DNA of 64,000 nt from Opeltia flavorubescens (lineage: Eukaryota; Ascomycota; Lecanoromycetes; Teloschistales; Teloschistaceae), in the NCBI GenBank assembly GCA_000442125.1, contig KE546981.1, positions 1-64,000 of the forward strand, given 5' to 3'. A model generated the notes under the pieces. It did no database searches. It saw only the letters and a list, made by a program, of their open reading frames with translations, and was not told the origin of the DNA. A program made the translations under genes and the position numbers. Every line of letters starts with the position of its first letter. Positions within the stretch are counted from its first letter, which is position 1. Below are positions 1 through 64,000 of the stretch, piece by piece.

Positions 1-93
1 CTAACCCTAACCCTAACCCTAACCCTAACCCTAACCCTAACCCTAACCCTAACCCTAACCCTAACCCTAACCCTAACCCTAACCCTAACCCTA
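1..93. repeat. Telomere repeat array (CTAACC)n
   Basis: Fifteen exact tandem copies of CTAACC followed by CTA. This is the C-rich strand of the TTAGGG telomere, so the chromosome end lies to the left of base 1 and the window reads inward. No variant repeats are seen. The array stops abruptly at a short TA run. Confidence 0.98.
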
Positions 94-100
94 TATATAT

Positions 101-400
101 ATAATAATAGATTATATTAGTCGAATATATAATAATAGATTATACTAATCGAATAAATAATAATAAACTATATTAAATAAGTATATAATAATAGATTATA
201 TTAGATAAGTATATAATAATAAACTATACTAGTTAAATAAATAATAATAAATTATATTAGATAAATATATAATAATAGAATATATTAGACGAGTATATAA
301 TAAAAAACTATATTAGCTAAATATATAATATAGATTATATTATTCGAGTATATATTAATAAACTATATTAATCGAGTAAATAATAATAAAATATAATAAT
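101..400. repeat. 28-bp subtelomeric minisatellite, about 10-11 copies
   Basis: Units begin at 101, 129, 157, 185, 213, 241, 269, 297, 325, 352 and 380. Each starts with ATAATAATA and continues with an RAYTATAYTA-like middle and a tail such as TCGAATAT or CGAGTAT. Spacing is exactly 28 bp except one 27-bp unit caused by a single-base deletion. Copies differ mainly by A/G and C/T changes, as expected for RIP acting on an older array. It directly abuts the telomere. Confidence 0.9.
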
Positions 401-3400
401 TAACTAATTATAAAAACGTTATATTTTATTAATTAAAGATTTTATATTATAATTATATTTATTTAATTAATTAATTATATAAAAAACTTTTTAAATAATC
501 GATATTTAATATTTATTTTTATAAAAAATCGGTAATTTTTTATAAAAATAAATATAATTTAATTATAAAACCTTTAAATTAAAATTTAATTTATAAAATT
601 AATAAAATAAATTAAATTATATTATCTATAAAATAATAATCGAAAAAATCTATAAAAAACCTTTTATTTTAATAGAAATTGTATATATAGATTTTAAATT
701 AAAATATTTATATTTTTTTTAAAAATCTATTTTTATTCGATTAATATATATTTTATTTATAAAATAAACGATTATTATTATAGTTTATTTTTATAATTTT
801 TCTAGAAATAATTATTTAAAACGGATAATCTATAAATATAATTAATTTTTATTCTAGAATTAATTCTAGTCCTTCTATAATAAAATAAAAAATAAGAAAA
901 AAATTAAAAAGATAATCTAATAATCGAAAAAATAAATAAAATCTCGGATTCTTTTATATAAAAAAAAATAATAGAATAATAAAAAATAAAATTATTTATT
1001 TTATTTATAATATTTTTTAATTTATTTAAATCGTTTATTTATTCCGGTTTTATTTTAAAATATAATTATAAAAATTATAACCTTTAATTTTACTACCGGA
1101 TTAAATTTAGCGTATATTAATAATTTTATATATTTTTAGTTAATATTATAAAAAATAGAATCGGTTATAAATTATTTAATTATTAATATTAAATTTCTTC
1201 TATATATAATCTATATCTAAATTTAAAATATTAATTAATATATTAATCTAAACTATATTATTATAAATAAATACTATAACTATTTAATAATATCTAGTAT
1301 TTTTATTAGATATTTTTTTAAAATAATTCTCGATATATTTAATATTTTTCTATTTATTTTAAAAAAATAGTTAATAATTTACTAAAATCTATTAATAATA
1401 TTTATTTTAATAATATTAAATTTATTTATTTAATTATTTTTAATTATTTTATTATAATAATTAAATAATCTATTAAATTATTTTTTTAACTATATATTTA
1501 TTTATTAATAAAATTTTTTATATTTTTTTCGTTTATATTAATACAAATATTTTTTATAAAAATACTATATCTAATATTAGAATAAAAGAAAAAATAATTA
1601 GATTTTTTTTTATATTTCTATTAATTTTCTAATTTTAATAAATATATTATCTTTATTAATTTTTAAAATCGAATAATAATAAAAAAATAAAATAATCTTT
1701 TCTATAAAAATTATAAGCTAAATTTTATTAATTACTAATCTATATATTTATTTTTTCTTTTATTTATTATAAATTATTATTTTTATTTTCTGTTATCTTT
1801 AAATCTTTTATAGCGAAATTTATAGAAATAAAATAATAAAAAAATAAAAAATAAAAAGGAGCTATAGTATAAAAAGCTAAATATAAATTATTTAAAGAAT
1901 TTTCGAAGTATAAATATTATTTAAATAATAAATTTATAATTTTTATAAAATTAATTTACGAATAATTAGATTAATATATAAAATTTAGTATATATATTAA
2001 ATAGCTTCTTTAAAGTAGTTTTTTAAAGTTATATTTAATTATTTTTTTCGAATATATTAATAGATATTAAATTTAATATATATATATATATTATTATCTA
2101 TAATATCTATTATTATATATTTATTTTTCTAGTACCTATTATATATAACCTACCGTTTAAAAATACAGCTCGACTTTATTAAAAGATTATATATAGTATT
2201 TTTATATTAAATTTATTATTAATAATTAATTTAAAATTTTTATAATATATTATTCTATTAATATATTTTATAGTATTATATTTAAAAATCGGTTATAAAA
2301 CTACTAATAAACTTTAAAATTATATAAAAAAAAGATTTTTTTATACTCGACTTTAAAAACCGAATCTTATTAGTAATTAAAATTAAAAAATTATTATTAA
2401 CTTTAATTATAAAAATTTAAATAGCGATAATAAGTTTTTAATTTATCGATCTAATTTTTTAAAATATATAAATTATAATAAAATATACTAATTAATATAT
2501 ATTAAATATATTAAATTATATATTAAAAATATATAAATTTATTTATTTTTAATTTAGGAAACTAAATTTTTTAAATAAATTTTGTTAAAAAAAATAGAAT
2601 AATATATTAAAATAAAAGCTCGAATTTAATTTTATTATTAATATTAAATATAATCTTATTTGTAATATTGAATTTAATTTTATTATTAATTTTTAATTTA
2701 GTTTTATTATTAATATCGATTATTTATTTTTTTAATTTTTTAAAATTAATAGTATCTAATTTTAATAAACTATCGAGAAGGTCTTTAATTAAAATATCGA
2801 TCTATTTTTTATTTAATCCGATAGAAAACTTTTTATAAATAATAACATAGTATATAATTATAATATTATAATTTTTATAGTATTTATTTTCGATTTTTTA
2901 ATCCTTTAAATTTAATACTAATAAATAATAAAATATCCTTTTATTTATAATTAGGTTTTTATAAATAGTAAATCTATTATATCTTTTAGTATATTTAATA
3001 TTTTAAAATTTAAATTTTTATTTTTTAAATAAAATTTTTTTAAAGTTATTAACTCGTTTAAATAAAAAAAATATTTATTTTTTTATTTTAAATTTAAACT
3101 CTTTTTAAAGATTTTTATTTAAAATTAAATATTTATTATTAATTTTTTTAATCGATTAGTTTTTATATATATAATAATTAACGCTCGTTTTTTTTTTTAA
3201 TTAATCGATTCGAATATTTAAAAAGTTCTATTATAAATATTAAAAAATATATTCGTTAAATATTTTATAAAATTTTTTTTTATTATTTATAAATTATTTT
3301 GAATTAATAACCTCGCTATTTATTATTATNATAAAAAAATAAAAAATTTAATAAATATAAAAAATCGTATTAAAAATTTTTAATAATAAAATAGATTAAA

Positions 3401-4059
3401 TTTTAAAAAAAAAAAATTATATATAATAAAAAGAAAAAAAAAAAAAAAAATAATAAAGAGAAAAGATAAAAAAAATAAATAAAAAGAAAAAAATTAAAAG
3501 TATATAATAATATTTAATATTTAATATATTTTAATACGACTTTAAATTTTTTTTTTAGTATTTTTTTTTTTTTAATTTTATTAAATTTAAATTTTATTTT
3601 AATTTATTATAAATAATTATTAATTATTATTAATAATTAAACGAAATATAATAAATATTAATACTATAGGCGTTATTTATTTATTTAGAAAAATATAAAT
3701 ATTTTTTTTATAAAATAAAATATTTTAAATTAAATAAATTTATAATTATTTTTTAATATTTTAATAATTTCTTTTAAATAATTTTAATAATAATTTTTTA
3801 TTAAAAATACTTTTAATACTTTTAATACTTCTAGTATTCTAAAAAATCTAGACAATATAAATATATTATATCTAATTATTAGATTTATAATATCGATATT
3901 ATAATTTTTAATTTATTTTATACTATTTTAAATTTAATTATACTTCTATTATTTATTATTAATTTTTTATTTAATTTTAACTAAAATAGCTATAAAAAAA
4001 TAATTCGGTATTTTTTATTAAAATCTATTAATAATAGTTTTATTAATTAATTATTTTAT

Positions 4060-4850
4060 AATTAAACCTTTTAAAGAAATTTTAAAAAATATATTTTATA
4101 ATATATAGCTTATTTTTAAATTTAGTCTATAAAAGCTAAAAAATATTTTAATTTTTTAACAATTAAAATTTAAATATAAATTAATTAAAAATAAATTAAA
4201 AATTTAAATAAATTAATAAATTTACAAAATTATACTATATTTCCGCTTTTTATTATAAAAAATTGAAAATTAGTATAATAATTTATAACTATTAATATTA
4301 ATATTTATATATATTATATATCTATTATAATTAATATAATAATTTTAAATTTTAATAATAAAATTTAATTTAATATAGATTATTTATTATTACTTTTATT
4401 TATATATTAATAGCTATAATTTCAACGGTTTTTTAAATCTATAAAAGCTATTTTTAGATTAAATATAAAGGTAATTATAATAAAAAAAATATATAATAAT
4501 AAAAAATAAAGATATAATTAAATTTAAAAAGATATAAAGCTAATTTTAAATTATAAAAGAACGCTTTAATATTCTTTATTAAAGTTCGCTAGCGATAATT
4601 TTACTAATCGATTACTTTATAACTAGATTTTTTAATAAAATTCTAAAAAATATATTTTAATACGTTTAGCTTATTTTTAAATTTTATCCGTAAAAGTTTA
4701 ATAATATTTTAAATTTTAAATAATAGAAATTTAGATAGAAAATCGATTGGGAATAAATCGAAAAACTAAATAAATTAATAGATTTAAGCTAATTAAATTA
4801 GTTTATTTCTAGAATTATACTATATTCCCGCTTCTTATTACTATTAAAAT
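4060..4850. repeat. Diverged direct duplication inside the RIP block
   Basis: A segment around 4,085-4,250 resembles one around 4,645-4,840. Shared anchors are TAGCTTATTTTTAAA at about 4106 and 4667, and ATTATACTATATT(T/C)CCGCTT at about 4229 and 4814. The inner copy keeps more C and G, so the copies look like two RIP-mutated versions of one sequence with small indels. The boundaries are approximate. Confidence 0.5.
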
Positions 4851-5049
4851 ATATTTACTCGAAGTTTATTTTATTTAAAAATTATATTATTAGTATTTGT
4901 TAATTATAAAATTCCGGTTCCAATACCCGTTAAATAAAAAGTATTTTATATAAAATAAACGCTAGTATTATAGTCGAAGTTTTCGGCTTTTATATATTAT
5001 ATAAATCGAGCTATATTCGTAAAGAGATTATTAAAATTAATCCCGTTAT

Positions 5050-6344
5050 TTAAAGTACTATCCAGATATATTATTAGCCTTCTTCGGCTTTTTCCCTATA
5101 GACTTTCCATTTGGACTGAAAGTCGATATAAGTAGGTTAAAGCTTTAAAATTAAGAGAAATAGTATCGATTATAATTTAAAGTATCGAGTATAAGCTGGG
5201 TAATATTTCGCAAATACAACCGCCAGCTTTATACTTCGGGATAACTTATATAAAACTACTTAAAGCTACCAGTAGAAATATTATAGCGGCGGCTAAACTA
5301 GCTATATTTCTCGCTTTTCCTAGAAAATATTAATAATAGTGTTTCGGATTGTTCGTGCCCAAATATTAGCTAATTGATAGTAGTAAATATTTCAGTTGTA
5401 TTAACCCAACCGATTGTATCAAATAGGTAAAAGGATAGGGAGGTATTCTAGGCGGTAATTAAAACGCTAAAGGCAACTCAAGCCGAGATCGAGGAAGTTA
5501 TTCTAGGCCCCCACCTACTACCTCGTATACCCTTGCACTGCCTATAGGCTACCTTTATTGCGCCCAATGCTCGCCTGGGTGCTTTTTCCTTTCTCTAAAT
5601 AAGGAAAGGACGGTAATGGTGACTTTACCGAATTCGAAGGTGAAACTGGCCCAACAGGTTCGAAATAGCGAGAAAAGTTCGACATTTATAATTGGCGCTT
5701 GCTGTATCGAAACGTATATCTTGATACCCGGGGACTCTGGAGGCATGCGTTAAATGTTTCGGGGCAAGAATCGGAGATGGTTTATATTACAGCTGATCGA
5801 AGCTTTTAACGTTGCTGATTGAACTCAGTAGCAAACACCTTCCTGCTGCAACCTCTGAAACCAATAGAACGGAAGCTCAACCTATCAGCCTCAGAAATGT
5901 CGACATAACAGTATTCTCGCAAATGATATTTCTATATATAGGCGCCGGTGTGGTTGTACGGCATTCACCAACATTATCTCGTCGAGGCTACTCTTATATC
6001 TGGTTATATTTCAATCCCACCTCCTTCAAGCATCGGCATGTCAGACATGCAGCCACAAAGCTTGGGCTAGCCTTATTGGTGCTAGGAATTCTAGGTTCTG
6101 AGGGCGGAGCTTAGCGAATTGGCAGGGGCTCATGAAGCCCCTACTATTTTAATGATCCCTGCCCGACATGAAATAAAATCAGATGTTAAAAGACTATATA
6201 GGACATAAGAAAGCAACTACTGTCGATGCTTTTTTCTGCATGCGAACATTAATCAAAAATTCCTCCCATCGAACAGGACTTTTCTTTCAGTCGAGTTTGA
6301 CCGAAGTCTTTGTGATAGCCGCAATACTCAATTTTAAATATACG
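5050..6344. other. Transition zone from AT-rich to normal DNA; no supported gene
   Basis: Base composition returns to normal here. Short open frames exist (for example 5,812-6,114 on plus), but none has recognisable domains or spliceable partners. The last few hundred bases should contain the promoter of the membrane-protein gene that follows. A longer first exon starting at 6183 is open in frame with that gene, so its start is uncertain. Confidence 0.6.
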
Positions 6345-8730
6345 ATGACATCGCTTTTTGAATCGTCAGACTATCCTCCCGATAATCATCAGTTCAAAGA
6401 GAAGAAGAAAACTATTATAGATCGTTTTTTTAAACGAGCCTTGTATTTTGGAATCAAGATTCATTGTCTTCCAATAGGTATTTCTATCTTGTTAGTATCT
6501 CTGAATCTCAAAGGCATATATATGGGCCCTGCCCTTCAGTACGGCTCGTGGACTACCACCCACTCTCTTGCGGCACTCCAAGTCACCGCAAAAATACAGG
6601 TACGACAGCTTCGAAGCCATTTCTACCCCAGTAAGCTAACAAGAATGAACAGGAGCTTCTGGCAGTAGCCAGTATGATGGCCATCGTCTGGGCGATCATA
6701 CAACATCAATTGCTCTATGGCGAAGGCTTACCATTAGGTCTAGTGGCCTCGATTTTCACCGTCTCTAAATTCGATTTCTGCACAAAAGCAACGTTGTATT
6801 GGCTTAGAAGTCCATCAAGTAAATGGCCCAAAATATTTGATCTTGTCTTGCATGTTTCTGCTTGCCTACCTCGCCACTCTGATAGGACCTGCCAGCGCTG
6901 TCCTGATGTTACCAAGACTTACCGTAAGTTATATCGCTAGAGAAAGTGTCAATCATTGACTTATTTGCCCTCCCCCTTAGGATCAACTTGTATACAATCC
7001 TCGATTCTGGCTTAGTGGGAGCTCGGAGAATTTGTTTCCTACAACACTGACCGCAGCTCATATTGGCAGCTCCCCCTCCTTGAACAGCTCTGATCCTGCT
7101 TCCTGTGCCAACCCTAATAGTGTCACAAACGATCATTGTACCTCCAGGGCTTATCAAAAGCTGTACACTCTGCTCGACAGCGCACCAAATACTTCGCACG
7201 TAGACTGGAGCTTTATTGTACGAGAAAGGACTTTCGCCAGGGTAGTGCAAGTACATGAATACATCGAAACGTGGGTTAGGATTCCTCATGCTGCCACCGG
7301 GTATGTTCAAAACATTCTGTGGTGGGACAGCTCTTGGTTTTTTGGATTTGGAACAGGTCTGCGCGTATCTACCGTCAAGTCAAACGCCGCAAATGTCAGG
7401 TCCGCATGTTTATGGCAAGAAGTGGCAATTAACACCGACAATATCCAATTTCCCCAACTGGAGTCATACAGAACTTATCGATACGATTTGAACACGTCCG
7501 TGGCAATCCCCTTAAACACTTGGAGTCAGGACAACGTTTCTTTCATCAATCCTAATCAAATCAGAACTATATGGATCGATGGCGCTCAAGATATTGACGC
7601 CGTCACGGCAGGTATTGTGATTCTTGCTCCAGTAAATGATTCTAATGGCGCCACTCGGTCCGCTCTAGGATGCTCTATCGATGCTCGGTGGGACCAAAGT
7701 CACCACATCCAGTCTGACGGTCCCTTGAACATAGCAATTTCGGCGGCCGTTATCGGTCCAAGATCTGATGAAAGCAGGGGATCAGGTTTCCTTCCGTCCA
7801 ACTCTAGTGATTGGAAGAGCATCAAAGCGAATATGGATTGGCTTGATGCATTGATGCCAATTGTTCCCTCTTTTACTTCGACGTCACAGTTCAGTAACTC
7901 TACCTCAACCATTGCCGACCTCTTGACGAGGACTGATCACATTCATATTCCACCTATCGATAGCGTCGAAGATGGCTATGGTGTCAAGTCCGGACATAAT
8001 GTGTATGAATTCTGGGAATTTCTCGTGGCGACCTACTTTGCAGAGGGTGTTGCGCGCGTGGGATATTCTGAACAGCTGAATTCCGCCGCTTTCTTCGTCG
8101 ATGAATCGCATCCAGGAACGAATGACTGTATCGAATACCTCCCCATTCCATTGCACAACGTGGACAAGTGCCCTGAGGACCAGCCCAAGGGAGCTAGTCT
8201 AACCAAGTTCCTCATCCAAGGCAAGCGTACAGGTAGTAAGTTTTCTCCTCGGCTCCAACATCGCGACTGACTGACCGATTTCTCTTTTCCAATCAAAAGT
8301 CTATGCATACCACGCCGCAGCAAAAACGGATTTTATCTCCGTCTTCGTTGTAATCACGTACCTTCTTATCGCCATTATCCATCTCCTCTATACACTCATC
8401 CGCAGGCGAAGTTCCCAAGCATGGCGGACCCTCGAGGACCTCCTTGCTCTCGCCTGGAGCTCCCGCCCTGACCCCAGGGTGCTCTCCAATACCTGTGCTG
8501 GCATGAAAAACCCACATATTAGAGCGAAAAAAGTAAAAATTCTTAGCAGGAGCGGCGCAGCGGATGAAGACGAGGAAAGCGGAGGAGAGAGGCAGAGGAA
8601 ATTCGACCGGGAAGAAGAGGAGGTGCAGATGGTCTTTGTGGATAGTATACCTCGTGAGAGCACAGTATTCACGAAGGTGGAGGCTGGGATAAAGTATGAG
8701 AAGACGGATTACATACGGTTAAGGGATTAA
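6345..8730 (+). CDS. Fungal multipass membrane protein with large extracellular loop; apparent frameshift
   Basis: Exons read as 6345-6599, 6653-6923, 6981-8235 and 8300-8730, joined by introns with GT/AG ends and CTAAC or CTGAC branch sites. The product belongs to a common uncharacterised fungal family. It has N-terminal membrane helices (LPIGISILLVSLNLKG, then ELLAVASMMAIVWAIIQHQLL and GLPLGLV), the signature LIGPASAVLMLPR before a long Asn-rich, probably glycosylated ectodomain, a C-terminal helix (FISVFVVITYLLIAIIHLL) and a tail containing NTCAG. In exon 2 the frame changes between about 6,800 and 6,845: the upstream helices are in one frame and the LIGPASAVLMLPR helix is in the next. An alternative intron at 6819-6885 restores frame but removes that helix, so a one-base indel (mutation or assembly error) is more likely. 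The start could be 6183. Function is unknown. Confidence 0.72.
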
Positions 8731-11700
8731 ATCTTGATTATATAGTCGTTCTATTTCTACGGGGGTCGTTGGAATCCTAGTTGCGGGTGTTCTATATCTT
8801 TTTGTATCGCTTCAGCGTGGAGTCTATATAAGAATTGGGTCATCAATCACCAAGATAGTAATCCAAATCCCCCTAATAAATTGTACAAACACCATTGTAA
8901 AAACACCAGAACTTTATTTCCCCTCTACATTTATCCCACCTAAACCTCCGTAACACTATATAACGCATATAATAAACAACTATATCACACCAAAACGACC
9001 TGCACCAAAACGCCAGCAGAACCATCAATCATCTCCACATCTCCTACCTAATTTCTACAACCCATTTCGAAAAGAAAAACCAATCTACCAAGTAATAATC
9101 GAATCATACGAACGTATACCTTACCCGCCCCCATCCATCAGACCCCCTCTAGGAATAAAAGCATCGGTAAGCAAAGAAAGTGTTTCGGCACCAGTAGCAA
9201 CCACCACCAAAATCCACCTCCACGAGTCGTCAGACTCCAGCCTACCTCCACTTCGCCAAGGCAGCCGTAACCTAGGCCCGTGATTAGGGAGCCGGACGTG
9301 TGAAAGGGGATAGAGATTAGACGAAAACAGGAAATATATAAGTTAGAAAGGGAGAAGGGGGGCCCTGTAGGCACGTTACTCTCGGGTTGAAGTTTTGTAT
9401 GATCGGGGGTAACGGGAAGCCGTACAACGTTGGCATTGAACTATTGTAGGACCAAGGCGCGTATAGACGTGTCAAGTTGGGTGATTCTGTTTTTCTTGCT
9501 TGGTATTCTCTAAAAGTTCATCCCTGGATTTTCGATGGTAATTTACCGTTTCCAGTACATGTGAGGTTAGGGATTTAAGTGAAGTGGATAGTTTACTTTA
9601 TCTGCTCCTTAAATGCAAATTTCGGGTTTATTATTGCTTCCAAGGGACTCAATGTCTAAGGAAGAGGAAGACTGTTCGGTGGAAATAACGTATTTTTAGA
9701 AATAAAATGAAGTGGGCGAGATTAGTATCGGGAAGCAGGGCGCTCGCCCCCAATCCTGGAAGAAACCCCTATACAGTCTTTTTCCTGCCGTCAAGCACCA
9801 TTCTCGCGGCTTGGCACATGATGCTGCACCCGTTGTACGACTCGGAGCCTTTGGGAGGTGCATATACCTTATATTAAAAGCCGAACAGGGAAAGACCCTT
9901 ACTCACTTCAACGACAATTTTTATCCATTGTCTTTGTAGCCTCGAATGTAAAGAAAAAATTTGAATCAGGTTTTCCAATTTGCCAGCATAAAAATAAAGG
10001 GATCAAAAACTCTGCAGATTCTTTTGAAATAAGGTAAGTACGCATGTATTCTGATCTTCGTGGCTCAGCAAGTCGCTGTAAAGCGGCCATCCCACATAGA
10101 AGATTCAAAAAGCTTCACGCACTTTTCTTCCCAGGTGGTTGCATCAAATCAAGACAAGATTCGATGGGGCGGAAAAAATCGAAAGCGAAGGCGGATGTTC
10201 TGTGAGCACGCGGCAGAATTGGTTCCATGTCAAGCTATTACATGCAGACGAATTACCTTCTTAAAGCTTAGAATCGAAGATAATTTAAAGGAGCTCCAAG
10301 TTAAAAGCCTGAGTACTCTCGCCCGCGAAGTAAATATTGTCAAGCCAATAATAGCAGAACCGGATCTGCATGTTTGAAACGGATTCAATGCAAGCAGTCG
10401 CAAGGCTACGCCGATCCTTGTCACTGTTTTTCCGACCGCAGTGATCACTTGCTTATGAAAGAAACCGAGTATAATAGCAGCGTTCGATGAGGCCCGGAAG
10501 GGTTAGGTCCAGTGGTCAAGAAGGTTCAGATAATATAGAATACGTATAGTTATGTTGAAATTCAGCCTATATATGGCGCAGGTATATTTTTTCACGCTCT
10601 GTCTTGCATAATTGGGCAGATAGAGATTGCAGAAGTTGTCTTGTCTAGATAGCAACAGCAATGACAACGGGCTACAGTACACGTTGCTTAGCTAGAACAT
10701 TATCCCTGAAACTAAATGCCGCACTTAACTCTCAGCGCTCGAGCTTACGATAACAATGCTTCTCGATTCCTGAGAGCGAGCCAAAAAACATTCGAAATCT
10801 TTATCGATTCCACTGGACTGAAACTGATCGCAGTCCACACCATTCCTTTATGCTTGAAAAGCATTCTATAAGTCGAAAGGAACTGATTCAATAGAAGAAA
10901 TATAAGCGTGATCAAGCGTAGAGATACAGGTACATCACTCGTATACGTAATGGATCAGCGGCAGATAAAAGTTCCCACGAGACAGGTATGTAAGAGGTCC
11001 TTGGCTGCAACTTTAAATCCAAAAGCTAAAACATTCAAGCCCGATATGCTATATCAATCCGTGCTGACAGTAATTCACACGGATAGGGAGTGCTAGAAGA
11101 CCAAATAGCTCTGCGATTGATGATACTGCGGTGTTGCGGATGAACATATCCATATATAATCTTAAAGAGCTCAGCTTCAATATATAGAACGGCTTACCAA
11201 TTGGTAGGTGGGCGGAGATGTATCTGCATTGTGGATTGAAATCATCCTCGCGACATCATAGTACTCTGTATGCATGCAGCACTGCGTGATGGGTAGGCGT
11301 GTGATTACAATTTTAATTGCTATTACCAGAAAACGTTGCACCGATTGGTGGATTCGAATCCTCCTATCGATGAATAGGCATTTAAGATTAGGTTTGGGTT
11401 CTTATTGTGCTGTCTACGAAAGGTGTGTTTCGATCTCGGTACCCAACGGCGGCTGACCACGCAGCCGAGTGGGGTACAACTGTACTGTTATAACTGCATC
11501 TGAACTTCGTGGATTGGATAAATCAGCCGAGAGTTGTTATATCAAGCTTAGGTATCGGGTTTGCCTCATTTACTCAAGTTGTAGCCCCCATTGACGCAGA
11601 TTTCACACAAGAAACCTTCGAGGGATACCGGTTCAGATTCGCAAAGCAATTGTAAATTAGATTACTCTTGTCTAATCCTCAAGCAAGTGCTACATATGCG

Positions 11701-11836
11701 TTAGGCAATATATTTTAAGAAACTCCTGGCCGTAATTCTTTGCTCGAGAATGCCTGATCGATGATATATCATCCGCCTTCTCGGAGCCATGGTGTAAAGA
11801 TCTTCTGAGATCAGCGGAGTATATAATACCGATCGT
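8731..11836. other. Gene-poor stretch, about 3.1 kb
   Basis: I found no frame with a recognisable domain, signal peptide or consistent intron signals on either strand. Composition is moderately AT-rich but keeps CpA and TpG, so it is not strongly RIP-mutated. A sequence near 11,350 (GGATTCGAATCC) resembles a tRNA T-arm, but no matching A box or acceptor stem is present. Confidence 0.5.
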
Positions 11837-12199
11837 CAACCTCCACCCCCGAATCATGAGCTAATTCCAAATGGACTCTTCGCCGAAATCTTGAAAACAG
11901 GAGCCACGATACCAGCATGGCAATTCCTTCGGAGAAGAGTTATAGACTCTTCAAATTACTTACAAGTCGTCGTTCCACTCCTGTCCCTTCGTGATGGGCT
12001 ATACGGGCATACTAGGACACTTCATGGTGGTATGTTAACAAAAATTGTAGACCAAGCCGCTTCGATATATTCAGTGTACACGGCTGGTACTTGCCTCGGT
12101 ACGATAGGAGTGGTTTTTTCAATGCAAGAAGAGTTTGCCTGTAGCAAGCGTGATGCTTTACCGCACTGTAAGGACAAAAACAGGGGTAGAAAGCTATAG
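11837..12199 (+). pseudogene. HotDog-fold (THEM-type) thioesterase remnant
   Basis: The open frame contains TIPAWQFLRRR, LLSLRDGLYGHTRTLHGGML and TKIVDQAAS. This order resembles the N-terminal half of fungal acyl-CoA thioesterase-like HotDog proteins, where GHxxxxHGG(x)n(L/V)xDE surrounds the active-site helix. Here the usual Asp-Glu is Asp-Gln, and the second half (the remaining beta strands) is missing: the frame runs into unrelated sequence and stops. Upstream codons from 11837 are open but lack a clear start. I read it as a decayed gene fragment. A spliced functional gene is less likely. Confidence 0.45.
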
Positions 12200-12664
12200 G
12201 TAAAGGGGACAGCAGAAGACGAGAAAAGAACATTATACTAGGTCATTCAGACTGCAGCGAAAGCATCGAAGTAGTAAGATATAGTCTTCTCCAAATCATC
12301 CTTCATCGTAGTTACCAGAGACAATGAATTGGCAAAGTAAATGTTACTGGCTTCCTCGGGTCTTCGGACAACAAGAACAAGAACAAGAGACTAAAAATTG
12401 ATGGGTAACTATGTGTTTATACGTCTGCAGTCGAGACCTCGATTACGATTCCCAAAAAACAATAATGATTTGCAGATTATACTACGACGATTTGCTATCA
12501 CGGATAACAATCTGCTCAGAAGTTCTGTACTTGAATGACCTCCATAATATACCGGACTGTGAGAGAAATATATCAAAGCATAGTCCGAACGCTTTTCTCT
12601 TCAATATCGTGCGACGACACACGAGATCGAGTATCCACCGCCACTTTGACGAAGTCGCGTTCCG
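12200..12664. other. Intergenic; no feature seen
   Basis: This lies between the thioesterase remnant and the 3' end of the minus-strand transporter. Short frames here have no recognisable content. It probably holds the transporter's terminator region. Confidence 0.5.
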
Positions 12665-14147
12665 CTAACCCGCTATCAACCTCCTCGGCCTCAGATACCA
12701 GACCCCAATGCTCACCACACTGACCGACATACAAGCTCCCGTGAAAAGTACTATACCCTGAAACCTGTGAATCCCATAGCCATCCTTCCTCACCCTTCCA
12801 CTCAACAGAGCCGCACTGATTGGCCCAGTCAAAACATTTCCCAGACCCTGGCAAAATACAAAGATACCATATACCGCCAGTGCAGCCGTCGGCTCGTCAC
12901 TGATTGCAGTGCCCATACGCGCACGCAAAGAGTTGAAGCCATAGGCAAAGAATCCGAACAGCAACGCGAAAACAACCAGCGGGGCTATAGTATGCGCAAC
13001 ACCCCAAGCTGTGAATGTAGCCACTGCAGCGACCACGGTCGAGAGGATCAGCAAATAGTTCAGTCGAACTTTATCGGACAGGATACCAAACATCAGTTGG
13101 CCCATGACCTGAGCAAGACTCATCAGGGCAAGTAGAATGGCGCCTTGCCGTGCACTCAATCCAATCGAAGTAGCATACGAGGGTAGAAATATCGATGGAA
13201 AGAAGAACCCGAGACCCTGAGCGATGTTGGCGCTGCAATACACGACAAAAAGTGGCTCGCGAACGAAAGACCAATCTTGCCTCGTCATAGCACTTGATTG
13301 GGATATTGGCAGACGAGGTTTCAGAAATGGGATGAGTGGACCAGTAAGGATGAACATGGTTATTGTAATGGCCCGCAGGGTAATGCGATGCCCATATTTG
13401 AGTAAGAGGGCTTCGAGAATAAGGGGCATTGCTACACCAGCAGCACCAGCTGCGCAAGTTATGACACCGAATGCCATGCCTCGGCGTTGTATCCACCATT
13501 CGTTGACGAAGCTGATGATGGGCCAGTAGAAGATGAGGAAACCGGCTACGGTGGTAAATAATCAGCGAGCAGGCTTGAGAGATGAAATATTGGAAAGATT
13601 GCAAAGAGTGGGGAGTACCAACCTCCGTAAACGATACCTTGGGTCATGATGAGTCCAGCAACAGTATCAGCAAACGAGCTAGCAAGGAGTCCCACAAGAC
13701 ACAGCGGCCAGCCCACCCAGATCAGGTGAGTGCGGTACTTCTGGTAACGTCTGACAAAGACAGCCATGAACGGCGCACCCAGGTACGGCACTCCCGAGGC
13801 CATGGTACCCACGATCGTGATGTGGGGATTGTCTTCAAACTCTGGGAGCTTTGAATAGTAATCTTGAAACACACCGAACGAAACGGGAAAACCTGTACAC
13901 CAGTTCAATATGATGTGCGTGATTACTGATCGTTAGGGTATGTGACTATCATACCCCGAAGCAAAGCTTCGAATACGAAAGCAGCAAAGAGGACTTTCCA
14001 TGCTGCCAATCCACCGTCCGCAGGCTTAAGCTCCTGAAAGATGCGTTGATGATCGTCGTCATCTGCGACAGCGCTGGTCAAACCAGGATCGCCATCTCCG
14101 TTGACGCTGCGAAGCTCAATGGATCCCAAATGATCTGTGGCAGACAT
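12665..14147 (-). CDS. MFS transporter, monocarboxylate-transporter (MCT) type
   Basis: Spliced on the minus strand as 14147-13955, 13892-13623 and 13545-12665, giving 447 residues. The N-terminal cytosolic segment is acidic and ends in PADGGLAAWKVLFAAFVFEA, matching the DGGxGWxV start of MCT-type fungal permeases. The first intron falls inside the conserved GFPVSFGVFQDYY. After the second intron come FVNEWWIQRRGMAFG and the loop that follows it. About twelve hydrophobic segments are visible, including ILLALMSLAQVMGQLMFGIL followed by SDKVRL. The family moves carboxylates or exports small metabolites across the plasma membrane. The substrate cannot be read from sequence. It lies about 3 kb from the UstYa/precursor pair and could serve as an exporter, which is inference from position only. 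Confidence 0.9.
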
Positions 14148-15081
14148 TTGATTGATTTTGCTTTGGAGAGATGGATCGATGATTACCGAGTGCTTTGGGG
14201 GGAGAAAAAGCTTTCATGACGTAACGTTCAGGGCAAGGGCACAGATATGCCTCAATTATATGGACAACCGAACCAACCCATTTGTCGGAAGCCATTTCGA
14301 CGTAGGCTATATGATCGAGCAGCTAGCGAACAAATGAATAGAACTCAGCGAGGTAGGAATGACAAGCGTTACCCTAAAGCTATAAGGGCTTAGTACGGAT
14401 TCGTCAAGAATCACTGGCGTCGTTGTTCGGTCTCGTCGGTCTCGCATTATAGTATTATATCTTATGAGCTTGCCTTATCTTGAAACGATGTAACGATTTC
14501 CGAACGTCTCGAGATTGATTGCAACTCTTTATATTATCCCTACTAGATCAATAGAGGTGGCCCCCTAACGTGATCCATTCTCGAGGAAGCAGTACGCGTT
14601 TCTTCCTTCTCGAATTGAGCTTTCAAGGTTCCCATAACAGAATATCAATTCTATATCTACTTCGCCTTACAGAAATACACTTATTGGCCAAGAGGTTATC
14701 TACAGTAACGTTTTCTAGAACTACCAGGCCGTCCCTAAGGACATTTTGATGATAATTATTACTCTTTTCTCGCGCAGGTGCTGTTTTCATCAGTCATAGT
14801 AATTAGGGGAATCCCAAGTACAACAACTCAGTCTCTGGGCCAAAGATGCATGTCCATCTAGCACCATGGATCAATGGCATCGTGTTCTTATCGCCGTTCG
14901 CCCTTTCAAGGCGATATCCATTACATTCACCAGAGTCAGCGAGTCGATATGCGCATCGCAAGTTTCATTTTTGCCTGTAACGCGTTTCACACCTACCATG
15001 CAGTACGCAGTAAAAGCACCGCCAACACAATGCAAGACCTCAAGGATCCACAGTCGTCCTTCTCTCAACAAAGTGAGTTTC
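14148..15081. other. Intergenic; no supported gene
   Basis: The stretch lies between the start of the minus-strand transporter and the 3' end of the next minus-strand gene. It should hold the transporter promoter. The plus-strand frame from 14866 is only the shadow of the secreted-protein gene. Confidence 0.5.
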
Positions 15082-16113
15082 TCAACACGTGAAACAACTT
15101 TTATCATAATACTCTCCGCTATAGCACAGTCTTCCAGTATCATCATCATACCCCTCCTTATCACACGGTTGATCAAACGTCAAGCCTGCCAAGGGCTGTT
15201 TACCAAGACTGCAATACCTAAAATCTCGAAGGAAGGCAAAGGACTTGCAGGTCGGATCAGCCGCACAGTGTCCATAGCATTGGGCGAAGGTGGGGACATT
15301 AGCTTGCACGAGCTGGAAGTTCGAGAAGCTGCTTCTGGACTTGACCCCGCAGACAGTGCCACATGGGGGGTTTGTCACGAGGGTACCGGCTGTGCCAGAT
15401 GTGCCATCACCGGGGATGCAGGATGGAGCAGCGGCGCTTTCGGTGACGGTGGAGGTGGAGGTGTAAGAAGTGGCGACTGAAGTTGTGACCGGCGTGACAG
15501 TGATAGTGACAGCGGGATTGGTAATGATAGATGAAGCGGTCTTGGTGGATGTGGTGATGGGTGGGCTACTGACCAGAATACAGGAGCACGCTGAGGATAC
15601 GCGTGCTGCTTGGCTTTGTGCATTCACGACTGATGTACAAGCCGTGGCAAAGGCGGGGAATGTTGAAGCACGGCGCTCCAAGGTGGTTGTAGATGCGATG
15701 TCGGGGTCAGCAGAACATGAGTATGAGAGAGTGGTTGTCGTTGTAGTCACCAAGGACCTGGTACACAGCCAATAATTAGGAGTACGCAAAAAGACATCCA
15801 AGAGTGCTACGTACACATAGACAACGGCCGTGGATGGACTGGCTGTCGCAGTAGAAGGTGGGAGAGTTGTCGTTTTAGTCGTAGAGGTGGAAGCAGTCAC
15901 GGTCAAAGGGACGATCGTGGTACTGAGGTATGAGCTGCAGAACATCGAGGCTTCATTCATCCGAGATGGGACATTGGCGACGCCCTGGCCCTGGAAAGCT
16001 CGCAAGCAATTGTCTGCATTGCACTGAGGAGGAGGAGCTGCTGCAGGACTGGCGATCACCGTCGTGGATAACGCGAAGCAACCCAAAATCACATACAAAG
16101 AAGCTGTAAGCAT
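15082..16113 (-). CDS. Secreted Thr/Ser-rich protein with C-terminal PAN/Apple-like region
   Basis: The minus-strand model is 16113-15815 joined to 15757-15082 (324 residues). The 57-bp interval between is an in-frame intron with GTACGT and CCAG ends, and removing it joins two Thr-rich stretches smoothly. A signal peptide (about residues 1-22) precedes CNADNCLRAFQ and FCSSYL, a motif seen at the N terminus of many fungal secreted proteins. The centre is a Ser/Thr-rich, presumably O-glycosylated linker. The C terminus has a Cys-rich module (CGTVCGVK, CYGHCAADPTCKSFAF, CSLG) that looks like a PAN/Apple adhesive domain. It is probably a cell-surface or secreted protein. If the intron is not removed, the reading frame stays open at 343 residues. 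Confidence 0.8.
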   Translation of the reverse strand: MLTASLYVILGCFALSTTVIASPAAAPPPQCNADNCLRAFQGQGVANVPSRMNEASMFCSSYLSTTIVPLTVTASTSTTKTTTLPPSTATASPSTAVVYVYVALLDVFLRTPNYWLCTRSLVTTTTTTLSYSCSADPDIASTTTLERRASTFPAFATACTSVVNAQSQAARVSSACSCILVSSPPITTSTKTASSIITNPAVTITVTPVTTSVATSYTSTSTVTESAAAPSCIPGDGTSGTAGTLVTNPPCGTVCGVKSRSSFSNFQLVQANVPTFAQCYGHCAADPTCKSFAFLRDFRYCSLGKQPLAGLTFDQPCDKEGYDDDTGRLCYSGEYYDKSCFTC

Positions 16114-17201
16114 GACGGCGGTCCTGGATGCACCGATGACGTCTGGAGAAGCTAGATAACGAAGCGTTAACGAGAGACGATACTTGTCTAGACGTGCTTC
16201 ATGGGCAAAGTCTACTTATATTATTGTCGTAGAATAGAGGCAGATCTCGCTTTGGAGCCGAGGCATATTGTCTATGATCATCTTCTAGAGCTCAGTGACC
16301 AGTTTTGTGTCGATCCTCATCTCGGTAGATTGTCGTAAACCTGAACTTCAGGTGAGATCTGGGGTTCAGATCTTGAAACTGGCTGATAGAGGAAAGGTTG
16401 GATCTTCAGCAATCGATAGTCGACATAAGTTCGTGGCGCCGTTGATGACCAGCAGTAGTCCGCTCTCCTTGAGGACTAGCAAGTCTCCACTATCTCCATA
16501 TAGGGCCATTCTTCACTGATTTGGAAATATCGCCAAGACACTATGAGCCAAAACCGCCACGTCTGGAAGCCAGATCGACTCCGGCACCTACCCTAGTGCA
16601 ATTTTGTGGCCGGAGCAAAGAGATCCCACGAGCCAAGCAAGGAGCCTTATACGTGGGTCTTTGCCATACAGGACTACACCTGGTATGATTAATGCATTGC
16701 TTGATCTGATCCGAATTAGCCGATTCAGATGCACATATGTTTGACGATGCTTTATTCCATCGCGGGCTTCATAGGAAAGCATCACAGGAGGACAAGAACT
16801 ATGAAATGCAGCAGCTAAGCACCAGAAAAATCGCGCTTCTCCGAAGCAGATGGCTATAACAACGGAGCTTTTACCATACTAAATACACCCAATCACCATC
16901 TTTCTTGCCCCAAATATTATCCCATCCCTTGCTACTCATGATATCAACAAGCTTGGCGTACATCACCTCTGTTTTTGTTCGAGAGATTTCAAGACAACCA
17001 TATCGATAGATCGAATTGCTCGTAGCCTAAACCAAAGTAAAGCAAAGGTCGAAAACAGTCTATCCGGTGGATGAAGAATGATAAAGTGATAATAGATCAC
17101 GTCTAAAGTCTTCCTACTTAAACTGAAGGCGAGATAATCTCGGTAATCCGCTTCTTTAGTGCTATAGCAAGGGATGTGATACCCGCACTGGCGACAGACA
17201 T
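16114..17201. other. Intergenic; no supported gene
   Basis: Frames here are short and without recognisable content. A longer minus frame covering 16,963-17,601 is only an out-of-frame reading of the UstYa exons plus 3' sequence. Confidence 0.5.
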
Positions 17202-18239
17202 CTACGGAGGATTCTCCAGCCCTATCACTCCCGGCGGCCGCTCCAATGGTACACCGCTGTACGGTGCGTTGTTTTTCTTGCCCCATTCCACAACACCATC
17301 GAAGTTCCGGCACTTGTGTACGACGTTGAAGTTCGGCCAAGGCATTCCCCGGAATGATACCCAGTTGTATGTTATGACACCTACGTCGGCGTCGCAGGTG
17401 AGCTTCTGTCGTAGGATTTCGATACAATGATCTATAAACCACGGTCAGTATGGGCGTAGATGGTGTACGAGCGGAAACGTACCAATGTGAACACGCACTG
17501 TCCCTGGAGGGTCTTTGAACGACGGACTTCGGCTCTCGTAGTAATCTTTGTCCAGGTATTCGCGGAGGAAGTTCTGGATAAGGGTGAGTCAAAGGATACA
17601 CCGGTTTGAGGAAGCTTGCAGATCTGAGGCGTGTGGTCTTACCAGACAGTGTAGTTGATGAAAGACTTCAAGCGTGGCAAAAAACTGTCCACCTTGGTAG
17701 TCACCAAGTCGAGTCGTATTCCCATCGAGCGTTTGATTCAATCGCAGGAAATCCGAATCCGAGATGCCGAATGCCCCAACTGTAAATTGTATTGAGTATC
17801 CCTTGGTATGTATAATCCATGTGGAAGCTCCTCACTCTTTTCTCTGTTCACCAACCTTTGCCAGGCAGCATCGAGAGTAGGGCTAGGTGGCCCACGAAAC
17901 TCAGATTGAAAGTCAAGTGTCCCGTTGAACTTGACTCGACGAAGAGGTAGGGTGGCTTCTAAGGCAGGTGCTAAGGAGGAAGTTAGCCTCGAATAATTGC
18001 TCAGGCGATTGATCCTTACACCAAGCTGATTGCGCTCTGATGCATTCTAGATCATCTTGTCCCCTTACTGTCATGATAAACGCAACAAGAAAGCCGGAAA
18101 GTATGGCAGAGAGGAGTGCTGTCAGTATTAAAAAGAATGTTGGTCGCCGGTTTTGCTTCTGGGTATTATCATCTTCGGACGAGAGCAAATGCTCCGACGA
18201 CAAGTATGGGCCATCTGCTGAGTCGTAGAGTTTACCCAT
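17202..18239 (-). CDS. UstYa-family (DUF3328) oxidase
   Basis: Five exons on the minus strand: 18239-18020, 17970-17836, 17779-17643, 17573-17483 and 17431-17202, giving 270 residues with four short introns of 49-69 bp. A cytosolic N terminus is followed by one membrane anchor at about residues 35-56. After it come SPALEATLP, the RVKFNGTL and FRGPPSPTLDAAWQRL region, then HQLHC at 159-163 and HIDHC at 193-197, and finally CDADVGVITYNW and VHKCRNFD. The two HxxHC motifs are the family hallmark and probably bind the metal. UstYa-type proteins install side-chain cross-links or other oxidations in fungal ribosomal peptides and some other metabolites. Transcription is divergent from the repeat peptide precursor at 19,284, which strongly suggests that peptide as substrate. 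No key residue appears lost. Confidence 0.95.
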
Positions 18240-19283
18240 TGCGTAAATGTCTGAAGGATGGATTTGACGATTCTTCTATTTGTTAGACGTTGAACCTTCG
18301 TCAAGCACGTCCAGAATTTGCAGATTGAATGATTTGAATTTCCTCCGACACCTCGTCACAAATCTTACCAGAAACCATTTGACAATCCCCGCGATACTCG
18401 GAAGGACCGCTGAGAAGGTATCCACTCGGATAGTCCCGCAATGCAAAACCGCTCTCCGCACAGACATCCGGTCTCATAACGTTGCAATGCAGCTTTCCAG
18501 GTTTCAATTCAATTGTTGATGAAACCGAGGTACCAAAGCAGTAATCAGACCCAGCGACGTCGTATTCCGTGTTTGATGGCATGTGTCCAAGGTTTCATCG
18601 CATCTATGCCAAGAAGGAAAAGACAGGTGGAAAAGCAATGGGTTCATGCATGATGCTTGGCATGGACCCAATGATCCAGATATTCGGGACTCAGACTTCC
18701 ACTCGCGGAGAACTTCATGTCTGCTGACATTGGATTAGACTCACTGGCTCAGACAGCTGAGTCTGTGGCTTTTTCTTCGGGCTTCGGCATCGAAATTAGG
18801 AACATTCACCCCATGTTGATCAAGGACCTTGCAGATCTAAATCCCACTGATTAATTTTCTCCGTATCATGTATCTCGGAGAAAACACTTGCGAGCGCGGA
18901 TGAACGCAGATCTAGTTGCAGCTCAGAATTGAGTTGTCAAACAATCACATTTCAAGCAACAGCTCTATGCGGAGCGTATGCAGCCCGGCAGTATGGAGTA
19001 GCGGTGAAGATGGAGGAACCATTATTTCTGCCTCGATGACTATAATAGCTGCATATGAAGGTCCAGAGATGGAGCAAGGCTCGATTCATGGCCGCTCATT
19101 CGCCCACATCAGCTTTTTCCGACAATATGGGTAGTCATGGACATCGTGTATATAATGGTCGGCTCGTCCTTTGAGATACCATTATAACAGTATCAGTGCG
19201 AAATCGGCATTCTTTCAGCAAATTCTTGTCGCTATAGTGTTTTAGTGATCTTGTGTATCAACATCACCAACCTAGCCGTCATC
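18240..19283. promoter_or_regulatory. Divergent intergenic region between UstYa gene and peptide precursor
   Basis: The two ATGs are 1,044 bp apart and face away from each other, so this region must contain both promoters and could coordinate them. A TATA-like box is visible on the precursor side. A 93-codon minus-strand frame (18301-18582) with several Cys has no signal peptide and no recognisable domain, so I do not call it a gene. It may be 5' leader of the UstYa transcript. Confidence 0.55.
19149..19156 (+). promoter_or_regulatory. TATA-like box of the peptide precursor gene
   Basis: TATATAAT lies 128 bp upstream of the precursor ATG. Position and sequence fit a fungal TATA element. Transcription start has not been shown. 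Confidence 0.4.
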
Positions 19284-19677
19284 ATGAAGCTTCCAATCAG
19301 TCTTCTCGCCGCACTCGCAATGGCCGGTATCTCTTTAGGGATGCCGATTAAGAATGGCAAGTACTTCTATACACCATTACTCAGAGTATCAACTAATATG
19401 TCTCCCAGAAGACGGCAGTGTCGCGGAAGGCGCTATCTTTGTCAACTACTACAAGCGTCCCAATACCAATATTGAGACCCGTGAGGCCAACGACGCTAAG
19501 CTTGCAGAAGGCGCTCACCATGTTACCTACTACAAACGTCCTAATGTGGACGTTGAGAAGCGTGAAGCCAAGGACGAAAAGCTTGCCGAAGGCGCCCACC
19601 ATGTCATTTACTACAAACGTCCCAACACAAATGTCGAGGAACGTACTGTCGGTGAGGCTGAAGCTGAGGCTACATGA
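19284..19677 (+). CDS. Repeat-type Kex2-processed peptide precursor (candidate dikaritin RiPP)
   Basis: Two exons, 19284-19356 and 19409-19677, give 113 residues. The 52-bp intron uses a GC donor (G|GCAAGT), a CTAAT branch site and a CCCAG acceptor. The nearby GT donor would break the frame, so GC-AG is required. Residues 1-19 are a signal peptide (KLPISLLAALAMAGISLG). Then come three 27-residue repeats starting at residues 30, 57 and 84, each holding AEGA, two variable residues, V, one variable residue and an invariant YYKR. Variable positions read IF/N, HH/T and HH/I. Kex2-type KR sites follow each YY (40-41, 67-68, 94-95), and a second KR occurs at 75-76. The equivalent site is TR in repeat 1 and ER in repeat 3. 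The protein ends in an EAEAEA tail like dipeptidyl-aminopeptidase substrates. The likely cores are the aromatic stretches ending in YY. It sits next to a UstYa gene. Confidence 0.9.
19423..19677 (+). repeat. 81-bp tandem coding repeat, three units
   Basis: Units begin at 19423, 19504 and 19585, exactly 81 bp apart, each starting GC(G/A/C)GAAGGC. Many differences between units are synonymous, while the TAC TAC AA(G/A) CGT segment stays fixed in meaning. The third unit diverges after GAG GAA CGT. These are the repeats of the peptide precursor. Confidence 0.93.
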
Positions 19678-20203
19678 TACTGCAATTTTCATGAGAGTAT
19701 TCCCGTGTGACATGTGGTTGGATGCAACGGCTCCGGGGGATCTTGCCAGGAGGCCTAGATGGATGATTTGATGCGCAGCTAGCGTTTTGTGGATTAGTGG
19801 GGATCCTACTGAGCAGCAATTCACTTATGTAGCAGCCAAGGTGGGAGTGGTAGGGCACCCGAAAATTCTCGCCCGTATTTCTGTTCCTAGATATGCTTTT
19901 ATGACTTGAGTGATCAGGTCTTTGATTTGTGCTATCCATCAAGTTTAGAGGGTTCCCAAAAATAACCGGACCGGGGTAATTTTTGAACGTGTTTGTACCG
20001 GTCTAGCTTGAACCAGTCATTCTTTGGCTTGAAAACTTAGGATGCTTGAACATGATGGCGTTGGCCACGTGAGCGCCGTTCTTGCGATTGATTGACCTTA
20101 TTCTAAACAGCAACCAAAGAGAGTATAAGGATGGATTTATCACAAGCAAAGAATGATCCGCGACAGCACTGACAATGAATTCAATACCGTAAATGATGGG
20201 TCT
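19678..20203. other. Convergent intergenic region
   Basis: The 3' ends of the precursor (plus) and the mitochondrial carrier (minus) face each other here. No other feature is seen. The minus-strand frame over 19,393-19,824 is a shadow of the precursor. Confidence 0.55.
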
Positions 20204-21457
20204 TTATAACTTTCCAAGCAGTCTCAAAACCAGCTCGTACACCCCAAAGGTGATCGCTGCAGAGGGAACAGCGCGAAGCATATGGGGCGTCAACCCGCCA
20301 TACAGACTAGCAAAACCCCCCTCTTGCCAAGTCAAACGAGAACATTGGAGCAAGCCCGTGTATCGTCTTGTCCCTTCTTCCGTCGGTGCCTGGCGAAGTC
20401 TGGTTCTGATTACCTGGTCACAGATCACATGTTAGTGATGTGGGTAACTGGTCGAATGAAGGTCAGAATACTACCTCGTGTGGGTATGCGACCAGTGTAC
20501 TGAGACACTTGGATGTAGCCGCCGCTGCTGTCACATCTATCGACCTTGCACTACAATCTCCATGAGCCGTACATTGCTGAGGGTGATGATGCATTGCTCC
20601 AAGCAGCATCTTTGTTTGTTCGTAAAGGACCAAATGGAGAACTGTCTCGCCCACACCGAGAACACTGGCACTCAGCCCGCGATACAGTCCCTTGATACCC
20701 TCGTTCCGGAGTAGTTGAAAGGCGCAATCCAGGCTGTTTTTGTACTGTCGAACCGTGTCTTTCTCCACACGCGATTTGTCGAGCTGCAGGCGTGTTTTGA
20801 CCACCCAGATCGGGTTGATCGCCAGTATCGTCGATATGCCGGCGCTGGAGGCCGAGACTGCATGCACCTTCAGTGAGTCTGGATCGAGTCCCCGTCCATG
20901 GAAAAGAGCTTTGCAATTTCCATATGTGAGAAATTTGACAGTATTGGCGGGGACAACGCTGACGAGGCTCGGGCCGAGCCCTGAAAAATAAGCTCGCCAG
21001 CCTTCGACGATGCGAATAGACCAGAGTGTACGGAGAGTATCGCGAATGTGATGAAGAGCTGGTATAGATTTAGTGTTGCTAGAAGACATGGAGCCATATG
21101 TGCGGTAAAAGTCGGCTTGTAGTCGAGTTCTTAGGACGTCCAAGGGAAGTGTTAAGCATGTGGCTACCACTCCACCACACCTGTAGAAGAATAAGGAATC
21201 AACGTTGAGATCCTCGATCGAGTTGCTATAATCTGATACCAGGATACTCCTTGATAGATCAAGAGATTGAGGATCTTTGACATATAAAGGGAGCGGTAGA
21301 GGGGAAGCAGTGGGAATTCGACTCACGCTCCTGCAATAGGGTGGGCCCAAGGCTGTCCCATAAAGTTTCTGGACTCCGGGATGTCCTGCGGAGGGAGCAC
21401 TGTAGTACCTTGTGAGATCATGGATTGCGATGATGGCTCAGGATCGCGTAAAGGCAT
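20204..21457 (-). CDS. Mitochondrial carrier, Rim2-like (pyrimidine nucleotide type)
   Basis: The minus-strand exons are 21457-21327, 21180-20475 and 20413-20204 (348 residues). All three carrier signature motifs are present: PLDVLRTRLQ, NPIWVVKTRLQLDK and PHEVIRTRLRQAP, the last spanning the second splice junction. Other typical elements are WAHPIAGACGGVVATCLTL before the first motif, GLYRGLSASVLGVGETVLHLVLYEQTK in the middle repeat, and LYGGLTPHMLRAVPSAAITFG at the end. The NPIWxVKTRLQ and PHEVxRTRLRQ forms match the Rim2/SLC25A33-36 branch, which exchanges pyrimidine nucleotides across the inner mitochondrial membrane. The first intron is 146 bp, longer than its neighbours. Given the subtelomeric position it may be an extra paralogue of a housekeeping copy. 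It is not obviously part of the peptide pathway. Confidence 0.92.
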
Positions 21458-22569
21458 GATGGCTGGGGACTTGCGAGGAAAGAATATCGCGACTGCAACT
21501 TAAGGGATTGTAACATTGTTATCGTAGGGTAGCCTAAAAGCACGTGTTCATAAAGCACATCATTAAATTAGACTATTGCAAGTTTATATCATGTTCGCTT
21601 GTCATGACAAATATACTGAAGAAAGCGCAGATTCATCAAAAACTTCGCTAAACAAACGTCTCCTTACCTTGGCAGGGGATGCTATCATTCAACAGAAATC
21701 ATGACGTTAATTACTTGGCTCTTCAAACTTACAGAACAATCAGCAAGGTCGTTAGCCAGGCTTTCGCAAAATTCCTTCTCTGCCGTTAAGTCCACAAGTC
21801 GTTTGCGAAGCAGATGGGGGGCTCACTTGAGGGAATTCTTGTTCCTCTACAACTATTGCACTCTACCCCTTGAGAGCCCGAGCATTTACCGCATCTCTGA
21901 GGAGAAGATGAAGGAGGAGGAGTTGCCACGGTATTAGTCTACAGGAAGAATGAAGCAGAAGAACCGGCGCTGGAATTGAGTAGCAGGCATCGCGTTTCCT
22001 TCTACCTGGCGAAGGACTTTTCTCGTCAAAGTTAAGCCATTACAAACGAGAGTCTATCAGTTGTGCGTACCAAGCAAGATGTATCGAGTCACGATGTGAG
22101 TCTCTTATCAAAGTGCGATACTTTCCTATATCGCAATAATAAATTATAATGTCTTTAATTTTGTGTGAAACCAGCTTGAAATTAAATACACACCAAGCAT
22201 TCTTCGAGTGATCTTCAAGGTTGTCCCCATGCGGAAATAATATTGAGATGTCGACTCTCATATAGTCGTTACATAGACTTGAAAATTCGTTTTGTGGTCA
22301 GTCTCCAGACGTCAGAAGCATCTTGTTTTCCACTTAGTCCGCTCGTCCGCTGCCGAGGTTCACGACAGCCCTGACAGCCACTCCGCATTTCCACCTGCTT
22401 AGCCACCAATGGGAATACTTCCTTCCATCACTTTCCGGCCAGCTATCAGTAATGACGCAGTCACGATTACTAGCCTCTAATGGATGGCCAGCGGTCCCAC
22501 TTGCCATGGCTGTTCATCTCTCGTTTAACTGCATTTCTTGCACGAAGTCGGGCAAGCAGGCCCAACACC
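21458..22569. other. Divergent intergenic region; no supported gene
   Basis: The stretch should hold promoters for the carrier (minus) and the FMN enzyme (plus). Short frames here lack recognisable content. Confidence 0.5.
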
Positions 22570-23826
22570 ATGGCACCCTCTGAACCCCACGATCTCAATT
22601 GCCTGACAATACACGAACTCGAAGCTCTCGCCGCTGTGCGCATGACCAAGCAGACTCGGGATTACTACAATGAAGGCGCCGATTCAGGATCCACCCTTCT
22701 CGAGAACTCCCAGGCTTATGCAAAGTATCGCATTCGACCGAGAGTTCTACGCGACATCTCCAACATCGATACTTCGGTTTCGCTATTTGGTGCGAGGAGC
22801 TCGATTCCACTGGGTGTTGCGCCAACAGCTATGCAGTGCCTCGCTCATCCAGACGGCGAGGTGGCAACCGCACGAGCATCTAGGAAGGCAGGTCTCGTAA
22901 TGGGCCTATCGTCATTCGCGACAAGCACACTTGAGGATGTAGCGGATGCTAGTCGAGACAATGAAGTTGATAATCCGCGAATATTACAGCTTTATCTGTT
23001 TGAGGAGCGGGAACACTCCAGGAAGTTGATCCAGCGAGCCAAGAAAGCTGGGTACCAAGCTGTCTTCTTGACAGTAGACACTCCTATGCTGGGTCGGCGG
23101 AACATGGAGATCCGGAATCAGTTCAAACTGCCGAAACCGTGGAAGATTGCTAACTTCACCGAGGATGAGGATTCGTCGGCTGCGAAGACCGTGATGGAGG
23201 GGAAGCCATCGTCAAGCACGAAGGAGGGCAGGGAGAAGAGTAGTGCAGGTGCAGATGCGAATATGCCCCGACAATCGAACGAGGAGANCCAGAGGAAGCC
23301 ACCAACAGGACCAATTTCATTCCATTCCCATGCTCCTAATCCGACGTTGTGCTGGGAACGCGACATTGGCTGGTTGAAGGAGCAGTGCTCGCCTGAGATG
23401 CAAGTCTGGGTGAAAGGCATTGCAACCGCAGAAGATGCGCTGTTAGCAGTCCACCACAAGGTCGACGGCATCGTAGTATCGAACCATGGAGGTCGACAAC
23501 TCAACGGTGCACTGGCTACGCTCGATGCTCTGCCAGAGGTTGTCGAGGTTGCCAAAGGCAAGATCCCTGTACACGTTGATGGGGGTATACGGCATGGGAC
23601 GGACATCTTCAAAGCTCTTGCCCTTGGTGCAGATTTTGTGTGGGTTGGACGACCGGTCTTGTGGGGACTTGCGTACAAAGGACAGGAAGGTGTGGAGCTG
23701 TGCTTGCGGCTGCTGAAGGATGAATTTACTCTTTGCATGGGACTTGCTGGGGTGACCAAGGTGAGTGACATCTCGAAAGATTATCTCGTCAAGGTGGATA
23801 AAGGTGGCTTCATCAGTCGACTATAA
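22570..23826 (+). CDS. FMN-dependent alpha-hydroxy acid dehydrogenase/oxidase
   Basis: A single exon of 418 residues. I chose the ATG at 22570 (MAPSEPHD); the frame is open upstream to 22480 but that adds a poor extension. The TIM-barrel landmarks are in order: DYYNEGADSG (Tyr 32-33), SIPLGVAPTAMQCLAHPDGE, GLSSFATSTLEDVA, LTVDTPMLGRRNMEIRNQF, WVKGIATAEDA (Lys 282), SNHGGRQLNG (catalytic His 306, Arg 309) and VHVDGGIRHGTDIFKALALGA. The family oxidises L-lactate, glycolate or similar 2-hydroxy acids using FMN. There is no cytochrome b5 domain, so it is not flavocytochrome b2, and no mitochondrial presequence is obvious. One undetermined base (23288) sits in a variable Ser/Glu-rich loop. It could be metabolic or a tailoring enzyme of a neighbouring cluster. 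Confidence 0.93.
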   Translation: MAPSEPHDLNCLTIHELEALAAVRMTKQTRDYYNEGADSGSTLLENSQAYAKYRIRPRVLRDISNIDTSVSLFGARSSIPLGVAPTAMQCLAHPDGEVATARASRKAGLVMGLSSFATSTLEDVADASRDNEVDNPRILQLYLFEEREHSRKLIQRAKKAGYQAVFLTVDTPMLGRRNMEIRNQFKLPKPWKIANFTEDEDSSAAKTVMEGKPSSSTKEGREKSSAGADANMPRQSNEEXQRKPPTGPISFHSHAPNPTLCWERDIGWLKEQCSPEMQVWVKGIATAEDALLAVHHKVDGIVVSNHGGRQLNGALATLDALPEVVEVAKGKIPVHVDGGIRHGTDIFKALALGADFVWVGRPVLWGLAYKGQEGVELCLRLLKDEFTLCMGLAGVTKVSDISKDYLVKVDKGGFISRL

Positions 23827-24322
23827 ACTTTCGTCATTTGACTCTCTACGAGCAATAATTTCATTCGTGAATAAAGCAGTATTTCACGATGAATGCTTTA
23901 TCTGCGCTACCGATGTGAAATCAGGTGGCATGTTCTTGATTTATATCCACATAAATGATAAGATCAAGTTTATCGTGTCAATCGTCCACAAGACTGCTCA
24001 CTTCATTTGCTGCAGAGATCATTCGATGTTCCGAAATTGTAGATTCCCACTCGGGCTGTGGTATAATTTACAGACGCTCCTCGTCGTCAACTTATTGGAA
24101 ACAATGGGGACGTGTGTAGTAACGAAATCACATCTAGCTCTGACAGTAGCATGGTCCTTGGTATGTCTGTATATGGAGATTGTGTCAATTAAAAAAGCGC
24201 ACTTCAATGTNCATCGAGCAGAATTCTACAAGTAAATATTAGAGGGTGAAATAGCAGTTGAGTCGTTCAGTTCGTACCGCTTTTATCCTAGCATTTCTAC
24301 ATGGCTTATACTACTGAACAGA
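23827..24322. other. Convergent intergenic region
   Basis: Between the 3' ends of the FMN enzyme and the minus-strand secreted protein. It contains an undetermined base at 24211. No gene is supported. Confidence 0.5.
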
Positions 24323-24970
24323 CTATCGCTGAACCTGCCGCCACCCCGCCCACATATTCGCCGTCCCAACAGCAATCGTGCTCAACCAACCGGGCTCATT
24401 GTCGAACGGCGGCTCATCTTCCGCGGCCATAAACAATGCCTCCCAAGCCACGGCCCTCCCAGCTTGCACGTACCTGAGTATTTTCCACAACAATGCTTGT
24501 ATGATATCAGGGTGAGGGAAGTGATTCCCGCTATGATGCTGCATCACCATGCGGAGGTCGCCAAAGCGGAACATGTAAGCAACTTCGCCGCCAGATCCGG
24601 TGATCTGGGAATAAACCTCCCCTGGTGCAGGAGCCACCATTTGCTCGAGGATTGTGAAGTAGAAGTCTTCGAGAGCGGTGGCGGCGGCGGTGATGGGCAG
24701 GAAGGCGACTGTGGTTCGGATGGCGGCGACCCAGCCATGAGGGAGTCGTATCAATTCGTAGCTACGATTCAAATCTCGCTTTAAGACAGAAGGAACACTG
24801 AGCATGCTTGGTGATGAATCTAGGCTCTCCGCTCGAGCTTCTATAGGTCGAGAGCCCCGAGGACTTAGTGTCGAATGAGTAGCATGAGGGTGACATATGG
24901 TAGTGATGATAAAGATGGTGAGTACAAGGCTGGAAGTAATAAAGCAATGACATTTGGGTATATAATGCAT
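24323..24970 (-). CDS. Secreted protein of unknown function
   Basis: A single exon of 215 residues. Residues 1-33 form a signal peptide with a strong hydrophobic core (SSLVLTIFIITTI). A short Ser/Arg-rich propeptide-like stretch ends at LKRD, a possible Kex2 site near residue 65. The mature domain starts around RSYELIRLPHGWVAAIRTTVAFLP and continues with ALEDFYFTILEQM and EVAYMFRFGDLRMVMQ, a mixed alpha/beta pattern with no Cys. The MFRFGD and ILRYVQAG segments give it the look of a conserved fungal secreted family, but I cannot name it. Confidence 0.75.
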   Translation of the reverse strand: MHYIPKCHCFITSSLVLTIFIITTICHPHATHSTLSPRGSRPIEARAESLDSSPSMLSVPSVLKRDLNRSYELIRLPHGWVAAIRTTVAFLPITAAATALEDFYFTILEQMVAPAPGEVYSQITGSGGEVAYMFRFGDLRMVMQHHSGNHFPHPDIIQALLWKILRYVQAGRAVAWEALFMAAEDEPPFDNEPGWLSTIAVGTANMWAGWRQVQR

Positions 24971-25589
24971 CCTGGGGGGAAGGTCCAGATTTCGTGGTAG
25001 CGATGAGAGGATTCAGCGGATCTTTTGGTTGATCGCGGATTGTTTTACGCGTGCCTGGTCGCATGCATCATCTGCTCTATATATACTCCCGAAAGACATC
25101 ATCCGCAAATCGAAAGTGGCGGATATGACAAGGCTGACTTTGAAATGTTAAATGAGCGCATCAAAGTATTCCTGTTTTTGAAGGAGCCTTGCATGATAGA
25201 AATATCTTTGATACTTTCATCCAAACAGGGAGTTTGTCAAAGATAGATTCCAATGAGTTTGTGAATACCGAATTATGGACATGCATCGATGTTTCACTCA
25301 TAATAAAACTGAGGCATTACAAAGGCATTATAACCTGACCTTCTCGTATTGGGGACTACATTTCAGCGATATGAAGTCTCGATTTCTTGTATCATTATCG
25401 ATAGGGAGTCGAAGCTCTTGTCCTGTTACCCTAAAACCTGGTCGAGGACACAAAGGCGCTGACAAAATACTCTCGTCGTATCTTTAGCAACCTTCCAAAT
25501 AAATGCACGTGCTGCTAAAAAAGAATTCCTTAGCAAATGTAACACCAGCACACATCCATTCAGCAGGTGTGAGAACCTATTCAGAATGA
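24971..25589. other. Intergenic; no supported gene
   Basis: Upstream of the secreted-protein gene and downstream of the next minus-strand gene. An unspliced frame of the downstream gene continues to 25426, but I consider that stretch non-coding. Confidence 0.45.
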
Positions 25590-26640
25590 TTACGAAGTCG
25601 TTACGATGTCGCTGTTTGAACTTTTCCGCCCTTTCAAATCGTACAAATGAACATTCAGCAACTTGTTCTTCCCTATGCTTGATATAAGTATTGTGATAGG
25701 TTGAAGTGTCAACATCACTTTCCTTACCTAGATCATAAGCGAAACCTCTTTTACCAAGTTGGCAACACATGTAATCGACTGCGTTTGCTGCTGCCCAGAT
25801 CTTGTACCAATCGCCAGAATCGCTGACTCTACCAGAGCCATCCATGGCGTCAAGACTAATCCCACATCGTTTAGCCCCGGTTGTGAATGCCCACGGCAGC
25901 TCGACAGTCACGGTCTTGTCGCCCTTTGGTCCGAAAACCTGCGGCTTGTTGTTCGCAGGCATCACGTCAATAATATCCCTACAGGTCATCCAAGGTGGTC
26001 CACTTCCTTCTGGTCCACAGGAGACAATAGGTCTGTATGGTACCACTCTCATTACGATTCTCTTATTGGATCCAAGCCCTTGGATAATGCCACCCTGGTT
26101 TGGCTGGGCATCGACACAAATATTGATAAGAAGATGGGCAGCTTCTTTCAAAGCAGCAGGCGTGGCAGTATCGTGATCGACATCGGCGACATGTGAAATA
26201 TCAATGGCGCAGAGACCGTCATGGGAAAGGTAACGAAAAGGAAGAGGGGCGTCGTAGTCTCCTGTACCACGTTCGCCGAATGATCTGAGTGTCGTATCCG
26301 CGGACATCGCCTGGTTTATTTGCTGACATGAGGCGAGGTTGAGATTTCGCCCATAGACTTTGCCATTGCATGACGGGAGTGAGAACTTGAGATTAGGCAT
26401 ATTCAAGTGGGTTATATCTGTGGTAGTGGTATTGATTGGATTAGGTTCATCGAGAGGCCAGTAAGTGTTGGACGATTGGACCAGCCCCAGGTGGGCATGA
26501 TTATCGTCCACAGGCGCAGCCTTGATCGTAGGGTTTCCTGACTCAGATCCTGGCACAAAATCTTGAATCGCAGCTGCATTTGATCTCGATAAGGAGATTA
26601 GGGAGGACAAGCATACTAATCCAACATAGGAGATAAACAT
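25590..26640 (-). CDS. Secreted Cys-containing protein, member A of a divergent paralogue pair
   Basis: Minus-strand model 26640-25728 plus 25672-25590 (331 residues). The ATG at 26640 opens a signal peptide (MFISYVGLVCLSSLISLS); the frame is open further upstream but those residues do not look like a leader. Conserved elements are SLPSCNGKVYGRNL, PLPFRYLSHDGLCAIDIS, VPYRPIVSCGPEGSGPPWMT, CRDIIDVMP, VFGPKGD and WYKIWAAANAVDYMCCQ. A 55-bp intron (GTAAGG...ATAG) near the 3' end replaces a long unconvincing tail with NKLLNVHLYDLKG, which suits the family's final strand. Without that splice the frame ends at 25426. The same family occurs at 27,266 on the other strand. Secreted; function unknown. 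Confidence 0.82.
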
Positions 26641-27265
26641 GAGGACGATACCAGGTAGAAGAAGAGGCTCTGTTAGATCTGGCGTAGGAGAAGCCTGACG
26701 AAAGTATATTTGTGATGTCTGGACTCCGACCATCTCCGAGATGACGACGTCCGAAGCATACCAAGACAAATGACTGGACACGCATCGAACATCCCAACAT
26801 GCGCATGTTGATGCGCAAGTCATAGCCGCAGGGTGAACACCGAATGTTTTGACTAGCAGTGGTAAAGCACTTTGCACCTTTCATGCCCCTGTGAATTTGA
26901 ACCCAAAGATTCGGTACATTCTGCATTTCTTATACTTGAAGCACTCTCGTAAGTACTGAAACTTTATCGGAGCATGCAGTTCCTAGTAGACTGATAGACT
27001 TTCGCATCTGGAACTGTATAAGCGCTTTTGGGGTCCTGCATGCTGAAAGTCGCAAAGATCATGCATAACGAGTGTATATTTCCGATCATGGCATTTTCGC
27101 AATTCGATAACGGGCAGAATCCCGCGCAATACCTCCATTCCAGTTTCGCATACACCAATTTTACCTTCTCGGCAATGTTTTCACAACGTGTTAGCACACT
27201 CATAGTTAGCACAACAGACTGTCAAGCTTCGAAAACCTATCGAGTCATCCACAGACCTCGAGGTC
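26641..27265. promoter_or_regulatory. Shared promoter region of head-to-head secreted paralogues
   Basis: The starts of the two related secreted proteins are 625 bp apart and face away from each other. Any shared control must lie here. I see no specific operator that I can defend. Confidence 0.5.
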
Positions 27266-28429
27266 ATGCTTCTGACAATTGTATACTTCCTGTTCAGTTT
27301 GACACTTGCCGCTCCGCCTCCCGCATCAAACAGCACTGCTGTCTTTGGGATCTTATCTGAATCCCCAAGTCGACATATCGAATGCAATGGTCAGTTGTTT
27401 GGCTTTAATCTCAGGGCCCTGAGCTGCGGCAATGCTTTAGCAAAGATTCCAGGGAACATCAGACCACAGATATACGCTAAGAGACCGGAACGTTCTGGAG
27501 AGATTGCACTACCTGTGAGATACTTAAGTGGTACGTGCCTGAGTCTCATGTGGATATGGAATTTGTTCACTGCATGATTTAGTCCTCAGTACCACCCTTG
27601 ATAAAAGTCACTGATGTAGATTTGTAGATGACGGAACTTGCGCTATCGATCTTATCTTAGATCCAGACAAGCCGCATGCGCGTGGAGATGTTCAAAATGG
27701 CGTGGGTATCAACCGTGCCGCCGGCGATGTCATGAAGTCCTGCGTGGTTCGATCCTTGATAGGAGGGCAGATGAGGAATTTCTGTAAGGCTTATCCTTTG
27801 ACGGAGTTCCAATGTCGCCCTACTTACTCATACTCATACTTATCAAGCGCCAGAAGGAAATCTCATTCTCAGAGTGAGGGCTTACGATGGAGAAGTCACT
27901 TGCTATACTGCAGCACTGCCCCCCAGATCCTTTCCCAATTACCAAGCCTGCTCTCAGGTTTTACAGCTCATACCGGCTTCGTCAAGAGGTACTGTGTTCT
28001 ATTGGGCTGGGACTTTCGGCGATGTTCGTTTGCCGTGGCGCTATGATATTCGCAGTATGTATATCTTCATTTCTCAATTCCATCGACTCAAATACACAGA
28101 AGATGGACCATACTCGATTTAATGCCTTCCGCTCCTGAAATGGGAATCATAATATCATTGAGCAGTGTCTCTGCTTCATTACTTCCAGTCCACCTTAGAG
28201 AGTATAAACTGCGCTAACTCTAGCAGCACCTGCGTTCTGTCGCCTCGTCGTGAAGAACTCACAAAGATATGATAGGGAGATTATCTCTTCATGGTTCAAC
28301 GTTTGGGCTGCCGCTGTTGCCATCAACGAAATTTGTGTCAAGAATAAGATGTTGGGGACAGTCAATCACGTGAGTGCATCAGCTGCTAGTGACGGTCTGC
28401 GGGTCATGATCGAACCGATTGAGGTTTAA
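27266..28429 (+). CDS. Secreted Cys-containing protein, member B of a divergent paralogue pair
   Basis: Four exons: 27266-27530, 27628-27783, 27848-28054 and 28227-28429 (276 residues). The signal peptide is LLTIVYFLFSLTLA. The order of motifs matches its neighbour on the minus strand: HIECNGQLFGFNLRALSC, ALPVRYLSDDGTCAIDL, VMKSCVV, LILRVRAYDGEVTCYTA, FGDVRLPWRYDI and WFNVWAAAVAINEICVKNKM, ending VMIEPIEV. The introns have GTACGT, GTAAGG and GTATGT donors. The third intron is 172 bp and its acceptor could be 3 bp earlier without changing frame. Divergence from member A is high, so the duplication is old. Function unknown. Confidence 0.85.
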
Positions 28430-29309
28430 GGAAGGACTCGTGAGAGATAGGAAACGAGACTTAAATGTTAATCGTTACTTTTGAGTGCCAGTTTTATGAA
28501 GTTTTATGTATTGCTTCTGAACCCGCAAGCGTTATACTATCTATCAAGAATTAGTACACCTTTACCGAAAGTCTCCTATCTCTTTCATAGAACTTCACCT
28601 GTTGCACTTCTGCATAGCTCCTCTACTCGGCTGAAGCTGGAATTCTTCACTTGAACCGGTCATGGTAGTCCTGTAGTTGACATTTACCTTTTAGGAGACT
28701 ACTGCCCTGCTTCAATAGGAGGTCTTCTTTCAAAGAGTCGTGGATAATTCGCTGTTCACTCGCTACGCAAGTCTGTTCGCCCAACCACTTTTACAATAGA
28801 TTGCGGTGACTCTTCTCAGGCCCACTGTCAAAGTTCTTGACCTCGTCGGTAGTACAGTATTCCGACGACGAAGAAAAAGGAAAGATTGTCGTGATCGGCA
28901 CTAGGCGGCGTATGCGGGGAAACATGCTATCACGAATGGAGTTTGCCGTGAACCCTATTTGAGACAGGCCAAGAAAGCCACACGCTACACCATGATAAAT
29001 CTGGAAGGCGTTGACGAACCGCTTATACAACTTCAGTACAGTGACTTTTTGACAGCTCTCCATAGGACGACCCCGATGTTATTTTGAAACCACCGCGTGA
29101 CGACTTCCGTGGCGGAATTGTGACAGTCTCGCTTTCTTTGGAGTAAGCATGGACAAGGCTGGAGGTTCTAGACTGGTCAATTTGTGAGGTGAGTAGATTT
29201 AAGTTAGACGATGATCCCTTGAATGTACATCTCTCCTTTCGCATCTTACCCCCCGTTGTCTTCTCTTCCCAGGTGACCAAAAATGGTGTCACGTTGTTAT
29301 CAAAAAAAC
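28430..29309. other. Intergenic; no supported gene
   Basis: A 90-codon minus frame at 28,791-29,063 has no recognisable content. The rest should include the promoter of the GPI-type protein. Confidence 0.5.
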
Positions 29310-30077
29310 ATGTTGACAGCGACGTTCTTCACCGCCTTTCTTTCCTTCCTCCATACAGCTCAAGCACAAGTAACCTCCTTCCCCGCAACATCCGGCGCAT
29401 GCAACAGTGGCTCGATATACCCATGCGTCGGCGTCGATCTCTGCTGTCCTCTACCAGCCGTTTGCATCCCCGATTCAACGACTGGCACTGTGCAATATAT
29501 CTGCATTGATGCCGCTGGTTTTCCGGCACAAGTTGGCCCCGGATCTACACCGATCGGACCAATGCCCGTTCCCTCTCCACCCACGCCTATCGCAGGACCA
29601 GGTGGGTCGATTCCAACCCCTCCAACCCCGCCGACACCTACTCCGCCGGCCCCAGTGGTACCAAACAATGGTGAAACTATGACGTCCTCGATTATTCCGC
29701 CACCGTCCTTGCCCACGACGCCCTTGCCACCATCATCGACGTCGACGACGAGTATCACTACATCCACCTTTCCGCTTCCTGCAGCCCCGTCAGGAGTAAG
29801 TGGGAGTGGAGGAGCAGCGGGAACTGGTGGCGAAAGTAATAATGGCAATTCGTCGCAACCGTCAAGCGAGAATGGAGGCTCGGGGTCAGGGACAAGTCCT
29901 GGTGTGAACGGCACTGCTGGAAATGGAACCACAGGAGGTGGGATTGGGGGTGGGAGTGGTAGCGGTGGGAATAGTACAGTCTTATTCACCGGTGGTGCCA
30001 GATCGACAAAACGCTTTGCGATGGGGTCTGCGCTGCTTGGACTTGGGCTCTCCATCGTGTTCGGTTACGTACTCTAG
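29310..30077 (+). CDS. GPI-anchored-type secreted protein with Cys head and Pro/Ser/Gly stalk
   Basis: A single exon of 255 residues from the ATG at 29310, which directly opens a signal peptide (LTATFFTAFLSFLHTAQAQ). The head (about residues 20-65) holds CNSGSIYPCVGVDLCCPLPAVC and YICID, a compact disulfide-rich module. It is followed by long Pro-, Ser/Thr- and Gly-rich stretches typical of wall-spanning stalks, then a C-terminal hydrophobic tail (GSALLGLGLSIVFGYVL) preceded by small residues that could be the GPI attachment site. It is probably a cell-wall or plasma-membrane surface protein. The frame is open 27 bp upstream to another ATG at 29283. Confidence 0.85.
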   Translation: MLTATFFTAFLSFLHTAQAQVTSFPATSGACNSGSIYPCVGVDLCCPLPAVCIPDSTTGTVQYICIDAAGFPAQVGPGSTPIGPMPVPSPPTPIAGPGGSIPTPPTPPTPTPPAPVVPNNGETMTSSIIPPPSLPTTPLPPSSTSTTSITTSTFPLPAAPSGVSGSGGAAGTGGESNNGNSSQPSSENGGSGSGTSPGVNGTAGNGTTGGGIGGGSGSGGNSTVLFTGGARSTKRFAMGSALLGLGLSIVFGYVL

Positions 30078-30724
30078 GGTTGTTGATGTGATTATTATCC
30101 ATCGAAATATAATAATTAATGTCGTATGTTTATCGGTTTCGGATGGTAGTTTAGCCTGATACATTGATATCACGTGTCAATACCTCCAGTCGCAACCCAG
30201 GTTCTGCTCGACGAAGTATACAGGAACTGACATAAATGATAAATGACATTCGACAGGCAATCCAGTAGACCCAAACGATGGAAAATTCAAGCAATCTAGA
30301 AAGACGCGGAAATCGATACACCGACTTCATGCTAGGCAAGTCTTTATACTGAATCTTATGAATTTCAAGTACCTGAACATATACTAGCTCTGAGGTGGAA
30401 ACTACACTGTAACAATGCCTCGATCCTTATCCGACATTTTAAACCCTCGAAAGGTAATCTCCTTATCAGTTGAAGTTCTAAAAGCCTCAGTCGAGAAAGA
30501 AAAGCCGAGGAACCTGTACCGATAATACCTCATGGCATACAACTAAGTCAATCAAAGTAATATGTATAAGTGAGGGCGAGAGTGCCAAGCCCCTGAAGCA
30601 AACCCGTTGGTCGACGCGATCGGATTGAGCACGTTTTCCGTCGATGAAATTTCAGCTACAATGACGCACACCCTGAACGCTAACCCCTCAGAACTTATCC
30701 TACATATCTCCATTGTAAGTGGGC
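30078..30724. other. Intergenic; no supported gene
   Basis: It holds the 3' region of the GPI-type gene and the promoter of the next plus-strand gene. A short ATG frame at 30661 (THTLNANPSELILHI) looks faintly F-box-like, but splicing it to the next gene gives a stop. Confidence 0.45.
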
Positions 30725-31683
30725 ATGTCACTCATCAAGTGCCCCTCTAGGCGCTTCTTCTCGATCATACCTACGGATCTCTACCACTTCTCCTCCCTTC
30801 CCGGACGTTTCGTCCGGATGGCTCGACCTCCTAGCGACGACTACGTTGATCACTACAATGAAGTCATTATCAAGAATGGACTCGTGGATGCGGACTACAG
30901 ATGGCGAGACGACAAGTGGTATCCTCCAAGTAATATTTCACACCAGCTGTGCTGTTGTTCTGGATAGCAGGCGACGGAAATCCTACTGACAGCGACGCCA
31001 CATTGCTAGGCTTACAGGGCGCTTCCCTGTGGACATTAGGAATACCCTTGGCAGGCTTGCTCGCCAGCCATCAGTGGTACTCGGTGTTTGACTTCAGCAA
31101 GGATCCTGCTGCGATTTGGCACATTCCCCAAGGTTAGTAATCTCAAGCACCCTTCAGAAGGCGCTATGACATTTTCTGGTTTTTTTGCCACGGAGTTCGC
31201 TAATATATGAGGACAGGTACGAGGATTCCACAAGACCTTCGGCTCGTTGAACGACATAGCAGCGATCCCAGGGGCGAGTTCGCGCTGCAGCCACGTAGAC
31301 CGATGGGTTTCCTAGGTACGTTATATGATATTCACAGACTAATGTTGAAACTCAGTGCTTCCGCTCTTTCAACATGCTAACATTGATTTGCAGCTCTGAA
31401 CAGAAGTATACGGCAATTCTGCGCAACCGAATTGGCCAAATACAGACATGACCCACGAAACACCAGTCCAGTAACCAGAGTCTACGACTGGATGAACGCA
31501 GACAACCCTCTGGTCCGTCGTTTCCCAGAGAGTCTCTTCGGCTGGCAGCCAGACGTGACTGGGAAGTCATATGGACATTACTTTGTAGTGGAAACCATTA
31601 ATGGCAGAACAAGTTGTATACCAGATTGGGAATTGAAAGGGAGATACCCGAAGCCATTTATTTTTGCGAGAACAGAAAGATAG
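30725..31683 (+). CDS. Tse2-like ADP-ribosyltransferase-fold toxin-domain protein
   Basis: Four exons: 30725-30929, 30971-31132, 31217-31315 and 31394-31683 (251 residues). The first intron is only 41 bp. The N-terminal part has the PTDLYHFSSLPG element and a WYPPS motif. The centre has a GASLW motif, the segment SHQWYSVFDFS, an IWHIPQGT strand and a PQDLRLVERHS strand, followed by the PRRPM...LN element. This order matches the fungal branch of the Tse2 ADP-ribosyltransferase toxin family (Pfam ADPRTs_Tse2), named after the Pseudomonas type VI effector Tse2. No signal peptide is visible, so it would be cytosolic or unconventionally secreted. No immunity-like partner is obvious beside it. It lies among secreted-protein genes and next to a HET gene. 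All four exons are open; activity is not shown. Confidence 0.78.
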
Positions 31684-32522
31684 TTACGTTAATATAGCCG
31701 TCTATCAAGTCCTTCACTGAAGCGCTCTACCGTATTCCTATAATCATATGAAAAGATCACGTGTCTGTCTGTAGTCATATTCAGAGTTATGTAACATAAC
31801 TTATGGCGCTCACCAAGGGCAGATGCCCTTTTAGCTAGAAGAAGGTCTCTCAATTAAACAAATTCTCTACTTGAATGGCGGGGGTATTGCTGACTTAATC
31901 CCTCGTCTTTTCACAGAATGTAACGAGACTGGTGAATATCTACTTCTTCATCAAACCAGGATTGATCTAGCCTTTTCCCTTCGAGGATCAGAAAACTACA
32001 GAGATTTATATCGATCAAAAATATGAACAAATAAGCTCCGACAATTACTATCGAGCTCAACATCTTTAAGCCATTTTGCATCAGCGACGTCCAACATCTT
32101 GCTTACTCCTAGGACTACTTCCCAATCGACCTGTCGATTCCTGTACATTCCAACGCAAGAACCACATGTCCAGAAGTAGCGTAATTCGTGTTCAGCACAC
32201 AAAATCAAGTTGTCGTAATAATACCACGAGATCGGACAAAGACTTACCAGAATATACATACTATGCAGGTACCTGTCAGAAGAAACGAAGCGTCCTGAAG
32301 TTCGCGGCGTTTCTGAGAGTAATTCCAAGAGCTTCCATATTTTCAGTATTAAGCCTAAACATCCATGGTAATGGGGATCCAACGGACAAGGAGTAGCAGA
32401 TCCGTTCTAGACTTGCTTGTTCTAGGAAGAGAGGGTAAAAGCCGATATTAGTGACGAGTATACCCAATAGAGAGATTAAGAAAGGGCTCCAAAAACATAA
32501 TTCTCCAAGCCAAATATCATGA
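31684..32522. other. Convergent intergenic region; no supported gene
   Basis: Minus-strand frames at 31,996-32,382 and 32,276-32,653 show no recognisable domain and partly overlap the next gene out of frame. The 3' ends of two genes face each other here. Confidence 0.5.
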
Positions 32523-33262
32523 TCAGCTACCATCAGTACCATTCCCCACCATCGCCTTCGCATCCAGAATAGATAATCCAGTCTGCCGATATGACCCCGA
32601 CGCCCATCTTTGAGCAAAATTACTCGAACTCGGCATGAGTATGACAACCACATTATTCCCGCCCTGATTCTCCGCAGTCGTCCAAGCAGCGTGCTTGGTA
32701 GCTTGCACTATCCTTAACAAATCCGTGACCGGCCATGTGATATCGCCCCAGCGGAGGAGCATTATTGGAGCGGCTCGGTAACCTCTGTAGAAACCACCGA
32801 ATTGTAGTGGAAGGATACCGTCGCCGAAGTCTTTGCCCATGCGAGCGAGGAGGGTGCATGAGTCTGTATACATCAATGTCGTTGAGTAAACGGATGCCTT
32901 AACTCATTGTTCGTGGAGGGTAACATACTATAGCGAATACCAAATGGTAATTCAAAGCTCGGGCTAGCTGGCTCTGTAATCCACCTGGGAGACCAAAACC
33001 AGCGTTTCTCCATAGGATCAGGGATCCGCTGAGCAAAACAAAGTCTGGCTACATGACAATCATCGATGTCCAACTCGCCTGCCCAATCGGGATCTTTCAC
33101 GGGGTCGACAGGTTGTTCTGAATTGGCCGGAGAGAATTCTGCTGCATTGGCCAAGGATGGGCTTAGGTGAATGCGACTGGAGCTGGGTGGAACACCATTG
33201 ACGTAGCAAATATGTTGTAGAATTGTGAGAAAAAAGACTAGGTAATGGCGAATTTTGTTCAT
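32523..33262 (-). CDS. Secreted protein of unknown function
   Basis: Minus-strand model 33262-32929 plus 32863-32523 (224 residues). The ATG at 33262 opens a signal peptide (NKIRHYLVFFLTILQHICYVNG). The mature part has a Ser/Pro-rich start, DDCHVARLCFAQRIPDP, WFWSPRWI, then after a 65-bp intron SCTLLARMGKDFGDGILPLQ, RAAPIMLLRWGDI and NNVVVILMPSSSNFAQRW. The pattern of two Cys near the start of the mature domain and one after the splice suggests a small disulfide-bonded alpha/beta fold common in fungal secretomes. Function unknown. Confidence 0.82.
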
Positions 33263-33281
33263 GACAGTCGAAGTAAAGCTC

Positions 33282-33613
33282 TTACTCACATCGCAAATTT
33301 TTTGGACTTTTAATCGGATAATAGTAGCTGCAACGGAATGAAATGTCTCTGAATATGTCGTTCGCTAGAGCGGCTAAGCGGATGGTGAGAGGAATTGATT
33401 CGTAGCCATGCGTGGGGTAGAAGCGCAGACGGAAGGAAACAGCCTCGTGGATGCGCTTGATTGTGAGATAGGCGTGCCGGCACATGTAATGGGGGTGGGA
33501 GGTAGTGCGCTGCCATTAGGTGCATCTACCGATGTATAAACAACAACAGATACCTTACGAAGAAAGTCGAGCCGCTGATCGAGCCCTTCGAGTGTTGACA
33601 TCCTCATAAACAT
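33282..33613 (-). CDS. Possible small protein of about 95 residues, weakly supported
   Basis: Exons 33613-33554 and 33509-33282 on the minus strand join in frame across a 44-bp GT-AG interval (GTATCT...GGCAG). The product begins MFMRMSTLEGLDQRLDFLRK and contains CRHAYLTIKRIHEAVSFRLR and IPLTIRLAALANDIF. I recognise no family, and there is no signal peptide. It sits between the HET gene and a secreted-protein gene, all on the same strand, so it may be part of a leader or a chance frame. Confidence 0.3.
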
Positions 33614-33629
33614 GGTACCTGCCCCATAT

Positions 33630-35669
33630 TTAGGTCACATTGAAAACCAGGCTCGGTACATTCAGAGGCTCCATTAGCCCTTCACCGCCTAACGTCATTG
33701 TCTTTCCCAGAACATTCCATGCCATCGTAGTATCCATTTGATGCAGAACCCACACTCGTCTGCAATTCGTGTACTCATCATGCCACAACAGTGTCGGAAT
33801 GACTGCCGTGAAGTCCTCGTTTTCGGGGCATAAAATCATCATCTTATCCGAGGGATGAGCACTAAGATTGATCCATCCAGGAGTCCAGTCAGGGTTGGAC
33901 GCCGTGAGGAAATCCAATGGAAGCGATTCCACGGTATCGGCAACAAGCATATACGCATCTCGATTTCGGTCAGTAAGCTGCTTGAAGTCACAGCCACTCA
34001 TGTCATGTTGAAAGAAAATCCCAAGGGCATCGATCAGATCTGGAGTCTCAAAGCTCTTGGTGGCCAAGCCTTTGTCAAGGAATGATAGGCCGAGTTCCAG
34101 CGCACAAGCAAAGATTCTGATCTTCATCGCCCGGTTATCATTCAGTGTTGCACCTAGCTCATACATCGGATCTACTTTCGACAATTTGATGCACTCATCA
34201 ATGAACCAGGCTGCTCTGTCGAGGTATAGATCGCTTGGTCGCGAGACTGTCTGATTAGTGCATAGCACCAGACAATCCAACTCAATCTGATAGAGATCAA
34301 AGTTGGGAACGCTGTCTAATCGACGGTACGCCCATCTTCGGCCTATCGTTCCATTGAAGTCGCCACCTCGAGGGCGTCGCAACCAGGAAGTCATCGAGTG
34401 GTCACCTGAGTTGACGTACCGCTCACCTGAGCAGCAGAGTACCGTTGGGTCCCCTGCACATAGAGCAACAAGAGAAAGGATTAATCCACATTCTTCGGCA
34501 GTCCTTGGACCGCCACTGTATCTAAGATCGCAGCCAACAACATTGAAGGTGATAGCAAGTTTGTCTTTTTCAATAGACGCTCCATATCTCGAGATACCAC
34601 GGTAGCCTTCCACAAGGCTTAGGATATCCGAAGAAGCAGGCTGTTTGCGGTCCCCGTCATAGTCAGAGTTTCCAGCGCTGAGATCCAGATGATTCATGTA
34701 TACCCGCAGGAGCCCCCTTCTTCTTAGGTTTTGGTACTCTGCTACTAAGAAGGCATGTGATTTGTCCGATGATCCAACCCGGTCGTAGGTACTACAAAGT
34801 ACTACAAGACCCTTGAGAAATTGCAATGACATTCGCAGAAAGATAGCTCTGGTCCTGTCCTCAGCGTCGACCTGGATGAGAAAGACATGGTTCTGATTGA
34901 CCAGTAGTTCATGATTACACCACGCCCGTGTGAACCATCGAGCGGAGAAGATTTTGAGGGTCAATGACGTTGCTTCCCTAGCCTGTTGCAATGAGAACTC
35001 GATCTTGCTACTTGCATCATTCTGCATTAAGAGAGTCAAGCATGCCAATTCTGAACGCGTGAAAATGATGTCTTCCAATACGATGACAACAAGGCGCGCG
35101 CGGTCGTAGATGACGTTCATCATTCCGATTGTTTGGGATTTCTCTTCCGCTTGGCTTTGATTAATGCAGCACTGATCAATCCATACGCCCTCATATGTAG
35201 ATGTACGTTCAGCAAGTAGGGCTTGTACCATACTAGGTCCTATAGGCCAGCAAAAGCCATCCGTAGCTGCCTTTACGGAATTATCATTTGGCACCTTCCA
35301 CTCATCGCTGTGCCAACAATAGCTCAGTGTAATATACGAGTCCATCCTCTCTGGCATATTAGGCGAGCCGGTGGTGATCACTCGAAATGGAATCTCTTCC
35401 AAAGAATCTCGACCCAACTTCAAGTCGACTGCATACTCTGGGGCAATCGATTGTAGTCGATGGAGTACATCAGGTGCACAGAAGCCGTTAGATCCACATG
35501 ATATTGGTACTGCACTGAGACCCTTCCTTGTCCAATCTCTCCCCAGATCCTCAAGACTGCCTGTGGAGCATATACTTGTCTCTGCTGTAGAAGAACTATC
35601 GAAGCTCATCGTTTGGATTTTGCAGTGGTCGAGGCCTACAGGACCAGCCCATAATATTCTCATGTCCAT
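33630..35669 (-). CDS. HET-domain (heterokaryon incompatibility) protein
   Basis: A single exon of 679 residues. The HET core runs from about residue 110 to 260, with YITLSYCWHSDEW at 112-124, GVWIDQCCINQ at 161-171, KSQTIGMMNVIYDRARLVVIVLED up to residue 200, and RWFTRAWCNHELL further on. The Cys and Trp of the WIDQxCINQ block are intact. The C-terminal two thirds carry no NACHT, WD40 or ankyrin repeats, so this is a HET-only type with a long unclassified tail ending in the WVLHQMDTTMAWNVLG region. HET proteins trigger cell death after fusion of incompatible hyphae, and related genes serve in innate-type recognition. They are often subtelomeric and variable. Confidence 0.95.
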   Translation of the reverse strand: MDMRILWAGPVGLDHCKIQTMSFDSSSTAETSICSTGSLEDLGRDWTRKGLSAVPISCGSNGFCAPDVLHRLQSIAPEYAVDLKLGRDSLEEIPFRVITTGSPNMPERMDSYITLSYCWHSDEWKVPNDNSVKAATDGFCWPIGPSMVQALLAERTSTYEGVWIDQCCINQSQAEEKSQTIGMMNVIYDRARLVVIVLEDIIFTRSELACLTLLMQNDASSKIEFSLQQAREATSLTLKIFSARWFTRAWCNHELLVNQNHVFLIQVDAEDRTRAIFLRMSLQFLKGLVVLCSTYDRVGSSDKSHAFLVAEYQNLRRRGLLRVYMNHLDLSAGNSDYDGDRKQPASSDILSLVEGYRGISRYGASIEKDKLAITFNVVGCDLRYSGGPRTAEECGLILSLVALCAGDPTVLCCSGERYVNSGDHSMTSWLRRPRGGDFNGTIGRRWAYRRLDSVPNFDLYQIELDCLVLCTNQTVSRPSDLYLDRAAWFIDECIKLSKVDPMYELGATLNDNRAMKIRIFACALELGLSFLDKGLATKSFETPDLIDALGIFFQHDMSGCDFKQLTDRNRDAYMLVADTVESLPLDFLTASNPDWTPGWINLSAHPSDKMMILCPENEDFTAVIPTLLWHDEYTNCRRVWVLHQMDTTMAWNVLGKTMTLGGEGLMEPLNVPSLVFNVT

Positions 35670-36136
35670 AGCATTTGCTACTCTTGAGACAAGCTGTTCG
35701 TCAATATTTGATCTATCATGGGAGACTTCTAGTCAGTGATCTCTGTGGGGTCTCTAACCAAGTTACATGGGACATGTGTTTGGCTCACTTGGGAATACCC
35801 TGAGACAGTACCTGGGCAGACTAGGCAGCTGTATGCAGCCTACACACGAGCATCTCACATTTTGTGTATCAATCCGCCATCTATGCATTGACTCCGCAAG
35901 GTGGAATCGACATCTTGAGGTGACATTGGACAAACCCGGAGCCAACATGATAGAGTATTGAAGCTTGCTTTACACCTTTCCACATGTCTTTCGTGCTCTT
36001 ATCTCCTATCAGTCAAAATCAGCACTAGAGCCCATTGAGTCTAGATCAACAGCCGCGGAAATTGGCCCAACCCCCCACCAAAAAATCATCTCAAGACTCA
36101 CCATCCATTTATTCTCCCACACCAACTCAATATCCC
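35670..36136. other. Divergent intergenic region
   Basis: The region lies between the HET gene (minus) and the conserved unknown (plus). The frame of the plus gene is open back to 36035 but lacks an ATG before 36137. Confidence 0.5.
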
Positions 36137-37189
36137 ATGGACACACTAATGGACACTCTCATGCAATCAGCCTACACGTCTGATCAACCAACACCCTCAA
36201 CCCCAAACCCAGACACCCCAGCCCCTAACCCCCAAGAACCCTCCAACATATTCCCCAAAAACGGCTGGCGCGCCGAAGACGTGAAAAAATGCCTTGGCTA
36301 CACAGACGACCAATACGCCGTCCTCTATGCAAAAGTCGAAGACGCAATGCGCCGCGCAGAACTCCTCGAAACATCATTGACCGGAGAGCGGAAAGTTGCG
36401 TTATTCCGATTATTGGATGAAGTACTTCCACATGATGATGCGCCAAATGTACCTGATTTCTTGCGGTTGAAGTCCTTTCACCAAATGGCGATAAGGATAA
36501 ACCATAATGTGAAGACAAGGGCGGGACACATCCATCATCGGAAGCGGGAGAGACCGCCGCCGCCACAGGAGGGGACTTCGACGCCGCAGCAAGTGAATGC
36601 TTCCCGTGTGGGGAGAATAGGTCGACCGCCGGGACCGTCAACCCCGGCGGTGCCGTATCCGAATCCTCCTCCTCCTTTTCTGACACCTCCGTATCGTGCG
36701 CCCAACCCAAATGGTTGGCCAACGCCCCAAAGCGAATCAGGTCATGTCAATGGCGCAGGTCAATATACAGATCTTGGCGCAATAATCCTCTACTGCGAAC
36801 GGAGTGATAAATCGCAATCCGTATGTTCCGTCAAGAACCTCCTTCCCCCAATCCAAAACCCACCACCACCAACCTCGCCAAATCCAGCACCACCCATCAA
36901 CATCGACGCCCTAACGCTCGGACCATGGAAATCCATCCTCGTAAAAGACGGCGTGATGCGCAGTCCCAACGACCTGATAACCTGGCATTGGGGCGAGAGG
37001 CGGGTGAAAGTGAGCAATGATAGGGTGTTTAGGTTGGTGATTGAGTTCATGGCTGGTCATGGTGGATTTGTAGATTTTAGTATTGAGGCTGCGAAGGGTG
37101 GTATGTAGTTTCTTCCTCCCATGTTGGGAGTAAAATTATGGGAGCAGTGGGCTGACGGGGTTGCAGCGAATGGCGCACAGAAAGCGTAG
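36137..37189 (+). CDS. Conserved fungal protein of unknown function, proline-rich centre
   Basis: Two exons, 36137-37100 and 37167-37189 (328 residues). The ATG at 36137 is the first in frame, with a good context (TCCCATGG). An ordered N-terminal domain contains GWRAEDVKKCLGYTDDQYAV, VEDAMRRAELLET and ERKVALFRLLDEVLP, predicted helical. A basic and Pro-rich linker follows, then a C-terminal domain with DLGAIILYCERSDKSQS, TLGPWKSILVKDGVM and SNDRVFRLVIEFMAGHGGF. The last intron is 66 bp with a GCTGAC branch site and adds NGAQKA. Without it the frame ends at 37108. No signal peptide. I do not recognise a named domain. Confidence 0.75.
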
Positions 37190-37545
37190 AATGGGAAAGC
37201 TGGAGAAGTGGTGAAACCTGCTGAGAACGATGTGTTGGAGAGCCCTACTACGCTTATCACGGATAAAATGCTCCCCCATGAGTACGGACACTCGGTGCAT
37301 CTACAGCTAATGCGCTTTGTACCTAAGGGGACTCCGGCCAACCATAGAGTCATTGATAGCAAGGGGTCTATGATGGGGATAGGAGGACTTTCAAGCTCTC
37401 GATTAGCTATCTGCTTTGTATACCCATTTTGCAATGCTAGAGAGCCAGTGATCATTTTCCGTTTCTTCGACAATTCCTCCCAATCATTCAACATCAAGTC
37501 TCAAAGACCAATCCACCCCTACCTACAAAATCGCGATGTCAAAAC
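37190..37545. other. Convergent intergenic region
   Basis: It lies between the 3' ends of the conserved unknown and the DAL5-type pseudogene. No other feature is seen. Confidence 0.5.
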
Positions 37546-39713
37546 TTAATGCACAAATCGAAAATCAAGCCTATCCGTTCGAAGTTAGCAAATCATACCG
37601 TGTCATCGAGAACAGATTGCAAAAACACCAACCTTTTATTTCCTTCATCTTTGGTCGTTTCAAGATAGTGCGCCTTCTCGCTCTCGGACATTGCGCTCCA
37701 TAATTTATCCCTGCTTGTATTTCTCCAATGATAGTAAAGCTTCGATGCGATGATAAGGACGATATTCCATGCGATGAGGCCGAGGAGGACTTTATTCCCG
37801 GTGCGGTAGAGGGGTTTGTCTTCGTTGCGGTATATCTGTTGTGGCATGTTAGGTGGGTGGATCATCTCAAGGAGCGTGCAAGATAGAGGGGTAAGAATAC
37901 ATGGGATGAGGGAAGGCAGCCAAGTTGAAGGTTCCTTACATTCGAAGCAATAACGTTAGAAGCCTGCACGCACATGTTATACAACGCGGACCGAACCGTC
38001 CTTGTTCTCACAGAGCCAGCATTACGACTCGTCATTGCCACTGCTCTCCACTAGTCTGCCGCCATCATCTTCCCTCGGGCTCAACTGATCTTACCGATAA
38101 TAGCATGCACATACGGGAACCCCACCATCATCGTACTAAGCACATACCTCCCCCACGCATACTTCTGCCCCCCCCCCCCGGCAGGACCTCCAGCGCAAGA
38201 ATAAGCGGAAACATATACACCTGACAGAACATGATGATCAAATAGCGACTATTGATCTTCTCCGAGACCCATGTCCAGAGAATGAGCTATAGTATGAAGA
38301 GTGTGTACGCAGGCACAGTCAGAAGATTGGTTTCGAAGGTGTTGAATTTCAATGAGCGGAGGATGAGGGTCAGGTAGGCGGTGACGGTCTGGTTGGCGGT
38401 GGTCCAGGTGAGGCCTAGGAGGTAAATGGGCCACATATCGTAGTCTTTTAGGGCGTGCCAGAGGAGGCGGGGGGTCACTGCCTGTCTGGGGTGTGTCAAT
38501 ATGGTTTCGTCGTTGAAAGTGGAAACGACCTACCGATTATGCATATCGCCCTTTGACGGATCATCGCGAATGATGCGGTTTGCAAGAATCACCTCTTCTC
38601 GCTCGGTGAACCAGCCATCCTTTCCCCGGAAGTAGCTAGCTGTCTGATACGGCGACGGCGGTAGATATAGCCTGGTGATGCACAGTCAGCATATGAAGTC
38701 ACCCAATTCATGTAACAAGCCATACCAAGAGAATATACCGATTACGGCAGTGAGACCACCCTCAAGAGCAAAGAGCCATTGCCATCCTGCCAGACCGTCG
38801 TGACCACGAAGATGCAATATGCCATAGGCGAGAAACGCGGAGACGATAAACGTGAAACCATATGCTCCCCAGAAGAAACTCAACCGAATCGGGAGTTCCT
38901 TACTTTTGTAGAAGTAGCTCATGTAGAGAATGATGTCTGGGATGAAGCCACCTTCAATTACTCCTAACAGTGATCTAGTCAAGTAGAAAGCTGCTCTTCC
39001 CGTCATTCGTGCCTGGCAGCAGGCTACTATGCTCCATGAGATCATTTGCTAATGTAGGAATCAAATCGTTATCGATGTCTCGATTGCAGAGGTAGATGCA
39101 GGACTTACAATCGGGATCCCTAGACGGCGAGTCAGCGTCACTAATTGAAGGTAGAGATTTCACAAAGGTACATACAATTATCTGGACCTATCTTCTTCGA
39201 GATTAGCTGAGAGGGAAGTTCTGCTGCGAGGAACGATACATAGAAGATCGTCTGTCCGGTATTGTAGTCATTGGTGTTCAGACCCAGATCCTTCAGCATG
39301 TTGTCTGATAGCGCCTGGGAAATATTGCCCCGGTCCAGCTGCAAAGCAAAGAACATCAGACAGCAGTACGCACACACACGAACATCGAGCCTTTTGATCA
39401 GCGCATTCTCTTCAGCTTGTGTCCATGTTGCGTTTGGATCATATCGGTGTCGACCCTCGTAGGTGTCGATAGGAACATAGTATCGCTCCAACCCAGTACT
39501 CTCCGACTGTGACGATAAGCCAGCTTTCTGATCTCCAATACTGTTTTCTTCGCTGGTATTGGTACGGGTAAACTGTGGTCCGGCAAAGGTTGATGCTTCC
39601 TGAGGCCGTGATTTGAGCCTGGAGAAGATTCTGGCAAAAGCAGAGTTTCCTGATGCTGCTTCTACTTCAGTGCCTCTGGAAGCCGCCGCTGTACCTGCCT
39701 CATTGAACGTCAT
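37546..39713 (-). pseudogene. DAL5-type (ACS family) MFS permease, broken
   Basis: Eight minus-strand exons can be traced: 39713-39176, 39119-39109 (11 bp), 39048-38726, 38671-38534, 38485-38095, 38040-37940, 37835-37633 and 37570-37546. They cover a full DAL5-type permease: RLDVRVCAYCCLMFFALQLDR, the first TM block, GPDNWIPIQMISW across the microexon, TRSLLGVIEGGFIPD, IFSWLYLPPSP across a splice, HAIIVAMTSRNAGSVRTRTV and a GNKRLDFRF ending. Two lesions lie in exon 5. A TAG at 38287-38289 falls where relatives have a coding codon (after AYTLFIL). A run of twelve C at 38168-38179 is one base off frame, between LALEVLP and YAWGRYVLSTMM. All splice sites are intact, so decay is recent, or one lesion is a sequencing error. 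The family imports anions such as allantoate, vitamins or sulfonates. Confidence 0.85.
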
Positions 39714-40383
39714 TGTCGCTCGATGATCCTGTTGTTCTAGGGTGTGAAGGGAGGTGGGGGTTGATATATCCAATGCACGATCCAAGTTGGGAAGGTCGAC
39801 TATGTGTATTTCTCTGGAAAAAGGTGCAATGGCCTCATCACCTCACATTTTGCCCGGGAATGAGCCTTTGCCTTGTCGTGATCCCAATTCCGAAACGCGT
39901 CATTCTGTCATGGGATTCTCGTGGCTCGTACGCTAATCATCAACGATCGCGGTCATTTACCATCACAATCAACTAACCCACGAGAAAACCCCGAAAGAAG
40001 CAAAGCATAATGACGGACAGCAGAGCGTCATATTCTTCCCTATGCATTTGCGTTTCATGGGTCCTTGTCGCGAACGAGCCATTGACCAATCAGAATCCAC
40101 CCTCTTGGAGGTTCGCAATTGCGTGATAGCACGCAACTTCCGTTTTCCGCCCGACCGTCCGCGAACACCAATGGCTCGAGCCAATGACTTCCAGGATAGA
40201 TGAGGACATTTTATCATTTAGCATGCTTATAATGCGGAGACGTCGCATGCGATTGCGTAACCTGGGAACGAAGCAGAACGCGCTTCGTTCATAAAGGTGG
40301 GTAGGACAACCTCACACGTCAGGTATCGTGTAGACCTTCTCCCACAAAAAGAACAACCAGCCATATTCAATATCACCTGCGTC
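39714..40383. promoter_or_regulatory. Divergent promoter region of permease and dioxygenase
   Basis: The permease and the TauD-type gene start 670 bp apart on opposite strands, so they share this region. An inverted repeat close to the dioxygenase start is listed separately. Confidence 0.55.
40266..40290. promoter_or_regulatory. Perfect inverted repeat, 9-bp arms
   Basis: GAACGAAGC, a 7-base spacer, then GCTTCGTTC, immediately followed by ATAAAGG, which resembles a TATA element. It ends 93 bp before the dioxygenase ATG. It could be an operator for a dimeric regulator; chance cannot be excluded. Confidence 0.4.
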
Positions 40384-41717
40384 ATGGCACCAAGTGCGGT
40401 CTCAATCGAGCCTTCGCCTTCGATCTCTCCAGCGATCCTCAATGGCAAGGATTTTGGCAACTACAAGGAACAAGCCGCAGGGGCCAAGACGTTCAACAAA
40501 AAGCTAGAAGAAGAGGGAGATGCTGATCATGCTCCTGCCAAGGTATATTCAAGCTGCGATTGGATGTTCTCCAGGTTGACTGATCGTAGCACCTCAATTA
40601 CCTCCCGGCCTGGGATGCGGAACTAAAATNCCCGCCTCCGACGCTATTTGAACATGTAGAGCACGGACTTGATGCCGATACATCGTTTCCAGAGCTCCTG
40701 AGCCCTTCTGTCAAAACAGATGATCTCACCCCAACAATCGGAACTGTCATTGAAGGCGTCCAGCTCAGCGGCTTGTCTGATGCCGGTAAGGATCAGCTGG
40801 CGCTCCTGACTGCTCAACGGAAACTTCTAGTGTTCCGTGATCAAGACTTTGCTTCTTTACCAATTGATGAGGCTCTCAAATTTGGAGGCTACTTTGGACG
40901 CCACCATATTCATCCCACAAGTGGAGCCCCCAAAGGTCATCCGGAGGTCCACGTAGTACACCGTGGAGCTGACGATAATTCTGGCGCGAAACTTCTAGAG
41001 ACACGTACATCGACCGTGGCATGGCATAGTGACGTCTCGTACGAGAGACAACCGCCTGGAACTACATTTTTGTACATCCTAGATACACCCACGACTGGAG
41101 GTGACACGCTGTTCGTGAACATGGCCGAGGCGTACAAGAGACTTAGCCGTGGTTTCCGCGAGAGATTGCATGGATTGAAAGCCATCCATTCAGGTATCGA
41201 ACAGGCTGGGTCTGCTTCAACGAGAGAGTCTATTGTCCGTCGAGATCCAGTGGCGCATATTCATCCCATCGTCAGAACGCATCCCGCCACGGGAGAGAAG
41301 GCATTATATGTCAACCCACAATGTAAGTTATGACCGTACGGTGGTGATACTGATACTATAGAGTTGCCATGGAATTGACTGTCTGCAGTCACTCGCTCCA
41401 TTGTGGGATACAAGAAAGATGAGAGCGACGCTTTGCTGAAATTCCTCTATGATCATATTGCGTATGGCGCAGACTTCCAAGCAAGGGTTCGTTGGGCAGA
41501 AAACACGGTCGTTGTTTGGGATGTAAGTAAAGTATCCAGACACTTCACAGACTCTTCCTGACATACATAGAACCGTGTGGTTGGTCATTCGGCTACCTTG
41601 GACTGGTACACTGGTCAGCGCCGACACCTCGCTCGGATCACACCACAAGCAGAAGAGCCATTTGAGACACCTTTTGAGGGCGGCACCACTGACAGTACCC
41701 AGAAGAACGGCCACTGA
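40384..41717 (+). CDS. TauD/TfdA-type Fe(II)/2-oxoglutarate dioxygenase (sulfonate type)
   Basis: Four exons: 40384-40542, 40590-41322, 41389-41522 and 41571-41717 (390 residues). The double-stranded beta-helix motifs are complete: the first iron ligands in TVAWHSDVSYE (His 199, Asp 201), TTGGDTLFVNMAEAYKRLS after it, the distal His in NRVVGHSATLDW (His 348), and the 2-oxoglutarate-binding Arg region RRHLARITP. The N terminus has the FNKKLEEEG and HLNYLPAWD elements usual in fungal sulfonate or taurine dioxygenases such as Jlp1. These enzymes release sulfite from sulfonates for sulfur assimilation. One undetermined base (40630) affects a single codon. The gene is divergent from a DAL5-type permease that is broken, so uptake through that partner is probably lost. 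Confidence 0.92.
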
Positions 41718-43050
41718 TACATCCAGTCTCAACGAATCTGATGGCGTGTGCCATCTCCACAAATGGACTCTTACATGTAGACATATTTGGAATGACAATC
41801 GATATGATGACTTACCAGCGAACTTGTAGCCATGCGCGTCAATAATCAGCATCAAGCTCTAGAGAATGCTGATGTAATCGTTGGTATGTCAGATGACCTG
41901 TGGAAAATATAAGAGTATTCTTCCACATACGAAGCCTTGCTACAATACATCTCTCCCTATACGCGTTGCATCACTTCGTCATTCCCAGTATTCCCGGATG
42001 CGTACCACAATGTGTCATTGAAATCAAAGGGATAACTCTGTTACGATCAATTCGTATCACGGTCAATATTGTTCTGGCAGGGCTGTCGCTGCCCAATTTC
42101 GGTCGCAGCAAAGGTCGCCTTGTGCGTATTTTCAATGGTGTTCCAACCCTAGCTGCTAGAAATGAGTGAGGAAGATTGACTCCCGCTTATCATGATCGTT
42201 CTTCCTATTTTGAATATTGCAACACCTCTCGTGGCTCGCTGTGAGTCAAGATGACGTATTGAACCCAGCGAAGGAGTGCTTGTCGTAGATTATACAACAA
42301 TCATGATTGCATGGACTTCCGCTACAATGACTTCGTTCTTATTGGTCAGGTGCGTGTTCTTGTGTATTCAACCCAGGCATCCAGCAGACTAGAGCAATTT
42401 GACTTTACCCCCACCATACCTCTGCCCTACTAGGTTGCTATTATTGTCGATCTGCAGTGGCTGCGCTTTAGCTCATGGAAGGATTGTGGCAAGATCAACC
42501 TAAAATCGTGAACATTCCTCTACCGTCCGGCAACACTGAACAGCGTCTATGTATCGAATCTCAGCAGTCATCTCTCACTCATGGTTGACAAATATCTCAT
42601 GATATGCACTGCCTCCTATCGAATTTGCAAAAGTTGACAGTTGTGACAGCAAATTTGAGCGAGCAGAGCAACCAGGAGGAAAATTTTCCTGAAGATCGAC
42701 AACGCCAACAGCTTCTGGATGTCGGGCTAAGATTAGTTCCCTCTCCCCGCCCAATGACTTCACACGGACCTCGCTAGCTCGGTTTGCATGAGCACCAATG
42801 TCAAATAAACTTCCCGTCCCAACTGTGAAGAGACATAAACTACGGCCCGAGTCGTCAAAGCGCATGGGATGAATGGTCGCGCTTGTCCAGGGCTGAGGAG
42901 ATCTATGAATCCTTCAAGCCTCCATCTTGGGGGCCGATACGATGCCATCGTCCAAAATTGCCATGTCGTCGCATTCCCACAAATGTCTTCCTTTGCCTCT
43001 GCTGCTTCGTACGGTGAACCGCAGGAACCCGCTCATTCACGGAATCGAGC
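41718..43050. other. Intergenic, 1.3 kb; no supported gene
   Basis: Short frames on both strands (41,900-42,169 plus; 42,575-42,865 minus) show no recognisable domain. The right end should hold the promoter of the DUF3176 gene. Confidence 0.5.
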
Positions 43051-45131
43051 ATGAGCAAACGAAGTACTGCGATCTCCTTGTCAGACCTGTCAAGTCGTAC
43101 ATCCTACCAAGAAGTCGAGAATCCCGCTGACAATCCCTTTGACGATTCGTCTCGAACACACGGTCGCGACGTCTACAATCCCGTGATCAATCCCCAAGAG
43201 AATCCTCTGGTCAAAGAAGACGAAGCTTACGGCCAGAAACGAATATTCACCGAACCTTCACTTTACAATCGCTATGTCACAGACTCGTGGGGTCTGGAGA
43301 TCGCTGGCTGGCTTGCCGCCACCCTCATGCTCGCTGTCTTGGTGGCACTTCTAGGCAAGTATAACAACCATGCTCTGTCCGAGTGGAAATCTCGTCTGTC
43401 TTTGAACACCATCATTGCCGTTCTGAGTCAACTCATACAAGCATGTCTCCTACTTCCAATAGCCAAGGGCATAAGTCAACTACAGTGGCTATGGTATCGA
43501 GAGAAGAGGCCGCTGGAAGACATGGCCTACTTCGACGATGGGAGTAGAGGCATCTTCGATAGTCTAGTTCTGCTATCAAAACGCTACACGAGCATCCTTG
43601 TCTGGTTAGGCGTTATTCCCATGGTCCTGCAAGCTTTCATCGGTCCGTTCGCTCAGCAGGCTCTGTCGTTGCCGGAGAGGCAGATACATCGAGGCAGTGC
43701 CACCATCCCTCGAGTTCTTTTCTATGATTCATTCGCTACGAGCCAGGGCAACGACGTCACGTATGGTGATGACACGGAGCCTGATGTGTCACCTTCGATG
43801 AGATTGGCGATCGCCACTGGCCTACAACAGGAGGGTATCAGTCACTCCGAAGTCAAAGGTTATAGTAGTACTGGGAACAGTTCCTTTGACCCTTTTACCT
43901 CGATGGGTGTCTGCGCCTCGGTCGAGGATGTATCATCGACCATCATCACCGATTGCCAGGAAGGTAAAGGTCAGAGTGGTGATACAGTCAGTGATGACAA
44001 GTGCAATGCGACCGTACAGGGTCTACGCGACAACAAACCCTACGATTTTCTGTCGACACATATGCCCGACCAGAATGGCGACACTCTCTGGGTCCGTGCC
44101 AGCAAGTACAAAACGCAGGATTACCGAAGTTATCAAGACAGCGACAAAACATTACTGGAGTTCTATGTCATTTACCTACCCGATCTCAGCGTCATAGATG
44201 TTGAAGACACAGAGGCTATAATCCCCTACGGCGATGGAAACCTTCAAGCTTTGAAAGGAACCTTGAGCCTCTGCGCCTACACCTTCAATTCATCCATAGA
44301 ATTCGGCGTCACAACGACATCGGTCCTGAAGCAAGACACAGACCTCAAGTGGGGAAATGGCGTCGTGGACATGAACGGTACGGAACCCAACGGCCTCGTT
44401 GCGCCGCTGCCAGATAGTCCAGACACTCTTTTCATGGACCCCGAGACCATGACCGGGATAAATGCTCTGCTGGAAGGATCGACATTCGACGGCACCGCCC
44501 AGATGAAGAAACAACAGGAGTACAACTCTACCGCTAACACAGTCACTAATTTCGGCGTAAATAGATACTCGACATTGGCATCTAAAGCAATAGCGATTCA
44601 TCTGTATAATAAAGAGACTATGACCAAGGTTACAGATGGTGTAAAAGGCTTGTCGGAGCTTCTGGACAACGTAGCGATAAGCATGACGAATAGGTACGTT
44701 CCCTCGATAAGGTCCTAGATATCCACATATCTTTCAACGTTCGTTTTGCAACAACTAACCGTATCCCATTGCATTTTAGTCTCCGTACCAGTAGCATTTA
44801 CCCCCTTAACCAAACCGCACAAGGCACCACCTACGAAGTATACTTCGACGTCTCATGGCCATGGCTCATTGTACCAATCCTAAGTGTTCCTCTCACGATC
44901 CTCTTCCTCGGAATCGTCATCTTTGCCGGAAGACGCCATCACATCCCAGCATGGAAAACCTCCACACTCGCGTCATTACAAGCCTTAAATCCGAATGTAC
45001 GAGCTGCACTGGGAGATGGGATCTCAAGACAGAGCGAAATGAATAAAAGGGTGATTGAGGAAGAAGGGGCGCAGGGTGTGAGGTTAAATGTGCTTGATCG
45101 ACAGCAAGGGAAGTGGGAGCTAGGTAGCTGA
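43051..45131 (+). CDS. DUF3176 multipass membrane protein
   Basis: Two exons, 43051-44693 and 44780-45131 (664 residues). After a polar cytosolic N terminus come three membrane segments: LEIAGWLAATLMLAVLVALL, LNTIIAVLSQLIQACLLLPI and ILVWLGVIPMVLQAFIGPF. Between the second and third lies QLQWLWYREKRPLEDMAYFD, the DUF3176 signature region. A long ectodomain with scattered Cys and Asn-glycosylation sites follows, then a final helix (WPWLIVPILSVPLTILFLG) and a short tail with PAWKTSTLASLQ. The intron sits between SMTN and LRTSS, just before the last ectodomain segment. Plasma-membrane location is likely; molecular function is unknown. Confidence 0.92.
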
Positions 45132-45379
45132 CAGTAGTGGTATGCAAGCATTTGTTTTGACTGCTTTAGATGCGATGCCTTGACAAATGTCGTCCATCAT
45201 AAGTATTCCGATGCCTCCATAAAACTTGAGACCATGATATCCGAATTTGACGCTCATTGTCATCGAGTGTCAGCCTCAGGCTGCACCCTGTGTTAACGAG
45301 TTCTCCTAAACCCCGCAGTTTCCGAATCCGCTTGCTTCCCCCACCTTAACCTCTTTGACACCTTTCAAACTTGAACAGC

Positions 45380-46180
45380 ATGTCGGAGCATCATGATCCA
45401 GCCAAGCAAGCCCCACAAATCCAACAACCAAGGGAGTCCAATCCCCAAGAATTCACCCCATTCCCATTTCTCAGCCTTCCGTTCGAAATACGACTTGAAA
45501 TCTACCGCCTATGCTTGACCAACAAATCTCCACTATTCATCATATCCAGCATTCCCAAGCCCGACAATAGTAGACCAGTACAATGGTCAGGGAGAAGCGA
45601 GGACGATGGCATCCAAAACGTAAACCTCCTCCGCATCAACAAGAATATCTATCGAGAAGCCCTACCCGTTCTCTACAGCCTCAATACCTTCCACTTCAAC
45701 CGCTGGGTTCAATTTTGCGATTTCACTGATCATATAAACCGCTCAAGCATCCCCCTAATCCGCAAGGTAGAGATCGCATTTCCGCTGATCGGCCGCGATT
45801 GCGACGCCGAGGTACCTACTTCTTACTTCCAAGAGAGGGCGTTGCAGAAGAGTCTTGCGATCCTCAAGTCCTTTGACGGTCTACAGAGTCTGAGACTCAT
45901 TTTAAGACAGGATCTCATGACCTGCGATATCGAGCTCCTGCGGACGATTAACAGGGCGGGATGTAATAAAGGATGTCGCATAGAGCTAAGGGTAGAGAAA
46001 GCAAGGATATATATCATTGACAGTAGTAGGCCTCGTCTGATATACTTTGCTGTCGCAAGCGAAATGCAGAGTTGGGGATGGAAGATATCGGGGGATTGGG
46101 AGCTGGTTGATAAGCACCATCGCTTTTGGGATGAACGGCAGTGGGTAGAATGGTTGCGCCAGGGTGAGAAGGCGTCCTGA
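45380..46180 (+). CDS. F-box-like/2EXR-type protein, tandem copy 1
   Basis: A single exon of 266 residues from the ATG at 45380. The N-terminal motif FPFLSLPFEIRLEIYRLCLT resembles the F-box-like start of fungal 2EXR-type proteins. It is followed by LLRINKNIYREALPVLYSLN, a strongly conserved element of that group, then a segment of alternating strands and helices (IRKVEIAFPLI, LQSLRLILRQDLMTCDIELL) and a C terminus with EMQSWGWKISGDWELVD and WVEWLRQGE. First of three paralogues on the same strand. Function is unknown; the fold suggests protein interaction. Confidence 0.85.
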   Translation: MSEHHDPAKQAPQIQQPRESNPQEFTPFPFLSLPFEIRLEIYRLCLTNKSPLFIISSIPKPDNSRPVQWSGRSEDDGIQNVNLLRINKNIYREALPVLYSLNTFHFNRWVQFCDFTDHINRSSIPLIRKVEIAFPLIGRDCDAEVPTSYFQERALQKSLAILKSFDGLQSLRLILRQDLMTCDIELLRTINRAGCNKGCRIELRVEKARIYIIDSSRPRLIYFAVASEMQSWGWKISGDWELVDKHHRFWDERQWVEWLRQGEKAS

Positions 46181-47215
46181 CTGTGGCCCATTAGCGTTGC
46201 CTAACATCGGCCCGAGTTTCGAATGCTGGAGTTGACATAAGATGGGTTTGGGCAAAATTTACTTGGATGAGCACCAGGGGCTCTTCTACGGTCAATTTCC
46301 CTCACAGGTGATATATGAATGAAACTTCAATTCTGATGCACCGTGTGATGGATATGAAGTACATCGTCATTACACTCAAGAACTAGTCAACCATTTAGAT
46401 GGACCATGTGATGGAGAATTATGTCTCTGGAGCTATGGGTTTTTGTATGCTGTTGCTGAAACGTCATTCAGTTTCTCCCTCTTGGCAGCTTAATTTAATA
46501 GTCATAAGTTTAACAGATCCTTCCTCGCCCTTGCCGATAAAAATGCCAGAAAATTGCGATTAAATTGAAGAATGTTCGATGTCCATGGTTATATTTCCGT
46601 TTTTACAGCTTTCTCGCGGAGATCCGATTTACCGGTTACGCTTACTCAGCGAATTATCACTCGACGTCAAATCATTCAAAGACTACGGGATGGGAAGTGT
46701 GAGTTCAAATTATGGTGATCGACAACATGGGCAATGAGAGATTGCGAGCTGATAAGGATGATCATCAAGTGACGCCAAAGAGCCATCTCTGTGAGCATCT
46801 AGAACAATGCATCCTTAAGTCATCCGAGGTTGAGCAAGCCCTGGGGCAGCGAAAAGGGGGAATGGAGACGAACACGATACCTGGATTCTTAACCAAAGTC
46901 TACTAGAGATTAACATAAAAGCTACCCACGCATTTATAGTAGTGCTTCCGATCTTCAGCACCAGATATATCCCGGAGAGTTACGAGGTAGTCGAGGGATA
47001 GCACTCATTGATGGAGTAGCAATTCCAGTAGTATTTGAGTGCCGAGGCGCACTATATTCACTAGTCTTGCTAGGGTCCTAGGCAAGCCTGGAGGTTGAGC
47101 CATCGAATCTTGGCGCTTAGTCAGCCTCCTTTCGATCCCGGATCGGCTTAGCCTCACCACCCAACTTTCAAAGGTTCCCTCCGTCATAAGCCGGTCCTCG
47201 GTGTCTTTACTAACA
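46181..47215. other. Intergenic, 1.0 kb; no supported gene
   Basis: The spacer between the first two paralogues. A 64-codon frame at 46,712-46,906 has no recognisable content. Confidence 0.5.
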
Positions 47216-47980
47216 ATGTCAGGATGTAAAGCTTTCTCTATGAATCCTCCGAAGAACAACAGCCCGTTTCCGTTCCTCAGTCTTCCCACCGAATTACGAC
47301 TCGAAATTTACAGGCTATGTTTCACCAGTAAAGTAGCGCTGAATATAGAATGCTTCGAAGATTATCGTCGTTTAAGGAGGAAGAGGCCCAGGTTTAGATC
47401 TATAGATTATACTCGTCTTCGGCTTCATCACCTTCCTATTGATAAACCTGCTATCGGTGTAAGCCTATTGCGCGTCAATCGCAGCGTTTACAAAGAAGCT
47501 GCACCGATCTTCTACGGCCTCAGCAACTTTGAGTTTCGGGGCGATCGTTGCTGGGAAGCTCTTGATTCCTTCCGAAGTAACCTAAACCAGGTATTCCAAT
47601 GCGCCGTCCGCGATATCAACATCTCTTTCCCCGAAATTCACGAAGGCCCTTTTGAAGATTCCGCCGCTAGTCGCCGGAATACATCCCTAGACATTCTCAA
47701 GTCATTCTGCAATCTACGAGACTTAACCTTCGTCGTTTCGGTAGATATTATGACTGGTGATATCCCGTATCTACGGGCGCTCAATGCCATACTGAACAAG
47801 AATTGCCGCGTTAGAATGGACATAACACTCCCTAAACGGTACTCCAAATATCGCAATTGCAATAAGCAAGTCATATTCAGCTGGGACGCTCTGGCGGAGA
47901 TGCAGCAGCAATTCGGTTGGAAAATGGAAGGCGCCTGGGAGCTAGTCGACCACCATCATCCCCTTTTTCGGCACTTATAG
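47216..47980 (+). CDS. F-box-like/2EXR-type protein, tandem copy 2, C-terminally truncated
   Basis: A single exon of 254 residues from the ATG at 47216. It shares FPFLSLPTELRLEIYRLCFT, LLRVNRSVYKEAAPIFYGLS, ILKSFCNLRDLTFVVS and FGWKMEGAWELVDHHHPL with its neighbours. The frame stops at 47978-47980 (TAG). Reading past this stop gives RWQQWLHQDE and then another TAG at 48011-48013, which matches the C-terminal W-x-x-WLRQ end of copies 1 and 3. The stop is therefore a late nonsense change removing about eleven residues. The rest is intact and may still work. Confidence 0.83.
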   Translation: MSGCKAFSMNPPKNNSPFPFLSLPTELRLEIYRLCFTSKVALNIECFEDYRRLRRKRPRFRSIDYTRLRLHHLPIDKPAIGVSLLRVNRSVYKEAAPIFYGLSNFEFRGDRCWEALDSFRSNLNQVFQCAVRDINISFPEIHEGPFEDSAASRRNTSLDILKSFCNLRDLTFVVSVDIMTGDIPYLRALNAILNKNCRVRMDITLPKRYSKYRNCNKQVIFSWDALAEMQQQFGWKMEGAWELVDHHHPLFRHL

Positions 47981-48603
47981 AGGTGGCAACAATGGCTGCA
48001 CCAAGACGAGTAGAGGAGGGTCAATTCAGGCGTGTTGGAGCTGCCTGATTGTATGTCTAGGGGATTTGACCTGGGTACACAATAGAGAAATTCTTGCAGC
48101 AAAATTGCACCACAGAGAATTCAAACAACAGCATTCATTCTAAAATCTATTTCGCGCGGCGCAAATATGAGGGCTATACATCCAATAATATCTTGAATAA
48201 GGTTAGAAACGTTCTCTTGGAATTTGACGGCGAATAGCAGCCTTCAGTCGCTCATTTGCAATACCTCTTCTACTCAAGCTATCGGGGGGCTTTGCCGGCA
48301 GACGTAACTTTTTCGACCACCACCAGAACCATTGTGACCGACTTGGATCTCGATATGACAATCCGGATACTCATCAATACTACAGACTCGGAATTTTGAA
48401 TTTTTCCTAGACGACGAACCCGAATGCGCCAAGCAAACGCATTGGGAGCTTCCAATTTACATAAGCATTCTTTATTATGTTTTGTACCCCCTTGCATATC
48501 CTTCCTTTTCTTCCCACCACCTTTTATACCTTCTGTCACAAAGCATCGATTAATGTCATCCCTTTACTTCAGAATCTCGAATGAGTAGAGCCTTGAAGAG
48601 ACA
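47981..48603. other. Intergenic; no supported gene
   Basis: It begins with the short read-through remnant of copy 2. Otherwise nothing is recognised. Confidence 0.5.
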
Positions 48604-49410
48604 ATGGCTACATTTCCATTTCTCAGTCTTCCTCCCGAAATCCGACTCGAGATCTATCGGCTATGCCTACGCAGTGAGTCCCCGCTGAATGTCGAGTCTT
48701 TCGAGCATTGCCTGATGCTCAAGCGACCACTATACAAACCGGCAGCCTATCATGACATTCACTTTTCTCTCTCTTGCGGTGACGCAATATTTTTCAATGA
48801 GAATCTGCTTCATGCAAGTCGCCAAATCCATGAAGAAGCTGTACCTATCTTCTACGGCCACAACACCTTCCAATTTCAACGTGAAACCTATTGGAAAGCC
48901 CTTGCCTGCTTCGATAAGCACCTGACGCGGTTATCTCGTCGCGCCGTTAGAGCTATCCATATCGAATTGCCGGCGATCCACGGCGACCCCTCTAGCTTGA
49001 GAACAACCAGAATTTGCCGTCCGACGTTTATCAAGAGCATGCAGATTTCTCGAAGAATTCCGAACCTGCGTGACTTGACCTTGATCGTGAAGGAAGATAT
49101 TATGAGGTGCGATATCCCACTCCTACAGCAGGTTCATGCTGCCGCCGGTACAGATCCCGAAAATCCGCATGTCTTCGTTAAGGTACTCGAAGCTCGGAAA
49201 TTCCATTCAGCCCAAAAGCCTCGGGCAGTGATGATAAGCTCTGAAGCCCTGAGAACAATGCAACAAGAATGGAAATGGGACGTGCAAGGAAACTGGAAAC
49301 TCATATCCAAAGACGACCCATTCCACTACGAAAAAGCATGGAGGACGTGGCTGCGCCAAGAACGAAGAATAGAATCCTACGACGGCATTCCCGACGAATA
49401 TTATCTATAA
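48604..49410 (+). CDS. F-box-like/2EXR-type protein, tandem copy 3
   Basis: A single exon of 268 residues. It starts directly with the domain (MATFPFLSLPPEIRLEIYRL) and so lacks the N-terminal extension of copies 1 and 2. LLHASRQIHEEAVPIFYGHN, AVRAIHIELPAI, NLRDLTLIVKEDIMRCDIPL, TMQQEWKWDVQGNWKLIS and AWRTWLRQERR align with the other two in order and spacing. This is the most complete copy at the C terminus. Function unknown. Confidence 0.87.
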   Translation: MATFPFLSLPPEIRLEIYRLCLRSESPLNVESFEHCLMLKRPLYKPAAYHDIHFSLSCGDAIFFNENLLHASRQIHEEAVPIFYGHNTFQFQRETYWKALACFDKHLTRLSRRAVRAIHIELPAIHGDPSSLRTTRICRPTFIKSMQISRRIPNLRDLTLIVKEDIMRCDIPLLQQVHAAAGTDPENPHVFVKVLEARKFHSAQKPRAVMISSEALRTMQQEWKWDVQGNWKLISKDDPFHYEKAWRTWLRQERRIESYDGIPDEYYL

Positions 49411-49515
49411 TGGCCAATATCACTGTGGAATGAAAAACCGAAAAAATTAAAATGAACACCCAGAATCCAAGAGGTTTCGGCAGATGAAGCAGAAGAAGTG
49501 ACACCATCAACCCTC

Positions 49516-50230
49516 TCACGCCTCATCACCACCCACCCCACCACCACCACCACCAGGCGCCTGCACCCTAACAAGCCCATGCCCCGCCACCATCCCCGCA
49601 ACCTGAACCCGAAAATTAACCTCCCACCCCTCCCTCTCCACATACAGCACATTCCACATCCCCACAAACGCCGCCATAAGCGTCTTATAAGTCATCTTAC
49701 TCCTCCCCCCCTCCGTCCTCTGACTATCGATTCTTATGAAACACTTCCCTGGAGGATTTGCGGTGGTGATATATGGGTCATCGCGTGGGGCGAGCCAGTC
49801 GTCGCCGTGGTGGATGACTCGGGCGCGGGACTGTTGGATGCCGTGCCAGATTGCGGAGCCGAGGGGTTTGTCGTCGATGGGGTCGGCGAGGAAGAGGATG
49901 AATTCCATGTCGACGTTTGAGTCGGGGATGGAGTAGTGGAGGATGCGGATGTCGGGGGGAGAGGGGGAGGGGTTTGGTGGTGGGGAGGGGAGTGTGATGT
50001 CAGTGTGGTTGGTTGATCTGTAGAAAGTGCTATATTGTCAGGATTTGTACTTGCACTTTCTTTTCTATTCATTACCTTTTCGCTGAGTAGTTCCACAGAT
50101 ATTCCGTATTCGTGGCGTTAGCGTGTGGATACGCGGCCTCATGAGCCGCATAATCGATTGGCTTAGCCCATGAAAGGCTGCACTGCAGCAGAAGAAGAAT
50201 ACATGACTTCAATTTCTGGCAGTCTTGCAT
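49516..50230 (-). CDS. Small secreted protein of unknown function
   Basis: Minus-strand exons 50230-50076 and 50017-49516 (218 residues). A 58-bp intron (GTAATG...CTACAG) joins an N-terminal exon with a signal peptide (QKLKSCILLLLQCSLSWA) to a Pro/Ser linker. The following domain contains IRILHYSIPDSNVDMEFILF, SAIWHGIQQSRARVI, MTYKTLMAAFVGMWNVLYV and WEVNFRVQVAGMVAGHGLV. A low-complexity run of Gly codons closes the protein. The pattern of strand, helix and a WNVLYVER helix resembles other fungal secreted families of about 200 residues, but I cannot name it. The 3' end overlaps no other gene; copy 3 of the F-box-like array is convergent. Confidence 0.75.
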
Positions 50231-51056
50231 ATGGTGTCTAGCAATTCTTGAATGTACTAAGGCTATTCTTGGTTGGTCTGCGGAGCTCGAAATGTTTTCA
50301 TGTTGGTCTGGGTATACGACAGCAGAATGTCAACTGTCATGCGCAAGAACAAATCTCGATCTCATCCCAGAGATCTATTGGACGCACACCGTGTTCTTTA
50401 TCAAAGGGTCCTCTCAGGGTCTTAGTCTTTTTGCGCACCAATCGCGCCATTTTTGGGGGAGCTTTGTCACAAGGGTTTGCAATTAAAGATGCAAATCTAC
50501 AAGTGATATCCAATATTCGTTGGGAATTGTTTGACTTAAATACTGATCGTTAATGGAGTTTGCGTACTATCGTAGAAAAATCGTTCTCGATACCTCGAGA
50601 TCTGCATTCATGTGTTTCAGTTCTCGCTCTAGAGTCCTGCCCTAGCAAGGAAATGACTTTTTGGGGGGCAGAGCATCTGATGATCGCCAGAGTGAATCAC
50701 AGTCAATTTCGAAAGGTTTCATTCGGTAATGGCGATAATGTAGAAGAAGATGACTTGGATTGGTATAACTTCCAAATGCGCTAGAACTTGTCATCTGGCA
50801 AAGTTGATATGTAGGAAGATTATGGAAAGAAATCAAACGAATGTTCCAGTGTGCATGAGCTATATGTCCAACGGGCATTNACGGAACTTGAGATTACAAG
50901 CTAGAGGTCATGAGCACTGGTATAGGATAAGGATTCACTGGGAAACATCCTCGGGCATTAGCCGCAGTGCCAACATTGTAGTCTTAACAAGATGGCCGAG
51001 CACAAGAGATATATCTACGTTAGATGAAGCATAGAGTTCAGCGTCTTTCCAAATTT
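50231..51056. other. Intergenic; no supported gene
   Basis: Several short frames without recognisable content, and one undetermined base at 50880. Confidence 0.5.
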
Positions 51057-51718
51057 TTATTCGGTTGTTGTTTTCATCGAAGGTATTACATCTCTATCGA
51101 AATGCTGGTCCACTGCGGAAAAGTAATGCGAGTCCACAATAGTTATCCTCATGTACTCCTTATCACCCACCAGCGCCCACCCACCTGCTCGTGCTGTCCC
51201 ACGGGGATTACACCCTTGTATTAGCTGAAGCCCGGTGGATGTGATTGCAGCCCAAGTGCTTGTATCCTCGTTGTGCCTGGCCGGGTCCCAGAAGTCGACA
51301 CGCACTGCGCATTCGGCGGGCTGTTGAAGTGGATAGTATTGGGTTTGGGGGAGATTGTAGCGGTGCGGACTGCTGCCGACTTGACGAAAGCCAGCTACAG
51401 AATAATCGGAGAGTCAGTCTCATGGTTTGCATTTTGAAGTTTTAGAAGGGTAAAGAGCAATAGATATTGTAGCTGAGTCGCGGATCAGAGCGTAGGAAGA
51501 AGTGAATACTAACCTGGGGCAGCGTTTCTAGGGAACAGAAGAAGAGCTTGAGCACAATTCGAGATAGGAGCCATTGCACCAGGTAAACACTCCCATCGCG
51601 GAAAAAAAGAGACGTCTGGCGCGGTATCATTATCCAGCGATTGTGCGTATGAGAACAGAGCGAAGAAACAGGTCCATGAACGTAGTATGATGCTTAAGTA
51701 CATCTGATACTTAATCAT
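51057..51718 (-). CDS. Small secreted protein with conserved Cys
   Basis: Minus-strand exons 51718-51514 and 51394-51057 (180 residues), intron 119 bp. The signal peptide is YLSIILRSWTCFFALFSYAQS; the ATG at 51703 is an alternative start. The mature domain has WECLPGAMAPISNCAQALLL, then after the splice YYPLQQPAECAVRVDFWD, STWAAITSTGLQLIQGC and GGWALVGDKEYMRITI. Four Cys in the mature part probably form two disulfides. The arrangement CLPG...CxxAL...CxVxVDFW...C is one I associate with a frequent family of fungal secreted proteins of unknown function. Confidence 0.8.
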
Positions 51719-53253
51719 GGTACGAGGAGCTAGCGTGCAAATGTAAATCACGAATGATGATCAAATCTGAATATACAGTAACATGGCACGAGGTGAAGTT
51801 GAGGAGCTCGAAACTTTGACGAGGGAATTATCATCTCGCATATTTGGCTCAGCAAATAAGTAGAGGTATAGAGAGGTCAAGCGCTTGGCGCATATCAGGA
51901 GAGCCGATATGCCTGGCTCATACCCGACCATTCTCAGGGTTTTTACAGGTCAAGTCACGGGGAGACGTGAAAGTCCCAAGACATATCGATATCAAGAGAC
52001 GAGTGTTCACTGATGTAATACAGAGTAATTGTTAAAGTGTAGCATAGACAAAAGTGAACTCCGGAACAACTCAAAAAGCATGTTTTACGCTGTGAGTGGA
52101 TATCTCTAGCATTTGAAGGCTGCAAGCCAATGAAACCAACACGTGCCCGCGCGGCAAATCGGCTACTCCATTGGGTTTAGCTCGGTCTGTCAGCTGTTGT
52201 TTCCTCCGGATTTTCATCATCGCATCATACTCGACGTAGCCGCTGAATGTATTTGTCTGGATCTACAAGTCTAGTCTTCTGCCTGTCAAGGCGCATAAAT
52301 TTGAAGATTCTATCATCGTATGACGTGAAGTGATCAATAAGTTCAGGATGGTGGACCTTCGAACCAAATATGAGAATCCACACTCCACCTAACCGACACA
52401 GATGCGACATGAGCTACGCCAGATAATGAATATAAATATATATACCTGGTGCGGATAACACAACTTCGAGCAGTACCCCCACAGCTCCCGCTCTTTCCAC
52501 CCCTATGGTCGGTGGATACCCACCAAAATCCTCCGACAGGCATCCTGATGGAGCCATGGGCTCCAATAAGAATACAATCGGACGAGTACTGGAACCTGCC
52601 TTCTCCACGTGCCGTTTTGTGACGACAATTTTGAATCTATGGATTGTTTGACCAAATGTCGTGTATGAGTTTCAATGGAGACGAGTGGAGATTTGGCAAC
52701 ATCAGCTCTACCCTTATTCCTTACTTTCTGGTGCCTGGAATATTACCTCACAGCGGCTCAAGGGGTGCTAAGATTAGGCAGAGTCAATCATTTGACGATT
52801 TCGTACAATGTTCCCGATGTCAATCTCCGTTCCTGCACCTTTGTTGCTCCTATCATTTCGTCGAGAATTGAACACGAGCAGGAGTCTGCGTGAGAGGCTT
52901 ATCATCCCCTTACCTGCGATGCCCCTCCAAGCCCATTCCGAGACGCCTCGTAGCAAGTCTATATATGCCACCTTAGCTCCGCGAGCTTCCATATTATCCT
53001 ACCCATAACCCTGACTTAAGTGACTGAATCAGCCTCTTAGGGTCTCAAATCTCTGTCCATGCACACAGGCCATGGATCCTGCCTCATCGGACTTGAAATC
53101 GATACGCAGCTTCGATGGTCCACTGTCGATTGACGTATCTGACTGTCTCACAACTGCTAGCAACTTAGCTTTTGGCCTTTCAATGACGCATCCTTAGTCT
53201 TGGCCGCCATTAATCTTGCCTTCCTCAGGGTCTGATTGGCTGTTGCGACAGCA
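51719..53253. other. Divergent intergenic region, 1.5 kb; no supported gene
   Basis: Frames are short and without recognisable content. It should contain promoters for the secreted protein (minus) and the large surface protein (plus). Confidence 0.5.
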
Positions 53254-55821
53254 ATGAGCCACGATGGAGCTGCTACAAAATCAACAACCAAATATGTAGC
53301 GTTTTCCTTTCTGTTCTTCTTGTGTTTCATATCCCCTGTAACACCCTTTATTATTCGATATACGTCCACAGAAAGCGCAGTCAATAGACCAAGAAAATTC
53401 GACAACTCTGTGATCACGCGGACACACTCTACGTCATTGTCAACGATACGAGGCATTCGAGATGGTACCAACTCAGCATCACCGGCCTCCTTCATATCGA
53501 GACGAGATGGAGGTTCACAACCTGCCAATATAATTACCACTATACCTCTCTGGGATCAGTGCAGTCATGCACCTAACGAAGTCTGCGCTGATGGCAGCGA
53601 GTGCATATGTAAAGATCAATGGTTCTCTCAATGTCGGCTTGAAATCAATGGATCGTGGACTCCAGAAGATGAAATCGGCTGGGCTTGTACAGGAATAACG
53701 ACGAGTGGTAGCAGTGCAACGGTCTCTGCAATAGATCACGCTGGATCAATAAACTCTTCACAAAATATTGAACAACCTCCGAAATCGACCTTGATTTCAC
53801 CAATTCCATCAAATATTACTAACACTAATTCACCATCAGCTCCACCGAACAACATTGCAGCCTCTAGGACGACCACGTCAATCCCTACAACTTCAAGTAC
53901 CTCGCTCAAGGCATTCACTCATGCGAGCTCGACCTCTGTGATTTCAAACACTTCGTCAATAGACACAATCAAGATTCTACCATCCCTCAATCTCAACAAC
54001 ACGATTCCAGCCAAAACTGCAACATCTCTTTCAACTTCAAACCCTCCCCTCGAAGCAACTGCGTTTGCAAATCCATTCGTTATCTCAATCTTATCAGAAG
54101 CTTCGAATACCGCTTTACCATTTGCGCCTGGATCCCACTCATCCAGTAGTGCGATAGAGGATGTCAATGACTTCGCAAAGCCTTCGACCAGCTCGAGGCT
54201 GCCTAATCTTGCTTGTCCATCGGGCACTCCCACTGGAGATCCGTCATCCAATGCGGAATCAAAATCCCCTGCCGATCTCGTCTGCGATCCCCAAGCTCCG
54301 GTTATCCCCGTAAATCTCTCTTCAACCGCGAATTCCTCGTCTACAATTCCCGATCCAAAGAATGCTACGGGCAATGACCCTGATAAAGTTGGTATCTATG
54401 TAGGAGCCAATGCAACCTCAGATCAGCAAGCCCATTGTCTCAACTTCGCAGCCCACCAATACCAGGTATGCTGGGAGGTACTCAATGTAACCGGCTACCT
54501 ACAAGACTGGGTATCCTTCAACCAGCAAAAATGCTCAGACGAAGACATGGGCTTTGCAGACTGTTTCCTCTACCTCGAAGTCGGCGCAGGGGCAAACTGC
54601 ACCTCCTTCACCGGCCGAAGCCAATGTCCCAGTCCCGATCCCCGCACATTCGTAAACCGCAAGCAAGGCCCCCAGATATACTACGTCTCGTTCAACATCT
54701 GGAATATCCAGAATTGGTTTTTCACGTACTACCTCGCCATCAGCGGAGCCAATGGCCTCACACTCGACAACGTAAACACAATCACCCGCACTCTGAACTT
54801 ACCCACACCGAAAACATTCAAACTCTTTGACCTGCTAGCCGGACTAGCGTTCGTATTCGGCCTGATAAGCCCCAGCGGCTACGCAGCCGTAATTCCCCGC
54901 CTAGGTGAAAAGACCGGCGGTTTCGGCGCCCAAGCCCCAGGCGAATATATTCTCCGCGCAGTGCAGGGTTCCCCCACCCTATCAAAAAACCTGCTCGAAA
55001 CGGGAAATCTCCAGGACTCAGATATCCAAGTGGCAGAGCTAGGCACACAGCTGGCACGCGTAGTATCGCAGCTAGAGAACAACGTGCAAAACGCCCTCGT
55101 CCTAGTAATGAGCAACTCGTCCCTATTCCTTAGTTTCGTTTCCGACGGCTTCTTCTCCACGCAGATTGAAAATCTGAATACATTGGCGCAAAACGTAACG
55201 TTGTCTTTAAACACATTCATAGTCTCCCAAGCTTTACAAAACGACAAAGTAATAATCACCCGCGCCCTAGACACAGACGTCAACGCCCTCCAACTCAACG
55301 GAAGCGCGCACGGATACGACACCGGCTGCGGCAACGGATACAACGAATGGAATATATGTGGAAACTGGTGGTACGACTCCACCCACGGCATCTCCTATGG
55401 GCTCGAATCACAACAGAACATGGTGAACAACTACACCGACCCCCTACTCTCACTCTTCAACCTCGGAATAACCACACCAGAACTGCTCTTCCTAAACAGC
55501 CAAATCTGCGCCGACGCAGCGGGGTCGACGCAGGGGAACGCGCCAGGGACGACGCTAACAATGAATGGTGGTGTGTGGAACACGGAGTGCATATCAAATT
55601 TGAAGATATGTACTTGGGATACCGTGAATATGGGCGTGGAATACGAGTTCACCGATTGCCCAAAAGAAGATGCATTTGCGAACGCAGGATGTGGCGCATC
55701 GATGGAGTTAGTTCAGGTAGTGGTACCGACGACGTACCTTGGGCCATATCTGACAAACCCTTCATATGAGGGCGTGGTGTGTAATAGCTGGTCGAGCGGC
55801 ATGGGTAGTCCGAACGGCTGA
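53254..55821 (+). CDS. Large surface protein: Ser/Thr-rich N-terminal half, conserved C-terminal domain
   Basis: A single exon of 855 residues from the ATG at 53254. A hydrophobic segment near the start (YVAFSFLFFLCFISPVTPFII) is a signal anchor. A Cys cluster follows (WDQCSHAPNEVCADGSECIC, QWFSQCRLE), then about 250 Ser/Thr/Asn-rich residues that look mucin-like. The second half is ordered: CLNFAAHQYQVCWEVLNVTG, WNIQNWFFTYYLAISGANG, a hydrophobic stretch FDLLAGLAFVFGLISPSGYA, QNALVLVMSNSSLFLSFVSD and a Cys-rich end with GNGYNEWNICGNWWYD, TECISNLKICTWD and CGASMELVQV. This C-terminal architecture recurs in large fungal secreted proteins of unknown function. It is probably wall-associated. Confidence 0.85.
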   Translation: MSHDGAATKSTTKYVAFSFLFFLCFISPVTPFIIRYTSTESAVNRPRKFDNSVITRTHSTSLSTIRGIRDGTNSASPASFISRRDGGSQPANIITTIPLWDQCSHAPNEVCADGSECICKDQWFSQCRLEINGSWTPEDEIGWACTGITTSGSSATVSAIDHAGSINSSQNIEQPPKSTLISPIPSNITNTNSPSAPPNNIAASRTTTSIPTTSSTSLKAFTHASSTSVISNTSSIDTIKILPSLNLNNTIPAKTATSLSTSNPPLEATAFANPFVISILSEASNTALPFAPGSHSSSSAIEDVNDFAKPSTSSRLPNLACPSGTPTGDPSSNAESKSPADLVCDPQAPVIPVNLSSTANSSSTIPDPKNATGNDPDKVGIYVGANATSDQQAHCLNFAAHQYQVCWEVLNVTGYLQDWVSFNQQKCSDEDMGFADCFLYLEVGAGANCTSFTGRSQCPSPDPRTFVNRKQGPQIYYVSFNIWNIQNWFFTYYLAISGANGLTLDNVNTITRTLNLPTPKTFKLFDLLAGLAFVFGLISPSGYAAVIPRLGEKTGGFGAQAPGEYILRAVQGSPTLSKNLLETGNLQDSDIQVAELGTQLARVVSQLENNVQNALVLVMSNSSLFLSFVSDGFFSTQIENLNTLAQNVTLSLNTFIVSQALQNDKVIITRALDTDVNALQLNGSAHGYDTGCGNGYNEWNICGNWWYDSTHGISYGLESQQNMVNNYTDPLLSLFNLGITTPELLFLNSQICADAAGSTQGNAPGTTLTMNGGVWNTECISNLKICTWDTVNMGVEYEFTDCPKEDAFANAGCGASMELVQVVVPTTYLGPYLTNPSYEGVVCNSWSSGMGSPNG

Positions 55822-57382
55822 AAAAACTACAGGGTACCACGTCTTCCTCAATCCCATCGATGAACCAAAGAAAAATCTACCCTCAACATGATGAGATCCA
55901 AGCTCGTCGCAGGCTAAAATGTGACCTTCTGTTTATTTTTCTGGTTGCCTCCATGATCCACAAGCCCTTTCCCGCACGAGCGCAATCCTTAATAATAGCT
56001 CTAGCCAATCAAATTTCTCCACGGCTTAAGAAGTCATTTATAAGAACTTTCTGGGCAGCCATGAAGGATTATAACACGACAGCTAAAAGGAGGGTCACAT
56101 TTCCAACCACGGATAGCTAAGGACATCCTTCCGCACGGCGAGGACACAGCGAATGAGTGATATACAGACAGACAGAAGTGAAATTCCCTCGCGTGTGGAA
56201 GACCATTTCATGTAGACTTGACCGGAGAACCAAGGAATACAAGGACAATGAATATACGAGTGGGGTGAACGGAAAGAAAACCTCAATCTCACCCTCAATT
56301 CCAGCCCTTGTTGAGGTATCCTCCTATCTGATGTGAATCCAAAGGATAGTGGTCCGACATGCATGACACCACTTTGTGATATGTCGAGTGCAAAGAGAAA
56401 CTTCTACCCAAAAAAATAAAGAAGAGAGGGAAAAACTCAATTGGCCTACAGGTTTAGTAATAGTGTCCCCCAGCCTCCAAACGTTCAAGAAGCCCATGAG
56501 AAGGATCCACCGTTCAAAAAGCTTTGACGAGAAAGATCCACTCACACCGCAGCTTCGGTCAAAAGTCATCACCGAGAGAGCAGCCTTGCTGGTGAAATTT
56601 CCAAAGAGAAAAACGATGAACGAGTATGTTACGTTTTGCGATCTTGTCGGGGCATGAAAGGACGGGTTCTCCGGAAATTTTGCTTGCGAAATGCAATATG
56701 TCCCACAAATACTGCGCTCCCAAATTCTTCTAAACGTAACTTCACAATCTTATCCATATTAATCTCCACAGTATGATGGCGACGTTGCAATCATCATCGG
56801 CGAATATATTCACCGGGTTGCCGATTGTGGAACCTTAATCAGCACGCTTCGTCAACATGTCAGCTGCGGCTGACAGGCAGGGATGAAGGGATCCACCCCA
56901 GCTTGTCACCTGCAGATAATTTTCCGATTCCGAGAAACAAGCAACGGTTTTGCAGGGAAGTTAACTCTGGTAGCCAATGATGGTCGGGGTATATCGCAAA
57001 TGCTGGGGTTGGCTACAGAATTTGGGAAAATTGGACCCTTTTCGTTTTCGTTCTGGGAATATACGCTCCGCGCTAATGGTGGTGACGCGGCGCGGAAAGT
57101 CAATGAAATTAAGTGAGAGTTCGGCGGGCCTGCTGATTTCTGACCACACCGATGGTTAGATGTCGTATCTCAGACTTTCTTGCGGGGGTGGAAATGCGAC
57201 CTCAAGCACCGTAACATTCACCCACGATTTTGGTTAGCATAGCCTCGCGGGCATAAAAGGGCTGTGTCCTCCTTCACGTACCTCTCTTGAAAATCCCAAC
57301 ATCTTTGTCTTCGAATCTTGATCACAATCAATCTCTTCGTCCACCGAGTCAATTGTCCTATTCAATTTAGAATCAGCTCAAG
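55822..57382. other. Intergenic, 1.6 kb; no supported gene
   Basis: Short frames (55,860-56,120 and 56,376-56,657 plus) are basic and featureless, and I do not support them. The right end holds the promoter of the small Cys-rich gene. Confidence 0.5.
57252..57259 (+). promoter_or_regulatory. TATA-like box of the small Cys-rich gene
   Basis: CATAAAAG lies about 124 bp upstream of the ATG at 57383, in a CT-rich leader. It suits a strongly regulated small secreted-protein gene. Confidence 0.4.
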
Positions 57383-57751
57383 ATGCAATTCACAAGCACT
57401 CTCCTCGTCCTCGCAGCCGCCTTTATGGCTAGCAGCAACGCGCTGAACATGTACGTCTCCCATTTCCAATCATTCAAGCCCATCATCCACAATGGATCAA
57501 CAGAACACATACTGACTCAACCCTCACAGTCCTCGCAAAGCTGCTCCCGAACCTGCAGGTTGTACCGGAGGATCATTCCGCGACACCAACGAAACCGTAG
57601 CTCTGGCAGAATGTAACGCTAATTGTCACGACGGCTGCTTTGACTTCCAAAGTGGAGATTACTGGTTTGCGATTTGCAGATGCGTAAGTGCACCACATGA
57701 TCACGATGTGTTGGAGGTCGTTATGCTGAGAGAATTTGCTTGCAGAACTAG
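57383..57751 (+). CDS. Small secreted Cys-rich protein (effector-like), 75 residues
   Basis: Three exons: 57383-57450, 57530-57683 and 57746-57751. The signal peptide QFTSTLLVLAAAFMASSNA is followed by a short propeptide-like stretch (LNIPRKAAPEPA) and a mature core with six Cys at residues 34, 51, 55, 59, 72 and 74. The pattern is C-x16-C-x3-C-x3-C-x12-C-x-C, compatible with three disulfides. The last exon encodes only Asn and the stop codon; its intron has GTAAGT and TTGCAG ends. If the last intron is retained, the frame continues briefly. Size, leader and Cys content fit apoplastic effectors or defensin-like antimicrobial peptides. I do not recognise a named family. Confidence 0.8.
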
Positions 57752-58836
57752 AGTAGGAGAGTGAAGCAAGTCGGAGATAACAGAGTCTGATGAAGAAGGA
57801 AAGACCAACGAGAGAAAGGGAAGATTATGTCTTAAATGGACAGGATGTGAGAGGATCATAATCCGGGAATGGGTATTGGAAAGAAAGGCTATACGGTCAT
57901 TAATAGCATTACAACGAGACATAAAGAATTGTCTATACCCAACAAAACTCTAAGCTGACATATTGGAATCTGTGGATGCCTAATGAAATCATCTTCAGAG
58001 TGCCAGCATGAAGGGACTACCTATGAAAGATCATCAAAGTCCCTTCGTTATCCTTTCCTTGAATCGTGAAAGCGCAGCTTCGGAGCCACCAAAAACAGCA
58101 CACGTTTTCGTCAAGGTGCTAGCCAAGGTATTTCCTATAAGTTTTATGGTTGTCTATGTTACCAAAGAGATCAGAAAGCAGACTCTAGATATGATCCTGG
58201 AGAATATGGTTCAACGAAATGCGCCAGTGGGACAGCTCGGATTAATTGTTATGAGTGTGAAATGCTTTTCGAAGCCGCCGCCAGTCAGCCAGGCGATGTC
58301 TCGTGGCTTCCATTTTTTCAACCGAGAGGCAGCTTCATCCTCTCACTCAAACTAATAACCTTCCTCTTGAAAGCACTCGTGTAAAGCACTCTATTTCAAG
58401 ACCAAGATTGAATGGGTAGGAGCCCAATGTTGCAGCTACACAAAATGACCAGTTAATCAGTCAATTAGAACGACTCAGGTGTTTCGGAAACTCGTCTTTT
58501 AGACTGCTCAGGCTCAATAACCCTGGTCAAGGAGTGTCAATCCAAGGAAAATCTCTCTCATGCTTGTGTGGAGATTTCGATATAGTGGAGTGTCGGGGAT
58601 GAGGTGAATACGTGGTGAATGGTAACCACGCTTGTGATGGATGAGTCCCTCACTTTTGTTGATTGCTCTTTCCAACATTGATCTTTAACAGCACTTTATT
58701 TACGTTTCATCATGTGTCGCATCGTCCCTCTGTGTCGCATTGCTCTACATCTCTGACTCACAACGGTAGCCATTGAGACTTGCTCAGAGCTCAACATCAA
58801 CTCAATGTCGATATAATACCACTTGCTGACCAAATC
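57752..58836. other. Intergenic, 1.1 kb; possible decayed Cys-rich fragment
   Basis: A plus-strand frame at 58,008-58,355 is unrecognised. In another frame near 58,200-58,270 the reading KCASGTARINCYECEM is Cys-rich, but no leader or consistent exon structure can be built around it. Confidence 0.4.
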
Positions 58837-59775
58837 ATGCATCGCTTTCGCTGGTCTAATCTTGCTCTTTTCGCTCTCTCTATCATATCTTCGACGCTAC
58901 CACAACCTACCGCAGCAATGCCATACCATCTCCCCGACCGACTACAGCAGACCAAAAACATCCTCCTCCGAAACCAAGAAACCTCGCCCTCAGACACCCG
59001 GAACAGAATCCGGCGGAGCGCAAACAACCCACCCCCCTTCATCCCCCCACTACCAGCATCATCGCGCCACCTAATCCCCCAAGTCCCACCTCCTCACCCC
59101 CTCTCCCCTACAAAATCCACTCCGCGAACATCCCCCTGGCTCACCATCCCACTATACATCCTCCTCGCCATCGCCCTCACAGCCCTCATCTACCTCGCCT
59201 ACACCCGCATTCAAAGCGCAAAATTCGGTCTCCTCCGCCATCCCTCCCGTCGAGGGAAGAAAACCACCTCACCCAGCACACTACCCAGCCACCACCCACC
59301 CAATAGCCTAGAACTCGGCGCGCAGAGTCGAAGCTTCAACCTCAACAAGCGGCGGAAACCGCCCCCACCGTCGCTGGACCTGGAGGCGTTGAAGCCTCGC
59401 AAAGGGATAAAGAGAGGGTGGTGGGATGCGTTGCCGTCGATCGTGCCTGGGAGGGGGAATGCGTTCACGCCCTCATATTCCGGCAAGAAGGACGAAGAAA
59501 ATTTAGAAAGGACCGGAGCGAACAGTATTGGAAGTGATGCCAGCGCATGGAGTAGCAGCAGCGTCTATTCCGCTGGCGCTGGGGCGAGATTGATTGCGGA
59601 GATGGTGCCGGAGAGGTTGAGTTCGGCTGTGAAAGGTTATGCTGTATGGAGTTCGGGGGAGAGTCTGGCAAGTAGGATATTGGGGAATGGGGAGGAAGGG
59701 GATGTATTACCTGTTAGGGAGAATGAGGAGATGGGGAGTTGGAGAGATATGTTGGGGATGGAGGCTTGGGGATGA
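58837..59775 (+). CDS. Single-pass membrane protein, Pro-rich ectodomain
   Basis: A single exon of 312 residues from the ATG at 58837, the first Met followed by a signal peptide (SNLALFALSIISSTLPQPTAA). A basic and Pro-rich segment follows, then a membrane helix (WLTIPLYILLAIALTALIYLAY) around residues 105-126. The cytosolic tail is basic, then Gly/Ser-rich, with GWWDALPSIVPGRGNAFTP and SWRDMLGMEAWG as its ordered short motifs. This layout is common among small fungal plasma-membrane proteins of unknown function. No domain recognised. Confidence 0.75.
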   Translation: MHRFRWSNLALFALSIISSTLPQPTAAMPYHLPDRLQQTKNILLRNQETSPSDTRNRIRRSANNPPPFIPPLPASSRHLIPQVPPPHPLSPTKSTPRTSPWLTIPLYILLAIALTALIYLAYTRIQSAKFGLLRHPSRRGKKTTSPSTLPSHHPPNSLELGAQSRSFNLNKRRKPPPPSLDLEALKPRKGIKRGWWDALPSIVPGRGNAFTPSYSGKKDEENLERTGANSIGSDASAWSSSSVYSAGAGARLIAEMVPERLSSAVKGYAVWSSGESLASRILGNGEEGDVLPVRENEEMGSWRDMLGMEAWG

Positions 59776-60474
59776 AGGTTGATGGGTGAGGGATGTGGAT
59801 GGAGTTGGTGCTATAGATGGAAAAGCATGAATAGATAGGTGCATGCGTGGATCGTTGTAAAGTTAGAGCGAGTCAGGAGAGTGTAATGCAATAGATTACA
59901 GAAGTGAGGACCAATATTACAAGTAGACCAGGACGCTAGATGGATTGGAACTTCTGTCAAAGACCACGCGTATGATCCATCAGACATGATACCAAGCCCT
60001 GGATAACTCATGAATGGAAGTTGGATAATGATACAGATACCAGGGAAGCTTTATGATGTCAAAATATATAAGCTGGCAACAACCGCAAAGGACAAAGAAG
60101 ACCGCATTGACTTGATGGGCTGAACCCAAGACCCCAGAAAGCAAAAGTGTAGAAATTTCAACATGGTTTAGCTCATGTAGACAGGAGTTTTCCTCGAAGT
60201 CGCGATATCCACTTCGGCAAGTACGATATCCAAACTTAGACATGTCTTTGCGGCAGTAAAACCGATCGTGACTATCTTAGATGCAAGGAATGATCTTTCA
60301 AGACCTTGAATGTTGACTGGTTCAAAACTGTTGAGTGAATGAAAACAGACGTTGAAAAAGCAGATGACGTAGTTCCATACCTTCAAAATTCTATGGTGAC
60401 TTATGCTTTGCATCCTCGTAAACTGTGACTTTTCATTCTGCTCGCCCTCCTCTCTACAGAATCTCTTAACCGCA
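59776..60474. other. Intergenic; no supported gene
   Basis: Short minus-strand frames lack recognisable content. The right end is the promoter of the large acidic-linker protein. Confidence 0.5.
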
Positions 60475-62820
60475 ATGGGTCGATCACATCAAATATTCAT
60501 CATTGTCAAAGTCAACGGCCGTTATCGCCAGCTATGCGCAGTTCAGCATCAATGGCTCTATGGCGAGGATACTTTAGAACGTTGCGCGGATTTAATCAAG
60601 ATCTTTGAGTGCGCTACTAATCGCTTGCCAATTCAGCAAGAGCTCATTGCGGCTGCCAATAAAGGCGATGGTTTCTGGCTTGCTGCTACACCAGTAAAGA
60701 TGGAGAATGGAGTCGAAGAGGATGAAGATGTTGAGGATGGGAGTGAGGAGGATGGAGATGAAGAAGATGGCAACGAGGACGAGAGTAGTGACGAATATAG
60801 CGGCGACGAAGATGGCAACGAAGAGAATGAGAGTCAGGATACTAATGAAGAGGATGAGTACCATAACGTTCCTTTCCCATTCATCACAACATGTTTGCAA
60901 GTCGGTGCTACTTTCAGGCCTGATGGCGAAGCTCATGCAATGAATGCGCATCCAACCTACGATCCTTTCTATCGGTGGTGGAACGACGAAGGTACGTCGG
61001 TACGCCGATTCAAGGTTTAGTCACTGAATCAGACAGGTATCACGGTCATTGACATCACTGACCTCGACAACGTCCGTTACTGTTTCGTTGAGTGGGAGAA
61101 CCGCAGGCGACGGGTCAAACGCATGACACCCCTCTGCGCTCGCACTTGGTGGGAGGCATACGCCGACACGAACAGATCTTGGAACAAGAACCTTTTGCTC
61201 GCAAAATTCGATGGGAGAGATCTTGTGACCGTTGGTGCTCTCAGAGAAACCTGGCCCAGTAGAAGATGGCGGAAACCTGGCCCCGTCGTTGGGGAGGCTG
61301 TCGATACAGTGATCGCGGTATCGAAGGAGCAACCGATAAATCACCCTTCAAGCAACATAAAGAGCCTCCGGAGCCTTTCGATGGATGCGTTGCTGGATCT
61401 GATTTTGTACTCAGGGCATGACTACTCAAATATCATTGCTCAAGCGGAAATGCTGTCCGACTTTGCTGCTAAGCTACGATGCCGACTTCTTGACAACGCG
61501 CCGAAATTGCAGCCTACCCCTTTCATCATGGATATTGTGTACAAAGCTTTGAAGGAAGAGACTGAGGTCGATCTTAGCGTATTCGAAAGATTCTGCGATA
61601 CAGGTCTTGGNATTTTGGTGTCCAAACTGCGCGGAGGCAAGATGAAGGTCTTGAATCTCTCAAACATGTCTGAGCTCACTGAATTGGGTTTGGAAAGGAT
61701 ATTGGACATACACAAGACCTCAAAACAATCCAAGGGAGCAGCACCCGTCACAGGTAGTCGACCTGCGAAGGATCTGAGCACTATAATCCTTTTGGAGACT
61801 CCGCAAATCTCGGTGGAGTTCTTACTGAAACACATGGGGCATTGTGAGATCTACCATTCTGCTCTTTTCCGTCGCGCATTCCAAGATCAAGGCAGGGAGG
61901 AGTGGTACACAAGGAAAAAGCCTTTGCGGGCTTTACAATTCAGTGGCCCGAACACTATCTCGCAGCTTATCTGGGTCGGCATTAAGAGCGAACAGAGTCG
62001 CGATATCAAATTTCGACACGAGAACGGGAAATTTGACTGGACCAGCCTGGAGTATTCTCCCAATGCGTATGACCGCATAAGATTCGATTTCCTCAGAAGG
62101 ACCCTAGACCGAGACATAGGCCTCACGTATAAGAATTTCTTGCTGGACGTACCTTTGCCGGCTGCCAAGACAATTCATAGCTTGGGGAGACTCACGTACT
62201 TTCTTTCACTGAACAGCCGTCTTTCAGACTGGCCGCAGGTTGCAGCTCGATGTTTCGCGACAACGTCAAACCTGGATGACGACGGATATAGTGTTGGCCC
62301 ATTGAGCACAACACTGTACCAAGATGAGATCCCTAACAAGGTGGAGAGGGTAGAGAGTGGTAAAGACAAAGCTCTTATCGCAGACCAATGGGCTATCATA
62401 CTGGTCCATGAGGCCTATGACACCTACAACCAGGAGTCACTTGACAACGGAGATTTCGAGACAGCAGAAGTTGCAACGGAGCAGGATAGGATACACTTAG
62501 TGGAGGAGGAAGAGCCCAAATTCAAACCACTCAAGCGTTTGAGGTACGCCTTCGTCAAAGCGCTTGCAGAGTCAGAGTCAGCCCCCTCAAATCAGCACAT
62601 ACTGGTTACCGACGTATCGGGTTACATTGACGATGTAACGAGCGGTGAGGATAAGCAAGAAATGAAGCGCCTGCACAAGTGGTCCAGACACCTGTATCAT
62701 TGGGCTGGTTACTACTCCGACGAGGACATGGACCAGATTCTCCGCAAAATCTACAAGAGTAGGCCACTCATAGTCCACCAACGCCTCAAGCGAGGTCAGT
62801 GGAAGCGTCTGAAGAGATGA
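60475..62820 (+). CDS. Large conserved fungal protein of unknown function with acidic linker
   Basis: Two exons, 60475-60991 and 61037-62820 (766 residues), intron 45 bp with GTACGT and GACAG ends. The N-terminal part begins GRSHQIFIIVKVNGRYRQLC, then HQWLYGEDTLERCADLIKIF. About 60 residues of Glu/Asp repeats follow, encoded by a GAGGATGR-like microsatellite at 60,716-60,870. The splice junction falls inside WWNDEGITVIDITDLD, and FVEWENRRRR follows. The second exon holds LSMDALLDLILYSG, a leucine-rich-like stretch (MKVLNLSNMSELTELGLERI) and a C-terminal basic region (LKRLRYAFVKALAES, HQRLKRGQWKRLKR). It resembles an uncharacterised fungal family with the N-terminal HQWLYG motif. One undetermined base at 61611. 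Confidence 0.82.
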
Positions 62821-64000
62821 CGAAGCCTAAGGATGACTCCTTTGGATCACGGTGATGGAACGCCAATTGCAGCACTTTGTAATAGTACTTCTCTATCAGC
62901 GGATGCGGTAGGACTTAGCATAGAGATGAAATTGAGCAGGCAATTGATCATGGATCGAAGAAGCTTTCAGATAGATCTTCTTCGTCTTCTAGAAAATCTA
63001 CTTTCGGCGTTCGTCGATGTGGCCTTCAGCATCTTTNAAGGTTCCCGGAATAAAGCAGCGTGTTGCTCAAATAGGAAGGTGGATGGTGAATAGAAAGATA
63101 AACAAGCTTCTGTTAGTGGCGGATAACGAGCGTCGATCATTCAGGGGCAAGTGATAAATTTAGCACACCCACCCACCCCTCCTTTTACACATTGACCACC
63201 TCGGCATCGATTTAAGGGGCTGTGGTCGGAGACCAACCACATTAATCATTGCATATCCGTGCTCCCGATCCCGCCTCCGCGACCACCTTACCAATATGGC
63301 AATCCATCATGAACACTCACCTTTTTTTGACGAATGGAATTATGACGTGCTCAGGATGCCGCGGTATTCAGCTCAAGCAGTGACTGGAGGATGGGTGATG
63401 AAGTCGATTGAGAGAGGTGACGACTAGATTCTGCGCGATGCCATTGGTAAGCGTTTCGCGTTGATGTGCGCCCCTGAACAGGTGTCCAACCAATCACCGT
63501 GGTGTATCTCAACAGTCCCCTGAAGCTCTTTTGCTGGTACATAAAACAAGCCTCAGCAGGAATCGATACCCAAATTGCATTGGGCAAACGGTCAGGGACC
63601 CGTTGACGACAGAACAAGCTTTCTACCAAGGCATACTCTGCTGTGCAGCGTTGGTCCCTCCGCTCCGGCTAATGCAAGATACCGACCTTCCCTATGAGGC
63701 ATCTGATCTTTGCTCGCCCACGGCCACCATCTTCTCATTGGCACACACGCCGCTGGCGTCATGTGCAGCCCAACCCCGGCGCCCGTCATGGTGCATCTGT
63801 CAGGAACCAAACACCGTGCATATGAGCCTCACCCTAGAAGATCGGCATACCCGTTCCCGGCCCTCATTTCCCATCTCAGTCAATCATCGTCGACCACTGG
63901 AGGTCGCCCACAGGCCGAGGAATGTCTTGGGTTGTGAGCACCTGCTCAAGCAGGCATGTCCGACTCCTTTGTCTCGTCTTTCCCTAGGGAGACTCCGAGC
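62821..64000. other. Window end, 1.2 kb; no supported gene
   Basis: One undetermined base at 63037. Short frames on both strands are unrecognised. A gene starting beyond the window may have its promoter here. Confidence 0.45.

Follow-up and report, generated by a model that had tools for sequence, protein, structure and literature searches.

Does a pair of divergent genes near a chromosome end in a lichen fungus of the Teloschistales encode a RiPP pathway, and if so, what peptide would it produce? The window (the whole stretch of 64,000 nucleotides that was analysed) is such a chromosome end, and the two genes, one for a repeat precursor and one for a UstYa-type oxidase, sit where a first-pass annotation had placed them, as confirmed by gene models and a PF11807 match. 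We read them as a minimal, subtelomeric, asperipin-like UstYa (DUF3328)/repeat-precursor RiPP locus, with a probability of roughly 0.7, and probably as the pathway for an undescribed ring-shaped peptide. The locus is laid out as follows.

1..90, no strand: telomere tract (sequence); the two genes are located 17-20 kb in from this end of the chromosome
18020..18239, − strand: UstYa exon 1, with the transmembrane segment (gene model, hydropathy)
17836..17970, − strand: UstYa exon 2 (gene model)
17643..17779, − strand: UstYa exon 3, with HQLHC at 17646-17660 (gene model)
17483..17573, − strand: UstYa exon 4, with HIDHC from 17489 on into exon 5 (gene model)
17202..17431, − strand: UstYa exon 5 and stop codon (gene model)
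18240..19283, no strand: intergenic region of 1,044 bp, from one start codon of the divergent pair to the other (gene models)
19284..19356, + strand: precursor exon 1, with a signal-peptide-like N-terminus (gene models, hydropathy, and the Letrouitia relative, which aligns from MAGISLGMP)
19357..19408, + strand: predicted precursor intron, preferred GC-AG model (gene models)
19361-19418, + strand: predicted precursor intron, alternative GT-AG model (gene models)
19409..19677, + strand: precursor exon 2, carrying three 27-residue repeats (gene models)

The genes are arranged head-to-head, with start codons at 18239 (UstYa) and 19284 (precursor), which agrees with the divergent spacing of 1,044 bp annotated earlier. 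The UstYa protein matches PF11807 with an E value of 2.1e-52 over residues 30-248 (178.6 bits; cut-off 25). Both HxxHC motifs of the first-pass annotation are present, HQLHC at residue 159 and HIDHC at residue 193, and both are retained in 41 of the 45 aligned homologues. In the related enzyme CctR, two HxxHC motifs are reported to form a dicopper site required for activity, which is copper- and oxygen-dependent (PMC12435403). In an AlphaFold model of the Caloplaca homologue P0002 (75% identical; mean pLDDT 75, pTM 0.59), the motifs are predicted to sit in a pair of helices that follow a probable transmembrane helix. The sequence features expected of the UstYa/DUF3328 family, namely a profile score above the cut-off and two HxxHC motifs with a transmembrane helix (the helix from hydropathy in the window and from the P0002 model), are found. 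Foldseek gave no match at an E value of 0.001 or better; among solved structures the only matches were to hemagglutinin, at 0.0086 or worse, and were judged to be chance. Neither the UstYa protein nor the carrier matched anything in NCBIfam.

The precursor gene is modelled, from genomic DNA rather than cDNA, as a spliced gene at 19284-19677 (+) encoding 113 amino acids in total. The model depends on a putative intron, for which the GC donor is preferred and on which the first-pass annotation was silent. The N-terminus resembles a signal peptide, as had been claimed, with a maximum hydropathy of 2.36 over 12 residues. Both the repeated peptide units and, as far as hydropathy indicates, the signal peptide expected of a KEX2-processed repeat protein (KEP) are therefore found. 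The yeast-type alpha-factor profiles of Pfam did not match the precursor at E values up to 1, and other Pfam matches, of P0001 and of a precursor on contig C3 (Peptidase_C25, CENP_C_N and others), were dismissed as chance or repeat-driven. The fungus's own genome holds no second copy of the precursor besides the window gene. The repeats, with putative cores whose boundaries are inferred, are placed as follows.

19423..19503, + strand: repeat 1 (AEGAIFVNYYKRPNTNIETREANDAKL) (repeat analysis)
19504..19584, + strand: repeat 2 (AEGAHHVTYYKRPNVDVEKREAKDEKL) (repeat analysis)
19585..19665, + strand: repeat 3 (AEGAHHVIYYKRPNTNVEERTVGEAEA) (repeat analysis)
19435..19452, + strand: putative core 1, IFVNYY
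19516..19533, + strand: putative core 2, HHVTYY, the same in all three Letrouitia repeats
19597..19614, + strand: putative core 3, HHVIYY

The three units recur with a period of exactly 81 bp, or 27 residues, so the earlier description of three exact 27-residue repeats holds for their spacing but not for their sequence, which is identical between pairs at 18, 16 and 16 of 27 residues; at the DNA level the other two repeats are 74% and 65% identical to the first. Chance does not account for the repeats: at a single spacing there are 13 repeated 4-mers, whereas 20,000 shuffled versions of the repeat part gave no more than 4. YYKR, which had been called invariant together with the dibasic sites, is indeed present in all three repeats, but the second basic position reads TR, KR and ER and is dibasic only once. 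Between repeats 2 and 3, codons 1-14 (the core and KRPN) carry five synonymous differences and one non-synonymous difference, whereas codons 15-27 carry one and ten (Fisher p 0.005), this being the strongest comparison among the three repeat pairs; both pairs involving repeat 1 lean the same way, not significantly (4/3 versus 1/6, p 0.27; 4/3 versus 1/8, p 0.11).

The only precursor relative found by protein and profile searches is a Letrouitia protein, the one match at E values up to 10 among 57 and 1,625 candidates. It retains AEG(A/S)HHVTYY, with Gly-His in place of the window Lys-Arg (YYGH) in all three of its repeats. Across the six repeats of both proteins, AEG and V-x-Y-Y are invariant, and His-His is present in five. 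No relative was confirmed in prokaryote genome contigs or viral contigs, and we found none among the predicted proteins of three other Teloschistaceae with close UstYa relatives. Our literature search found no paper with HHVTYY.

How the peptide would be released and modified can be proposed from these features. The signal peptide would take the precursor into the secretory pathway, where Kex2, for which the genome holds a P-domain match, would cut at its basic sites. The product of the adjacent gene, taken to be a luminal dicopper oxidase anchored in the membrane, would oxidatively cross-link the Tyr-containing core. Two cleavage maps can be drawn. In the first, a cut at YYKR|P would leave a core ending in Tyr-Tyr. 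In the second, cuts at VEKR|EA and at its degenerate TR and ER counterparts, aligned with the RR and KR sites of Letrouitia, would retain KRPN in the excised peptide. The precursor has four dibasic sites, three of which precede Pro; the fourth is this one:

19558..19563, + strand: KR followed by EA, the sole dibasic site of the window precursor without Pro after it, aligned with the Letrouitia RR and KR sites

Pro directly follows YYKR at all three window sites, a point the first-pass annotation did not weigh, and follows none of the 20 dibasic sites counted across four comparison precursors; Pro at this position is described as impeding Kex2 (review, PMC12141369). Tyr-Tyr as the core end is doubtful because of this Pro and because Letrouitia has Gly-His for Lys-Arg in every repeat. 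We have therefore downgraded YYKR as the sole core boundary, and lean slightly toward the second map as the ancestral one. Carried further, the same evidence would make the pair a real RiPP pair with a longer product that keeps KRPN (GH in Letrouitia), Kex2 cutting only at the second basic position and cores ending in Tyr-Tyr never arising. We place this at a little under even odds, given that the second position is dibasic in only one window repeat and that the invariance of KRPN within the window would equally fit selection for a cut there. Such a longer peptide corresponds to the second cleavage map and is part of our preferred explanation rather than an addition to it; it alters the masses to be expected. 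For cores ending in Tyr-Tyr, the calculated [M+H]+ values (linear, -2H, -4H) are 819.378, 817.363 and 815.347 for HHVTYY, 831.415, 829.399 and 827.384 for HHVIYY, and 818.408, 816.393 and 814.377 for IFVNYY; linear forms preceded by AEGA would have 1147.517, 1159.553 and 1146.547, respectively. More generally, Pro after KR is a warning that core boundaries inferred from KR alone may mislead. The annotated pairing of a repeat precursor with a UstYa-type oxidase is, in contrast to its core ending in Tyr-Tyr, well supported, the rest of the genome included.

The genome contains at least 14 UstYa loci, and a repeat precursor adjoins UstYa at four of the 14 found, the window included (3 of 13 without it). 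The three further pairs carry cores unlike those of the window, and in all four the precursor and the matched UstYa stretch lie within ~1.4 kb. The 9.9-kb regions of the closest UstYa paralogues (one match on C14, two loci on C5) show no clear repeat precursor. Ten of the 14 loci lie <100 kb from a contig end, so chromosome ends are enriched for UstYa, and the two window genes could be chance neighbours in such a region. A strict automatic repeat filter was positive in 3 of 13 UstYa regions (L012, L018, L020) and in 1 of 5 controls (L044), which would also fit chance; the filter alone fails to separate UstYa regions from controls, and the separation rests on inspection. The control match consists of two overlapping low-complexity, AT-rich ORFs and was discarded by eye, as were the extra positives of a lax filter (L011, L013, L019, L021, and other ORFs of L018, L044 and the window). 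In L020, the + strand ORF that passed the strict filter was discarded, and the − strand ORF, which passed the lax filter only, was retained as a precursor because of the signal-like stretch at its start. No repeat precursor that starts signal-like was found by scan and inspection elsewhere in the window or among the five control regions (50 kb, a small control). With four such close pairs in one genome, we regard chance neighbourhood as very improbable.

The adjacency also fits a wider pattern: across fungi, UstYa gene counts are reported to be highest at the position adjoining repeat precursors, and 65.6% of repeats with a DUF3328 gene near contain Tyr, against 38.2% otherwise (PMC7329392). 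The precursor might nevertheless be a source of secreted peptides that stay linear and unmodified, be they signals, pheromone-like, cytolytic or wall-related, with the adjoining UstYa acting on a different substrate. A UstYa gene lies near only 22% of 7,878 fungal repeat precursors (PMC7329392), so most are without one; KREA resembles the Kex2/Ste13 arrangement in alpha-factor (PMC9769878); and no UstYa from Letrouitia, or from its 49,707-base precursor contig, is among the matches listed (120 of 153, some nameless). Taken with the three Teloschistaceae in whose predicted proteins we found no precursor, this leans toward the annotation's own refuting condition, one gene kept by relatives in the absence of its partner, within the matches and proteins covered. 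Precursors recognised as pheromones, however, are said almost never to neighbour UstYa (PMC7329392), and the window genes are adjacent and divergent, with Tyr in the core and three more pairs in the genome. We therefore consider linear peptides unlikely.

The locus probably belongs to a known kind, that of the UstYa/repeat-precursor RiPPs. As far as we know, the genera given for KEP types G-3 and G-8 include no member of Teloschistales. Like the window, these types have His-His in the repeat, and 57 of the 64 members of the first type and 45 of the 49 of the second have a DUF3328 gene close by, a likeness of description, repeat sequences aside (PMC7329392). Asperipin-2a (aprA, aprY, aprT, aprR; Aspergillus flavus) likewise combines a repeat precursor with one UstYa-type oxidase, in four genes without a tyrosinase, and has a Tyr-rich core that includes Tyr-Tyr (FYYTGY) (PMC6514808, PMC7329392); the window cores are unrelated to it, and the scanned ORFs of the window include no recognisable aprR-type reductase. 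Ustiloxin B and phomopsin also pair DUF3328 oxidases with a repeat precursor of the Kex2 type (PMC6514808, PMC7329392), but they need a tyrosinase, involve several DUF3328 genes and a methyltransferase, and have repeats of 13-14 residues, whereas the window has a single DUF3328 gene, no tyrosinase match and repeats of 27. The epichloecyclins (gigA, Epichloe), with a ring formed on a Tyr, also come from a repeat precursor in a symbiotic fungus, a mutualist (PMC6514808), although theirs is a grass endophyte and not a lichen fungus, and the likeness is one of description, cores aside. A 2025 lichen survey describes Lecanoromycetes UstYa-type signature genes with a double HxxHC, in clans R1 and R2 (Parmeliaceae), and reports no repeated precursor in the two clans examined (PMC12048977). 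The window, unlike these, has an adjacent repeat precursor, no tyrosinase match on its contig, and no recognised methyltransferase or acetyltransferase among the ORFs scanned.

Whether the locus is dikaritin-type, as first annotated, depends on the sense of the term. In the broad sense DUF3328 is the class-defining enzyme, and the original sense comprises five genes (as cited in PMC12048977). The broad sense applies as far as genes show, with the precursor and DUF3328 1,044 bp apart, but the five-gene sense does not, with one DUF3328 gene in the window and no tyrosinase match on its contig, C17 (the genome's tyrosinase matches are only on C6 and C3). As to the other genes of that set, the scanned ORFs of the window, which include part of its small ORFs, gave no recognisable methyltransferase or peptidase. 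An MFS match lies at 12665-13561 (~12.7-13.6 kb), with no tie to the pathway found.

Ustiloxin and phomopsin contain Tyr-Ile linkages. Because V-x-Y-Y is present in all six repeats, and His-His in five of them, analogy with these linkages suggests that the cross-link may be an ether from Tyr to the Val beta-carbon. We know of no Tyr-Val beta-carbon or Tyr-His cross-link in any fungal RiPP. A bolder proposal, which we think quite unlikely, is that a His-His/Tyr-Tyr peptide, its core kept across Teloschistales families while the cleavage map shifted, receives one of these two links from UstYa, new among fungal RiPPs, and has a role in thallus defence or in the symbiosis. Within the searches made, it would then be the first RiPP of a lichen fungus for which a repeat precursor is known. 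The window locus and the three other genome loci provide candidate precursors with definite repeat sequences, and lichen RiPPs are therefore directly testable by mass spectrometry. In a His-His/Tyr-Tyr peptide of this kind, the conserved His-His could bind copper.

In the window, the gene for a putative RiPP precursor and the gene for a UstYa-family (DUF3328, PF11807) oxidase lie on opposite strands, separated by 1,044 bp:

18239 to 17202, minus strand: UstYa gene, five exons, encoding a 270-aa protein
19284-19677, plus strand: precursor gene, whose model requires one short intron
19357-19408, plus strand: precursor intron, GC-AG, model product of 113 aa
19361-19418, plus strand: alternative precursor intron, GT-AG, model product of 111 aa

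The precursor begins with a signal-peptide-like stretch, as judged by hydropathy, and continues into three 27-residue repeats, all in register, with pairwise identities of 18/27, 16/27 and 16/27 residues. Repeated 4-mers at a single spacing number 13, against at most 4 in 20,000 shuffles. The UstYa protein matches PF11807 with 178.6 bits in a profile search and has a transmembrane stretch (hydropathy) and HxxHC motifs at residues 159 and 193. Beside the pair lie genes for an FMN-dependent dehydrogenase and a mitochondrial carrier (22474-23826 and 20204-21437), with no sign that either belongs to the pathway.

Such a pairing recurs in the genome, which holds at least 14 UstYa loci (our grouping of 19 matches; one, on contig C10, is barely above the cut-off at 25.1 bits). 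Regions of 9.9 kb round the 13 other loci were scanned for repeat proteins with dibasic sites, and a repeat precursor was found in three of them, giving 4 of 14 loci with the window (coordinates are local to each region):

Region L012, contig C3, plus strand: precursor, ATG 6345, repeats 6470-6919; UstYa match 4423-5020, minus strand, head-to-head (divergent)
Region L018, contig C2, 3537-4001, plus strand: precursor; two UstYa matches, near 4347-4571, minus strand, and 6396-6638, plus strand
Region L020, contig C22, 5792-6034, minus strand: precursor; UstYa match about 4870-5304, plus strand

The C3 precursor has a signal-like exon upstream of six 24-residue repeats like FEADGMLAVARDAESSYATKKR, which end in SSYAT-KKR, the last one before the stop having KE. 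The C2 precursor consists of about eleven 12-residue repeats like LPEPGVGFKR; Phe is present in the repeat and Tyr is absent, and therefore any UstYa cross-link there would differ. The small C22 precursor has Trp-ending units, EPGRPW-KR and EPGSPW-KR, that resemble the Phe-ending units of C2; on the coding strand it passed the lax filter alone and was kept by eye. The strict automatic repeat filter was positive in 3 of 13 UstYa regions versus 1 of 5 control regions (50 kb), and because the control matches, low-complexity AT-rich ORFs, were dropped by eye, the separation between the two sets rests on inspection. Neither the five controls nor the rest of the window showed, on scan and inspection, a repeat precursor that starts with a signal-like stretch. 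The genomic paralogues closest to the window UstYa gene, on C14 and C5, have no clear precursor in their 9.9-kb regions, which counts against the pairing. Across fungi, a UstYa gene is described near 22% of such precursors, on average 3.09 genes away and most often at the adjacent position (PMC7329392).

Searched with the protein and with a profile, 5.8 billion sequences yielded a single precursor relative at E<=10, in a MAG of Letrouitia leprolyta, a member of the Teloschistales from a suborder other than that of Teloschistes. Its repeats are, in order, AEGSHHVTYYGH, AEGAHHVTYYGH and AEGAHHVTYYGH. The two species together have six repeats, in which A, E, G, V, Y and Y never vary and His-His is present in five, the exception being window repeat 1 with Ile-Phe; directly after YY stands KR in the window and GH in Letrouitia. 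Window repeats 2 and 3 differ by five synonymous changes and one non-synonymous change in codons 1-14, which span the core and KRPN, versus one and ten in codons 15-27 (Fisher p 0.005). The two pairs with repeat 1 lean in the same direction, not significantly (synonymous/non-synonymous, codons 1-14 versus 15-27: 4/3 versus 1/6, p 0.27; 4/3 versus 1/8, p 0.11). Together, the codon differences and the Letrouitia relative speak for the frame that was read and for a core under selection. Two further observations count against reading the two genes as a pair: no Letrouitia UstYa was recognised, by name or by its 49,707-base contig, among 120 listed of 153 UstYa matches, some of them without a name, and the precursor was not found among the predicted proteins of Caloplaca, Teloschistes and Xanthoria. 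Gene finders often miss small spliced genes.

The first-pass annotation had placed a Kex2 boundary at YYKR. The dibasic KR is indeed there, but Pro comes directly after each of the three YYKR, which counts against a cut. In four precursors taken for comparison, 0 of 20 dibasic sites have Pro next (C3, exon 2 only, five sites; C2, ten; C22, three; Letrouitia, two), a count that leaves aside one further KR, before Leu, in C3 exon 1. Kex2 is impeded by Pro at P1', according to a review (PMC12141369). A second basic position of the window repeats (TR, KR and ER) aligns with RR and KR of Letrouitia in a repeat alignment set by hand; MAFFT gives the same placement for the repeat-2 KR and shifts the others. 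KR followed by EA is alpha-factor-like, as described in PMC9769878. For these reasons, more than one core boundary is possible. In our reading of the two species, the second basic position would be the older cleavage site, and the KR beside YY would have arisen in the window lineage.

Among the matches listed, the UstYa protein is closest to those of Xanthoria (78%, partial), cf. Caloplaca (75%) and Teloschistes (70%). These matches place the source organism among the lichen-forming fungi of Teloschistales, probably in Teloschistaceae, to which Teloschistes belongs. Both HxxHC motifs are kept in 41 of 45 aligned homologues; the other four, two of them short proteins, have a single motif. In the homologue CctR, the two HxxHC motifs are reported to bind copper at two per monomer, and variants with Ala in the motif to be inactive; the same paper notes that others showed the cyclase AprY to depend on copper and oxygen (PMC12435403). 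The nearly invariant W110 of the window protein is a candidate counterpart of CctR W108, whose loss harmed that enzyme (PMC12435403). In the AlphaFold model of P0002, the Caloplaca homologue (mean pLDDT 75, pTM 0.59), residues 42-62 form a helix and the two HxxHC motifs sit on helices 161-176 and 192-212. Sequence and fold searches returned no solved relative.

In ustiloxin and phomopsin, the link between Tyr and Ile runs to the Ile beta-carbon. By analogy with these two products, for which PMC7329392 gives Tyr-Ile linkages, and from the invariant V-x-Y-Y, we propose that the product may carry an ether between Tyr and Val. The locus resembles the asperipin pathway in its single precursor, its single UstYa oxidase and its want of a tyrosinase (PMC6514808), and would probably work in a similar way. 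As far as genes show, it is a dikaritin locus under the broad definition, with DUF3328 as the class-defining enzyme, and falls outside the original one of five genes; PMC12048977 cites both. Some lichen RiPP clusters hold signal-peptide proteins with Kex2 sites for which PMC12048977 reports no repeats, whereas the window precursor has them. This precursor was not recognised in literature on HHVTYY, lichen RiPPs and DUF3328, Teloschistales and UstYa (titles and abstract openings of open-access journal papers). Umbilicaria is a lichen genus. Umemura 2020 lists it under a precursor type in which 1 of 50 members has DUF3328 nearby (PMC7329392).

The genome comprises 34.4 Mb in 23 contigs, and the window, the initial 64 kb of C17, opens with a telomere repeat tract of about 90 bases. 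Such repeats stand at the terminus of 18 of 20 sampled contig ends; of the other two, one start is N and one end is without them. In this genome UstYa loci tend to sit near telomeres: ten of the 14 are in the outermost 100 kb of a contig, against 1.9 expected (13% of the genome; binomial p about 1e-6, with all 46 contig ends counted as chromosome ends and the loci as independent). One of the 14, C14:12798-13031, 12.8 kb from a telomere, matches in the last exon only, with 73% identity to the window gene and 78-81% to Caloplaca and Teloschistes proteins, and is possibly a gene fragment. In window 1-6000, the telomere tract gives way to very AT-rich DNA (GC 9-26%), possibly old elements altered by repeat-induced point mutation, and then switches sharply to about 43-51% GC. 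The same subtelomeric region contains a gene with a HET domain (33630-35732; PF06985, E 5.1e-21). Three similar-looking genes stand in tandem at 45359-46180, 47099-47980 and 48589-49410, with DUF7730 in the first and third, the two that were scanned.
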